DNA from: Tomocerus qinae
Taxonomy: Eukaryota > Arthropoda > Collembola > Entomobryomorpha > Tomoceridae
DNA: 64,000 nt
Assembly (NCBI GenBank): GCA_020055645.1
Contig: CM034546.1
Span: 56,544,001 to 56,608,000 of the forward strand
Reading direction: 5' to 3'
Position numbers and translations under genes: made by a program. Each line of letters opens with the position of its first letter. Position 1 is the first letter of the stretch. This document shows positions 1-64,000 of the stretch, piece after piece. The notes below the pieces were generated by a model. It was not told the DNA's origin and did no database searches. It was given only the letters and a program-made list of their open reading frames with translations.

Positions 1-66
1 CATGTAAATGGCCTGACGCTTTCACCAATCCCTCACAAGGTGGTGTTCACCTCAAAATTTGTGTAG
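1..66 (+). CDS. Cytochrome P450, 3' end of last exon (partial)
   Basis: The window opens in frame inside the last exon of a P450 gene. The 21 codons before the TAG encode HVNGLTLSPIPHKVVF and a short tail. This is the beta-strand segment that follows the haem loop, and it is nearly identical to the ends of the two P450 genes at 4.2 and 47.6 kb. All catalytic parts lie outside the window. It is in the same orientation as the next gene, about 1.5 kb downstream, so it looks like one member of a tandem P450 array. Whether the full gene is intact cannot be judged. Confidence 0.9.
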   Translation, partial: HVNGLTLSPIPHKVVFTSKFV

Positions 67-1532
67 TAAAAAATGAATCCCCGTTTAGTACTAAAATAAA
101 CTATTTAAATAAATGACACTGAAATTTTCGAAGATAATCAGATAACAATATTCCAAATCCTTTTTTGTATTTTCCAATTTTACTTATATTAAGTAATAAA
201 ATGGACAAAATATTAGAAATGTACTTGAGCAAAACCCTGTGGAGTGAATACATTCTATTACTCTGCTGTTTATGACCTGACAATAATAATGTTTATAATC
301 TAAATACTGATATAGAGATACCTGCACTCTGCACCTTATCAACAGGAAACTATGTGATGCAAAATGGTATAGGTAACAACAATTTAGTAAATTTGTATTA
401 CGTTATTTGGTTAATAGACATGGTTACCTTAAAACTGATAACGGTAAAATTGGTAAATAAAAACAAACGTCAAGCAGTAACAAAAGCCTCTCTTTCTCGA
501 TTAGTGGACGCCTTATATAAAACTTGTGTAAATACTAAGAATAAAGGTGTAGCTAAATCGCTAAATCAGGGGGTTTGAAAATATGGCATGAAAATTATGC
601 ACTAAAGACGAAACAATTTATCTTGAGAAATAATCATGTATTTTCTGAAAATTTATTGGAGAGATGGCAACTTTAGTCCTCAATCACATTTCACGCACTT
701 GAAAGATAGTGGTATTTATAATAAAATAGATAAATGATATTGCACAGTTTACATACATGCAAAAGACACATGCACATGCACTCCAAGAAATATACAAAAA
801 TGATAAAAATGATCCTCACGCTAGTCCCGGTTTGACAAACTAAGAGGCTTGATTCGCTAAAGTTTGAAGACACTATTGACAGCCAAGAAAAATTAATGCG
901 CGCCGCTACTGGCTGAATTTGTTTCGAAATCCGACTAGCTGCAGAACCCACGGGTCATATCATTTAAATTATAATTTGCAAAACTGCTGACTTGGCTCAC
1001 CTCTCAACCTCAATCACAGTTTTACGATGACCGCAGGAGCCTCGCTTGCTCAACTGTAGCAAGTGTAATTCCTGATAATATTTCATGGTATAACACCAAT
1101 TTAACAGTTTTATCACCAACATGAACATAAAACCTTGATTAATTGTATTTCAGTTGCAAGTGTAATTGACTTATTTAGTTCACTACATACGTTTGGAATT
1201 TCCTGGAGGTTTATTTCTAAAAATACACAATATTTAACATTCATAAGAATATTTTCGTTTTTTATAATAAACATTATTTTAGTGGTAAAATTGTACTTGA
1301 AACGTAGTTATTGTGGAATAAATAACAATATTATAGTTATTCAATACTTTTATCACAATCCAACTAAAGTATTTAAGTAGTACATATTTTGCTCGATTAT
1401 AAACCATCGCTTTCCAGACAACGGATGAACATTAGTTTTGAAGTGGTAACATTAACATAGAGAAATAAAAAAACTTAGGTTTTTATTTGAAATCTACCTA
1501 CTATTAGTATTCTTTTTGATAGGGTTGCTAAA
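67..1532. other. Intergenic, P450 upstream region
   Basis: AT-rich, with no convincing gene; the short open frames lack family features. Around 1040-1085 a block reading GCTCAACTGTAGCAAGTGTA resembles a block near 34660, which also lies a few hundred bases before a P450 start. It may be a retained promoter piece of the duplicated genes. Confidence 0.5.
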
Positions 1533-4297
1533 ATGCTTGTAGAATTGTCAACTCTTGTGTTTTTTCTCGCACTTTTCTATTTTGTGTATTCACAAAGAAG
1601 ATCTGAAACGTTTCCACCTGGTGAGATATTTAAATTTCATAAAATATATTTGTAAACTTTTGAAACGTAAAATATATTCGTAACCAAAACCATTAATTGC
1701 CTACTAAGGTCCATTTAGATGGCCCATTATAGGAAATTTTATTCAAGTTGGTTTGGAGCCTCATAAAACAATTATGAAAATGAAGAAAAACTACGGCGAT
1801 ATTATCGGTCTTTATCTGGGTCCTAAAAGGTACTTATAATTCTTTAGCTGTAATAAATTTTAAGAAAATTGTAAATAAAATGTATTTTTTTTCAATTCAG
1901 AGCAGTGTTTATCAATGAATATGGACTTGCTAAAGAGGCTTTTAATGTGCCTGCTTTAAGTGGCCGACCTAATTTTCCACATTTAGTATCGCTAGAAAAT
2001 GGTATACCTAGAGGTAATATCGAATTTTGAAATATAATTTAGTTTATTGATGATTTTGACTTACTTTCTTCATATTCATGTGAATTTTTCGAGTTGACGG
2101 TTAAATCAACACCAACCAGCGTCATTCAGTTGGTGATATAAAACGCAAATTTTAGAATTTAGTACAAATCATTATTCGGTTTTATATAAAGTATTCATTA
2201 ATTTGGTCAAGAGGGAGCGCACCCAAAAATGATTTCAAAATTGGGAAACATTTGCCCGAAGGGCTAAAATTTTTTACAATTTTTAACCTTTTTTAGAAAC
2301 AATTTCTTATTCTCATGTTTGATTGCGTATGCCTTCCTCTGGTCTTTCCAATTGGTACAAAGCCTAGTATGTGCTTAATTTCACCGTTCAGTCCGTAACC
2401 TGACAGGAACGAATCTAGTAATTTTGTCAAGGAGGGTGCAACCAAAAATGATGTTAAAAATAAGATTTGCGCGAAGCGAGAAAATGTTTTTCAATTTTTG
2501 TCCTTGTTTAGAAATAACCTTTTTTAAAAATTTAGGGGGGGCGTTGCGTCCCCCGTCCTACTAGATACGCACTTGAGTAGGCAAGTATTGAAAAGCATTG
2601 ATGTTGAATTTGATGGAAATTGTTTAGGAATTGTTGGAACATCTGGGAAAGTACCTATAGAACAACGTCGGTTTGCCTTTTCATACATTCAATCCGGTCT
2701 TCGGAATGGTGTACCTATTGAAAACTTAATCCTTAACGAAGCAAATGAATTGATTGACCATTTAAAAGAAAACTGCGGGCTATCAATCTCTACAGAAAAT
2801 GTTTTCAACATTCCAGTAATAAATTCTTTGTGGAGCATCATAACTGGGGAAAGATATTCAGTAACGGATGCAAAGTTGTTAAAAATAACGGAAAACCTAA
2901 GCAGGTAAACCATCAAGTGTGACATTACCCAATTTACTTATGACTTACATAATGTCGACTTCATAAGACCGATTGATTTATATTTTCCTTTCTAGCTTTA
3001 GTTTATTTTTATTACGTAACTCGCCCTAAGTAAAAAAGATTATCAGCTTTAATTCATTTTATCAGAATCGACATTTTTAAAATGGAGATCAGTAATTATT
3101 AAGTAATGTATCAGTACAGGCTCTAGTCATTATATTATTAAGTCAGATATAAAACTAAATCAGATCGGTCTATGAAATTAAAGGTTAACGTCCGCTGCCG
3201 CAGCCCAAGGAATATTGGTCTACTTTCCCAAATGGTCGAAACGTTTTCCGAGGTTGTCTGGCTACAATTATGTCATGTCTACTGTTACTTCAGCTCAGGA
3301 ATTTGTACAAGAAGTAATAAGTCGGCATAAAGAAACTTATAAAGAAGAGATTCAAAGGGATTTCGTAGATTGCTATTTACAGAAAATAGAAACTACAACT
3401 GACATTAATTCGTCATTCTTTGGAAATGTTGGAGGTATTTAAACTTCATTTATTAGCATTTAAATTACACTGTTTGTAATTTTTACTTTCAATAAATCAA
3501 TTTTACCACGTATAACTTAACATTGCGATATTTATGATCCACTTTTAGAGGAAAACTTAAAACATAGCCTTTTCGACATTCTATTGGCCGGGTCGGAGAC
3601 TGTAGCTTCTACTTTGAGATGGGCTGTATATTTATTGGCATTCTACCCGAAAATACAGGAAAAACTAAGTAATATTATTGCCACACAATTACCCTGCAAG
3701 AAGCTGCCTACATTAAAAGATCGACAAATGTAATAATATAGCGTTCTATACTTGCATATGTTTAACTGACGAATGTGATGAAATACTATCAAATGTATTC
3801 GTCTCTTATACAAGAAATTATGTTAACCTAAATGTTTTTTCAGGCTGCCGTATGTAGAAGCAGTTATAGCAGAAGTTCTCAGATTCAGTTCCAGCGTCCC
3901 TGTAGGCGTATTTCACGAAGGTCTTGAAGACGTCGAATTTCATGGGTATTTTATTCCAAAAGGTACTTTGGTTGCGGCTAATCTATATGGAATTGCACAC
4001 GACCCAGATGTTTGGAAAGATCCTGAAGTATTTCGACCTGAACGATTCTTGAATGAAGATGAAACGGAAATGTTTGACCACCTTTTAGTAATTCCTTTCT
4101 CAGTTGGGCGTAGAATTTGTCCTGGAGAATCTTTAGCCCGGGACGAATTATTTCTGTTTACAGTAAGACTATTTCAGTCTTTTAAAATAGAATTTGACCC
4201 AAATGAGCCATTTCCCTTTCTTGGACATGTAAATGGTATGACCCTCTCACCAATCCCTCACAAAGTGGTATTCTCTTCAAGAGTAGTAAAGAAATGA
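1533..4297 (+). CDS. Cytochrome P450 (CYP2-clan-like), seven exons
   Basis: Haem-thiolate monooxygenase, expected to be anchored in the ER membrane. Splicing 1533-1620, 1709-1829, 1901-2013, 2628-2904, 3184-3434, 3549-3729 and 3844-4297 gives 1,485 bases, a 494-residue protein, with GT/AG at every junction. Exon lengths match those of the gene at 35 kb, except for one codon in the last. Visible parts in order: a hydrophobic N-terminal anchor, the proline-rich hinge (PPGP), I-helix AGSETVAS, K-helix EVLR (ExxR), FRPERF, and the haem loop PFSVGRRICPGE with the cysteine ligand. Oddity: the C-helix reads KVPIEQRRF where the sister gene has KAWVEQRRF, so the conserved Trp of the WxxxR motif is Pro. 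Intron 3 (614 bases) holds a dispersed repeat. The frame is fully open, but the Trp loss makes normal activity uncertain. Substrate unknown. Confidence 0.88.
2190..2580. repeat. Dispersed repeat, two copies inside P450 intron 3
   Basis: Two related stretches, about 2193-2330 and 2410-2580, share the pattern TTTGTCAAGGAGGGTGCAAC, then CAAAAATGAT, GCGAGAAAAT and TTTAGAAA. The second ends in GGGGGGCGTTGCGTCCCCC and CTACTAGATACGCACTTGAG. A third copy lies at 15070-15265. This looks like an interspersed repeat family rather than coding DNA. The superfamily is not recognised. Confidence 0.6.
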
Positions 4298-5410
4298 ATC
4301 CCCTTTTAATATTAAAGCAAGTTTTAGAATCAATGAAATTGAAAATTAGATTTTATTTTCTTTCTGCTAAAATACTACATCAGAGATCTCTGAAATTATA
4401 AACCATAATCAGATAACTAGTACCATTAGAAATACCTATTATTGTTTGTATCAAGTTTAGTTCATGGCAAAATGGAAAATGAAACGAAAGTATTTTGGTT
4501 ACCTAAAGGAAACACCCATGAGAGATTTTATTTGATATAGTTAAATAGTTAACCTTATGGCTTCTAAAATGCCATTTCCCTGTCTTTACATGTTGGGAAT
4601 GGCAATTGGAACAAATAACTTTCGGAAAAAAATTATTTTTAACCCTGACAGTTGTTATATGAAAAAAGCCTCTTAAAACGCAAAGCAAAATAACTTTTGA
4701 ATCCCTGGACGGATTTCAATTTCAAAATCATGCTGACCATTTATATACCCATATCAAATAAAATCTGTCCCATAGGTTTTTCATGTTCTAGTTTAGTTCG
4801 ATTTTGTAAACAATGTGTTGAATCATTTCATTTGCAGTTTAAAAGAGAATTGTAAAGTGGGCTAAATATCATAGATTTGTAATGCAATGTGGCTTTTTGG
4901 AAAGGTTACAGGCACCTTTGCAGCTCGAAGAGACGCTCGGAAATAAAATGAGTGTAAAAGATTACAGATTATTATAGAAAACACTTAATTTCTACAGACT
5001 ATATCATTATTTAACTTAATTTCATCCTGTTGATACTTACTATTTTCATTTACATAGTTAGGAGGTATCATACTTCTAAATCTTTGAATTTGAATCTAAA
5101 ATAGAATTTTTTGACGGTTTTTCTGCGATCTTTTAGTTTTTGAATATCTAATTGTTAACAATATTTATTGAATGGGGCCCTGAGATTTTAAAATTATTAA
5201 TAATAGAAATAACTTTTTTCTGCATATTTTTAATATCTCCGTAGAGATTATTTGATAGTACTGGGACCCATAGCGAGTACTGGGACCCATAGCTTGCATG
5301 CATATAGTGTGTATAAATATACTCAATTGCAATTTTTTAGTTATCAATGGTCAATGAATTAAAGCCAACATCAATTAACATTATTTCATACATGGTGTGA
5401 CGTAATTTTG
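4298..5410. other. Intergenic
   Basis: AT-rich and without a supported gene. A short direct repeat (TACTGGGACCCATAGC twice) lies at about 5257-5293. Nothing else stands out. Confidence 0.5.
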
Positions 5411-5536
5411 ATGATTATAATGTTTCTGGGAATCATCGTGCTAGTATCTACAGCCAAATACGGTGAAGCAAATCGTACATACGTGCCTGAAGGAGAGGAA
5501 ATGAGAAACTCATGGATTACAATGTACCTAATCCCA

Positions 5537-6390
5537 ATAGATAGATAGATAGATAATTTTATTGTGCTTCTAGAATTTACATTCATTACACACATTAACT
5601 TATTTCTAGTATTAGTACCAATCTTATTTTAATCATAACAAACAATCAAAAGTATTCTTAATTTTACTAAACCTTGGTTATAATCTAGGGTTTTTATAAT
5701 TGTATACCGTATAAAATAAGTATAAGTATTTTAAGTAATAAGTATTATAATTAATAAGTAGTAGGGTTGGCAGTTGTAATCATTACTCGTTTCTACACCA
5801 GGCGCGGAGTCTAAGAGACCCTGCGAAATAGTTGTAGGTACTTAGCAAATCGCTCTGCCCTAAATTATTAAGGTGTGTCGAAATATATGTTTCTCTTATA
5901 CCTTTGTATGGTTTACAATTACATACAAAATGAAATAATGTCTCGGTCTCACAGTCCGTATTATAGCAAACAGTACAAAGTTCATTTATAGCTAGATGAT
6001 GTTTTATACCGTTTACAAATATTCTTGGGTTATAACGAGTAAATAGTCTTATTTGGCTTACGACTCTAATCTTTTCTATGGGCAACCTCCAAAGCAGATA
6101 TTTTTCCGGCAAAACTTCATCAATCTTAATTTCTCTAAACATTAGACAAGATGTAATATTCGCTTTGCCTTCCAAGTCTCTTTGCCTCTGTATGTCAATA
6201 AGCCTGACTATCATATCACTATAATTCGACTTAATAGTGTCTACACATTGTGACTGCCATACGAAACCAAAACCAATTTCTATCAGCGATCTAAGTTGCG
6301 ATACCCAATTGTACTTTTCGTTAATATTATGTTTATTATCCATTTTAAGCATATTCATAAAAGTTATTTTTGGGTAGCGCCTCTCATCCC
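5537..6390 (-). mobile_element. 5'-truncated non-LTR retrotransposon (LINE)
   Basis: An 854-bp insertion bounded by the 12-bp direct repeat TACCTAATCCCA (5525-5536 and 6391-6402). Read on the minus strand it enters mid-ORF at 6390, ends coding at 5783, and has a 3' tail of AATAAAATTATC followed by several TATC units. A microsatellite tail, target duplication and 5' truncation are the marks of target-primed insertion. The clade is uncertain (R1/Jockey-like by the zinc knuckle). Confidence 0.85.
5783..6390 (-). pseudogene. LINE ORF2 C-terminal fragment
   Basis: An open frame of about 200 codons covering only the tail of a LINE polyprotein. It contains a C-terminal CCHC-type knuckle, CTVCYNTDCETETLFHFVCN followed by CKPY, a pattern usual near the end of R1/Jockey-type ORF2 proteins. 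Endonuclease and reverse transcriptase are absent because the copy is truncated at 6390. The first methionine, at 6358, is internal to the original protein, so no independent gene is implied. Confidence 0.8.
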
Positions 6391-7352
6391 TACCTAATCC
6401 CAGTATTCGCTCTCCTATTCACTATGCTGGGAATGGAAGGAAATCTGATGACATTAATTGTTATAATTCGGTCCCAAAAACTTCGGCCGAATAATATCCA
6501 CAGGTTTATAGCAAGCCGAGCATGTCCGATGTTCAGTACTATTCCACTTCCACTTATCGCACATGGACAATACTATCAAGGATGGGAGGAAGAATCTGGG
6601 CTCTGCAAATTCTATGCATATTTCCTGTATCCTACACTTATCTGTTCAATAATAAACATTCTAGCCATATCAGTCAACCGTTATGTAAAAATAGTCTATG
6701 GCTATTCAGCTTTACGGCTATGATTCCGTCTGCACTTGAAATATATGGACGTCTAGGATATTACCCATCCAGCCCTGTATCATGTAAAATATTTCCAGAT
6801 GCAAGAGGACATTCACCAAAAAATATGATATGGGGCCTAGGAGTCTTTACACCATTTGCTATCATGATATTCTGCTATGTACGAATATTTTGGTATGCAA
6901 TAAAAACTTCTGAAAACGTAGCCAGAATGCGAACAATCACGGATGATATGAAGTAACTTCGAGACGAAAAACAGTTATCCAGAATGATAACATTAATTCT
7001 GATCGGATTTTCAGTTCAATCAATTCTGCTACTCAAGGTCGTCGAACCAAAGAAGACTCTGTTTGAAGTGACTACACATCAATCAGCGGCGATGATTGCA
7101 TGGGTTGGGAGCGTGACTAATGTGCTGATTTATGGCATTACAAATAAACAGTACCGAAAAGCTTTCAAGGGAATTTTCTGGCAACATGAACGACCGAAAG
7201 TGCGAGCATTGATACTACTCATCTCATTCCGCACAGTTATATCAGGCAAATACCAAGAGACACCAGACTACTCTACAGGGTTCTCTAGATGTGAAACGTC
7301 CGCATACGTACATAAATTTTCCGAATTGCTTACAAGAGATACGATGGCTTAA

Positions 7353-7824
7353 AATACAACCCGACGGAAAAGTCTGCCATTCGAATATTTCTTGCACAGA
7401 AAATAATATGGTGTCACCGGATGCGGAAGGATGTCAACCCAAGGATGAAGGCGGTACTACACTTAAAATCAGTAACTTTTAGTCATTCAACATCACAAGG
7501 AGTATCAGCCCAGTACAGATTGCAGAGCACAAATCATCATTATGCGAAGTGGAAAACTTTTGATTGAAAAGATGCGAACACTTCATTGAACAATTAGCGC
7601 CAGTCTCTATCATCATCTATAATAAAAAGGTAATTCCCGTGGACGGTAGGGAACTGGAATCATTTATCTGTCGACCCAAGGCCGGACGCAGGGACAAATA
7701 TTGCTCGAAAAAAAAATGCGGCGGGGAATCCCAATTTTGCGAGTATTTTAAATGCAGCAATGAAATACGAAAGTCATGCTAATTTTTAACATATTTTCGA
7801 AAATCACAATTACACAAACTCACA
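7353..7824. other. Unassigned spacer between GPCR and coiled-coil remnants
   Basis: Contains only short open stretches, including a lysine- and cysteine-rich one at 7564-7782, with no recognisable family. It may be decayed coding DNA, because base composition here is less AT-rich than in the spacers around it. Confidence 0.4.
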
Positions 7825-8684
7825 ATGGCTCTACCACCACGTTCTCTCGCACCTATTCAACAAGAAATTGATATTGATCCTGAAGTACCCGTTCAGAAAC
7901 CCTATATAAACGGGGATTTAGACTTCGCATTTATTTGTCCTCTGTCCAGGACAAAATCAACGAGAATCCGGGAGAGGCGTACAAGGACCTTTACGAGAAA
8001 ACTCTCCACGGCTATAACCAACTTAAAGCGACCAACCGGACTATAAGACACAATAGTCGATCGAGAAAGAAACCTAATGGACATTTGCGAGAAGAGATCC
8101 AGACAGGAGAGACTCCAACTGGATATTGAACGAAAAGAATTCGAAAGACAACTACAAATTTTCCGAGAGGAAAAATGGATCCCCTGCCAACGAGTGCAAG
8201 ACCTTCAGCGTCAGCTGAGGGAAAAGAAAGAAGACAAACGAGTGTACTGTGAACGACATTTCCAACTCAGTGAGGAAAAGAAAGCTATTTCAGCCGAGAA
8301 GGGAAGGGTTGAAATGAACGCAGTATCAAAATGACATTGCCATGAGAGAATTACGCGAGGCAGAGCAAAGGCAAATGGCTTCAAAAAGTGGACTACTTTG
8401 TGACCAACGTGAAAAGCAGTTCAAAGAAATGCAGTCATTGTTAAATGCGACCAATGAGTATCATGACGAGCGAATTTCTCTCATGAAAGAAGAGTATCAA
8501 ACCAAGGAAGAGTTCCGACATCAAAGATACGTGTATACGATACGTCAAAGATATGGTAAGGGCTCGTGCCAGAGCCGAAGTAGAATTGGTGACCGTGCTC
8601 GCACAATGCGAGACTAAAATGAAAAATAAAATAATAGAAAAGAGAAACGAGTTAGCAGACCTGAAAAAGCACTTAAAGAAATAA
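7825..8684 (+). pseudogene. Degenerate coiled-coil coding region, copy 1
   Basis: Successive frames broken by at least three shifts together describe a charged, Glu/Lys/Arg/Gln-rich helical protein. It starts MALPPRSLAPIQQEIDIDPE, passes RSRQERLQLDIERKEFERQL and ends near CDQREKQFKEMQSLLNATNE. The heptad-like spacing suggests a long coiled coil. A second copy begins at 12238 and a scrap lies at 9890-9965, all around BEL/Pao pol remnants. It may therefore be a gag-type or accessory product of that element. A duplicated host gene is the alternative. No function is assigned. Confidence 0.55.
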
Positions 8685-8805
8685 GGTTAGCATATAATCA
8701 CATAATGCACTTAAGAAAAAATTTACCAATCTAATAATGGTTACATATACTTAAAACTTACAACGAAAAAGATATAAACGATATAGAGTAAGTAAAATTT
8801 ATCTG

Positions 8806-9880
8806 TATACATATAAATTGAGTGGGAGTGTATCTAGTTCCATGTAAAATATAGCAAGTACGTATATAGAATAATACATACATATAAATATGAACTAACT
8901 GTAACCACACGTAATTATTGTTATCACGCAAGTAAAAGATTAGTGCCAGTGCCACTCCTGGAACTGGACCACAGTTAACATTAAGAGCATTGCGCTTAAT
9001 TTACGTAAATGTATTTTGAACCAAAACTAAATAGGTCAAAATAACAAATTAAAGTAATAACATTTTAGTCATGTTAAGGAGTGCCATGCCACAACTCTAA
9101 ACAAAATTAATCATACAGTTCTGGAAAATTGTCCAGGAAGTAGCACAGTATTTTATGTATAAATACAACAATCTTAATGCAAATAAAATCACTAGTAAAA
9201 AGCAACTCTAACTGAAAACATCATTTGTTTAACATATAAATAAATCTCATACTAGTCACATACTAATACGTGAGAATATTGCATCCAGCTGCATATTCAT
9301 CTATAATGTATATATTGTATGTTGAACAACTATCATTGCTGTCCCCCAATTAAAAGCTTGTATAAGATATAAGTATAGTATTAGTTGAACTTATTGTATA
9401 TAAATTGAGTGGAAGTGTATCTACTTTCAAGTAGAAAATAATATGATTAAGCATAACTATACACAAGTTCTAAACGCACAAAATGTTATCACGCGCATTA
9501 GTGATTAATGCTAGTTCTATTCCCGAAACTGGACCATTGCTAACTCTAAGCACATTTTACCTATGAAAATACTTGGTTTTGCACCAATATTATTTAAATC
9601 AAAATAACAACTTTTGGATAATAACATTTGAGTCATTGAACTAGGTTAAGGAGTGATAGTTCAATTGATGTAATTAATCAGAGAAAGTTCTGGAAAATAG
9701 TCCAGAACTAGCACAATACTTAATGTATAAATACTAACTCACAAAGAAAATAGACACTAGAAAATCTACTCTCAGTCTGCAAACACCATTTATTTGCATA
9801 CTCATAAAAATCTCATTCTAGTCATATCATAACTAAATACGTGGGATTTTGTCGTCCAGGCGACATATCCATCTAGTTAA
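8806..9880. repeat. Diverged tandem duplication of about 0.55 kb
   Basis: Two side-by-side related copies, about 8806-9320 and 9395-9880. Shared landmarks in the same order: TATAAATTGAGTGG, GTGTATCTA, TTAAGGAGTG, TGGAAAAT followed by GTCCAG, AATGTATAAATAC and AAATCTCAT. They may be LTR-like ends of the decayed BEL/Pao element next door, because coiled-coil coding scraps lie on both sides. I found no clean TG...CA ends or target duplications. Confidence 0.55.
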
Positions 9881-9889
9881 GGACTGCCG

Positions 9890-9965
9890 TAAGGTGCGTG
9901 TAAAAATTTATTCAATGAACAACGCGAAAAACAGTTCACGGAGTTACAAAAACTGTTGAAAGAAA
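9890..9965 (+). pseudogene. Short fragment of the coiled-coil coding repeat
   Basis: A stretch encoding EQREKQFTELQKLLKEM, similar to DQREKQFKEMQSLLN in the copy at 8.4 kb. It begins directly after the tandem repeat and fades out quickly. Confidence 0.5.
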
Positions 9966-10224
9966 TGATAAAGTACCTACGGGCTGCATCTATCATACCA
10001 TGTAGGTACCTTATACCATAAAGGTTTTCTACATGGATAATCTGATGTACAGCGTGGAAGATGAAAATCAAGTTATCATACTAAATGACGAACTAAGGCT
10101 GAGTTTAAAGGCTAAAGTTTTCTCTGAGAACAGGATCACTTAAGATTTCAAGTTAATCTACCATCTAAGCTAACTAGATATCCGATGGCAACCTAACTAA
10201 ACGTATAATAGTCTCAGACATAGG

Positions 10225-11995
10225 TGATCCAAATCCAAGAGGTATTTGATCCTCTTGGATTTTTAGCTCCTGTCATCATAATCGCGAAATTGTTTCCACT
10301 CCCATCCCAATTAGTAAGCACGTGGATAGAATTTGCGGCAACCCTACCTGAAGTTGAAAAAATCACCATTCACCGAAAACGATATTGATATCGTTCCAGG
10401 GAGTGGTACCGGCCACAATATCAAGATTGGAGCTACAGGGCGCGGTCATTCTTGCTGAATTGATGGACCACGTAAAAAAGTTATGGGGTATACCGTACAC
10501 TAGCATCCATTTTTGGACCGATAGCACAAGCGTGCTTCATTGGATTAACTCATTGCCAACCAAATGAAAGATATTCGTAGCAAATCGTCTCAATCATATA
10601 CAACAATTGACTACAGCCGATCAATGGCATCATGTCCACACTAATGACAATCCAGTAGATTGTGCGTCAAGGGTCATCGACCCCTCAGAACTTGATAGAC
10701 ATCTAATATGGTGGGATGACCTAAGTTTTCTGAAGCATTCCAGTACTCAATTTCTAAATTCAACAGCGTTGGCAACATAGAACACGACGTCGCTGATGAA
10801 GCTAAAACGACGACAGTGACAACAGCGGTCGGTAACGAATACCGACCCGAAATCCGACCGACAGCGACTATGTTCTACATCGAATTGCCACCATTTCTAG
10901 TTGGCATCGTGCAGTGCGAGTCATGGCCAGGACACGAGTTCGAGTTTGATCATTTATTTGTTAATTTCTTAAAGAAATATAAGAGTTAGAAATAGCAAGA
11001 ATCCTACAGCATTGGCAATTTCCATTCGCCAGAGAAGATGCCCGAAAAGAGCGTTAGGAGGTCGAACTGAAATCCATAAAAAATCTTCTATTCAGGTAAA
11101 ATGAAGGGATTTTTCGGGTGGTAGGACGTCTTCAGAATGCTAAATAATTAACTCCAAGGAAACCAGGAACCCGGTATGATCAGAGGAGACTACGTACTAG
11201 TGAGAAATATGATAATGTATACACATTATCAACTTGCTCATGCAGGCCACCAGACAGTACCGGCTCACTTGCGACATAAATAATGGATCCCACAGTCCAC
11301 GAAGCATCATAGATAAATGTATCACATGCTTTAGATTTAAAGCTCAAACTTCTGAGCAATTAATAGGTCAATTACCTGCAGCAAGAGTCACGAAGACGCG
11401 CGCGTTCCTTCACTGTAGTGTGGAAAACGCGGGCCCATACATGCTCAGGACAATGATAGGAAGAAAAGGCCAAGTCAAAGTTTGGCTTACGGTCTTCTCA
11501 TGTTTGGCAACTAGAGCCATCCGTTTGGAAATCGTCTCGACTATGTCGCAAGAAGGCTTTCTACTAGCCTTACGAAGGTTCATGTCAAGAAGAGGAAGAC
11601 CCTCAGATATGTACAGCGACAATGGAACTAACATTACTGGAGCCAATAACATCACGGAAGATGTCAAGAAACTGCAGGAAGCCTCTGAAACAATCCTCGC
11701 TGGAATGGATTTACAAAAAATCAATTGGCACTTCTCGCCACCAACAGCACCGCATTTCGGCGGGACATGGGAAGAAGCGGTCAAGTTGGTGAAAACCTTC
11801 CAAAGAAAAATAACAACCATGCATGTATATACATGGGAAGAATTCGAGACTATACTGGTGTTCATAGAAACGTTAGTCAACAGCAAAACACTGACTCCGA
11901 TATCCGAAAATGTCAGAGACTTCAGTGCTTTGACACCAGCTCATTTCCTAATAGGAAGTTCACTGCTCACTACTCCGTAAAGAGATCTGACGCAC
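10225..11995 (+). pseudogene. BEL/Pao retrotransposon pol remnant (RNase H and integrase)
   Basis: Decayed pol of a BEL/Pao LTR retrotransposon. Visible in order: IQEVFDPLGFLAPVIIIAK (connection after the reverse transcriptase) at about 10229; the RNase H block RLELQGAVILAEL and FWTDSTSVLHWI at 10385-10567; and a 248-codon open frame, 11234-11980, with the integrase zinc region CITCF, then FSCLATRAIRLEI, RRGRP and YSDNGTN. The first catalytic Asp, normally in a VDYAGP-type context, reads SVENAGP. Frames are broken between 10567 and 11234 and the reverse transcriptase proper is missing, so the element is dead. It is flanked on both sides by coiled-coil coding copies. Confidence 0.85.
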
Positions 11996-12237
11996 CTGGT
12001 TATAGGTAGGTTGGATAGATATCAACTTATACAACGACAATGTCAAGAAGTCTGGAGAAGATGGCAGACAGACTAACTTACTTCGTTGCAAAAACGAAAC
12101 AAGTGGTAAGAACAATCAAAAGATGAAGCCCAGTAAATCCTTTATCAGACCAATAACCAAATTTGCTAAATTACCAACAGAGCAAGCAACGTTGGTCGTC
12201 AACGAAGAACGTGACGAGGTAGAGAGAGTTCTCCCGA

Positions 12238-12930
12238 ACTTATTCAGCAAGAAATTGATATCGATTCGGAATTACCCGTTCAAGAACCATATATGAACGG
12301 GGAGTTATACGGTAACGTATAGTTGATCGAGAAGTCCTAAGAGACATTTGGGAGATAAGGTCCAGGCAGGAAAGACTCCAGCTGGATATTGAAAGAAAAG
12401 AGTTCGCAAGACAACTACAAATTGTCAGGGAGGTGAAATCGATACTCTGACAAACGAGTGTACTGTACAAGACAATCCCAACTCAATGAAGAAAAGAAAA
12501 GGAAAAAGTTGAAATGAACTTATTCGCAGTGCAATATCAAAATGACATTGCCATGAGAGAATTACGCGAAGCAGAGCAAAGGCTCGGAGTTCAGGGACGA
12601 TTAGTGCAGGAATTCCGTCAAATGGCTTCAAAAATTGTACTACTTTGTGACTAACGTGAAAGGCAGTTCAAAGAAATGCAGTCGTTGTTAAATGCGACCA
12701 ATGAGTATCATGAAGAGCAAATTTCTCTCATGAAAGAAAAGTATCAATACAGGAAGAGTTCAGGCATCAAAGATTAGTGTCAGAGTAAGGTTGTATATAC
12801 CTTTATATGGTAAAGGCTCGTGCCGAAGCCGAAGTGGAATTAGTTTGCCCAATGCGAGACTGAGAAGAAGAATAAAATAATCGAAAAAATGGGAAATGAG
12901 TTGGATCAACTCAACTCCAACGAAATGGAA
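12238..12930 (+). pseudogene. Degenerate coiled-coil coding region, copy 2
   Basis: Second copy of the region at 7825-8684. It begins at the segment for FSKKLISIRN-like/QQEIDID-type coding DNA and continues through the segment matching RSRQERLQLDIERKEFARQL and the ERQFKEMQSLLNATNEYHEE segment. It lacks about 120 bp of the first copy and has its own shifts. With the RNase H scrap after it, the order coiled coil then BEL/Pao pol recurs. This suggests a tandem duplication or two nested elements. Confidence 0.55.
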
Positions 12931-12934
12931 AATC

Positions 12935-13070
12935 TTAATTGCTAATCGAGTCAGTCAGACCCAACAAATGACGACGGTCGATTGGTGGCATAATGTTTGA
13001 ACAAAAGATAATCCAGCGATTGTGCGTCATGAGGTGTGAACCCATCAGAACTTCAAGATTAACATCTACT
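12935..13070 (+). pseudogene. Second scrap of BEL/Pao RNase H region
   Basis: The stretch reading AATCGAGTCAGTCAGACCC onward, through GATTGTGCGTCA and CCATCAGAACTT, parallels 10575-10700 in the main pol remnant. Too short and shifted to code. Confidence 0.55.
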
Positions 13071-13089
13071 AAAGAGGAACGGTCCACGG

Positions 13090-13715
13090 TTCCTCAATGC
13101 ATTTCAATATAATACGCCCTCTACCTAACACTGCGAGTCCTCCACCTAAGACTTCCAATAATCCACCTTAGTCTCATAGTCCTCCAACTAAAACACCGAG
13201 CCCTCTATATAAGACTCCAAGTCGTCCACCTAAGACACCGAGCACGCTATCTAAGACTCCGAGTCCTCCACCTAAGACACCGAGTCATACACATAAGACA
13301 ACGAGTCCTCCACCTAAGACTTCCAATAATCCACCTTAGTCTCATAGTCCTCCAACTAAAACACCGAGCCCTCTATATAAGACTCCAAGTCGTCCACCTA
13401 AGACACCGAGCACGCTATCTAAGACTCCGAGTCCTCCACCTAAGACACCGAGTCATACACATAAGACAACGAGTCCTCCACCTAAGACTTCCAATAATCC
13501 ACCTTAGTCTCATAGTCCTCCAACTAAAACACCGAGCCCTCTATATAAGACTCCAAGTCGTCCACCTAAGACACCGAGCACGCTATCTAAGACTCCGAGT
13601 TCTCCACCTAAGACACCGAGTCCTACACATAAGACAACGAGTCCTCCACATAAGACACCGAGTTTTTTACCTAGGACTCCGAGTCCTCCACCTTAGTCTC
13701 CCAGTACTCCGCTAA
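13090..13715 (+). repeat. Higher-order tandem repeat, 168-bp unit built of ~18-bp monomers
   Basis: The monomer is about CCTCCACCTAAGACACCG. In one frame it would read Pro-Pro-Lys-Thr-Pro-Ser. Monomers differ from each other, but a block of about 168 bp recurs almost unchanged from 13141, 13309 and 13477. The last block is slightly diverged and is followed by irregular monomers. TAG codons in some monomers interrupt the reading, so a coding role is unlikely. Confidence 0.85.
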
Positions 13716-13719
13716 GTCT

Positions 13720-15060
13720 CCCAGTGCCGTTGATTATTTAGTAGACTAATTTTTTATGCTAGTTTTTGAAGCTAGTTGAAATGTAAAGCAAAATGAGTCA
13801 TTACAAAACGATACGGACCTACTTCAATACAAACATTTACGTTGTATTTGGTATGATGAAATGGATTGACACATTGTCGACGATACAACCACATGGATTT
13901 TTTATGTCAGAAATCAAATAAATTAAACTTATAAATTAAAACAGAAATAATATAAGGCTTAGTAAAACAAAGAAAAAATTAAGAAATATAAAAACTGGAC
14001 CTAATTTCTACGTACAAAACTAAGTAAACAACAAATTAGACCTTATTAAAATGACTATGTTATGCTGAATACTCTCAATTTCATATTGCTAGAACTCCAT
14101 AAACCGGAATCACCCTTAATTTTTAGAGATTGTGTATGACATCATGGTCCAGTAAAGAGCTTCCGATTAAAATTAGATGACCTGCGGAATAAATTATAAT
14201 TCCACGCAAGTTTTTCATTACAGTTGGGGTCCTTCGCAGCCTTTCCTCCATTGAGAATTATTTCGATTGGCAAAGTCTCTGCAAATTAATAAAGTCCATA
14301 TGTAGGTCAACTATATAATGCAATATTTTTTTATGTTACTCATGTTCAATCACGTTGAGTGGGTCAAAAAGTCTGAATTAGCACTCGTGTATTCGTTTTC
14401 AACAGTTTCAACAATACTGTGACCGTATTTAGGGAACTTAAAGCCATAAAAGGTTTATTTTAGATAAATGGTTGTTCTTGGCAAGGAATTAATTTTACCC
14501 AATTCGAACGTGCGAAGAAACAATAAAACATGCGGCATTGGCGATAATGCAAAAACTGTTATGCCTCGAGACCTTAAACGGCCACTCATTATCATTTGCA
14601 TCAAACCAAGAAATCAAGTTAGCATGGTTATGTTTTCGCTACCACATTTGCGTTCTACCAACCGGCTGACAGAAACAGGCTTAAACCCGGTTACAACAAG
14701 GCGAAAAGTGACTCACTATGTATCGTCCCTTAAGGATGCAAACGACCTCAATCCACTTTTCGTTGGGCAGTGACAAGAGCCGTCTTTCATTTTTCGTTTT
14801 GCAGTGAAAATGGTCTCAATCCAATGCACGTAACGTAGGTTGGATTAAGAGATGACTCCATGCCAAACTACAAGTGGAAGGAGGCTCTTTTTACTACCAA
14901 AAGAAAAGTGAATTGAGGTTTTTTGCCTACTTAAGGGACGAAATACTTCATTTCAATATAAAATGCAGTTAAAATTGTTAAAACCTTTAGTTTCTATCTT
15001 GACTGCTCTGAGTTAATCACTTTTGTTTTTGCCACCCTTTTATTACTAGTTATAATGATT
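13720..15060. other. Intergenic, no supported gene
   Basis: AT-rich sequence. The longest frame, 14468-14773 (+), encodes about 100 residues with no recognisable motif and nothing to support it as a gene. No repeats or RNA genes were recognised. Confidence 0.45.
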
Positions 15061-15069
15061 GTTAGCCTA

Positions 15070-15265
15070 AACAGGCACATATCCAGAAATTTGGTCAAGG
15101 GGAGAGGGCGCAACCAAAAATAAAATCAAAAATGGGGCATGTTCTTGCTAGCGAGAAAATTTTTTGCCATTTTTGGCCTTTTTTGGAAAAAATCTTCTCT
15201 TCTTTTCAGATTCTGGAGGGGCGCTACGCACCTCCCGCTCTCTACTAGATATGTGCTTGAGCCAA
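15070..15265. repeat. Dispersed repeat, third copy
   Basis: Matches the repeat in P450 intron 3: TTTGGTCAAGGGGAGAGGGC, then CAACCAAAAATA, AGCGAGAAAATTTT, and an end with GGGGCGCTACGCACCTCCC and CTACTAGATATGTGCTTGAG. The 3' end, CTACTAGATA(C/T)G(C/T)(A/G)CTTGAG, is conserved between copies and may mark the element boundary. Confidence 0.6.
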
Positions 15266-16185
15266 CCTATTCCCTAGTGAGGGTGTTGGCTTTAGTAGGG
15301 TGTAGACTCTGGAAACCCAATATCTCAAAAGCTATTCAAACTAGGTAAATGAAATCGTTGCAAATCAACTCACCATTATATTGTGAATCATCATGCCAGG
15401 GTATTGTATAAGGCCTACCCTATTCAACCTTATGTGAGGATGTGGGAGTTAAAAATTTTATTTTGGAATATTGTTTGCAGAACATTATTAGAATCGCATT
15501 AAGGACTTTTCTACCAATTTTCATCAAAATCGGAGGTGGGCGATTTTCCAAATTTTTTGAAATTTTTGTCAAAATTGGAGTAACCCACAAAAAAGGTAAA
15601 TCGATCACCTCCGCCATTTTAAAAATGTTTCTGAAAACGATATTCCAAAATAAAATTCCAATTACGCCATAATTTTCATTTGAAATAAAAATTCATATTT
15701 TGTAATTCAATTTTGATGGAAATTTCACATCAGAATAGGATAGTATTTTTTGAATATTTTACACAAAAGCTTTCCAAAGTAGTTACCACGTTGAAATAAC
15801 ATAATCAATATTATTATTATTATATTTTAAAAAGACTCTGCAATGCAACGCACAGGAACGACATAACACTTTCGTCCTCCTTTATTTTATTTTATATTTA
15901 CCTTAAGCTTCACTGTAATCTAATGAAGTTTTGGTTTTGGGTTAAAAGTAAAATCGACCAATATTCCAAAATATACATAACTAGAATGGTGACCCGTCCT
16001 ACGGACGGGGTTAATAACAGGGTGCTTGAAATTTCAAAAAAATGAAAAGAAATTTTTTTAAATTTGAAAATTAATTTAAAACAAACTTCATTTATTATTT
16101 AAAAAATATTATAAATTTTTCTTTTTATTTAAATAACAATCCGTTAAACTAAATTTAACACCATACCCGTGTGCTGACTAAGTTT
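15266..16185. other. Intergenic, low complexity
   Basis: AT-rich; includes a weakly self-complementary stretch at about 15445-15665 that is open on both strands and rich in AAATTTT runs. A short GC-rich motif, GACCCGTCCTACGGACGGGG, at about 15992 contains the hairpin CCGTCC/GGACGG. No gene supported. Confidence 0.45.
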
Positions 16186-16189
16186 AGAA

Positions 16190-16650
16190 ATTTAAATTGA
16201 AGTCTTCCACCCATGCTACACAATTTAGAAATATGAGTTGGAAGTATCCCACCTATGCTACACCTTTTAGGAATATGAGTTGGAAGTCTCCCACTTATGC
16301 TACACAATTTAGGAATATGAGTTGGAAGTCTCCCACACATGCTACACAATTTAGGAATATGAGTTGGAAGTCTCCCACCCATGCTACACAATTTAGGAAT
16401 ATGAGTTGGAAGTCTCCCACCTATGCTACACAATTTAGGAATATGAGTTGGAAGTCTCCCACCCATGCTACACAATTTAGGAATATGAGTTGGAAGTCTC
16501 CCACACATGCTACACAATTTAGGAATATGAGTTGGAAGTCTCCCACACATGCTACACAATTTAGGAATATGAGTTGGAAGTTCCCACACATGCTACACAA
16601 TTTAGGAATATGAGTAGGAAATCTCCCACCCATGCTACACCTTTAGTGAA
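16190..16650. repeat. 42-bp minisatellite, about ten copies
   Basis: The unit begins GCTACACAATTTAGGAATAT and continues GAGTTGGAAGTCTCCCAC(A/C)CAT. Because 42 is a multiple of three and the unit lacks stops in several frames, long frames appear on both strands. They are by-products of the repeat. The outer units are more diverged than the inner ones, as expected for a locally expanding array. Confidence 0.9.
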
Positions 16651-18799
16651 TTTTAGTTGGGAGTGTGAAGTGGCCCAATTATGCTATATTTTTTAGAAAT
16701 AAGTTGGTCAAGCCGAGAATATAATATTATTTATTTTCGTTTGTGTTGAGAGCATGGATTTGTTTGTAACATTCCAACGCCACTGAGCCAAATTCAGGCT
16801 CCCAAATAATAACACACTGACATGAACACATTAATGTTTCAAGATAAGATAGGATCTGTTTTCTTGTATTTTTATTTGAACTCTCGATCTAACGGGACTG
16901 CAATTTCTTCGCGGAGACGCGGAGGAACTCCGCGTTGGTCGCCCGGTGTCCCGGGACATTAATTTGGGCACTAAGGTAGCCTTTAAAGCCGTTTTTTTGT
17001 CGCCATAGGCGTCCGAAAGCCGATATTTGGGCGCCCGTAAAAAATGTTTTCTGGTCACGGATTAGACAAAAAGAAAGCTTTGGGCGCCCCTCACGGCCCT
17101 TCACAATCCCGCTTGACCATCTACTAATAAAATAACATGTTTCTTGATTAGCGTTTCATCTTACCTGGTCATTTGGCAGTATGCAGATAAGTTGATTAAT
17201 TTCCCGTTTGAAGCCCTCACTCATCATTTCTCCCTAGGAATCGTTTTCTTAGTTAGTTTTAGTCGTCGCTTTAGATGTATCCTATCCCTTTGCCAAGTAG
17301 ACAATTAAATTTATTATTATGAAAGCTGTTCTTTTTTAATAATGAAGTGCTATTTAAATATAAAAATATTTTCGCTTTATTACCACGCAGTGATGTAAAA
17401 AATATTATCCTAAAGTTAGTCACTAAATTTTAAATGCTTAAAATAAACAAATTACCTTTTGGAAATGACTTCTTTTAATGTCAAAGGTCGACAATTAATG
17501 AAAGTTTTAGTTTTTCATTGCACTTTTGTTAATAACAATTTGGTAATATTATACAATTTGCCTGTAGCAGAGAGCGCTAAATAATATGTTGTGAAACAAT
17601 ATCAGTCAGTTCCACTACTTTACTAGGTCTTTTGTTTGGACCTGGTTTCTATTGTTTCCGCCTTAACATTCAACTCAAAGTAGTGTGTGACGGAGCCTAA
17701 CCAAGAATCGATAAGCGTCTGTTTCTGTCAGACCAGCAGCAACTGTTCTTCGTTTGCTTTACATATACGCAATCTGTTTCCTTTTCCCCTATTTTCGTGA
17801 TGAAATTATATGGAATAGAATGTGAATGCATATATTTTATTATCTAGGCTTATTTCAGGCTTAACCGATATCTACAAGTTACCAGTGGCAATTCTTCGAA
17901 AATTTTAACGGAAACTGCACGGAGAAAAAGATTATTATTGCTTCTGGGTATTGTAAAGTCAGTTATATTTCATTAGTAACGATTACATGCCATATCAATA
18001 CATTTCATACAGCGAGACTAATATTATATGTACTGCAATTCGCATTACAAACCACATCATTAGTATGCATTATGATAATTTGGTAATATTATTATGACAT
18101 TTTCATGTTACGGTATGCAGCAGTATTGAATCCGAAATGTTGAAGTAACCACCAAATAACACTAACAATTATGTGTTAATAAACAATGTTTTTGAAATAA
18201 TTTTTCATATTGTCTAATATGTAAAAATAAAGCAAATAGCTACCTTAATGTAATTAAACAATTATAAATGGTAACTACCTATGCAAAATATTGATATAAT
18301 ATTTTCAAATGTGGCGTTGGTTATCATAGTTTAATTGGATTAATATGTAAGGATTATAATACAACTAATTAGTGTCTGAACAGACCTTATCTTTTTGATA
18401 CTATTTGAAATGACTGATATTTTAGGCTATTTACTACTCGATGACTGTACATTGGTTGATAGGGTTTTATTAACTTTATTTTCGAGCAAGGAGCCCATAG
18501 AATATAATAATATACTTACAATTTCACCCATGACATTTACAAATACCATAACTGTATATTAGTTTCGTACACAAATCATTTCGAGTTTGTTATATTCATT
18601 TTGAAGTTCAATTTTTATTTCTATTGTTTCTGCACTTTGGTCTAGTCTAATACACACACTCGATGTGTATTTATTTATGTAAACTGTAAATGTACAGAGT
18701 TAGTCATTTAACTTAAGACAGTATATGGGATTTTTACATGTATTTTAATCTCAAAAAATTAACAAATTTTATCTTACAACCACCTCCATTCGGATTTTG
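16651..18799. other. Intergenic with a GC-rich patch
   Basis: No supported gene. About 16890-17110 is clearly more GC-rich than the surroundings (CGCGGAGACGCGGAGG, GGTGTCCCGGGAC), possibly a fragment of a foreign repeat. The rest is plain AT-rich DNA up to the start of the duplicated zinc-finger block. Confidence 0.45.
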
Positions 18800-19184
18800 T
18801 AGTAAGCACTTAATATATTTATAACAGCAAAATACTAAATTGCAGTTCGAATAGAATTAGAACTGCGTCGCATTAACACTACAATGTGACAATCCGTCAA
18901 AAATCCTACGATGGGACTTCGACTTACTAGCCATTTCATCAACGAGTCAACAATTGGATATCCCGGTAATTAGTTGGTACTCGTATTGTAGTGGCATATT
19001 GTAGTCTCTTTGATGGATTGGCTTGTTTCACTTTAGACTTCTGGATGGAATGGCTTGTCACATTGTTAGTGCGACGACGTGATATTTTATTAAATAGTAT
19101 GTAACGAAAAAGTAGGTAAATAAATTCATTATTTTTGACGGAGAAAGGCTATTAATTATGATATATTTATTAAAATCGTTCAAG

Positions 19185-19214
19185 CTTTCGACAAAATTCT
19201 ATTGTCATCCTCAG
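19185..19214 (-). ncRNA. Hammerhead-ribozyme-like core, left PLE copy
   Basis: Mirror image of the site at 23441-23470. On the minus strand it reads CTGAGGA, then a GACAA/TTGTC stem with a short loop, then GAAA. Hammerhead ribozymes are known in Penelope-like elements. Stem III and the cleavage dinucleotide were not resolved by eye. Confidence 0.45.
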
Positions 19215-19368
19215 GAACTGGAGTTAACACTACAATTACATATATTAATGGATATAGGAGGAATATTATGTTATTTTAGTTTGTAACAGAAAATATTAGA
19301 CAAATGAACAATAAACAAATAGTAGGTAGCCAGGTTACAAATTCAATCAGTTTTAGATGCTGTAAGAC

Positions 19369-21318
19369 CTAAAGAATGGATTCTAATAGAGATGACCATA
19401 GCGGATTTAGAGATAAACCTGAATCCAGATTCATCGTTTGTGCTTTTGAACGGATGTACAAACCTTCTTTGACTTTCCTAATGAATGGGTTTGCTTCTTT
19501 ATCAATTAGTTGTATAGACGGAGCATTTTTGATGTGTGTTTCATTTTCAGCGAAATGTAGGGCAACTGCTGAAGATAATACTCGATTATGACGTATATCC
19601 GCCAAATGTTCTTTAAATCTAACATTATAATCTCTTCCAGTTTCTCCTATATAGCTTAATTGACAATCTTCGCATTTTAATTCATAAATTCCTGAATTGA
19701 TTTTTTTGGGTTGATCTTTATGGTTACAGAGTTTACTGTAGAGTTTGGGTCCAGGGTAGAAGCCAAAATCAGAATCTAGTTCCGACTGTATAACTTTAGT
19801 TATCTTTTTTGTAGCATTGCCAATAAACGGTAGAATTAGACGTTTTCTGTATTCCTTATTACCATTTTGTGAGTTGCTTATTCTTGATTTTTGAACTTTA
19901 ATTCTGGAGTCTATTAAATTGATAGGATAATTGTTATTTATGAGAGCCTTCGTTATATGTTCAATTTCTTCATCGATATGTATGTCTTCGCAAATTTTGA
20001 GAGCTCGGTAAACCAGACTGTCTATTACTGAAATTTTGTGACAAAGAGGATGGTAAGAGTTGAAGTTGAGATATCTATCTGTGTGTGTTGCTTTTCTATA
20101 GACTTTGTGACCAATTCCATCATTTTTTCGGTATAATAATATATCAAGAAACGGTAATTGTCCATTATTTTCTGTCTCAGAAGTGAATTGGATTGAAGGG
20201 TGATAACTATTTATATCAACTAGAATATCCTTTTGTTTGTCTTTGTCCACTATTGCCAAAGTATCATCTACATACCTCCTCCAAAAAGATATATTCGGAT
20301 GGTTAATGATTACTTCTGTCTCTAATTTTTGTAGAAATAATTCACTAAAAATTGGGGATATAGGTGAACCCATAGCATTCCCGTCAAGTTGCAAATATAA
20401 ATCATTTCTCCAACTAAAGTATGTACCTTCTAGACAAAGGCTAAGGAGATTTAAAATATCTTCAGAATCTAGATGGGTAACAGATTTCCACTTTGAAGTT
20501 TCATCCAAAAGCGATTTGACGTATATGACTGTCTCTTTGATAGGGACTTTTGTGAATAGGGAAACTACATCATAAGATACCATTATATCTTTTTCAGTTA
20601 GTTTTATACTGTTAATGTCCGAAATAAGATCATATGAATTCTTAATTGATAAGGAATCATTGGAGATTAGAGATGTCAATATCGGTTTTAAGAAAATAGC
20701 TAAATTATAGCTTGGAGAATCTCTGAAGTCGACAATCGGACGTAGTGGAATATTGTTCTTGTGAATCTTTGGAGATCCATAAAAAATTGGACATTTATAA
20801 GTTGATTTTGATATAAAATCTTTGTTATATTTTGATATTTTTTCCTGTTTGAATAATGTACTGCATTGTGTCCTAATTCTTTTCCCTTGGTTTTCAGTGG
20901 GGTCCTTTTGAATTTTCTTGTACGGACCTTCATTTAGCATTTGGATGATTTTGTCATCGTATTCATTTTTATTCATGATAACTGTGGCATTACCCTTATC
21001 TGCTTTGCAAATTACGATTGTTGGATCTGATTTTAAGGATGTACATACAGAATTGATTTTTAATAAGGTTTTATCTGGTTGTTTCTTTCTGACTTCGGTT
21101 TTTAGTATTGAACTAATTTTGTCGCGAATTTGATCTTTTATATTTTCTTCTGTCTTTTCATACCGAGACAGATGACTTTCCACATTCGTAATTATTTGAA
21201 AAATGGCATTTCGATTATTTTTATGAGGAGTAGCATAATTAAGACCTAATTTGAGTATTGTTGTTTCTTCATCTGTCAGAATTCTCTTACTCAGGTTAAT
21301 GACTGTATTATTTTCGGA
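19369..21318 (-). CDS. Penelope-like reverse transcriptase with GIY-YIG endonuclease, left copy
   Basis: Retrotransposon enzyme combining a reverse transcriptase and a C-terminal GIY-YIG nuclease. The frame is open from the palindrome centre to the stop at 19369-19371, 649 codons; the first usable codon after the truncated start is a GTG at 21183, and no ATG start is preserved. Visible: VICKADKGNATVIM (N-terminal core), YGSPKIHK, LRPIVDFRDSP, FTKVPIKE, the catalytic RRYVDDTLAI, then SGIYELKC with CQLSYIGETGRDYNVRFKEH. The nuclease Arg (VRF) is present. The N-terminus is truncated at the centre of the palindrome. It would make a protein only if read from an internal start. Confidence 0.9.
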   Translation of the reverse strand, partial: SENNTVINLSKRILTDEETTILKLGLNYATPHKNNRNAIFQIITNVESHLSRYEKTEENIKDQIRDKISSILKTEVRKKQPDKTLLKINSVCTSLKSDPTIVICKADKGNATVIMNKNEYDDKIIQMLNEGPYKKIQKDPTENQGKRIRTQCSTLFKQEKISKYNKDFISKSTYKCPIFYGSPKIHKNNIPLRPIVDFRDSPSYNLAIFLKPILTSLISNDSLSIKNSYDLISDINSIKLTEKDIMVSYDVVSLFTKVPIKETVIYVKSLLDETSKWKSVTHLDSEDILNLLSLCLEGTYFSWRNDLYLQLDGNAMGSPISPIFSELFLQKLETEVIINHPNISFWRRYVDDTLAIVDKDKQKDILVDINSYHPSIQFTSETENNGQLPFLDILLYRKNDGIGHKVYRKATHTDRYLNFNSYHPLCHKISVIDSLVYRALKICEDIHIDEEIEHITKALINNNYPINLIDSRIKVQKSRISNSQNGNKEYRKRLILPFIGNATKKITKVIQSELDSDFGFYPGPKLYSKLCNHKDQPKKINSGIYELKCEDCQLSYIGETGRDYNVRFKEHLADIRHNRVLSSAVALHFAENETHIKNAPSIQLIDKEANPFIRKVKEGLYIRSKAQTMNLDSGLSLNPLWSSLLESIL

Positions 21319-21336
21319 TCCATTCGGTTAAGTCCA

Positions 21337-23286
21337 TCCGAAAATAATACAGTCATTAACCTGAGTAAGAGAATTCTGACAGATGAAGAAACAACAATAC
21401 TCAAATTAGGTCTTAATTATGCTACTCCTCATAAAAATAATCGAAATGCCATTTTTCAAATAATTACGAATGTGGAAAGTCATCTGTCTCGGTATGAAAA
21501 GACAGAAGAAAATATAAAAGATCAAATTCGCGACAAAATTAGTTCAATACTAAAAACCGAAGTCAGAAAGAAACAACCAGATAAAACCTTATTAAAAATC
21601 AATTCTGTATGTACATCCTTAAAATCAGATCCAACAATCGTAATTTGCAAAGCAGATAAGGGTAATGCCACAGTTATCATGAATAAAAATGAATACGATG
21701 ACAAAATCATCCAAATGCTAAATGAAGGTCCGTACAAGAAAATTCAAAAGGACCCCACTGAAAACCAAGGGAAAAGAATTAGGACACAATGCAGTACATT
21801 ATTCAAACAGGAAAAAATATCAAAATATAACAAAGATTTTATATCAAAATCAACTTATAAATGTCCAATTTTTTATGGATCTCCAAAGATTCACAAGAAC
21901 AATATTCCACTACGTCCGATTGTCGACTTCAGAGATTCTCCAAGCTATAATTTAGCTATTTTCTTAAAACCGATATTGACATCTCTAATCTCCAATGATT
22001 CCTTATCAATTAAGAATTCATATGATCTTATTTCGGACATTAACAGTATAAAACTAACTGAAAAAGATATAATGGTATCTTATGATGTAGTTTCCCTATT
22101 CACAAAAGTCCCTATCAAAGAGACAGTCATATACGTCAAATCGCTTTTGGATGAAACTTCAAAGTGGAAATCTGTTACCCATCTAGATTCTGAAGATATT
22201 TTAAATCTCCTTAGCCTTTGTCTAGAAGGTACATACTTTAGTTGGAGAAATGATTTATATTTGCAACTTGACGGGAATGCTATGGGTTCACCTATATCCC
22301 CAATTTTTAGTGAATTATTTCTACAAAAATTAGAGACAGAAGTAATCATTAACCATCCGAATATATCTTTTTGGAGGAGGTATGTAGATGATACTTTGGC
22401 AATAGTGGACAAAGACAAACAAAAGGATATTCTAGTTGATATAAATAGTTATCACCCTTCAATCCAATTCACTTCTGAGACAGAAAATAATGGACAATTA
22501 CCGTTTCTTGATATATTATTATACCGAAAAAATGATGGAATTGGTCACAAAGTCTATAGAAAAGCAACACACACAGATAGATATCTCAACTTCAACTCTT
22601 ACCATCCTCTTTGTCACAAAATTTCAGTAATAGACAGTCTGGTTTACCGAGCTCTCAAAATTTGCGAAGACATACATATCGATGAAGAAATTGAACATAT
22701 AACGAAGGCTCTCATAAATAACAATTATCCTATCAATTTAATAGACTCCAGAATTAAAGTTCAAAAATCAAGAATAAGCAACTCACAAAATGGTAATAAG
22801 GAATACAGAAAACGTCTAATTCTACCGTTTATTGGCAATGCTACAAAAAAGATAACTAAAGTTATACAGTCGGAACTAGATTCTGATTTTGGCTTCTACC
22901 CTGGACCCAAACTCTACAGTAAACTCTGTAACCATAAAGATCAACCCAAAAAAATCAATTCAGGAATTTATGAATTAAAATGCGAAGATTGTCAATTAAG
23001 CTATATAGGAGAAACTGGAAGAGATTATAATGTTAGATTTAAAGAACATTTGGCGGATATACGTCATAATCGAGTATTATCTTCAGCAGTTGCCCTACAT
23101 TTCGCTGAAAATGAAACACACATCAAAAATGCTCCGTCTATACAACTAATTGATAAAGAAGCAAACCCATTCATTAGGAAAGTCAAAGAAGGTTTGTACA
23201 TCCGTTCAAAAGCACAAACGATGAATCTGGATTCAGGTTTATCTCTAAATCCGCTATGGTCATCTCTATTAGAATCCATTCTTTAG
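21337..23286 (+). CDS. Penelope-like reverse transcriptase with GIY-YIG endonuclease, right copy
   Basis: Identical to the left copy in translation over all 649 codons. The reading frame continues upstream through the 16-bp spacer as I-R-L-S-P, which the left copy does not do because it meets a TAA. The spacer may therefore be genuine element sequence belonging to this copy. Domains: N-terminal KADKGNA core, RT palm with YVDD, thumb, linker, GIY-YIG module with CxxC (KCEDCQLSYIGET). A complete PLE protein would be expected to have more residues at the N-terminus, so both copies are 5'-truncated at the same base. Protein-level decay is nil, so the event is recent. Confidence 0.9.
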   Translation, partial: SENNTVINLSKRILTDEETTILKLGLNYATPHKNNRNAIFQIITNVESHLSRYEKTEENIKDQIRDKISSILKTEVRKKQPDKTLLKINSVCTSLKSDPTIVICKADKGNATVIMNKNEYDDKIIQMLNEGPYKKIQKDPTENQGKRIRTQCSTLFKQEKISKYNKDFISKSTYKCPIFYGSPKIHKNNIPLRPIVDFRDSPSYNLAIFLKPILTSLISNDSLSIKNSYDLISDINSIKLTEKDIMVSYDVVSLFTKVPIKETVIYVKSLLDETSKWKSVTHLDSEDILNLLSLCLEGTYFSWRNDLYLQLDGNAMGSPISPIFSELFLQKLETEVIINHPNISFWRRYVDDTLAIVDKDKQKDILVDINSYHPSIQFTSETENNGQLPFLDILLYRKNDGIGHKVYRKATHTDRYLNFNSYHPLCHKISVIDSLVYRALKICEDIHIDEEIEHITKALINNNYPINLIDSRIKVQKSRISNSQNGNKEYRKRLILPFIGNATKKITKVIQSELDSDFGFYPGPKLYSKLCNHKDQPKKINSGIYELKCEDCQLSYIGETGRDYNVRFKEHLADIRHNRVLSSAVALHFAENETHIKNAPSIQLIDKEANPFIRKVKEGLYIRSKAQTMNLDSGLSLNPLWSSLLESIL

Positions 23287-23440
23287 GTCTTACAGCATCT
23301 AAAACTGATTGAATTTGTAACCTGGCTACCTACTATTTGTTTATTGTTCATTTGTCTAATATTTTCTGTTACAAACTAAAATAACATAATATTCCTCCTA
23401 TATCCATTAATATATGTAATTGTAGTGTTAACTCCAGTTC

Positions 23441-23470
23441 CTGAGGATGACAATAGAATTTTGTCGAAAG
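23441..23470 (+). ncRNA. Hammerhead-ribozyme-like core, right PLE copy
   Basis: CTGAGGA (23441-23447) is followed by GACAA...TTGTC, able to form stem II, and then GAAA (23466-23469). These are the conserved halves of the hammerhead core (CUGANGA and GAAA) at the correct spacing. It lies about 155 bp after the stop codon, near the 3' end of the element. Stems I and III were not confirmed. Confidence 0.5.
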
Positions 23471-23911
23471 CTTGAACGATTTTAATAAATATATCATAAT
23501 TAATAGCCTTTCTCCGTCAAAAATGAATTATGAAATCAAAGGCTGGAAGCATATAAAATCATAAATTCATTATTGTAAATAAAACGTCAACTAAGTCAGC
23601 TTATTGATCACGTCATATACTAAGAACAAATATAAACCCAAAAATGAAACCATATAACATTTAAATAAATAACATACTTCAATCAGTCGGTCTACATTCT
23701 ACAATTTAACTCCTGAACAGAAAAAAACTGCATTGCCTAAAAATTTCTAACAATATGTCAAATACAAAGCAGGTGTGTATCGGCACTACTACATGTAACA
23801 TAATTTACAATCGGGTGATATTTAGACGTAGTAACTATACACTGAAATAAGTCTTAATGCTAGCTAGTGCGTTTTTGGATTCACATTAGCTAATTTCAAT
23901 CTACAAACTTT

Positions 23912-26380
23912 TTACGTGGACAATCCGTGTTGAGACCGCAAATGAGCCTTTAACTGGGACCCTTGAATGTAGGTATTTCCGCAGTGAAGGCACTTGTAAG
24001 GCCGCTCGCCAGTATGAATTCGTCTGTGATCGTTTAAATGACTTGTATTTCGAAAGCGTTTACCACAAAATTCGCATTCACAAGGTCGTTCCCCCGTGTG
24101 AGTTCTGTAATGATGTCTTAAACGATAGGAACTGGGGAACATCTTCCCACAAACATCACAAGGATGTCCTGTTTTCTGCGAAACAGTTTCGGTACTTCCA
24201 CTGCCATGCTGGTAAGACATATGACGACGAAGACCTTTAAAACAATAAAATATTTTTAAAAAACTGAAGATTAATAACAATTATTATTTGTTTTGGAATT
24301 TATAGAAATAGGAAAAATATTAAATTAGTTAAAACTTAATAAGGGCCATAAATAAATACTAATATTATTAAATATTTTTATATAAAAATGTAATTACGAG
24401 TTAAAGTGTCGTATGCTTTCCCGCAAAATTCGCATTTGTTGTCTGGAGGGTTCATGGGATTGGTCTTATGACGAGATCGTAAATGTGTATTGAAGCCTAA
24501 CAGATTTTTACAAGTTTTTCCGCACAGCCCACAGCAGTATGAGTTATCCATGGACATTTTGTAGATTACGCCACTAGCATGAGCCCTCATTGCTTCTAAA
24601 TGGGAATCACCTTCATGTTCTTTTAACTCCTCCTTGGTAATGAAATATGTGTCACAAAGGTGGCATTTTAACAATCCTTCCCTTTTTGTTGATGAATCCT
24701 CTTCGTCTTCGTCATCTATGGTTATTTCATTTATTGAACCTGCAGAAGATCCTTCGTGCTCTTTAACATCACTCATTCCTTCCCCATTTAACAACGGACA
24801 TATATGTTCAGTCGCTTCTTCTAAACTGTAAAATCCCATTTGGCATTCGGTGCACTCGTGAGTGAGTTGATGCGATTCCATGTGCGTTTGAAGTTGGTCC
24901 AAAGATTTGAAACTTAAATCGCAAACTTGGCAGTGCATCCAATTACTGCCGCATTGCTGGGTCACTTTGTATCGAAGCGAATTTGGTTTTTGTGGTGTTC
25001 CTTCGCTAACCACATAAGTAGCAGCTGTTTCTTCTGCAGCTTCTTCAATTTCTTCTTCAACATCTTCATCATCTTCTGTTTCCGTAAAATCACAAATGAT
25101 TTAATAAATCTTACAAATACAGTTTTAGAAAGCATAGAATTTTTTCATAATGGTCGAGTTTCATATTATAAGTCATCGGGCGGATTTGGTCTACATTAAC
25201 TCCACAGATGCCCCACCACTGTACTGAAGGAAACGTGCATGTAAAGTGCACGCATGTCAGAAACGATGAATTCTTACTTAGTGTAGACCAAATCCGCCAG
25301 AAGACTTAGAAGACTAATAGGAAGCTCAACCAGTAAATATGAAGTAACATACCGAACAATGCGGCTGCTGATTTTATTACAATTTTAGGGGTGATAACTG
25401 AATCCTCGTCCTCTTCGCATTTTATACCACCAACGGGTTCAACTTCACATGTTCCATCACTTTTATCGTTAGGATCTACATCCTCTTCTTTCACAACAAT
25501 GTTTGTCACACCAACTATAAAATTACAAAGAAAATTATATAAAATTTAATTGCGACAAGCTGCTCAAATTAATTTTTTTATGTTTGCCATTAAAGAAACA
25601 TAATATATCTAACACATTAAAATATTGCCATAATATTAAAATTATAAACAGCTGATTTTAGGCAGCGGTACTTCGTTGCCGCTGTTGCCGTTGGGAGGTA
25701 TCGGAAGTTAGCGGAAACAGCATAACAGCGGCGACACAGCTTCAACCATTAGCGGCAACACGGCAACCTTTAGGTTTAGGTGCAACAGCGGCAACAGAGG
25801 AAATCAGATTAGGGTTGTTTCCGCTGGTCCGTCTTACCGCTAGTGGTTGTAGCTGTGTTGCCGCTGCGGTCGTTGTTATGCATTTGCCGCTAACCCGCTA
25901 ACGTACCTCTGCCTAAATTCAGCCCATAAATTAACATCTATCCAGTTACAACCGAAAGTCTTTATGTACATTATTGTATTGATTCAACATCTGTTGATGT
26001 TAATTAATACACCCTGTATGCTAAATTTGACGACACGGATATTTACTTCGACTAAAACAATGATTTAAAAATGCTAGAAAATGTTTAATGCCCAAATTAA
26101 ATTTTAAATTGATTAATTTCATTTCATCATTTTTTTAAAATTTCTAACCTTCTTGGTCCACCAAGTCATCCTGCCAATTCCAATCGTTATTCAGGAACGC
26201 ATTAATTTCCCTCTGGACAAGTGGCTGTAGGTCTTCTGAGAATGCCAATTTAAATTGCTCAACTAAACTTTGGAGTCCGGATACATTATTGAACAAACAC
26301 TTTAACTTGATGCAGTTATCGCAACCACAAGGTTCTGTGGCAGTGGCAGGCTTCCCCATTTGGATAGTTACGTCGTACAT
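23912..26380 (-). CDS. C2H2 zinc-finger protein, copy A, four exons
   Basis: Probable nuclear DNA-binding protein. Exons on the minus strand: 26380-26149, 25514-25353, 25075-24398, 24234-23912, total 1,395 bases, 464 residues, GT/AG at each junction. The N-terminus has a Cys-rich piece (CGCDNCIKLKCLF) that does not look like a ZAD or BTB domain. An acidic middle (KCEEDEDSVI and a Glu-rich run) precedes about eight C2H2 fingers. The last three have canonical THTGERPCECEFCGK and IHTGERPYKCLHCGN linkers, and exon 4 begins within the finger LRRHMSYQH. The start ATG (MYDVTIQMGK) is used. The paralogue at 53.9 kb shares the exon structure. Targets unknown. Intron 2 contains a small MITE. Confidence 0.85.
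25179..25298. mobile_element. MITE in zinc-finger intron (copy A only)
   Basis: Terminal inverted repeats GGCGGATTTGGTCTACA at about 25179 and its complement ending at 25298, 120 bp in all. The same intron of the paralogue lacks it. No target duplication was clear. Confidence 0.7.
25649..25925. mobile_element. MITE with GCGGCAAC-rich interior
   Basis: Ends are inverted (left GCTGATTTTAGGCAGCGGTA, right complement GCTGAATTTAGGCAGAGGTA). ATAAA flanks both sides (25644-25648 and 25926-25930). The paralogous block reads straight through as the empty site. The interior is built of repeated GCGGCAAC/GTTGCCGC words and is strikingly GC-rich for this window. Confidence 0.8.
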
Positions 26381-26399
26381 ATTGTAACTTTTTACTTCA

Positions 26400-27745
26400 G
26401 ATAATTGTAAGAATCTATCAGGGACAGAAAAACAGTAGGTTCATTTTTTGTAAATGTTCATCATTATTATTGTATTCTTCACTGTTTTCAAAATTTTTAG
26501 TACTATTCATTAAAGTTAGAAGTTTATGCAATTTAATTTAGAAATAGAAAAAATAGTAGAAACACTATTTCAATATAAATTACTCTAATATTATTTTTGA
26601 TTTTTCACACCTTTAATAATCCTAAAATACATATATATTTATTACAGCTATGAGTTATATTCAGTATTATTATAATATGAAATATTTAAAATTTAAAACT
26701 GAGAACAATTATAACTATGGATAGTATAGTAGTTATTTAATATACACAGTGCAGTACAATACAAACGACAAACGCGTATATGTACCTATGAATATACGTA
26801 TAATACGTAATAAGTATAATGGTATAAAGCATATACAGCAGTAAATACTTAGAACGCATAATAAGTATTGTAAACAAAAGGGTTAAGCAAAAATACGTAG
26901 AAGAACTATAAAACTGAATGTGTTCAAAAATAACATACCGTAAGTATCCCGTATGCTGTAAAACACGCAAAAAATTACTTGGAATATTGTTAAAGTTGAT
27001 GTAATGAAATGAATAGATTCTGTGAAATAGCTTCACAACAATTGTAATTTTGTATAATTTCAATACCGCCGCTTTTAGTGAAAACGAAGTAATGGGTGCA
27101 AACGCAGTGTCTCAGTATTTAGCTTTTCGCTGGAACTTCGAACCGCTGCTGCTCAGGGCTCAGAGCAAACGTTTTTTGGGCATGATGAAACTTTCTGGGT
27201 AACGTGCAAACGTAAAGAAGACAACTAACGATACGAAATGATTATAATGTATCTCCGTTCGTATGCATGACATGGCTATTTTGGCTATGGATGGATGGGA
27301 TAATGAAATGGGCTTTAAAGCGAGTGTAAAGATAAATATTACTATAAATCAAAACAAAGGAAGTCCAAGATAAGCAAATATCGAAACGTTTTCCAAAATA
27401 ATTATGGTTCACGTTTAATAAATTATGAACTTTTATGATCATTTATGGCACCAACCATCCAATTTATATAAAATGCTACCACAATCAGATCACAATCAAA
27501 TTTATAAATTGAAAAATGTGATTTCATGCTAATACAATTTATAATATTACAAAGCCACCGATTATTGAATTTAAAATTGATTAGGCGTATTACATTGTAT
27601 AATTTCGAAATAAATTAAAATTCACCCAGTTTTGGGTTTAGGACTACTACTGTATGCCCCGAGTGAATCGTTAGTGTGTGTGAGAGTGAGATTTTAATAG
27701 CCATTTATTAACTGCCGTTATGACTTTGGCCGTTCTCATTCTTTA
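26400..27745. other. Zinc-finger gene upstream region, conserved in both block copies
   Basis: No gene supported. About 26930-27240 matches 56790-57130 well, including a stretch that would encode NAVSQYLAF(R/H)WNFEP. The frame is not shared cleanly, and copy A soon stops. It may be the remains of a small gene or exon duplicated with the block. Confidence 0.4.
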
Positions 27746-27749
27746 GTAA

Positions 27750-27890
27750 TATCAATCCAACGAAAGTTTTCCTCTGCTGATAAGAGGACACAATAGCTTT
27801 GCAGGTGGTCTCCTTTGTTCGTGATCAGTCAAGCGCGAACTCTCTTTTGTTGTCGCTATCAGCAGAGGAAAACTATTTGTTGGATTGATA
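27750..27890. mobile_element. MITE (copy A only)
   Basis: 141 bp with long inverted ends: TATCAATCCAAC, TTTTCCTCTGCTGATA on the left and their complements on the right. It is flanked by TAA-like sequence (TAA before, ATAA after). The paralogous site near 57675 is empty. Confidence 0.75.
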
Positions 27891-28239
27891 ATAATTTTAG
27901 TCCGATGCTATGGACACATGTTTTTGCAGTAAACCTTACATTCTATAAAAGTGACAAAGGATAAATAAACTATTAATTACTTCTAAGGTCAAAAATTTAG
28001 ATATAAGAAGGATAAATGTTTATTGGAAAATGAGAAATAAATGGTTAGGAATTAGTTTATATGCCAAGTATTTAGATTACACAGAAATGAGTTACCATTC
28101 CTTACATTATATATACAATTTATTGTGTGTACTAAAAATGACAAAAAACATACAATACTTTATATTTAATCCACGACTGCAATATACTACCTTTAAAATA
28201 TTGGACTAGAAGCTTGACTCAGATTAGTCAGAAGCTATA

Positions 28240-28735
28240 TTAACTAGAGCTTGGCTAGTAGAGCGTTCGAAGCTGTAGGCCATTGCTGTCGCTTTTGGAC
28301 TCTCAGCTCGGGTTCGATCCCTGCTATTGTCAAGGCTGTTTATAGGGATTGCTTGCTGGGTGACATTTCGGCTCGGTGAAAGTACGGGGATGTCATCCGT
28401 GTGAGAGGTGGATTAATTTCCTTAAATGCCGTAAAAGTTTTGTCTCGTCCCTAAAGTGTCTCAAAAAGAAAACACGCAACACTCTACTGGCACGAGGGCG
28501 GGGAAACCTTGACTGGGGAACCATACGCCTGTTAAAACTGGATATAAATTCACATTTCCTTAATCTGCCTAAGCAGAAGGACTGGAGTCATGAGAGGAAG
28601 AGCGGTGCGCGGTGGAACATACGAGTCAGCTACTGAATCAGTAACGTGCATGTGACTTACATGTGTGCCCATGTGCCCATGAAATGTGCCCAAAATGACT
28701 ATAAAGCTGTATACTTTACTTTTACTTTATAAGTG
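28240..28735 (+). mobile_element. tRNA-derived SINE
   Basis: The head contains an A-box-like TGGCTAGTAGAG (about 28252) and a B box GGGTTCGATCC (about 28311) at roughly tRNA spacing. An unrelated GC-rich body of about 400 bp follows, ending in TTTACTTTTACTTTATAAG. The paralogous block near 57960 does not have it. The head is too degenerate to be a working tRNA. Confidence 0.65.
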
Positions 28736-28739
28736 TTTC

Positions 28740-29542
28740 CACTACATACATTTATCCACATATTCTATCCAATATATAAGTTTAGCAAAACAATAATCAA
28801 ACGAATAAGCTAAGTTCTAGATTATTCATGGCTTATGGACAGACTGGCACCGTTTCACTTGAGTAAATCCGTGAATAAAATATAAGGTTTACCGGAAATC
28901 ACTATATTGTATAAAGCATGGAGTGAAATATTAATAAATGATGCGACAATAACCACCTTACTCTACCTTTAAGGTCATGTAATGACTTGAGTTGCATGTT
29001 ATGGTACTAGGTACACAAAGTTCTGGCATACGTAAATACCTATTTACAAAACAATATTATTGTTTTCAACTTTAAATATCAGTCGAATGTCATACTGAAA
29101 TAATAATGATGTCTAGGAGCGACTATGCTATGACTATCTGATGGTAATAACATATTGTTTCCTTTACACGACTTTACCATTTACCAAGAATAGCAAAACA
29201 ATATGATCAACTTAACATTGCTGAATACTACTGACAATTAAGATTGTAATACTATAAAAAATCACAACTTCTGATACCAAGAAAAGATTTTGAATCGCTG
29301 CGTAAGCGAAAATATTTACGTAATACAAATTAATGCATTACAATATTCCATTTACTATATAGTGGATATATGTACCTCAAATGTGTTGTTTGTTGTTTCG
29401 GATGATTAAATATACTTTATACTACATATTTATGCCTAATATTAATTTTAGGTAGAACATATACTTATACAACACACACAATAAAGGTCATGTGATTATG
29501 TACAATTAAAACCTTATATGAGTGTATAATATTATAGTCAGA
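28740..29542. other. Intergenic
   Basis: AT-rich spacer before the receptor gene's 3' end. No gene, RNA or repeat recognised. Confidence 0.45.
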
Positions 29543-30893
29543 TTAGTCACCAACAGACATGATTAAATCGATGGAGAAATCAGTGACGAAGCGGAAATAT
29601 TCCAACGTTATTCCACGACGAAGGTATAGGAAGTTCCCAGCTGCTATTGCAATTGTTTGGAGAGATCTTGCTTCCTTTCGAATATCATCAGAGGGATTGT
29701 TATGAAACATCCTTATACATTTATCCGATTCCGTCTGCAATTTAGTAGCTTGAGGGATAGCCAGTCCGCATCCCAAATAGAAAAGGACAGAGATCAAAGG
29801 CATCATGAAGTATCCAGGCATTGGGATGACACCGAGTAGCTTTACTGTGGCAAAGTTGCAAATGATAGCTACGATCGCAGAAATTGAGAATATAAGCGGA
29901 ACTTGGCACATTCCGATGACTTGATTTGCTTCTGTATTGATGATCATAAGACATCTGTAGATCTTTACAGCTTTTATTGGATTTTGTCTGAGATATTTCT
30001 TGCTTTGACGTAGATGAACATCTTTGTTCGTTCCATTCAACATTGTAAGCCAGTATTCCAAGATATTCAGATACAGTAGACCGAATATCCAGAGCAAGAT
30101 AATGGGCCCCCAGATGTAGCATCCGAATATAATTATTGCGAAGAAGCTGAAGATTTTGATGTATATTTTATATTCTTCGTAGTAGCTTGGAAGATGGTCA
30201 ATCATGAATCTTTGCAAAGGATCCACTGGCGCCGCAAAAGACAATAGACCTCCAAAAGAAGATGTATAAGGGCAGTGCCTGGTATGATAAACTTCAGAAG
30301 TTTTTCATATAGACGGACCTTTTGCTTTGTTGAGATATTTTCTTCGATATTGACACCATTTACCCATTCTAAAAATATTAGAAACAATTGATTGTAAAAA
30401 ATGAGAAATAATTATTTGAAAATGGAGGCTGATTTATTTTTCATGTTTTTGCTTATTCACAACCCGTTTCTATAATCAGTCTTGTCAATAAATGCTATTT
30501 TTTCTTATATTCGTGTTTTATCTTACCTTTCATTAATGCGTCAAATTCCACAACCATTTTTTCATTTGTTTGGGTATCGATCATTTTGATTATGTTCACC
30601 TTTGCTAAGGATAAAGATAATAACATGATCAAATAGTAGAAGACGTACATAATCAATTCGTATGATTTGAAATTTTCGTCGGGATAAAAAAATTCCTTCA
30701 AAAGTCTTCCTGTGGCGTAGACAAAGAACAAACACCCAAGGTAATGTACACCGTAATAGTTTAGCAAGGAAAATTGATCTTCTGTCTTGCTGATGAAATT
30801 TGTTCTATTGTTATATTTGAAGATTGTACTTCGGACTTTTTCATAGAAGAAGAAGTAAGACTCTAATGCTCTATATGCTACATCAGTAGCCAT
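29543..30893 (-). pseudogene. Gustatory-receptor-like 7TM protein with a frameshift
   Basis: Multi-pass membrane protein of about 405 residues in two exons: 30893-30527 (from ATG, MATDVAYRALESYFF) and about 30374-29543, with donor GTAAGA and acceptor TTTTTAG. Roughly seven hydrophobic helices are visible, plus a short C-terminal tail after a last helix (GITLEYFRFVTDFSIDLIMS). That arrangement and length recall arthropod gustatory-type chemoreceptors, though the diagnostic TYhxxxxQF motif is not present. Exon 2 opens in one frame (EWVNGVNIEEN...LLKFIIPGTA) but continues in another after about 30265 (SSFGGLLSFAAPVDPLQ). One base is missing or extra in GCCCTTATACA. Either a recent pseudogene or a sequence error. 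Confidence 0.6.
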
Positions 30894-31049
30894 TGTTTAT
30901 GGGTTGAAATTTAAAAATGTAATGTAGATTTTAACTGTTAACTTCACTTGACCAAAAATCCGTATTTTTTTCGTATATAGTCAATATTAAAGTCATGATA
31001 GGGCCATTTTCTAGTTTCTTGTTTGCTTGTTACTGTATTAATCCCTGAA

Positions 31050-31390
31050 TTTAACTTTCAATAAACTTGGGCACCAAAACTACTATACCATGAAGAATGA
31101 AGCTATGTATGGTAATAATAGTGAATATGAAGTTAGTGGTAAGCAAAGCTTGAAAACCAATATTCCTAAAGTAAATGACATTTTCGATTAAAGTAGACCG
31201 TAGACGCCCATTGCACATACAGGCAAATGTAATTACACTAAGATTACTATCCACCTTATTTACTAGGAGTAAAAGCATACCATAATAATAAAGTTTATAT
31301 ACTTCCAATGTCCAGTAAAGCTGAAATGCTTGTAAAATTGATGTTGAAATAAATAGAAATGGCTTAATAGTATTAGTAAGCTCTTAAATG
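31050..31390. other. Spacer between receptor gene and receptor fragment
   Basis: Contains an 85-codon minus-strand frame (31051-31308) with two hydrophobic stretches but no recognisable receptor motif. It could be a decayed part of the neighbouring receptor copy. Not supported as a gene. Confidence 0.35.
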
Positions 31391-31395
31391 TATTA

Positions 31396-31640
31396 CGTAG
31401 TATATCCGACAGACATAATTAAATCAACGGAGAAACTAGTGACAAAGCGAAAATATACTCCACGACAGAGATGAAGGACGTATCCAGCTGCCACTAACGT
31501 GCTTGAAGAGGTCTTGTTGCTTTTTTAAATATCATCAGAGGAGTTTGTATGAAAGATCCAAATGTGGTTTTTCCGATTACCTCTGCAATTTATTAGCTTG
31601 AGGGATAGCAACTCCGAATCCGAATAGCTAAGCACTGTGT
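31396..31640 (-). pseudogene. Receptor 3'-exon fragment, related to 29543-30893
   Basis: Base-for-base similar to about 29550-29780 of the receptor gene: AGACATAATTAAATC, GGAGAAA(C/T), ATATCATCAGAG, TTAGCTTGAGGGATAGC. Frames are broken and the rest of the gene is missing. This is a relic of a tandem receptor duplicate. Confidence 0.7.
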
Positions 31641-31808
31641 CGCATACACAAGCGTGGAAAAGTTGCAAGTTATTGCTATTGTTATTTATAACTGTTATTT
31701 TGCGTTGGAGTGAAAGACGAAAGAAGTTAGCGATGGTTTATAGTAAAGGGGGGCTATATAGTCTCAAAATTAGCAGACACCGACGGCGACGACGTACTGG
31801 CTGATATA

Positions 31809-32679
31809 CAGTATGTATCAAAAGTGGGTACACATAGGAGTTTATGGGTATACATAGTAGTTTAGTGTTTAGTATCCATAGCACTTCCATTGTTAGTTCA
31901 CAGTTCAATATGCAATTTTTACTAGCCAGATTTCCCTTTTATTATTTCATAGTTCGTCTCTCTTTCCTTCGTTTCGCAATAAATAAGGAGTTGCTTCAAT
32001 TTGAAGAACTCAATATGGACTGTCAATAAGTGAGCGAATTGAAATTGTAAAGATGCGGACAACAATGTCGTTACGAAAGGTGGCTGAGGAATTCACTATC
32101 CTGGAAATACAGTTAGCATCAGAACAGTAGCAGTTACCACAGCTCGGTTTGATAGGACTGGTTCAGTCAAAAACTTATCAAAAGTAAGAAGACAATTTTT
32201 TGATTCCTGAATTGGATGCTAAGGGAGGGGGTCCTCACAACATTTGGTTTCAGCAAGACAGTGCTCCCCCACATTATGCCATACAAGTTAAGATGAAACT
32301 TGATCATGATTATCATGATCAAGTGATCATGATCACTTCATCATGATCTGTGGTAACTGCTACTGTTCTGATGCTAACTTTCTTTCCAGGATAGTGAATT
32401 CCTCAGCCACCTTTCATGTTCATGTTGTCCGCATCTTTACAATTTCAATTCGCTCACTTATTGACAGTTTATCCATTTGAGTTCTTCAGATTGAAGCAAC
32501 GCTTTATTGCGAAAAGAAGGAAAGAGAGATGAACAATGAAATAATAAAAAGAAAACTGGCTGGTAAAAATTGGAAATTGAACTTGTGTGCTGTATACTAA
32601 CAATGAAAGTGCTATATGGATACTAAAATTCCATGTATACCCATAAACTCCTATGTATACCCACTTTTAATACATACTG
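31809..32679. mobile_element. Mariner-like fold-back element
   Basis: 871 bp between TA dinucleotides, with Tc1/mariner-style ends CAGTATGTATCAAAAGTGGG and the complement of CAGTATGTATTAAAAGTGGG. The inverted similarity is not confined to the ends: about 350 bp on each side mirror each other, including a scrap of the transposase N-terminal region (complement of CCTCAGCCACCTTTC). The centre encodes WFQQDSAPPHYA, a hallmark of the mariner catalytic core. It is non-autonomous. Confidence 0.8.
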
Positions 32680-35044
32680 TAGATACATTTATGTATATGA
32701 TACGCATCTATATACGAAAGAACTTCAAACAACAAAACTTCAGATTAAGGTGTAGATGTTCTATCCTTGCCTTGACCACTATGATATTATTTTCTACTAA
32801 TAGAAATATAACATTAGATATCTAGACCTATCTAAACAAGAAGCTATTCCCTGGCAACTATTTACTGCTGATATGAAAATTGACAATAGAAGAGTGTGAC
32901 ATCGAATATCGAGAATTGTCCGATTATATTATTTGTTCTTGTTCAATGGCCATACTTTTGTAAGCACCAGGGTCGCAGCGATGGGGCAGGGGTGCTAAGA
33001 TATGTGTTGCCCCCTCCCCCGAAATCCAGAAAAATAAAAAAATTATTGTCTGAAAACGCAAAATATCGTTAAAATTTCTTGAGTTAAATTTTACTCCATG
33101 CCCCTCCCTCCGCGGCCACCTCCTATTACTATAACTGGTGTTGTTAAATAAAACTAAACCAAATGCAGTCATGCAGGGTTGCGGTGGATGGAATGTTAAG
33201 ATAGTGGGTTAAAATTGGATAAAATCAATTTCTTTCTAATTTCGTCCTAACTGTAACAGAAAGTTGTCTTTCTTAATAATGTTGGTGACCATGTAAACAG
33301 ATTAAATTTTCCTCTCCGTTAAGAGTGTTTGTTCTTCCATGTCCGAAAGATAACGCATTAATATACAACCGAAAAATATATACAAACTATATTCCTTGAG
33401 CGGATTCTCAAAATTATGGACCATTGCCCCCAAAATTTTGTACCTGAAAATAGTATTTAGTGCGAAGCATGAGAGCGTGAATACAAATTAATTCTTCTTC
33501 ACACCATAAACAAAACCATTAACGTTAGAAGGTGTTACCTTGGAAAACTTTCACTTAGAGAAATGTATACATTATGCCTTATGCGTGTAGTGCCTGTGCC
33601 AGTAATAATAACTTATTATTGCCTTTACCTTTAAAAAATCAAAAAATTTTAAGGTTAAATTAATTTCATATCAATAATTTTAAAGTCTTATACTATTTCT
33701 TGACTACTTTTTCTCATTAAGAATAATATATGTGTATATTGAAACTGATTATTAACTCGTTCTGACCTTCTACGAGGAATCTGACTCCAAAAAAATCTGT
33801 TTGCTATAGCTATGCAAACACGCAGGACACGCAAACAAACATTAAGAAATCAAGGGTGTAACTAAACCATAAGTTTAGGAAGCCTGAATTTATGACTATG
33901 ACATAATATACAATTGTAAAGGGCTTAAAAATTATTCAACAATCATCCCTATTACAAAACAACTCTTCACAAACGGAAAATAAATAATTAAGTGGAGGCC
34001 AGAGCCCCAAGCTCACCTCTATCTACGCTGTTGGAGTTTGGAATAAATAAATATTTATTCTGATAACTAGTGTACCCATCAAATTCTGGCTTCTAGAATT
34101 AAAAAGTATATTGCATCTCTATCGGTTTTACAGCCGCCTGACTTTTATGGTCTTCATTCTTGATGGTCTACTGTGAGAGAATAATATTTTCTCTTTATCG
34201 AAAGTGTAACCCGCTACAATTAATGTAAATAGGAATAATTGCTCTATATATCTGTTAGAGGGGAAACATGTTTATTAGATCAGATTGTTCTATCCCTTAC
34301 GGCGAAGAAGACGATTACTAGAATAGATGGATGACATGATATATATATTATACCTTAATGCTATACACATATATATGCACATCATTAAAATGTACACCAC
34401 CACTATATAAGAAATAATTATCATCCCCCATAATAGTTGTGTGATTCGCCAAACCAACAGTTTGTTCGACAGCTTTTTTAAACATCCGATTTTTTCATGA
34501 TCGACGCGAATTGCTTATATTTTTAACGAACGGTTCAACACAAGCCTTGGGGTCTTGAGGTCAGTTTGATACTGTCTTGCAAAATCTTTGACTTGGTTCA
34601 ACTCAATAAAGTTTGTGGATGGCAGCGGCCCTGCTCGACTCTGGTCGCTCAACAAAACTAGCAAGTGTATCTTTTATCTCCTGATATCATTCGCATTCCA
34701 TTCCGTTCTCTGTATATGTATATACCATACTAATAAAACATATTTTATACACAATTAATTTACCATTATCATATGAGTATACAATTATAGTAGTTCAGCA
34801 TTCCATAAAAATTCATTGACCTAATGTATTACAATCTTATGAGATTGTTGGAGGTTTATTTTAAACCATAACAATAATATTATACAAAATGTTAATTTAT
34901 TATCATTAATATTAATAACTAGTGAAATTAATTATTATCTGATTATAAAGGAATTTACATTTGCAATAATAGTAATAGTAGAGAGGAATATAGATTTGAA
35001 GTTTTGAAATCCACTTTTATTTTGGCAGTGATAGTGTGATTAAA
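32680..35044. other. Intergenic, includes P450 upstream region
   Basis: No gene supported. About 32950-33175 has a GC-rich repeat-like patch (GGGTCGCAGCGATGGGGCAG). About 34655-34690 carries CTCAACAAAACTAGCAAGTG, resembling a block before the first P450 gene. The remainder is AT-rich. Confidence 0.45.
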
Positions 35045-37532
35045 ATGCTGTTTGAATTGTTAACTTTCGTACTTCTTTTCGTACTTTTCTACTTTGTGTA
35101 TTCACAGAGAAGGTGTAATGCATTCCCCCCTGGTGAGTTTTTTTAATTTACCCAAATATATATTTGCAAATTGTTAAATGGTTAAAAATATTCGTAATGC
35201 TGTATTATTGGCTACAAAGGTCCATTTAGTTGGCCCATTTTAGGGAATTTTATTCAGGTTGGTTTGGAACCTCATAAAACAGTTATGAAAATGAGGAAAA
35301 AGTACGGGAACATTATCGGTCTTCATTTGGGTCCTAAAAGGTATACTTAATCGCTTAGCTATTATAGCAATAATTATATGTGTATTGTATACAATAATAT
35401 TTTCTAATAACGGCTATGTTTTCAATTCAGGGCGGTGTTTATTAATGAATACGGAGTTGCTAAAGAGGCGTTTAATGTGTCTGCGTTATGTGGCCGACCT
35501 AAGTTTATCCATTTACTACCACAAGAAAGTGGGATATTCAGAGGTTATTAAATTTTAAATGTTAAAAACGTAAAATTCATTTAAGCTAATTCGTATACGC
35601 AACGATAAGTGGATGTAATCTATTCGGTTGCTTAAGAAACGATGTTATGCCCATGTGCCATACAAACTATTTAGTTTTATTTCAGTGGTAAAGTAGCTTT
35701 ACAGCTCATTTCTAAATATAGGAAACTCGGAAATTCGGAGAGGTTAGCTGACATGAACAACGGACAATAAAAAGATACTGATTACTGAAATACTGAGTAT
35801 AATACTACAGCCCTGTTTTCTTTTTTGTGCAAATTTTCAGGTTGTCATAGATTTCGCCAATTTCTGCACACATACCTTTCAAAATTTAATACATTTATTT
35901 TATATGCCAATTTTCAAGTTTCGTTAATTTATAAATGAACTATAAGTATTAGTAAGCTCGCCTCCGATTTTCCTGTTGGCACAAAACCTATCCTTCTACC
36001 AAATATTTAGAAATTGGAAAAATTTTATGTAAAAAAATATGATTTCTGTTTAGGAATTGTTTCAACATCTGGGAAAGCGTGGGTAGAACAGCGTCGGTTT
36101 GCGTTTTCGTATATTCAATCTGGTCTTCGGAATGGAGTACCTATTGAAAACTTAATCCTAAATGAAGCAAATGAATTGATTGACTTTTTAAACGAAAACT
36201 GCGGGCGATCAATCTCTACTGAGAATGTTTTCAATATTCCAGTAATAAATACTTTATGGAATGTCGTAGCTGGAGAAAGATACTCAGTGATGGATGCAAA
36301 ATTTTTAAAAGTTATAGAAAACTTTAAGGGGTAATATTTTAAACGTACTATATATTAGTTCAGCCTTTCAACTTTCTTTTCTATAAGCCTTTGAGATTTG
36401 ACGCTTTATAAAGTGGAGCACAGCACAAGACAATAATATTAATGTACAATACATAAGATGTTATCACATAACATTACTTGAATCAATGTATGACACATTT
36501 TTATCTAAGGATTATGTCCGCAGCCGCCGCTCAAGGGATATTTGTTTACTTTCCCAAATGGTCCACAAGATTTCCGAGGTTGTCTGGCTATAGCTATGTC
36601 ATGTCTTACGTCAATCCTATCTTAGAATTTATCCAAGAAGTAATTAATCGTCACAAAGAAACTTATGAAGAAGGGATTCAAAGAGATTTTGTTGATAGTT
36701 ATTTGCAAAAAATAAAAAGTACAACAGTCATCAATTCGTCCTTTTTTGGAGATACAGGAGGTATTTAAAACACATTTTAGCATTTAAATCTCGTTTCATT
36801 CTGAATTTACTTTTACTAAAATAATTCCTGCACTTTTACAACTTAAATGTAATACAAATACGTGCAGAAAATTTCAAAATTATCCAATTTTTAGCGGAAA
36901 GTATGAAGCATTGCCTTTTTGACATTCTGTTGGGCGGAACGGATACAGTAGCTTCCACTTTGAGATGGCTTGTGTATTTAATGGCATTCTATCCTGGAAT
37001 ACAAGAAAAGCTAAATAGCATTATCGTGAGACAAATCAAACCAGGAAAGTTACCGACTTTAAACGATCGACAAATGTGATAAACTAATTTTTTGCCTTAC
37101 CTTCCACAATAAATATAATATTTGACCTAGAAAGCACTATAATATAAAAATTTAAACGTCAGGGTTCGGAACATGCCACAAAAATATAAATATGTCATTT
37201 CACCTAACAAAACCTGGTAAATACCGTCATAGTGATAAACTGGCATATTGGCATAAACCCGAATTGAGAAATATTGCCCAGTATAAGCCATGGTTATAAC
37301 TGCTTCCGAACCCTAGTCTCATGTATGAAATTAATGATAATTTTTTAAATTCAGGTTGCCTTTTGTAAACGCAGTGATAGCTGAAGTTCTCAGATTTTCA
37401 TCTATAGTCCCCGTCGGAGTTCTTCACGAAGCTACAGAAGATGTCAAATTTTATGGGTACCTAATTCCTAAAGGAACCATGGTGATTGCAAATCAGTACG
37501 GAATAGCTCACGACCCGGATGTTTGGGGAGAT

Positions 37533-38164
37533 TGCGGTGGAATAGCGGGTAGCTCGTCCTGAGTGATCCCGATCTCCCCGTTATGCTGGTTAGTACTAAT
37601 TACTAACCTGTTAATCCCACTTTTGCCGGTGGGGTATTTTGTGGTGTAGAGAGAGAGCTGTGCTGGAGATGGAGTTGGCCAAATCCCGTGTGTCCGAGTG
37701 ACTTCCGGATGTCAACTCCGTCCCAGAATGTGACTGGGATATCCGCTCAGAATGTGACTGAGCCTCCTAAGTCCTCGAATCGGTTTGTATGCGATTATAT
37801 AATCGCGAGAGCCGTAAGTGTGACTCGTAGTGTGACTGTGCTTGATTGAGTGTGTGAATGGAACTCGGAGTGAATCGGTTTATACTTAAACCGATTCCGG
37901 GTAGTGTGTATGTGAGAATAAATGAGAGAGTGGAAAAGACAACGAGTGTATGTTGCACAGTATATTTATTTTTCTCCTCTCGGTCCGGTAGTCAGCACAC
38001 AATTGATTACAATTATTGAATTGTCCTGGCTATTGGATTGGGAGGCGAGCGGAGCAGGAATCGGATACATGGCAAATCCAACATGGATCCATGCATAAGA
38101 TGCATTGCTCTGAGTGGTTGCCTGTGTGTGTCATGTGTACACAGACAACCGCTAACCGCTTTCA
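37533..38164 (-). repeat. LTR (3' LTR of the element)
   Basis: 632 bp, starts TGCGGTGG and ends CGCTTTCA on the plus strand. It is the downstream LTR of the minus-strand element. It matches 46812-47443 with two differences seen. Confidence 0.95.
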
Positions 38165-38195
38165 CCATCTCACCCAAAAAATCCCCCCGTAGGTG
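38165..38195 (-). promoter_or_regulatory. Polypurine tract
   Basis: On the element strand the bases directly before the 3' LTR read GGGGGGATTTTTTGGGTGAG and then ATGG. This purine-rich run at the LTR edge is the expected plus-strand primer region. Confidence 0.7.
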
Positions 38196-38296
38196 GAAGG
38201 TGTCGCTTGGGTAGTGGGAAAATAGCTGAGGGTATTTTTTTTTACAAGAAAATAAGTGAATAAACCCTTAACCCAAAAGAACAAAAAAAATGAAAA

Positions 38297-40045
38297 TTAA
38301 TCATAAAACCGACGACCTTTACGCTCCTTATGAGCCTTGACACGGAGAAGGGACCTAGCTGGCGCGTTTACCCCTCTGCATTTTTTGAATTGAGGAGGTT
38401 GAAGCCCTTTAGCAATAGCATTAAGCTTTTTAGTTCTTTGATTAATCCTAAGGTTAGCTCTTTTCCTAGCTCTAACAATACGTTTACAATCAGTACAAGT
38501 TAAGTCAATAATGTTTGTATTGTATACATAGCAAGGAGGATGGTTCTGTTCAACTTGAGGATTTGATGATGATGATGCAGCTGCTGAAGGAATTTCTTGC
38601 CACGATCTCGAGTTCCTATCGAGAGAGTTCGCAATGCGTGGCGGCGTTTTGCTTGTAGATGGCTCGTCCATGAGAGTAGTTTGTTCTTCTGTCGTTGCTT
38701 CCTCTTCCCACGATCCTAGGTCGACACTAGGAATGTTCAACATGCGTGGGTTTGGAGGAGGATGAGAATCCCATGCATCGGAGGAGTTGGCATCGAGGTA
38801 ATCGAAATTGGTGACGTATTCGATGGAGTCCGCAATTTGGTCGCTCTTCCATTCATCAAGAATTATACCTTGATTGTCGTCCCGGTGAAGCTCCGACAAT
38901 AAGGCCATGACATCAAATGTAGGCCAAGATCGTACTAGCAGAAGTTCTGGTACAAGGTCTTCGATAACTTTTGGTTTAGTTGCCATAAGAATAGCAATCT
39001 TGGAATCTGACAATACTTTTGCGGTTGGCATGTCTCTTTTTCTCGCGATGGAGTTGATAAAGGTTAGTAAGGAGGTAAAGAGTGTAATTTGGTGAGAAAA
39101 GATCTTATCGTGATATTTACTATTAGACATGGTAAGAGAGTGAATAGCAGCGTTTAGACGGCTAAGAAAATGAATTTTTGGCTTTTTATAGACAGACAGA
39201 GTTGCTTCGATAGATTTTATAAATTTAAAGTCGCTAATATCAAGATTCTTAGATCTAACTTCCTTGTTCATGTAATTAAAAGTAGAAAGGAGAATTTTGG
39301 AATCTAACTTTGCATACTTTATCATGTGATTTGGAAGCGGCCTAAATCGCCAGTCAAATACCTGCCCGGCTTTGTCCAGGGTGATATTCCCGAAGCGTAC
39401 ACAAGTGTCTTTCAAACTTATCTTATGCAAACTAGGACCTTCCAAAAAATCATAATACTCTTGTGTGTCTATTACTGCTACGGAGAAAATGCTGAAATCT
39501 CTCTGAAGTGACCATATGTCGTTTTTAGCATCATGGAAAATCTTAGTGATTTTTTCTGACTGAAAAATTGGGGATAGAAGAGAATGAATTTCGGCATGTA
39601 ACTCTAAAGCGTCAATGACAAAGTCATGAGTGGGAGTTGATATTTGGACTATACACGTCATATCTAGATGACTGTCGTCCGAGTTACCTTCCCTATCTAC
39701 AGAAATCAACTCTTCCTCCGAAATAATGCGTACTGCCCTCTCTAAGTCTACCACAGTGTTAATAAGCATAAAGATTTTGTTAGTAGCAATAGAGAAAGGT
39801 TTGAAGATGGAGGAAGGAGGTTGCCAAGAAAAAATTTGGTCTTCCATAGGATTTACTGAGAAAGGAGGACGTTTATTTACAAGTTGCCTTGCGGCTAAAA
39901 GAGTAGGATCAAGGTCTTGGGGACGGATATGTACACGAGGACCTTGTCTTTTGGATTTGTGGAAAGCTAAAGCTTTTTCCTGCTTACGTGTCCACATTTT
40001 GGCAACAACTATAATACAAAAATTCCAAAAGATACGAAGAATCAA
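38297..40045 (-). CDS. EXOSC10/Rrp6-like DEDD-Y 3'-5' exoribonuclease carried by the LTR element
   Basis: Predicted 3'-5' RNA exonuclease. 582 codons from the first ATG; the likelier start is the second (M17, 39997, context AAAATGT), just after an acceptor-like site. The exonuclease fold spans about residues 90-265. Motif I is VDREG (D117, E119), motif II FHDAKNDIWSLQRDF (D176), motif III MIKYAKLDSKILL (Y244, D248). These are the five DEDD-Y residues, together with DWRFRPLP, typical of Rrp6/EXOSC10. An HRDC-like helical region follows (about 310-380, FINSIARKRDMP). The last 180 residues are Ser/Pro-rich, then strongly basic with a CTDC pair. The PMC2NT domain of cellular EXOSC10 is missing. 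It lies 66 bases after pol and before the polypurine tract, so it belongs to the element. Biological role unknown. Confidence 0.88.
   Translation of the reverse strand: MILRIFWNFCIIVVAKMWTRKQEKALAFHKSKRQGPRVHIRPQDLDPTLLAARQLVNKRPPFSVNPMEDQIFSWQPPSSIFKPFSIATNKIFMLINTVVDLERAVRIISEEELISVDREGNSDDSHLDMTCIVQISTPTHDFVIDALELHAEIHSLLSPIFQSEKITKIFHDAKNDIWSLQRDFSIFSVAVIDTQEYYDFLEGPSLHKISLKDTCVRFGNITLDKAGQVFDWRFRPLPNHMIKYAKLDSKILLSTFNYMNKEVRSKNLDISDFKFIKSIEATLSVYKKPKIHFLSRLNAAIHSLTMSNSKYHDKIFSHQITLFTSLLTFINSIARKRDMPTAKVLSDSKIAILMATKPKVIEDLVPELLLVRSWPTFDVMALLSELHRDDNQGIILDEWKSDQIADSIEYVTNFDYLDANSSDAWDSHPPPNPRMLNIPSVDLGSWEEEATTEEQTTLMDEPSTSKTPPRIANSLDRNSRSWQEIPSAAASSSSNPQVEQNHPPCYVYNTNIIDLTCTDCKRIVRARKRANLRINQRTKKLNAIAKGLQPPQFKKCRGVNAPARSLLRVKAHKERKGRRFYD
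40008..40030 (-). promoter_or_regulatory. Splice-acceptor-like site before the exonuclease ORF
   Basis: On the element strand, TTTTGGAATTTTTGTATTATAG ends at 40009, followed by TTGTTGCCAAAATGTGG. A pyrimidine-rich run, AG and then an ATG 12 bases later would let a spliced transcript express the third ORF, as env is expressed in retroviruses and errantiviruses. The donor was not identified. Confidence 0.45.
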
Positions 40046-40110
40046 ATTAAATGCTAAAATTAAAGTGTAAATTGATTATTTTACAAGTCGAAGTTGTCTG
40101 TACATGAAAA

Positions 40111-43100
40111 TTATGGTTTTGTGTTAGATTTTTTAGGTCTGACACCTCCCAAAACACGGTAGTCAACCCTGGAGCGAGCTCTGAGTTGACGACTGATTGG
40201 GATTTCTGGTTTTTTCCCTAACTGACTTTCAGCAAGAGAAATTGGTAACTTAATAGAGTGTTTAACCCTTTCGACATATGGCTTTAAATCTGCCACATGT
40301 CTCTTAACATTAATTTTACTATCTTTAGGTATATCTAGAGTGTACGTAAGTGGAGAAATAACTTTATTAATTTTATAAGGACCAATCCACTTAGGTAGAA
40401 GTTTTGCTGTAACATTTTTATCAGCGTCTGAGACCTGATTATTCCTAACTAAAATCTTATCATTAATTTTAAACTGTACATCTCTATGAAATTGATCATA
40501 GCGATTTTTAGTAACAATATGTGCATTAATTATATTATTCCTAACCCAATTAACGACTTCTAGTAATGAATTTGGCACATCAGAAAGTGCAGAAATTATT
40601 TCTTCGTCGGTTAGATTGGAATTTTGGACTTGCAAAGTTCTATCAATAGGTAATTGGAGTTCTCGTCCCAGATTTAACAAAGAAGGAGTAACTTGAGTGG
40701 TTCTATTAACCATGGTACGTAAGGCTAATGCAAATTTTTGGATGTGTTCGTCCCAATTCCCATGTTTGTCGCCTACGTAGCATGAAATAATGCGTTTTAA
40801 ATCTTTGTTAGTCCGTTCCGCCAAATTTGGCTGTGGGTGATAAGCACTTGTACAATGATGCTTCACACCCCATTCTTTACATAACTTTTTGATGGTTTTA
40901 TTTACAAAGTGTGACCCATTATCAGTAATCATAACTGCAGGGCTACCAAATCTACAAAATACGTCGTCTTCCAGAAAATCTCTGACACGTTTAGCTGTTG
41001 CTGAAGGCATAGGTTTTAGCTCAACCCAGCGACTTAACTCGTCAATAACAACTAACAGAAACTTATTTCTACGACCGCCACAACTAACAGGAAGTGGCCC
41101 AATGAAATCTATAAATATTTTTTCAAAAATGTACTTGGCTGGTTCCACAGTTCCAAGTAAACCCTGAGGCTTTAAAGTTTCATACTTATACCTCTGACAT
41201 ATATCACAAGATTTGACATAGTCAGTAATTTCCTTATTCATGTTGTTCCAGAAGAATCTAGCTTTAATTCTGTTTTTTGTCTTTTCTGAAGAAAAGTGAC
41301 CACCCTCAGGTGCGTCATGGAACATTTCTAACAATTCTTTTCTTAAAATACCGTCTGGTATGTATGGTACAACATTTTCCTGACACTTTGGCTGCAGTCC
41401 AATTTGATAGTGTGGTTGTTGCCCTGTGCGCAAAATATCCTGACTTGTTCGTTGAGAAGCAGAGTTCGAGGATGTATTATTACCGGATTTATTTTTATTA
41501 GAAATACTACGCCCAGTCAAGGGTTTAACACGTCTGTGTAGCAATCTGTTTTTTATGAAATAATCATTTTTGAGTTTCTCCAGTGCACGGGATGAAACTG
41601 TTTCATTTGAATTTAGCAATTTGATAATGTAATTGACTTCGTTGTCGTTTTGCTGAGCAATCAAAAGTCTATCAAAGAAGGTAGGCGTATAAGTAAGAAA
41701 ACTGGTTGGAGTGTACATAATATCCCTATTTCCGACAAGGTGATCAGGCTCATCTTCGCAAGGTGATACAGGCGCTCGTGATAAAGCGTCAGCTACTACA
41801 TTTTCCGTTCCTTTCACATGCTTCAACTCGCAACCCCATTCTTCTATTTCCTGTGCCCATCTCGTTAATTTTTTACTATTATTTTTAGTAGAATTTAAAT
41901 ACGTAAGTGCTTTACTATCCGTTAAAACTGTGAATTTTTCTCCCCAGAGATATGCACTAAATTTATTTATGGCCCAAATAATAGCCAAAAGTTCTCTGTT
42001 GCATGCCGAAAGATTCCTTTCAGTACTGGAAAGTACTTTACTAGCATAATAGATAACTCTTTCAAAATTTTGAACAACTTGAACTAGAACGCCAGCAATG
42101 CCAATGTCTGATGCGTCTGTTCTAACAATAATAGGCAGATTGTAATCTAATCCGTGTAACATAACATCTTCACACATAGCCTCTTTCATAATGTTAAATG
42201 CTTTTTCTTGTGCTTCAGCCCAGATAAATGGAACACCCTTCTTTAACAATTTGTACATTGGTTCGAATTTATCTGCGAATTTCTCAATAAAAGATGAGTA
42301 CCAAACGCACATTCCATGAAAACGAAGAATATCTTTCTTATTAGCTGGACGTGGAAAATCTACAATTGCGCGTACTTTCTCAGGTTCCTTCTTTAATCCA
42401 TCCTGTGATATGATATGTCCGAGAAAAGACAATTCGCGCTTACAAAAATTGGACTTTTCCTTATTAATAGTCAAACCAGCTAGTTTTAATTTTTCAAATA
42501 TAGACTCTAAGTGAGCAAAATGTTCTACTAATGATTTGCTGTAAATAATAATATCGTCCATGAAGACAAAACAATAATTATTAATACAATCAGCTAGAAC
42601 TCTATTCATTAAAGTTACAAACGTTGCCGGGGCATTACGTAACCCAAAAGGCATCACTAAAAATTCCCAAAGCTGTCCACACGCATGAAAGGCAGTCTTT
42701 GGAATGCTGTCTCTATGAAGTCTTATTTGCCAAAAACCAGATTGCAAATCTATAACACTGTACCAACCCCCTGTTGGTAACAGACGTAAAATATGATTTG
42801 CATTGTGCATTGGATTTGCATTTTTAGTAGTTTCAGCGTTTATGCCTTTGTAATTGATTGTCATGCGCCATTTATTAGGATCTTTCTTTCTACGCAAAAC
42901 AATATTAGTAGCATAAGGTGATCTACTAGGACGAATTAATTTCATACGTAATAACTCGTCTATCTGTTTCTTAATTTCAGCAGCTACTGATGGAGTAACT
43001 GGCCATGGTTTAGAATATACAACTTTATCACAACCTTCAATTTTGTGATAAGCCCAACTAGTTATACCAAATTCACCATTAGGTCTAACTACTGTTGGAT

Positions 43101-43608
43101 ATTTTGCAAATAATATATTTAACTTAGTTTCTACAGAATGATCATCAAACTCAGTAATAGGTCTATCCAAGACCGAAAAATTTACAGTATTATCTGGTTT
43201 GAGAGGATAGATGATTTGTGGAGAATCATCAAAACAAAAAGTATTTCTTTTCTGATTAGGAATAATTCCAAGAGATTTAATCAAATCATTTCCAATAAAA
43301 CAAGGAAATGCTAACTTATTTGCTATCTTAAACTTATGTATAACCCGTTTGAATCCCATTTGAAATTCGATTTCTACAGTTCCAAGTGTTTGCATTTGTT
43401 CATTATTTGCAACAGTGCAATTTTCTAAATTATAGTCAATTTGTTTTCCAAGTAATTTAGCCCATGGCTTTTCAATTATACTTCTTGAACAACCAGAATC
43501 GATTAAGGCTGTGAACTTTTTAGTTTTAGAAAGTATAGTAATTAGAGGTAAATTACTTTCATGAAGATCTGTGTCTAATACTGGGAGTAGGAAGGATCTT
43601 GTTGATTC
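40111..43608 (-). CDS. pol: LTR retrotransposon pol: protease, reverse transcriptase, RNase H, integrase
   Basis: Ty3/gypsy-order polyprotein, entirely open. It has no ATG at its start: the frame is -1 relative to gag and overlaps its end, next to a run of six G (43608-43613). The first in-frame ATG is at 43395, after the protease core. Domains in order: aspartic protease with LIDSGCSRSII; RT with the VIDLQSGFWQI and FVFMDDIIIYSK boxes (FMDD in place of YxDD); RNase H (IIVRTDASDIGIAGVL, YASKVLS); integrase with a HHCC zinc region (HDAPEGGH...CDICQRYK) and DDE residues in FIDFIGPLP, MITDNGSHF and NLAERTNKDL. A C-terminal LPKWIGPYKI block follows. All key residues are visible, so this looks like a working enzyme set. 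Confidence 0.95.
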   Translation of the reverse strand, partial: ESTRSFLLPVLDTDLHESNLPLITILSKTKKFTALIDSGCSRSIIEKPWAKLLGKQIDYNLENCTVANNEQMQTLGTVEIEFQMGFKRVIHKFKIANKLAFPCFIGNDLIKSLGIIPNQKRNTFCFDDSPQIIYPLKPDNTVNFSVLDRPITEFDDHSVETKLNILFAKYPTVVRPNGEFGITSWAYHKIEGCDKVVYSKPWPVTPSVAAEIKKQIDELLRMKLIRPSRSPYATNIVLRRKKDPNKWRMTINYKGINAETTKNANPMHNANHILRLLPTGGWYSVIDLQSGFWQIRLHRDSIPKTAFHACGQLWEFLVMPFGLRNAPATFVTLMNRVLADCINNYCFVFMDDIIIYSKSLVEHFAHLESIFEKLKLAGLTINKEKSNFCKRELSFLGHIISQDGLKKEPEKVRAIVDFPRPANKKDILRFHGMCVWYSSFIEKFADKFEPMYKLLKKGVPFIWAEAQEKAFNIMKEAMCEDVMLHGLDYNLPIIVRTDASDIGIAGVLVQVVQNFERVIYYASKVLSSTERNLSACNRELLAIIWAINKFSAYLWGEKFTVLTDSKALTYLNSTKNNSKKLTRWAQEIEEWGCELKHVKGTENVVADALSRAPVSPCEDEPDHLVGNRDIMYTPTSFLTYTPTFFDRLLIAQQNDNEVNYIIKLLNSNETVSSRALEKLKNDYFIKNRLLHRRVKPLTGRSISNKNKSGNNTSSNSASQRTSQDILRTGQQPHYQIGLQPKCQENVVPYIPDGILRKELLEMFHDAPEGGHFSSEKTKNRIKARFFWNNMNKEITDYVKSCDICQRYKYETLKPQGLLGTVEPAKYIFEKIFIDFIGPLPVSCGGRRNKFLLVVIDELSRWVELKPMPSATAKRVRDFLEDDVFCRFGSPAVMITDNGSHFVNKTIKKLCKEWGVKHHCTSAYHPQPNLAERTNKDLKRIISCYVGDKHGNWDEHIQKFALALRTMVNRTTQVTPSLLNLGRELQLPIDRTLQVQNSNLTDEEIISALSDVPNSLLEVVNWVRNNIINAHIVTKNRYDQFHRDVQFKINDKILVRNNQVSDADKNVTAKLLPKWIGPYKINKVISPLTYTLDIPKDSKINVKRHVADLKPYVERVKHSIKLPISLAESQLGKKPEIPISRQLRARSRVDYRVLGGVRPKKSNTKP

Positions 43609-45104
43609 CCCCCACTCCCTGCGAAGTTTAAATTATTATTATTATCAGCAGCCTGTGATCGCTCCGGAAAACCTGGAGGTGGCCTTTGGGGCTGATTTTG
43701 TTGAGGAGACTCTTCTTCAACATAAGGTTCTTCAACCTGTTCTTCTGACTGAAGAGCCATAGCAATAGGATGACGACACTCCTGTGTGCTATGCCCATAC
43801 TTCCTATGAATCTCACAATATAGCTTAGATCTATCAGTTTGGACATAATTGGATTGTGAAGAAGATTGGCCTCGTCCACGATAATTACCACGAGAAGAAT
43901 TTCCTCTGTAATTATTATTTCCTCTAGTTGGCTGACCTCGAGTCGTTGAATTGCCAGGTCTAGAGTTTCCTCTAAAGTTTTGTTGAGAAGTCCCAGTATT
44001 ATCATTACTAGGATTCTGAGACTGTTGAGAAGCGGAATTGGAAATTCTTGAAGTTCCCTGTCCTCGAAAATTATATCTCTGGCCGCGAAATTGGCCACGA
44101 ACATTGAACTGTTGATTTCCTTGAGTTTTAACAGTAAAATTATTCTTTTTGTCAAATTGTCTTCTTTCTCTTTCATTAAGAGGAGGAAGTTTAGAATTAG
44201 TGCCATTCTGTTCATCTCTTTCACGCAGATCGCGTAAAGCTGCACCAGCAGTGGCAATTAATTCTTCTGAGGTATTATAATTACCTCGACACAATAACTT
44301 TATATCATTATATAAAGCGTTTTTAGCTCGATGGACTGAAACAGCCTCAGGTTCGTTTGGAGTAACCTGGCGAGCTAATCGAACCATTTCATAAACAAAT
44401 TGTTCGACTGGTTCATTGTCCCTTTGGCGACGTTCACGTAAAATCTTTGCTCGATTTTCTGTGGTGTCCCAATCATCATATTTCATAGAAAATCTCTGTC
44501 TGAAATCTTCCCAGGTAAGCTGAGGAGTCTTAATATTGTCAAACCAAAGCTTTTGTTCGTATGACAAAATAGTAGGTAGCATATTAATGTACACATTTGG
44601 ACGAAAATTCATTGCTTGATAATAAAGTTCAATGTCATTCAAATATGTTTCAGCTGTATGTTCATGCGGCTTATATTTAGGAATAGGTATATTTGCCTTT
44701 GCATGTGGAACGATAACGTTCGCTTGAGCTGCATTTATTTGCTGGCCAAGAAAATTGTTTATTGCTGCAATTTGTTCAGGGTGCAGTTGTCCCATAGCAG
44801 GAGGTAATATTGCAGGAAGTTCTCTAATTGGATTATTCATATTGAGTGGATTTTCAATATTTTGTTCGAAATTTAAATGAAGTGGTTGCTCCGGAATATG
44901 AACAAGTTGATGTGGAGGAGTTTGTGGATTTAACTGCAATTCGTTTAAATCCAAATCATTAACTACTGAGTCAATGACTTCATCAATGTGATTTATTTGC
45001 TGTGGTTCAGCATTAACATTTGCATCTAACTGAAGTTGCCTTTTTTCTAATCTTATTTGCCTTTCTCTAGCTTGCTGTTCATCACGTTCTTTACGAGATG
45101 ACAT
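43575..45104 (-). CDS. gag: LTR retrotransposon Gag
   Basis: 509 codons. The N-terminal 50 residues are highly charged (MSSRKERDEQQARERQIRLE). The capsid-like middle contains the retrotransposon gag pattern YLNDIELYYQAMN, then WFDNIKTPQLTWEDFRQRF and RRQRDNEPVEQFVYEMVRLA. An Asn/Arg/Gly/Gln-rich RGRG tract (about 340-430) precedes one knuckle, YCEIHRKYGHSTQECRH, in which the second Cys of CCHC is His, a form seen in some Ty3/gypsy Gag proteins. Role: virus-like particle assembly and RNA packaging. It is in the same frame as the two small ORFs upstream, separated from them by stops, and pol follows by a -1 shift. Confidence 0.93.
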   Translation of the reverse strand: MSSRKERDEQQARERQIRLEKRQLQLDANVNAEPQQINHIDEVIDSVVNDLDLNELQLNPQTPPHQLVHIPEQPLHLNFEQNIENPLNMNNPIRELPAILPPAMGQLHPEQIAAINNFLGQQINAAQANVIVPHAKANIPIPKYKPHEHTAETYLNDIELYYQAMNFRPNVYINMLPTILSYEQKLWFDNIKTPQLTWEDFRQRFSMKYDDWDTTENRAKILRERRQRDNEPVEQFVYEMVRLARQVTPNEPEAVSVHRAKNALYNDIKLLCRGNYNTSEELIATAGAALRDLRERDEQNGTNSKLPPLNERERRQFDKKNNFTVKTQGNQQFNVRGQFRGQRYNFRGQGTSRISNSASQQSQNPSNDNTGTSQQNFRGNSRPGNSTTRGQPTRGNNNYRGNSSRGNYRGRGQSSSQSNYVQTDRSKLYCEIHRKYGHSTQECRHPIAMALQSEEQVEEPYVEEESPQQNQPQRPPPGFPERSQAADNNNNLNFAGSGGNQQDPSYSQY

Positions 45105-45122
45105 TAAAGAAGAAAATTTAAA

Positions 45123-45404
45123 TTAGTCGGTATGTCCGCTAATGGAAGTTGCACAGGCAATATCGTCGCAATAGATAAGCTGTGTAGAATAGAATTCAAA
45201 ATTATTTTTAAGACCGTAGTCGTAACAGGCAAATAGAAAAGAAATATGCTGAGTGATTTGTTCCTTATTGTTGTAGAATGTTTCGAAACAATTAGCCATA
45301 AACTGATCAAGTGAGGATATTGGTAATATTGTAGGTTTAACAACTACGATTCCATAAAGAAAGAATATTGGATGTGCTAATGTACTCAAATAAATTCTTT
45401 GCAT
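45123..45404 (-). CDS. Small ORF b ahead of gag, related to ORF a
   Basis: 93 codons from ATG. It starts MQRIYLSTLAHPIFFLYGIV, has LPISSLDQFM in the middle and NFEFYS near the end. It aligns along its length with ORF a (45423-45677): shared MQ, L..L..P.F...G.V.V, LP...LD..M, and FEFYS. Not transmembrane by eye and no recognised domain. It sits 18 bases from ORF a and 18 from gag, all in one frame but separated by stops, so reinitiation or readthrough is conceivable. Function unknown. Confidence 0.65.
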   Translation of the reverse strand: MQRIYLSTLAHPIFFLYGIVVVKPTILPISSLDQFMANCFETFYNNKEQITQHISFLFACYDYGLKNNFEFYSTQLIYCDDIACATSISGHTD

Positions 45405-45422
45405 GATTTAAATTGAAAATGT

Positions 45423-45677
45423 TTAAACTAAATCATTTACATTGATATCGAAAATACTGTAAAATTCAAATTTTCGTTGATTACAATAATGTAAGCATCC
45501 AATGAAAGTAGAGAATTCACTATCGTTATTAAAATGTCTGTGGTTGAACATTTCTTGGAGTTGGCTAGACATGATGAAATCTAAATAAGTCATTGGTAAC
45601 TCTGGTACACGTACTATAACAAATCCGTGTTGAAGGAAGAAAGGACTAACTAATTGTTCTAGTGTAAGTTGCTGCAT
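45423..45677 (-). CDS. Small ORF a, first ORF of the LTR element
   Basis: 84 codons from ATG, MQQLTLEQLVSPFFLQHGFV at the start and KFEFYSIFDINVNDLV at the end, with LPMTYLDFIM between. It is similar to ORF b, so the pair is an internal duplication kept open in both copies. The first ATG-led frame of useful size after the 5' LTR. I know no gypsy family with such a pair. Confidence 0.65.
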   Translation of the reverse strand: MQQLTLEQLVSPFFLQHGFVIVRVPELPMTYLDFIMSSQLQEMFNHRHFNNDSEFSTFIGCLHYCNQRKFEFYSIFDINVNDLV

Positions 45678-46792
45678 AATTAAATCGTTTGCATGAAATT
45701 GTTTTTTAGTGTAGGTATGTTATTTATGCAAGTTTAGGTTTAAACCCCAGAATACATTGAAAGTAATGTAAGTCTAAAAATCAGGCTGTGTACGCTGATA
45801 TAGACTGTCCATTATTATAATCAAGAACCAGGGCATTGAATTTAACAAAAATCCCGGTTTTACATTAATATAATACTATATATATATATATCCCCCCCAA
45901 TATTCATATACATAGGGAGGGTATGGTATGCGGGTATACTACACAATAATAATTATTAACTTCCAGATATTTTTTGATAATGTTTGTCATACCCAGAAGT
46001 TTTCGTAAAGTTGAAAATTATTCCAATGATATGCAGTAAAATTCTTGAGTGCCGTTTGTTCAACAGTACCTCAGGAACACTGCTGAAAAAAAACTAAGTA
46101 GTACGTGAGTACGTTTTTCCAGGAGTAAAGCCAGTATTCTTCAACAATTTTGGGAATACTCCGGCTGTCCTGTACTTCACGGCTGCTTGTAACCTGTTAT
46201 ATTACATTAATTAGTATTTTTATATATTTTTTACTTAATTAGTCTAAGTGTTTGCGATTTTTGGAAAATTTGGCCAGGAGGGCGGGTAGATTTTCCAAAA
46301 AGCAAATTTTATTTGACCCTATAATTTATTTTGGAGAGAAAATAAAACATTTATTTAATTTAGTTGGCATTTTCAGACTTAATCTAATAATATTTAAGAT
46401 TAATTGTAAAAATAGTTAACTCCCAAGTCACCCTTAAGTTTATTTAATTAATTTTGGCATTCCTTTTAATATATTTTAGTGAAAAATAATTAATTTATGC
46501 TTTTTAGGTGGATTCTCAAATGACTCAAACCCTAAAATTGAATTTAAATTGAAATAACCTAAGTATTTTGGAAAAATTGGAAATTCGGGCAGAGGCTCCC
46601 GCTCTCCCGAAGGATTTTCAAAAAATTTTTTTCGCTTTTAGCGATGCTTGGGCAACCGAAACAAAAAAAAATTCAAAATTATTCCAAAATGTTCACAAAT
46701 TAATTAATTTAAATGTATATAAATGTATTTAATTTAGAATTAGGTTAATTTAATATAAGTTTAAATTGGGAAACCCCGAAGATACCCGGTCG
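45678..46792 (-). other. 5' leader of the LTR element
   Basis: About 1.1 kb between the primer-binding site and ORF a without a useful frame. Contains a short TA run and a C-rich patch near 45880-45900. A packaging signal and splice donor would be expected in such a leader, but none can be pointed to with confidence. Confidence 0.5.
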
Positions 46793-46811
46793 TCCTGTCG
46801 CGTATCGCCAC
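46793..46811 (-). promoter_or_regulatory. Putative primer-binding site
   Basis: Immediately inside the 5' LTR the element strand reads GTGGCGATACGCGACAGGAC, that is TGGCGA... after one G. A TGG start is the complement of a tRNA CCA end. The sequence resembles arginine-type binding sites (TGGCGACCGTGACAGGAC) but has one extra base, so the primer tRNA is not certain. Confidence 0.6.
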
Positions 46812-47443
46812 TGCGGTGGAATAACGGGTAGCTCGTCCTGAGTGATCCCGATCTCCCCGTTATGCTGGTTAGTACTAATTACTAACCTGTTAATCCCACT
46901 TTTGCCGGTGGGGTATTTTGTGGTGTAGAGAGAGAGCTGTGCTGGAGATGGAGTTGGCCAAATCCCGTGTGTCCGAGTGACTTCCGGATGTCAACTCCGT
47001 CCCAGAATGTGACTGGGATATCCGCTCAGAATGTGACTGAGCCTCCTAAGTCCTCGAATCGGTTTGTATGCGATTATATAATCGCGAGAGCCGTAAGTGT
47101 GACTCGTAGTGTGACTGTGCTTGATTGAGTGTGTGAATGGAACTCGGAGTGAATCGGTTTATACTTAAACCGATTCCGGGTAGTGTGTATGTGAGAATAA
47201 ATGAGAGAGTGGAAAAGACAACGAGTGTATGTTGCACAGTATATTTATTTTTCTCCTCTCGGTCCGGTAGTCAGCACACAATTGATTACAATTATTGAAT
47301 TGTCCTGGCTATTGGATTGGGAGGCGAGCGGAGCAGGAATCGGATGCATGGCAAATCCAACATGGATCCATGCATAAGATGCATTGCTCTGAGTGGTTGC
47401 CTGTGTGTGTCATGTGTACACAGACAACCGCTAACCGCTTTCA
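46812..47443 (-). repeat. LTR (5' LTR of the element)
   Basis: 632 bp, the upstream LTR for the minus-strand element and so the one carrying its promoter. It abuts the target duplication AGAT at 47444-47447. Confidence 0.95.
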
Positions 47444-47720
47444 AGATCCAGAAGTATTTCGACCAGAACGATTTCTGAATGACGATGAAACAAAAATGCT
47501 TGACCATCTGGCAATGATGCCTTTCTCAGTTGGTCGGAGAGTGTGTCCAGGAGAATCTTTAGCCCGAGACGAATTATTTCTGTTTACAGTAAAACTATTT
47601 CAGTCTTTTAAAGTAGAATTTGACCCAAATGAGCCATTGCCTTTACTTGGACATGTAAATGGCCTGACGCTTTCACCAATGCATCACAAAGTGGTATTTT
47701 CCCCGAGATTTGAATATTAA

Positions 47721-48543
47721 AGCAATCGAATTTAAGTTCACCATTATCTTATTCACACTGTTATAATATTACAATCATATATTTCAGTTCAGAAGTATCT
47801 AATTTAAGTTTTCGGATCTACCATCTTAAAATTGTTTATCATATTGTAATAATATAATGTTTATTCTAAGATTCCGTTTCCTAATATCTTATTGAAAATA
47901 AGAGAAGCCAAAACACACAAACGACGTTTTTGAATCTTTTAGTGGCTCAATACAACCCTTTGAATGTACTAATTGGATGAATGGGGCAATTAGTTATATA
48001 AATACGTAATTGTGTGTAAGGTACTACAGGATTACAGGACCTAAGTTTAAATAAACCATACCAAGCAATCTTCAAAATTATATAGCTAAATTGTATGAAA
48101 TTGTGTGTGCAATAATCCACCACTGTGTTTTATTTATTTTCTATTGATAATATATATTTCCATATAATATTCATCCTAATAAATATCACACCATTATAAT
48201 AAATATTTAGCTTTCAAATCAAATATGAATTTATAAGACGCTATGATATCATCAAGCTTGTGTTAATCAATTTCGAAAGGTCAGCACTATCATGTCTACT
48301 GGATATATGCCTTAGGGTCATCGATAGTCAGAAGACGAACAAAGCGCTTATAAAATAATGTTTGAGTAAAATTGCATTTTGCTTTCATCTTTAATTATCT
48401 TTTTTATATTATTTGGTTACAAGAAAAACCACCAATTTACTAATATGTATTTAATTTAATAGTACTTGGTACTATCTTTTCATTGGTACAAGCCTTGATA
48501 ATTCATAGAAAACATTTATTAATGGATGAGACAGCATGTGATC
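47721..48543. other. Intergenic
   Basis: AT-rich 3' flank of the broken P450 gene. No gene or repeat recognised. Confidence 0.45.
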
Positions 48544-48548
48544 ATCAT

Positions 48549-49778
48549 TGTAGTCGTGAACGAAGGGAACAGGCCCTTTTAGATTGTAACAATGGATCAA
48601 GGGTCAGTTTCAATTCTATTCATGTTAGTATTGTATTGTAGTGTGAAGTAGAATGTGAATGTATTTGTGTGAGTCATGTAGTAAGATATACTTAATTGCC
48701 TATGTCTGGAAAAATGTCTGGAATTGTATAGGGATGTCTAGAAATTTATATAGACAAGATGAGTTGAGAGTGGAATTGTATTGATTTCTGGGGGAAATTA
48801 ATTGTGACACGTGTAAATAGCTTACACGCGTAAGTGGGCATTGGTCAGAGAAAATCTCAGCTCATCTTCGTTTATCCAATGAAATGAAAATTGCATTACG
48901 CAAGTTGACAATGAGAAAATTGAGCCTTTGTATTTGAGTGGAGAGAATAAGTAGGATTAATACACACTGTGTTTAATCTTAGGCAAACAATAAGCGCAGT
49001 GGTCAAATTTGTATGTTATTTGTCCAGAAGTTGGAAAGATTGAGAATGTCAAAATCTTGAGAGAGTATAGGAGGAGCCTATTTAGTAAAAAGAGAGAACA
49101 GACCTCATTTGAGCTGTCTGTTCGCCAAGTATTTGCCTACTGAATAAAGTCAGGTAGGCTTGAGATTTGCCTTATTGCGATAAGGGACTCAAGTCGGGCA
49201 TTTACACGGCGGACAGCCAAAGTTGATTGTGGTGAATTGTGTCTAGTTGATTTTCTCTCCCGTAACATTGTCGGCATGTGGCCGTAATGAGTTGAGAGAA
49301 TTTCCCGTTTACGGATTTAGGAATGTAATCTTCGAGTAGGTAGCTAAATAGTACCTAGTGTGTTTCTCCCTCTAACTTTGTAACATCGTGGCTCTCTTTG
49401 TAATTCTATTGTAATTGAACCTTTTCATTCTATTGAAACCTATTGAAATTGTTTGTATTGTGAACATCGAGTAGGGATTGTAACTTGCAGGAACTTGGGT
49501 TGATCCACTAGCAAGAGGAGTGAAATAAAGGAAAGGAGGAACGGCTGAACGGCTGAACGCTAGTGGATGAACGCTCAGTGAATATCTATTTTGTGTTGTA
49601 ATTGGCTTCGTATATTTCAATAAAACCTTACACATTCGACATAAATACTGTTTCGAAATTGTGACTAATTGAGTAGTGCAGAGTAGTGCAGAAATAAATT
49701 TCCTCAGTTTAATTGTCAACTGGGGTGGTCCTTCGCCAGCTATAGAAGAATCTCGGGGACTACTGACAACCGACAACA
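48549..49778. mobile_element. Solo LTR, about 1.23 kb
   Basis: Bounded by the 5-bp direct repeat ATCAT (48544-48548 and 49779-49783). Ends are short inverted repeats, TGTAGTCG and CGACAACA. Contains AATAAAG (49146) and AATAAAACC (49620) as polyadenylation-like signals. No internal region or second LTR is present, as after recombination between two LTRs. A 5-bp duplication suits BEL/Pao or Ty3/gypsy. It is unrelated in sequence to the LTRs at 37.5 and 46.8 kb. Confidence 0.7.
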
Positions 49779-49783
49779 ATCAT

Positions 49784-50215
49784 AAGAGACATTTTTATAA
49801 TAACAAGTGACAAGCCATATTATAATCATAAACGACAATTTTCTAGTTTTCATACAAAAGATATCCTTAAAACGTGGCATAAATAGTTTAAGTCATAAAA
49901 TGTCCCTTTTCATTTTTTAAGCTCAATGGATTACTACCAAAATAACGTTTATATTTATATACATGGCAAAAGCGAAGTACCCCTCGCCTTACTAGTAGTT
50001 CAAGAAGTACACTAATAGTCCTAATGTTAAAGGATTCAGGCTGGTAGTACCAAAAACGCACTACCAAGACCTAAACGCGAGCCATTTTAGAGCACTATTA
50101 GGACATGGCAGTACATGCTATTAGAACACTTATTTATGGCTCTCAGAAATATACAGTGGTGTTCTACTAAGACCTAATGCTTAGTGGACAGCGCGCGCGG
50201 GTAAGTGCTCTACTG
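49784..50215. other. Intergenic
   Basis: No gene. About 49970-50215 is rich in words such as CTACTA, ACTATTAGGAC and GTACACTA that recur in the tandem array next to it. It may be a diverged outer part of that array. Confidence 0.4.
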
Positions 50216-50220
50216 ACTCC

Positions 50221-50393
50221 TACTATGCACATATGATTAGTATACTACCAGGTCCTTCTGTGAACAGATGATCAGTACACTACCAGGTCCTACTATGAAT
50301 GGATGATTAGTACACTACCAGGTCCTACTATGAATGGATGATTAGTACACCACCAGGTCCTACTATGAATGGATGATCAGTACATTAGCAGTT
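50221..50393. repeat. 35-bp tandem repeat, about five copies
   Basis: Unit: TACTATGAATGGATGATTAG then TACACTACCAGGTCC. Inner units are nearly identical, outer ones diverged. Confidence 0.85.
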
Positions 50394-50399
50394 TATTTT

Positions 50400-51630
50400 A
50401 TGTATCGATCATTATTACTGATAACATTACTGACACCATTGCAATAATAACATTTTATTGTACAGTTCAATATTATTTATTAACATAATTCAAAACATTT
50501 ACAACTGTTAATTCAACTTCACCCTACTTATCTGCTTCTTTCGCTTACTTAGTTCATACCTTTCCAACATCGTCGTATTGATGATTGAAAAGAATACAGA
50601 TTTCTTTATCAGCTGTATAACACTCTTCTCATTTTTCTTTAACCCTAAATATTTTGAAAACACGCTAGATATTATCGTTTGTTCACCAAAAAGAAATATT
50701 AAATTCCAAATTGGGAGAAACATAATATATAATTTCATTTTCATATGACATCAATTGCGTATATATCATTTTCGAATCAGTTTCAACATTTTAGTATCTG
50801 TTTGAGCGTTTACGAACTTGATCGAGCATTTCCGAATCCTTTTGAAACTTAGGATCTGAGATTATCTTATGATTACAGAAATGGAAATTTGGCCACTTAA
50901 ATGAGCTTTTTCTGTTTAAAACACCTAAAACTAAATCAGCCGAACTGATTGTGTTGTGTGATGACTGGATGACAGATAAATCAAGTATTTAAAAGGGATA
51001 CCGCCCTTTCAAAATCTACAGAGTGAATCCATCTATGGACAACCAATGAATAAAATCGACATCTTAGATTACCATAAGTATAGTCTCAAAAAATCAGAAA
51101 TGTCAAAAACTACAAGAATAAGTGGTTCAAACATTTTCTAAAAATCTCTAAACCCCTCCCAAGGGGGGTAAAAGTAAACAGAAATTACAGAAAATCATGT
51201 GTGACTAAATAATGAGATGATTATATCTCAGTAACAGTGCAAGGTATCAGTAAGAAATATTTTTTAAAAATACAAATGGGTATTGTAGATTAGTATAGAA
51301 ACAAATTTTATTTCTCATTGTTCGCGTTTTTCGAAATAGATCAAAATTTCCAAATTTTTTCAATTGAGAATAACAAGCGTGTCCCACAATTGCCCATGGA
51401 AGTTTGACTTGAATCGGAATAACGGGAATCTGAAGAAACAGATGCAATTTATTCCGCCGTGGGCAATTGTGGGACGCCGGAGATATTGTCGTTCAAAGTT
51501 TGGCAAAAAATGACTATTTTCGAACAAAATTAGTCCAGGGTTTCATAAATGGCATAAAAATGAAACTGGTTAATTAAAATATTAAATAGGTTTTCCAACC
51601 CATCTACTTATATCAAAATGTTTAGATAAT
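50400..51630. other. Intergenic
   Basis: A 78-codon lysine-rich minus-strand frame (50508-50744) has no recognisable motif. Around 51380-51475 the stretch CCCACAATTGCCCATGG recurs in inverted form (GTGGGCAATTGTGGGAC), giving a possible hairpin. Nothing supported as a gene. Confidence 0.4.
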
Positions 51631-51639
51631 TAACAGATG

Positions 51640-52870
51640 CGTATATTAGACATATATTGTTATATATTAGGGATACAGGCCTATATATTAGGCGTATATG
51701 CCCCTATATTGGGCATATATGTCAATATATCAGACATATATGGCTATATATTAGAAATTTATGGCTATATATTGGGCATATATCGATATATATTGGGCGT
51801 ATATAGGTATATAGTGGGCATATATTGGTATATACTGGGCATATATAGGTATATGTAGGGCATATATAGGTATATATTGGGCATATATAGTTACATATTG
51901 GGCATATATAGCAATATAATGGGCATATAAAGCTATATAATGGGCATATATAGCTATATAATGGCCATATATAGCTATATAATGGGCATATATAGCTATA
52001 TATTGGGCATATATACGTACATATAGGTATATATTGAGCAAATGAAGGTATATATTGGACATATATAGGTATATATTGGCCATATATAGGTATGTGTTGG
52101 GCATATATAGTTATATATTAGGCATATATAGTAATATAATGGGCATATACAGCTATATGTTGGGTATATATAGGTATATATTAGGTATATATGGCTATAT
52201 ATTGGACATATATAGGACCATATTGCGGATATATAGGTATATATTGGTCAAATATAGGTATATATTGGTCAAATATAGGTATATATTGGTCAAATATAGG
52301 TATATATTGGTCAAATATAGGTATATATTGGTCAAATATAGGTATGTATTGGTCATATATAGGTATATAATGGGCATATATAGCTATATATTGGGTATAT
52401 ATAGGTATATATTAGGTATACATTGGTCAAATATGGGTATATATTGGTCATATATAGGTATATATTGGTCATATATAGGTATATATTGGTCATATATAGG
52501 TATATATTGGTCATATATAGGTATATATTGGTCATATATAGGTATATATTGGTCATATATAGGTATATATTAGCCATATATAGGTATATACTGGGCAAAT
52601 ATAGCTATATAATGGGCATATATAGCTATATATTGGGAATATATAGGTACATATAGGTATATATTGGTCATACATAGGTATGTATTCAGCATATATAGGT
52701 ATATATTGGGCATATATAGGTATATATTGGGCATATATATGTATGAATTGGGCTTATAGAGTTATATATTAGGAATATATAGCTTTATATTGGGTATATA
52801 TGGGTATATATGGCCATATATTAGTCATATATGGCTATATGTTACTGATATAAATGACTACATAGAAGAC
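51640..52870. repeat. 21-bp minisatellite, about 1.2 kb
   Basis: Unit about CATATATAGGTATATATTGG plus T, repeated some 55-60 times with variants (AATATAGGT..., CATATATAGCTATATAATGG). Homogeneous runs at 52230-52350 and 52430-52570 contrast with mixed units elsewhere. The period is a multiple of three, so frames of up to 172 codons appear on both strands (heptads such as GIYRYIL and IYLYMTN). Confidence 0.92.
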
Positions 52871-53339
52871 ATACATAATTGGCTAAACTCATTGATCTCA
52901 CATAAATATCAGCATGGTACGTGGTGGTTGCACTGCCGCGTATGGAAACCCTGGAACGTTTCCAGCCAGTATATAGCTTGCAGTGCAAGGCGCGCAAGCA
53001 AAACGCTGGGAGCCGAGTGGTTGTCTATAGACGGATTCACTCTACAGCATAAAGGGGATTATTTTGTCATAGAAGAATAAAAAGCATAAATTGTTTTTAC
53101 CAATACATTGTGGTCTTCTAATTTGTTTGATTTATACAATATTCATTTTTAGAAATTAACACCCCATAGATCCAATTTCTAGATATGCCCTTCGTTACTC
53201 AATAAAAATGTCCTTAAGTATTTAAATGACTTAATTTCATCATTTTGCTGATTTTTATTGCTGTCCACCAGCGACAAACAATTAGCAAAAATTTACATTA
53301 TTATTTATAATTGATAAGTAGTAGCAACAGTATTAGTAG
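52871..53339. other. Intergenic
   Basis: A short less AT-rich patch at 52910-53060 (TGCACTGCCGCGTATGG) has a 96-codon frame fused to the end of the minisatellite. No family is recognised. Confidence 0.4.
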
Positions 53340-53762
53340 TATTTTAATATATATAACAGCCAAACTATATGAATTGCAATTCGAATAGAATTAGAACTTC
53401 TTCGTTTTGATGGATTGGATTGAATTGGAGTCCCACTTTAGACTTCTTCATGGAATGGCTTGTCACATTCTAGTGGTAGTCTGACGACATAATATTTTAT
53501 TAAACAACATAAAAATAACTAAAAACTAGGTTAAAAAAATTCTAAATTCTAAAAAAATTATTGCAAATAAAACGGCAAATTATTGATCAAGTCATACTAA
53601 GAACAAATGAAGCCAAATAACATTTAAATAAACAATATACTTCAATCAGTTCAGTCCTACAAAAACTCTTCAACATTGAAAAACTGCATTGCAAAAAAAT
53701 TTCTAACAATCAGTCAAATACAAAGCAGGTATGTATATGTACTACTATATGTAACATAATAT

Positions 53763-53909
53763 CGTCCTTTAAGGAACGAAAAAGCCAATATCCATTTTTT
53801 GTTTGGTGCAGGAAAAAGCCTATTATATCCATACGTTTGTTAGTGGAGTTAAGCTATTTCCAACACCAGACAAAAAATGGATATTGGCATTTTCGTTCCT
53901 TAAAGAACG
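53763..53909. mobile_element. MITE with CGTCC ends and ATAT target duplication
   Basis: 147 bp. The left end CGTCCTTTAAGGAACGAAAA and about 20 more bases are mirrored at the right end. ATAT lies on both sides (53759-53762, 53910-53913). The homologous site in copy A, near 23800, is empty. The ends resemble those of the MITE at 63168-63308. Confidence 0.82.
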
Positions 53910-53966
53910 ATATTTACAATCCGGTGATATTTAGACGTAGTAACTATACACTGAAATAAGTCTTAT

Positions 53967-56185
53967 CTACATAAACACTCCGTGTTGAGACCGCAAATGA
54001 GTCTTTAACTGGGAACCTTGAATGTAGGTATTTCCGCAGTGAAGGCAATTGTAAGGCCGCTCGCCAGTATGAATTCGTCTGTGATCGCCTAAATGACTTG
54101 AATTTCGAAAGAGTTTACCACAAAATTCGCATTCACAAGGTCGTTCATCCGTATGAGTTCTGTAATGATGTTTTAAACGATAGGAACTGGGGAACATCTT
54201 CCCACAAACATCACAAGGGTGTCCCGGTTTCTGCGAAACTGTTTTGCCCCTTCTACTGCCATGCTGGTAAGACATATGACGACGAAGACCTTTAAAACAT
54301 GGAGCATAACTACAATTATTATTTGTTTTGGAATGAAAATAGAAACAGAAAAATATTAAATTAGTCACGGAAAAAACTTATTAAGGACTTTAAATAAATA
54401 CTAAATTAATAGTAGTAAATATTTTTATATAAAAATGTAATTACAAGTTAAAGTGTCGTATGCTTTCCCGCAAACTTCGCATTTGTTGTCTGGAGGGCCA
54501 ATGAGATTAGGCTTATGACGATATCGTAAATGCCTGTTGAAGCCAAACAGAGTTTTACAAGTTCTTCCGCACAGCCCGCAGCAGTAGCCCGCATCCATTG
54601 GCATTTTGTAGATTACGCCGCTTGCGTGACCGTTCATTGCTTCTAAATCTTCATGTTCTTTTAACTCTTCCTTGCTAATGAAATATATGTCACAAAGTTG
54701 GCACTTTAACAATCCTTCCCCCTGTTTTGATGAATTGTCGCCGTCTTTGTCATTTACGGTTATTTCATTTGTTGAATCTACAGAAGATCCTTCGTGCTCA
54801 TTAACATCATTCATTCCTTTCCCATTTAGCAGCGGACATATATGCTCAGTCGCTTCTTCTAAACTGTAAAATCCCATTTGGCATTCGGCGCATTCGTGAG
54901 TGATTTGATGCGATTCCATGTGAGTTTGAAGTTGGTCCAAAGATTTGAAACTTAAATCGCAAACTTGGCAGTGCATCCAATTACTGCCGCATTGTTGGGT
55001 CACTTTGTGTCGAAGCAAATATTGTTTTCGTGATGCTCCTTCGCTAACCACATAAGTAGCAGCTGTTTCTTCTGCAACTTCTTCAATTTCTTCTTCAACA
55101 TCTTGGTCATCCTCTGCTTCCGTAAATCCACAAATGATTAATAAAATTTTCAAATACATTTTTATAAAGAATAGAATTTTTTCCTAATTGTAAAATGCAG
55201 TAACATACCGAACAATGTGCCTGCAGAGTTTATTACAAATTTAGATGTGATAACTGAATCCTCGTCCTCTTCACATTTTATATCACCAACAGGTTCAACT
55301 TCATATGTTCCCACACTTTCATCGTTAAGATCTACATCCTCTTCTTTTACAACAATGTTTGCAGCACCAACTATAAAATTACAAACGAAATTATAAATAC
55401 AAAACTAGAATAGTGTGCTAGTAAAATGTGGCAAACTATCGACTGCGCATAAGAATTTCAAATAGACCTTTGACTATTTAGTAGACCAATTTTGGATACC
55501 TAAGCGTGTTGAACTGTACAGCAAAATTACTACTGGTAGTCTTCTCATTACAAAACGGTACGGACATACATACAACCGAAAACCGTTCAATTACAAATCG
55601 ATACGGAGATACATACAATGGTCAACAGTACGTTTATGAAGCAGTAAATATATATTGTGACAGTGACAAGCTGCTCTAATTAATTAATTTATGTTTGCCA
55701 TTGAAGAAACAATACATCTAAATCTAACACTTAAAATATTGTCATAATATTAAAAAGTATAAACATACATAAATTAATATCAATCCAGTTAAAATCGAAA
55801 GTCATTATGTACAGTATTGTATTAATATACAATATGTCTCGATCAATACAACCTGGATGCTAAATTTTACGACAAGATTATTTACTTCGACTAAAATAAT
55901 AATTTTAAAATGCTAGAAAATGTATAAAGCCCCAAATTAAATTCTAAATTGACTTACTTCATCATTAAAAAAAATCTAACCTTCTTGGTTCGCCAAGTCA
56001 TCCTGCCAATTCCAACCGCTATTCAGGAACGCATTAATTTCCCTCTGGACAAATGGCTGTAGATCTTCTGAGAATGCCAATTTAAATTGCTCAATTAAAC
56101 TTTGGAGTCCGGATGCATTATTGAACAAACACTTTAACGTCATGCAGTTATCGCAACCACAAGATTCTGTGGTAGGTTTCCCCAT
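53967..56185 (-). CDS. C2H2 zinc-finger protein, copy B, four exons
   Basis: Paralogue of the gene at 23912-26380. Exons on the minus strand: 56185-55981, 55370-55209, 55113-54445, 54289-53967, total 1,359 bases, 452 residues, GT/AG conserved. The ancestral start is lost: copy A has ATGTACGACG, here ATTACGACG, so translation must begin at the next ATG (MGKPTTES), seven residues later. Exon 3 is nine bases shorter (in the KEELKEHE loop), and the residue at the exon 3/4 junction is Cys where copy A has Arg (LTCLRRHM). About eight C2H2 fingers are all present, with linkers such as RIHTGERPYNCLHCGN; one reads THTDERP in place of THTGERP. Both copies look functional, so this is a retained pair. 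Binding sites unknown. Confidence 0.84.
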
Positions 56186-56394
56186 GTGGATAGTTACGTC
56201 GTAATATTTAAACTTTTTTCTTCGGATAATTGTAAGAGTCTGAAATCAGAGGCAGAATAATAGTTGTACTACTAGATTCATTGTTTGTAAATGTTAATTA
56301 TTATTTTATGCTTCTTCACTATTATAATTACCACATAGTCACTGTCTCCAGCCTTTAGCCGTATTTTCCATTTAGTAATGCATGGAGTACAATG

Positions 56395-56590
56395 TTAAAA
56401 GCAAAAACAGCAAACGACGGGACATAATGGTATTCAAAAAATCGGCCGAAAAAGTAACTTTCAGGTTGATTAGGGAGTCATCCGTCGAAATCGAAGAGTT
56501 TCGACTGATGACATTATATTCAATTTGAAACCTAATCATTTGGCCGATTTTTTAAATACCATTTTGTCCCCTTTTTTCTGCTTTTACTTG
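56395..56590. mobile_element. Putative MITE upstream of zinc-finger copy B
   Basis: Inverted ends: AAAGCAAAAACAG, GGGACATAATGGTAT and AAAAAATCGGCC on the left; the complements GGCCGATTTTTT, ATACCATTTTGTCCCC and CTGCTTTTAC on the right. Not found in copy A. No clear target duplication. Confidence 0.65.
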
Positions 56591-57535
56591 TAATTTGTTT
56601 TCCTAGTGGGATTTAGGATTCAAAGTAGTCTAGGGTAGGGATCCACTGACTGATATTAAAACTAACCGCAAAGCAAGGTGCCTTATTCTTGGGAAAAACA
56701 ATAACACTTAGCCGAATGTTTGTATTAAGCCTCCCCGCCGCAGTGTCTAACTATCCGTCTCTCTGCGACGAGGCGGCTTCCGACTATAAAACTGAATGTG
56801 TTCAAAAATAACATACCGTAACCCGTGTGCTGTAAAACACGCAAAAAATTACTTGGAATGTTGTTAAAGCTGATGTAATGAATAGATTCTGAGAAACAGC
56901 TTCACAAAAATGTAATATTTTCGTATAATTTCAATACCGCCGCCTTCTTTATTCAAATTCAGTAAAAACGAGCATTGGATGCAAACGCAGTGTCTCAATA
57001 TTTAGCTTTTCACTGGAACTTCGAACCATTGCATGCTGGTCAGGACTCAGAGCAAACGTTTTTTGAGCATAATGAAACTTTCCGGGTAACGTGTAAACTT
57101 AAAGGAGAACACCTAACGATACGAAATGACTACAGAGGTTTTAAGGTTGAGGAATCGATTAAATTTTCGCGCAAATGTTTTGGTTACTTTTCTGTGCAAC
57201 TCAATATACAGATAGTCTAAAAGCTGATATGTCCTGAATAAAGTACTGTACTGAAAATATCAAAATATCAACCGAAAATTTTGGGGGACTATGAAATCGA
57301 TTCCCCAACCTTAAAGCTTGGGAGTATGTTATGTATTATGTATTCTTCTTACCAGGCATGCAGAAAATGTTTTTCTGTTATATCATGTTAATATTATTTT
57401 ATATTAGTAATCTACCAATACTATTACTGAATTTAAAATTGATTATGTGTATTAAATTGTGTAATTTCGGAATTAGTTTACATTCACCCAGTTTTGGGTT
57501 TAGGACTTCAATACACCATATGAGTGAATCGTTGT

Positions 57536-57612
57536 GTGTCAAGTGTACGTGTGCTAGTGAGTGTGTCAAGTGTACGTGTGCTAGTGAGTGTGTCAAGTGT
57601 ACGTGTGAATGA
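57536..57612. repeat. 27-bp tandem repeat, three copies
   Basis: Unit GTGTGTCAAGTGTACGTGTG plus CTAGTGA. Copy A has only a short GTGTGTGTGAGAGTGAGA run at this place, so the expansion happened after the block duplicated. Confidence 0.85.
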
Positions 57613-57964
57613 GAGTGAGAGTTCAATTGCCCTTTATTAACTGCCGTTTTGACTTTGGCCGTTCTTATTCCTTTTAGTTTTAGTCCTATATAGGCACATG
57701 TATTTGCAATAAACCTTACATTATATAAAAGGGCAAATATTAAATATTACACATTGCTAAGGTCAAAAATTTAGATTAAAAAATGATGAATGTTTATTGA
57801 AAAATAATTAGGTTGAGAAATAAATGCTTCTAGGAATTAGTGTATATGCCAAGTATTCAGACAAAGAGCTGAATTACCATTCCTTATGACAAAAAACATA
57901 ACAGTACTTTATATCTTATCTACGACTGATATATACCATCTTTAAAATATTAGACTAGATTTGT

Positions 57965-59183
57965 GAGATTGATAAAGAAGGGATTGATGTTACTTAAATA
58001 ACCCGACAGGAATAATTTAAAAAATGTATACATCAGTGACCAAGCGAAAACATTACCAAGCTAAACATACCATTCGCCTTTTCCAACATAAGTGCAATTA
58101 TTATAAATTGATTTAGGTGAACAATAATGTTACTTTTTCGTATTTATGCACACAGATCATTAACGCCACATTGCATTCCGTATCTTAGCAAAGACAAAGG
58201 ACAAATTTTGGTACTGCCAGAGAGAAAGACATCATACTCTGTATGTAGAATTGATAGTTGATAGAATTACAAAGACCAAACGCTAATAAATTAAAGCATG
58301 TCCTGTATAGTTACATTTTTAATGATGCAATAGTATAAAAACAAAAAGCAATATAATATTAATGTTAGGTTAGAAAATGGACTACGAAAGCAAGACAAGG
58401 CTACAATGATAAATAAAATGCCACGCAGGGTACAAAAAAGGAACCTTTAACTTTTTTTTATAAAAAAGGCAGAAGTAATTTTTTTAAAAAGCAATCCATT
58501 TTTGCTTTATACCTTTTTTGATGTACCAATTTACCCCATTTGTTCCCAATTTACATGTAAATAAAGCAAATCAGTTAAGAAAGCAAAAAATATTTGTAAT
58601 ATTTAAAGAAGTACTTGCAAAAAAGGAGTACCGTTTTGTTCCCTGATACCACAGCACGGAGCTATATATTTACACGCAAAGAAGATTTCATGTTAAACGC
58701 GTTATCCCAAAATAAATTAATGCACAGCTAATGGCAGCAGAATCATATATTGCAGAATGGATGGAATGGAACAGCAGTATGAAACATAATGAACATATGA
58801 GTTAATGAACAACAGAAAGATTTAAGAGATTCGCTCATGTAAAAGTTTTTATTGTTTTCAATGTAAATCAAACGACTAAATGAAGATAATAGAGCAAAGA
58901 TGGTCATTGTTTCCAACATCCAATCATGTCATTACATTTTAAAAATCAATTAAATACATTATACGTTGGAAGTAGCGAAAAGTTTTGGGTGGTAACAAAA
59001 CAGTGAGAATATGAGTGAAAATTTTTTTCTCAGTTTTCTCATGACAGTCGAAAATGATCAAAAGGAAGAATTTGTAATGAATCTAAGTCAGTTCAAGCCG
59101 AGTTGTAAAATTTGAGTTGTATATGAAAACAGCCACTGGTGGTAATTTACTGTTTTAAAGAGAAATCATCCAAGATGAAATTC
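57965..59183. other. Intergenic
   Basis: AT-rich spacer between block copy B and the secreted-peptide gene. No gene, RNA or repeat recognised. Confidence 0.45.
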
Positions 59184-59452
59184 TTAACCGTAATAGACAG
59201 CTCCTCCGGCATAAGCTGGAACAACTCCGACAGCGCGGTATGGGCTTCCGTGGAAAGAAGTGGTTCCGTAGGGACTGGCATAACTGGCATATTGGGCTGA
59301 AGCAGCGGCGATGACGGCAGCCACCAACAAAAGGAGAGCGAACTGAAAAATAAAAATTAAATTATTAGTAATCCAAGTCTTAAAAATCAAAAAATTTGAA
59401 GATTTAAATTATTTCAGTTCAATTAAAATAAAATTCTTACCAATTTAACCAT
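59184..59452 (-). CDS. Small secreted Tyr/Ala/Gly-rich peptide, copy 1
   Basis: 56-residue precursor in two exons: 59452-59441 (ATG and three codons, MVKL) and 59342-59184, with donor GTAAGA and acceptor TTTTCAG. The signal peptide is clear, MVKLFALLLLVAAVIAAASA, with cleavage expected before QYASY. The mature peptide of about 36 residues has QYASYASPYGTTSF and ends AYAGGAVYYG. It may be a cuticle component or a neuropeptide-like (NPLP-type) peptide. Neither is provable here, and there are no Cys or dibasic sites. The homologous gene at 61998 differs in one residue (FALLLL/FAFLLL). A first exon with just four codons is typical of arthropod cuticle genes. Confidence 0.85.
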
Positions 59453-59545
59453 TTTGGTTGAGTTTTGGGTTTGTTTTGCTTAGAGAGCGAAATTGAGCTG
59501 ATAGTTCAGAATTGGCTTTGATAAGTTTCTCAATTCTCCAGAGAG

Positions 59546-59553
59546 CTTTTATA
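59546..59553 (-). promoter_or_regulatory. TATA box of secreted-peptide gene 1
   Basis: TATAAAAG on the minus strand, 94 bases before the ATG. The preceding GCCAATCAGAG and the 5' leader are shared with the second gene. Confidence 0.75.
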
Positions 59554-59559
59554 CTCTGA

Positions 59560-61890
59560 TTGGCAACCGCCCCTCCTTTGTTAATCTTCATGATGATTCT
59601 CTTTGTTATTGTGTAAGAAAAAGGTTAATATGGCCTGTCCAGACATCCAGTTTGTTATCTCCATTTATTATCTTCATTATATAACATCACAGATATAAGC
59701 AAATAGACCGAAGTAAGATGCACAAATGCATAAAAACAGATAATAATACACAACAACAGAGTATAGACTACTGTATACAAACAACAAGGAAGTTTTAAAG
59801 CATACGTCATATACGTACTGTTATTTTTTGTACTGACAATTGCCGATACATTTCAGAGCAAGCCCATTTTAGGTTCGTATAAAATGGCAAAGCAATTGAA
59901 CATGCCATATTTATACATGTGTACGTTTATACCTATACCTATCTATCTAGTAAACACGCATCTGCTCTGATATCTGATGCGCCGAGCCATGACCAAGAAT
60001 ATTTACAGGTACTTAGTTGATGCACGTTAATATACTTTTACACACGTGCATGTATTGATATAAATAGATTCCTTTGTGTTCACCTTAAAGTATTTAAGCA
60101 GTCAGGCAGTCTTCAATTATCATTTTTTAACCCAACTAAACTAGTGAATCCGTTGTTTGTGATAGTTCATTATGCAAAGACTACAAGAAGAATAAAATGC
60201 AATCTAATTTTTTGCTGGACTAAAAGTTTGATCATTTCCTTAATCATGACCTGACTTAAAGCTAAAGCAATACAATAGCAACAATTTCCAGTATCACCTC
60301 ACAAACCTGTTCTAAGCTTTTGCAACCATATCACTTTGATACATAAGTATGTATACATTTGGATAGGTAATGGCTAAGTATGCTGTTAGATATCATATAT
60401 CAGGAACATAATCAAACACTTGCATAAAAACAATTTACGCATTTGAGTGTTTTTACTACTACTGTACTCAAGCATATAGCTCTAACTAATTTATATGATC
60501 GTGAATGTAAATATTATTATTATTATCTAACAGGATGACAGGTAGCATTACATAATTTAAAGTTTATTACTCATGCGAGAAGGCAGCCACTACTAAATCG
60601 ACTCACAGTAGGAGGTACGTTATTACTATGTTATCCCAAACATAAAAAATTTAATCATCTTGGGTTTTAATTATAAAAGAATGCAGAGTAGCATTTCTAC
60701 GATATATGAATCCAGTAAAGTAAATATTTCATTATCATTATAACATATTATCAGTATCCAGTAAGTTTTTGAATTTTATCCTTACATCCTAAAATTAAGC
60801 AAACATTGAAAATGGGGGTTGTAAAAATCATCCCATATCGAGTAGTTTTGAGAAACCTTAACTACAAATAAAATCAATATTAAAGAAAAGGTAGGAAATA
60901 ATATGTATTTATTTTATTTGAAAACATACACAGACTGCAATTAATATTTTACATTAAATAATTATTACTAACCAATTATAAAAGAATTGGTAGTAGCATT
61001 TTGACTTCCACCAGATAGTCATATTATAATATAATACGTATTGATTACGCATCGTCCATATGTGAATTCCAGTTTATGTACACATATCATGATGAATCAT
61101 GTCTCAAATGTAAAAAATGTGCTATATAGATAAAGTTATACAGATTGTAATTGTATCGTATCGCTTTATATTAGCAACATGACGTACCTCACGCTCACGC
61201 GGCACCCACCCACTTCATTCAACGGATTCATTCAAGTATGTAGTCATCACATAGAAGTATAAGCTATGCAAAGTGTTCGATTCCCATACTCTATAATAAG
61301 ATCTCCACTACATTGAAACCAAAAAATTACATGTGTTTCCAAACGACACGATAAATACATGGCCATTCACCAATAGTAAGCACATCTACTTATGTGTGGA
61401 TAACATATTATTACCAATATGTAACATGTCTTTGATTTTTTACCAAGCGCTTTAAATATTCGTAAGAGTAAACCCTTGCTGAATCGTAGAATTAACAATA
61501 TTAATAAACACAGTTATACCTGTATAAGTAACAGCACTGTTATATAACTTGAACAAAGTCTTTTCTATGCTATAATGTATAAATAAATCTCTGGACAAAA
61601 AATGTAACATCTAAATTTATTTATACCTTAAATCTTCCGTGTTGGACACCATATAGCTGTGAATTTATTTGCGTTTATTTGGTACTAAGATGCTACTATA
61701 TTAAAATGGTCAAAGAAGTTTTTGTGACTCTATAGGTAGAAGATAGTTTGTATTAATGTGTATACTAAGCAATTTGTATATAATAATGCCGAACAATAAA
61801 CGGAATGTCTGAATATGGTATTTCAATGTGTACCCCTTACAACAAAGAGAATCAATAAGAAGATCAACAAAGGAGGAGGGGCGCTAGCCA
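59560..61890. other. Divergent intergenic region between the two secreted-peptide genes
   Basis: About 2.3 kb between head-to-head genes. Only the last 30 or so bases at each end match one another (AACAAAGGAGG...GAGTATAAAAGC). The middle is AT-rich without a supported gene. Confidence 0.5.
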
Positions 61891-61897
61891 TTCAGAG

Positions 61898-61905
61898 TAT
61901 AAAAG
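61898..61905 (+). promoter_or_regulatory. TATA box of secreted-peptide gene 2
   Basis: TATAAAAG 100 bases before the ATG, in the same setting as in gene 1 (CAGAG before, CACTGGAGAAT after). Confidence 0.75.
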
Positions 61906-61997
61906 CACACTGGAGAATCAAAGAACTTATCAAAGCAATTACTGAACTATCAGCTCAATTTCGCTCTCTAGCAAAACAAACCCAAAACTCATCCAAA

Positions 61998-62257
61998 ATG
62001 GTTAAATTGGTAAGGATTTTAATTCAGTTTAATTGAAATATTTTAAAATTCGTCTGAGTCTTAAGATTTGGATTACTTATATTTATTTTTATTTTCAGTT
62101 CGCTTTCCTTTTGTTGGTGGCTGCCGTCATCGCCGCTGCTTCAGCCCAATATGCCAGCTATGCCAGTCCCTACGGAACCACCTCTTTCCACGGAAGCCCA
62201 TACCGCGCTGTCGGAGTTGTTCCAGCTTATGCCGGAGGAGCTGTCTATTACGGTTAA
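61998..62257 (+). CDS. Small secreted Tyr/Ala/Gly-rich peptide, copy 2
   Basis: Exons 61998-62009 and 62099-62257, intron GTAAGG...TTTCAG, 56 residues. Signal peptide MVKLFAFLLLVAAVIAAASA, then the same mature peptide as copy 1, identical from QYASYASPYG to AVYYG. The coding part and 5' leader are nearly unchanged, whereas introns and 3' flanks differ more, so selection or gene conversion maintains the coding part. It is divergently transcribed from copy 1. Likely expressed in the same tissue, given the matching promoter. Function not assigned. Confidence 0.85.
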
Positions 62258-63167
62258 GAATTTTAAATCAACTAATCAGAAAATCAAGATCGCTGACACC
62301 AATTCAAATTTAACATCTTAACGTTAATGAAGAATAGCGTAATTACATCTTCGCTATATCGTTGGTTACCATCCAAAACATTTATTTCGCCTTCAAGTCC
62401 ATGTACTTTATTTTTCTTTGATAATGTTATTGCCATTATTACAAATTTGGGTTTTAGCATTTATTTGAAACAATAAATCCTATACAAATGCGAAACTATC
62501 ACGAAATAAACTTTATCATTAACTTCGCAATTATTTTTAACATACTGACTGAATTGCAAACAAAATTGCTAGATAATTATTTACGATCTATATTTACTCT
62601 TTATCATTTTTCTCCTCTCGCATTGGCCCTTTAAAGATGAAGATAGTGACATGGATATTTATTTTTCTCATTAAAAAAATTATTGTATATAAAACCGTCA
62701 TCTTATTCCATTTTCCAATTCAAGCCAAAATGCATTTTTATCACTTATTGTCTCTATTTAAATTTGTTGCCCCAATCGTATGAGTTCATTTGCTTTATTA
62801 ATTTCATTATAGTTCTTAAAGGCTCATGCTTGGGTTAGTATCTAGATTCGTTGGGTGACCAAAATTTTCAACAAAAGTCGATCATTAATTTCACTGTCAT
62901 AACATAAGCCACAATGCATAGCCATAAAGTTTCTGGAAACCATTATTCATATTATTCTGCAGCCTCTAATTGTATTCACATACCTAAATTCTTTAGACCT
63001 TTAAGAAAAATGGATTTATAATTCACATTTATCAAATAATAAAATCGATTTAAAAATACTAATTCCTTTAATAAATACATGCAAATGTATTTCATTGTCA
63101 AGCTTATTGTAAAAACGAAAACAATAGAACAGGTCAGCTGAATACAATTAACATCATATTGCCATAT
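62258..63167. other. Intergenic
   Basis: AT-rich; no gene supported. Confidence 0.45.
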
Positions 63168-63308
63168 CGTCCCTAAAGGTATCAAATACGCTATGCAATT
63201 TCAGTTGGTATCGAAAATACGAAGTATGCATAGGCTAAGCCGTCCATATTGCGTATTTTCGATACCAATTGAAATTGCATAATTGTGTAATTGATACCTT
63301 AGGGGACG
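63168..63308. mobile_element. MITE with CGTCC ends and ATAT target duplication
   Basis: 141 bp, left CGTCCCTAAAGGTATCAA, right complement CGTCCCCTAAGGTATCAA, with a further mirrored internal block (CAATTTCAGTTGGTATCG). ATAT on both sides (63164-63167, 63309-63312). Same terminal motif and target as the element at 53763. Confidence 0.82.
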
Positions 63309-63580
63309 ATATACAACTCATTATATTATATAAGCAACAATCATTATATTATTTATATTGTTGTTTTACTATGATTAAGTCCAGATGATGAAACCATTAT
63401 ACACATTAAAAATACCCGTATGGGGTGTAAGAAAATATCGTAGCTTTGATTAATCTAGGTATCCAAATTTCATAAAGAAATAGATTTGGGAGGTACAGTG
63501 GGTGGAAATAGAGAACCAATGGAACTAGTATAATATATCTTAAGTTTAAGCAAAGTTAATTACAAATGGGAATTCTATAA

Positions 63581-64000
63581 TTACAAACCTCTCTTGGAAA
63601 ATATCACTTTGTGGCTGGCAGGTGACAGAGACGCTCCGTTGACATATTTTAACAATGGAGTTGGTTCATTTGGGTCAAATTCCACTTTGAAGGACTGGAA
63701 CAATCTCATTGTAAAAAGAAATAATTGGTCTCTAGCTAAAGATTCTCCTGGGCACACTCTTCGTCCAATTGAAAATGGAATTATTTCTAGATTATCAAGC
63801 ATTTCTGTTTCATCGTCATTCAAAAATCGTTCAGGTCTAAATTTTTCTGGGTCTCCCCAAATGTCTGGGTCATGGGCAACTGCATACGAGTTACCAACAA
63901 TCATCGTGCCTTTAGGAATGAAATATTCATGAAAATGAACATCTTCAGTGGCTTCGTGAAATAGGGCTGTAGGAAGTATGGAAGAATATCTCAGAACTTC
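63581..64000 (-). CDS. Cytochrome P450, last exon (partial, runs off the window)
   Basis: 140 codons including the stop, open to the window edge. It begins at the K-helix (EVLRYSSILPTALFHEATED) and continues through IPKGTMIVGNSYAVAHDPD, FRPERF and the haem loop PFSIGRRVCPGE with the cysteine ligand, to the end KVIFSKRGL. It corresponds to exon 7 of the other P450 genes in the window but is more diverged from them than they are from each other, and it lies on the opposite strand. The N-terminal two-thirds are outside the window. Confidence 0.92.
   Translation of the reverse strand, partial: EVLRYSSILPTALFHEATEDVHFHEYFIPKGTMIVGNSYAVAHDPDIWGDPEKFRPERFLNDDETEMLDNLEIIPFSIGRRVCPGESLARDQLFLFTMRLFQSFKVEFDPNEPTPLLKYVNGASLSPASHKVIFSKRGL

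What the first reader, a model, noticed from the sequence alone, without database searches (positions are those of the whole stretch)
38297..40045. LTR retrotransposon carrying an EXOSC10/Rrp6-type exoribonuclease in the env position
Seen: an open 582-codon frame between pol and the polypurine tract, with all five DEDD-Y residues (D117, E119, D176, Y244, D248), the FHDAKNDIWSLQRDF and DWRFRPLP blocks, and an HRDC-like region. Known: these blocks in this order mark the exosome nuclease Rrp6/EXOSC10, and Ty3/gypsy elements normally have gag-pol with or without env. Inference: the element captured a host nuclear RNA-decay nuclease and has kept its active site, perhaps to trim or protect its RNA or to interfere with RNA surveillance or silencing. 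I do not recall a described family with this gene.
Basis: partly seen in the sequence, partly recalled or inferred. Interest (0 to 1): 0.93.

Follow-up and report, generated by a model that had tools for sequence, protein, structure and literature searches.

The report
Retrotransposon family with RNA-trimming enzyme
A family of virus-like jumping genes, probably of springtails, carries and keeps intact its own relative of a nuclear RNA-trimming enzyme, a design described before in rotifer elements with a related enzyme and possibly a tool against the host's RNA-based silencing.

The parts
46812..47443 (-). 5' LTR, 632 bp, TG...CA
   Evidence: two mismatches to the 3' LTR
37533..38164 (-). 3' LTR, 632 bp
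37529..37532 (.). target-site duplication, left copy (AGAT on +, ATCT on -)
   Evidence: matching copy at 47444-47447; P450 (PF00067) pieces on both sides
47444..47447 (.). target-site duplication, right copy
46794..46810 (-). putative primer-binding site directly after the 5' LTR
   Evidence: position in the sequence; tRNA identity not tested
45423..45677 (-). leader ORF A, 84 aa, unknown family
   Evidence: paralogous to leader ORF B; purifying selection; no Pfam hit
45123..45404 (-). leader ORF B, 93 aa, unknown family
   Evidence: no Pfam hit
43575..45104 (-). gag, 509 aa
   Evidence: Retrotrans_gag E 1.3e-5
43626..43632 (-). UUUAAAC slippery heptamer for -1 gag-pol frameshift
   Evidence: same heptamer in 11 of 16 loci with gag and pol pieces; in the other 5 the frames are interrupted there
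43580..43622 (-). stem-loop just downstream of the slippery heptamer
   Evidence: -23.8 kcal/mol, z -3.76
40111..43632 (-). pol frame: protease motif, RT, RNase H, integrase (H2C2, rve, SH3)
   Evidence: protease by eye
40009..40031 (-). candidate 3' splice site 11 nt before the ORF3 ATG
   Evidence: a site 0-12 nt before the ATG in the 9 loci scored (7 subfamilies); not seen before the first ATG picked in L046 and L051
38297..39997 (-). ORF3: Rrp6-type DEDDy 3'-5' exonuclease, 566 aa from ATG (open from 40075)
39251..39778 (-). EXO domain of ORF3 (residues 90-265 of the 582-codon count)
38936..39145 (-). HRDC-like domain of ORF3 (residues 301-370)
   Evidence: sub-threshold; fold
38300..38515 (-). 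CxxC and basic C-terminal region of ORF3 (residues 511-582)
   Evidence: 16 positions invariant over 4 subfamily representatives, 22 K/R against 4 D/E in the last 80
38165..38194 (-). G-rich tract before the 3' LTR, probable polypurine tract
   Evidence: sequence by eye

Best explanation
SHOWN: a Ty3-type LTR retrotransposon clade carries, between pol and the 3' LTR, an Rrp6/EXOSC10-related DEDDy 3'-5' exonuclease gene (ORF3) that recurs in many subfamilies and is kept by selection with its active site intact. INFERRED: ORF3 is made as a separate protein, probably from a spliced mRNA in the manner of env. It works alone and not as an exosome subunit, since no PMC2NT docking domain is found. 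It is led to RNA by its own C-terminal zinc-knuckle or CxxC/basic region and trims RNA from the 3' end. The role I think most likely (about 0.35) is host-facing: removing or mis-processing RNA that the host's nuclear surveillance or small-RNA silencing uses against the element. The confidence below is for the core claim, a selectively maintained, catalytically competent accessory RNA exonuclease of the element.
For: Pfam, PDB sequence and fold matches to Rrp6. DEDYD in 19 of 21 copies read as they stand and in 5 of 5 further ORFs by alignment. dN/dS 0.22, 0.37, 0.26, 0.21 and 0.18 in five of seven close pairs, each p < 1e-3 against neutrality; 0.19, 0.23 and 0.26 in the three of five between-subfamily pairs where dS could be computed, dS being near saturation. 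EXO 53-68% identical between four subfamily representatives, HRDC 27-54%. 18 of 20 fetched exonuclease loci behind a related pol; 31 of 41 pol loci with an exonuclease within 3 kb. Folsomia candida P0022 and P0045 with pol plus ORF3, near the window group in the pol tree; the ORF3 part of P0022 itself finds exonuclease frames in the own genome at 4 places. CCHC in 9 of 20 exonuclease ORFs, CxxC plus basic tail in the 8 window-type ones. No PMC2NT hit in 11 exonuclease ORFs. 3' splice-site candidates in 9 of 9 loci scored. Host Rrp6 or the exosome represses transposons or LTR elements in fly and mouse (PMC4577213 passages; PMC10842741 abstract).
Against: No activity, RNA or protein data. Two close ORF3 pairs do not reject neutrality: L057-L058 (w 0.56, p 0.06) and L044-L050 (3 changes only). 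ORF3 dN/dS is above pol's in every pair where both were computed. 7 of 21 ORF3 copies have stops or frame breaks in the matched region. Some pol loci lack ORF3: 10 of 41, of which 2 are partial pols and 1 has an exonuclease hit about 6 kb further on; downstream of one other, L068, only a zinc-knuckle stretch matches weakly (E 0.004), no EXO domain. Splice-site scores are modest one by one (rank 0-16% of background windows), L046 and L051 show no such site before the ATG my script picked, and no donor was sought. The role is a guess between at least two plausible ones.
Confidence: 0.75

Rival explanations
1. ORF3 works inside the particle on the element's own nucleic acid: it trims the 3' end of the genomic RNA, removes the tRNA primer or RNA remnants, or edits 3' ends during reverse transcription. 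The zinc knuckle would bring it to the packaged RNA as nucleocapsid does.
For: Gag-like CCHC or basic tail in the exonuclease ORFs; presence behind most pol loci examined; catalytic residues kept. The bdelloid authors suggest 3'-end processing of element RNA for their DEDDy ORF3 (PMC5408684 passage).
Against: ORF3 diverges much faster than pol (WIN-L044: dN 0.355 against 0.085), unlike a core replication enzyme; its rate is nearer to gag's. Related pols without an exonuclease nearby exist with long open frames.
Confidence: 0.3
2. ORF3 is a decoy or RNA binder that competes with host EXOSC10 or exosome cofactors without needing catalysis.
For: Homology to a host silencing factor (PMC4577213).
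Against: All catalytic residues present in every copy without a break while the rest diverges to about 30% identity; no PMC2NT docking domain found.
Confidence: 0.1
3. Passenger or one-off capture without function, drifting to decay.
For: 7 of 21 copies have stops or frame breaks in ORF3, as expected for old element copies; two close pairs do not reject neutrality.
Against: dN/dS well below 1 in three window-type lineages and between subfamilies; recurrence in Folsomia candida.
Confidence: 0.02
4. ORF3 substitutes for env (entry or exit function).
For: Position downstream of pol and an env-like splice-acceptor candidate.
Against: The frame is filled by EXO, HRDC, a low-confidence linker and a basic tail; no transmembrane or fusion segment apparent by eye, though no predictor for these was run.
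Confidence: 0.03

Closest known systems
Bdelloid rotifer LTR retrotransposons Juno1/2 and Vesta2/5 with DEDDy exonuclease ORF3 (Rodriguez et al. 2017, PMC5408684; abstract and passages)
   Same: LTR element; non-env ORF3 after pol encoding a DEDDy-type 3'-5' exonuclease; related exonuclease ORFs also found outside LTR elements.
   Different: Bdelloid ORFs are called RNase D-like, are more like each other than like Rrp6 and other cellular families, have motif DEDD changed to DEED, and three lineages encode a dUTPase; the authors saw no significant departure from neutrality in intragenomic evolution. Here the ORF is of Rrp6 type with HRDC fold, DEDD, CCHC or CxxC/basic tail, no dUTPase hit, dN/dS below 1, host probably Collembola. 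Direct sequence comparison with bdelloid ORFs was not done.
Rrp6/EXOSC10, nuclear exosome nuclease
   Same: DEDDy EXO plus HRDC fold; best structure matches; the tree sets ORF3s and Rrp6 apart from bacterial RNase D (97/86).
   Different: No PMC2NT found; single open frame in an element; extra C-terminal zinc-knuckle or basic region; 28% identity to this genome's own EXOSC10.
Ty3/gypsy elements with env (errantiviruses; recalled, no call)
   Same: LTR, gag, -1 frameshift, PR-RT-RH-IN, third ORF with an upstream 3' splice-site candidate, 4-bp duplication.
   Different: Third ORF is an exonuclease; two extra leader ORFs before gag.
Terminons (Athena Penelope-like elements) with DEDDy exonuclease (PMC6431247 passages)
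   Same: Retroelement-borne DEDDy exonuclease.
   Different: Different retroelement class.

Membership tests
Ty3/gypsy LTR retrotransposon | Paired LTRs with target-site duplication | tested here: met
   632-bp LTRs, ATCT
Ty3/gypsy LTR retrotransposon | pol order PR-RT-RH-IN, Ty3 type | tested here: met
   (protease by eye); pol tree
Rrp6/EXOSC10 | DEDDy EXO domain with five catalytic residues | tested here: met
Rrp6/EXOSC10 | HRDC domain after EXO | tested here: met
   by fold for the window; by Pfam above cut-off for L056 and P0135 of 10 sister ORFs; window ORF itself below the Pfam cut-off
Rrp6/EXOSC10 | N-terminal PMC2NT domain | tested here: not met
   no PF08066 hit in 11 exonuclease ORFs; 6 of 7 Rrp6-type proteins from the database have it, P0004 does not
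Rrp6/EXOSC10 | Phylogenetic position within cellular Rrp6 | tested here: inconclusive
   the 8 cellular Rrp6 rows group together with ORF3s outside (91/80, below the starred level); both lie apart from 3 bacterial RNase D rows (97/86). Animal Nibbler, WRN or Exd1 rows were not in the tree
Rrp6/EXOSC10 | Association with the exosome core | not testable with these tools
   needs protein work
Bdelloid Juno/Vesta-type DEDDy LTR elements | DEDDy exonuclease as ORF3 after pol in an LTR element | tested here: met
   definition from PMC5408684
Bdelloid Juno/Vesta-type DEDDy LTR elements | dUTPase domain (three rotifer-specific lineages) | tested here: not met
   no dUTPase among the Pfam hits of the 1094-aa pol stretch or gag
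Bdelloid Juno/Vesta-type DEDDy LTR elements | ORF3 sequence kinship with bdelloid ORF3 | not tested

The most novel reading that the evidence does not exclude
A lineage of springtail LTR elements has for a very long time carried its own stand-alone Rrp6-like RNA exonuclease with an RNA-binding tail, turned against the host's nuclear RNA surveillance or silencing of the element: a retroelement counter-defence built from the host's own silencing nuclease.
Probability: 0.33. Interest if true: 0.85.

Novelty: new variant of a known kind. Interest (0 to 1): 0.64.

Why it matters
Rrp6 and the nuclear exosome repress transposons and LTR elements in animals (PMC4577213 passages; PMC10842741 abstract), so an LTR lineage that keeps a working-looking Rrp6 relative is a natural test case for RNA-level conflict between element and host. 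It shows that the exonuclease-in-env-position design, which I found described only for bdelloid rotifers, also exists and is selectively kept in what is probably an arthropod lineage, with a different subfamily of the enzyme.

Tried and rejected
Recent capture from the host: rejected, the host EXOSC10 is multi-exon at C4:9054850-9056404 and 28% identical.

One-off insertion: rejected.

A shared N-terminal motif as proof of one origin of all ORF3s: a regular expression found it in strict form in 7 of 35 sequences given, all exonuclease ORFs (L053, L054, L057, L058, L062, L064 and Folsomia P0022), and not in the window ORF, so it was not used. One origin of all element-borne exonucleases is neither shown nor rejected (AU p 0.249; the group needs 2 changes on the tree).

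Searches that gave nothing: viral contigs with ORF3 and with pol, phages. Bacterial-genome contigs gave 24 Ty3-like pols, none with an exonuclease match at E 0.1 or better. The two protein searches with ORF3 gave no close relative except the 80-aa P0133, 62% identical; each scored only 7991 candidates of limited length. Papers: searches showed no report of an Rrp6-type ORF3 in springtail or other arthropod LTR elements; the held library is open-access only.

Rows dropped: L043, L047, L049, L050, L052, L055 from the exonuclease tree (broken, or cut short by my frame picker; L047 has only one stop near its start); P0133 left out for shortness; Folsomia P0045 ORF3 not in that tree. Splice-site scoring left out L045-L047, L049-L052, L055 and L058.

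Full report

The element. LTRs are 632 bp at 46812-47443 and 37533-38164, two mismatches apart, with a 4-bp duplication ATCT. Both sides are pieces of one P450 gene (PF00067). gag and pol are open; pol holds RT, RNase H, H2C2 and rve domains, and its upstream frame a DSG-type protease motif (by eye). gag and pol overlap by 55 bases in the -1 frame with UUUAAAC at 43632 followed by a strong hairpin (z -3.76). The heptamer was found in 11 of 16 loci with gag and pol pieces; in the other 5 the frames are interrupted there. Between the 5' LTR and gag lie two short paralogous ORFs (30% identical; 0 of 1000 shuffles score as high). They are under purifying selection (ORF A, window to L041: 0 non-synonymous and 4 synonymous changes; w 0.12-0.21 between subfamilies where computable, with dS above 2) and match no Pfam family.

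Other copies. The window lies in a 334-Mb genome, G000, unnamed. ORF3 has 78 matches there; the union with two further queries gives 81 distinct exonuclease loci, fragments included and the host gene left out, a lower bound since only the best candidates were scored. I fetched 20 of these loci with flanks: 18 have a related pol on the same strand upstream, at roughly 40 to 99% identity to the window pol; L059 and L060 do not. The pol search scored 42 of 1116 candidates and gave 59 matches in 41 loci; 31 of the 41 have an exonuclease within 3 kb downstream. Of the 10 without, two are partial pols, one of them (73101037) belonging to the interrupted copy L043 that does carry the ORF about 6 kb off; one more has an exonuclease hit about 6 kb on. 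Downstream of one other (L068, 2.4 kb) 32 exonuclease proteins found no EXO match; the best hit (E 0.004) is the zinc-knuckle stretch of L053 against a 193-aa gag-like ORF. Of 7 loci with LTR pairs examined, 5 show 4-bp duplications (window ATCT, L042 CAAC, L051 GTAG, L053 GCAC, L057 TAGT, read by eye); in L048 and L056 the 5' end is cut by the fetched stretch.

Constraint. Reading each copy as it stands, 19 of 21 have DEDYD; L043 (three stops) has N for the first D and L052 is broken at the first two residues. Five further ORFs, L062-L066, also have it in the alignment. 7 of 21 copies have stops or frame breaks in the matched region: L043, L049, L050, L052, L055, and near their starts L047 and L051. 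Pairwise dN/dS of ORF3: window-L041 0.22, window-L042 0.37, L041-L042 0.26, L048-L051 0.21, L045-L046 0.18, each p < 1e-3 against neutrality; L057-L058 0.56 (p 0.06) and L044-L050 0.55 (3 changes) do not reject it. pol in the same seven pairs gives 0.07-0.23, gag 0.06-0.33 in the six where it was measurable. Between subfamilies ORF3 dN is 3 to 5 times that of pol. Identity between subfamily representatives is 53-68% in EXO, 27-54% in HRDC, 29-49% in the acidic linker.

Architecture. No PMC2NT domain is found in 11 exonuclease ORFs, whereas 6 of 7 Rrp6-type proteins from the database have it. Of 20 exonuclease ORFs looked at, nine (L053, L054, L056, L057, L058, L062, L063, L064, L066) carry a C-x2-C-x4-H-x4-C zinc knuckle; the eight window-type ones have CxxC and a basic tail with 16 invariant positions over four representatives; L059 and L065 (frame ends early) have neither and L060 a lone CxxC. 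Pfam's zf-CCHC scores only E 0.01-0.24, and in 3 of the 5 knuckle-bearing ORFs scanned. A 3' splice-site-like sequence lies 0-12 nt before the ORF3 ATG in the nine loci scored, ranking within the top 0-16% of windows of the same element; L046 and L051 show none before the first ATG that my script picked. The scoring matrix was recalled, not fitted.

Kinship. In the exonuclease tree (32 rows) element-borne ORFs and cellular Rrp6 part from 3 bacterial RNase D rows (97/86) and the window group is firm (100/99); several long branches are unplaced, and a single clade of all element-borne ORFs is not rejected (p 0.249). In the pol tree (33 rows, quick method) the window group is sister to a set of Orchesella dallaii, Folsomia candida and one metagenome pol; L056 and the L053-L058 group lie further out and carry the exonuclease; whether Orchesella and the metagenome pols do is not known. 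Folsomia P0022 is named a Pol polyprotein and contains PF01612 (E 1.8e-12); P0045 joins pol to the N-terminal part of the same ORF3, without a Pfam hit there. In the own genome the ORF3 part of P0022 matches exonuclease frames at four places (E 1e-8 to 4e-6). Both species are Collembola, so the host is probably a springtail; this is inference. The host EXOSC10 is a normal multi-exon gene at C4:9054850-9056404, 28% identical to ORF3. An 80-aa metagenome protein, P0133, is 62% identical to the window ORF3, more than any EXOSC10.

What it does. The kept active site, the missing exosome docking domain and the added RNA-binding-like tail fit a stand-alone, RNA-directed 3'-5' exonuclease made for the element. 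Its fast divergence, nearer to gag than to pol, and the fact that Rrp6 and the exosome hold down transposons and LTR elements in animals (PMC4577213 passages; PMC10842741 abstract) make a host-facing role my first choice at about 0.35; action on the element's own RNA or cDNA in the particle follows closely at 0.3. An exonuclease domain of arenaviruses takes part in suppressing innate immune signalling (PMC7968707, start of the abstract in the listing), so such use has a precedent.

Prior art. Bdelloid Juno and Vesta LTR elements carry a DEDDy ORF3 (PMC5408684, abstract and passages); passages in PMC6338049 and PMC5718144 also name exonuclease accessory ORFs of LTR elements, and PMC6431247 those of Terminons. 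I saw no report of an Rrp6-type ORF3 in springtail or other arthropod elements. Hence 'new variant of a known kind'.

Noticed in passing
window 37529-47447: The element sits inside an exon of a P450 gene, splitting HDPDVWGD from PEVFRPERF; the near-identical LTRs suggest a recent disruption.
   Followed up: partly
window 45123-45677 (minus): Two paralogous short leader ORFs (84 and 93 aa) before gag, under purifying selection and without a Pfam match; in L048 and L051 only one was found.
   Followed up: partly
window about 19128-23528: A 4.4-kb near-perfect palindrome (99.7%) whose arms each carry a 604-aa RT plus GIY-YIG ORF (Penelope-like by these domains); could be a head-to-head element or an assembly artefact.
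   Followed up: partly
L066 and L067: A 2860-bp repeat, 99.76% identical in two places, carrying an exonuclease ORF (428 aa, with CCHC) as its only long ORF and no LTR seen; mode of movement unknown.
   Followed up: partly
L059, L060: Exonuclease ORFs (386 and 431 aa) with no related pol in the 6.9 kb upstream; L059 lies beside ORFs that look hAT-like by eye.
   Followed up: partly
L068, 465-1043: Behind a related pol without exonuclease lies a 193-aa gag-like ORF with a zinc knuckle that weakly matches the C-terminal part of the L053 exonuclease ORF (E 0.004); a possible source of the knuckle.
   Followed up: partly
window 31804-32684, 50204-50413, 51600-52000: Nested inverted repeats (foldback-like), a 35-bp and a 21-bp tandem array.
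   Followed up: no
L001-L024: Ty3-like pols in contigs filed as bacterial or archaeal genomes, probably eukaryotic contamination.
   Followed up: no
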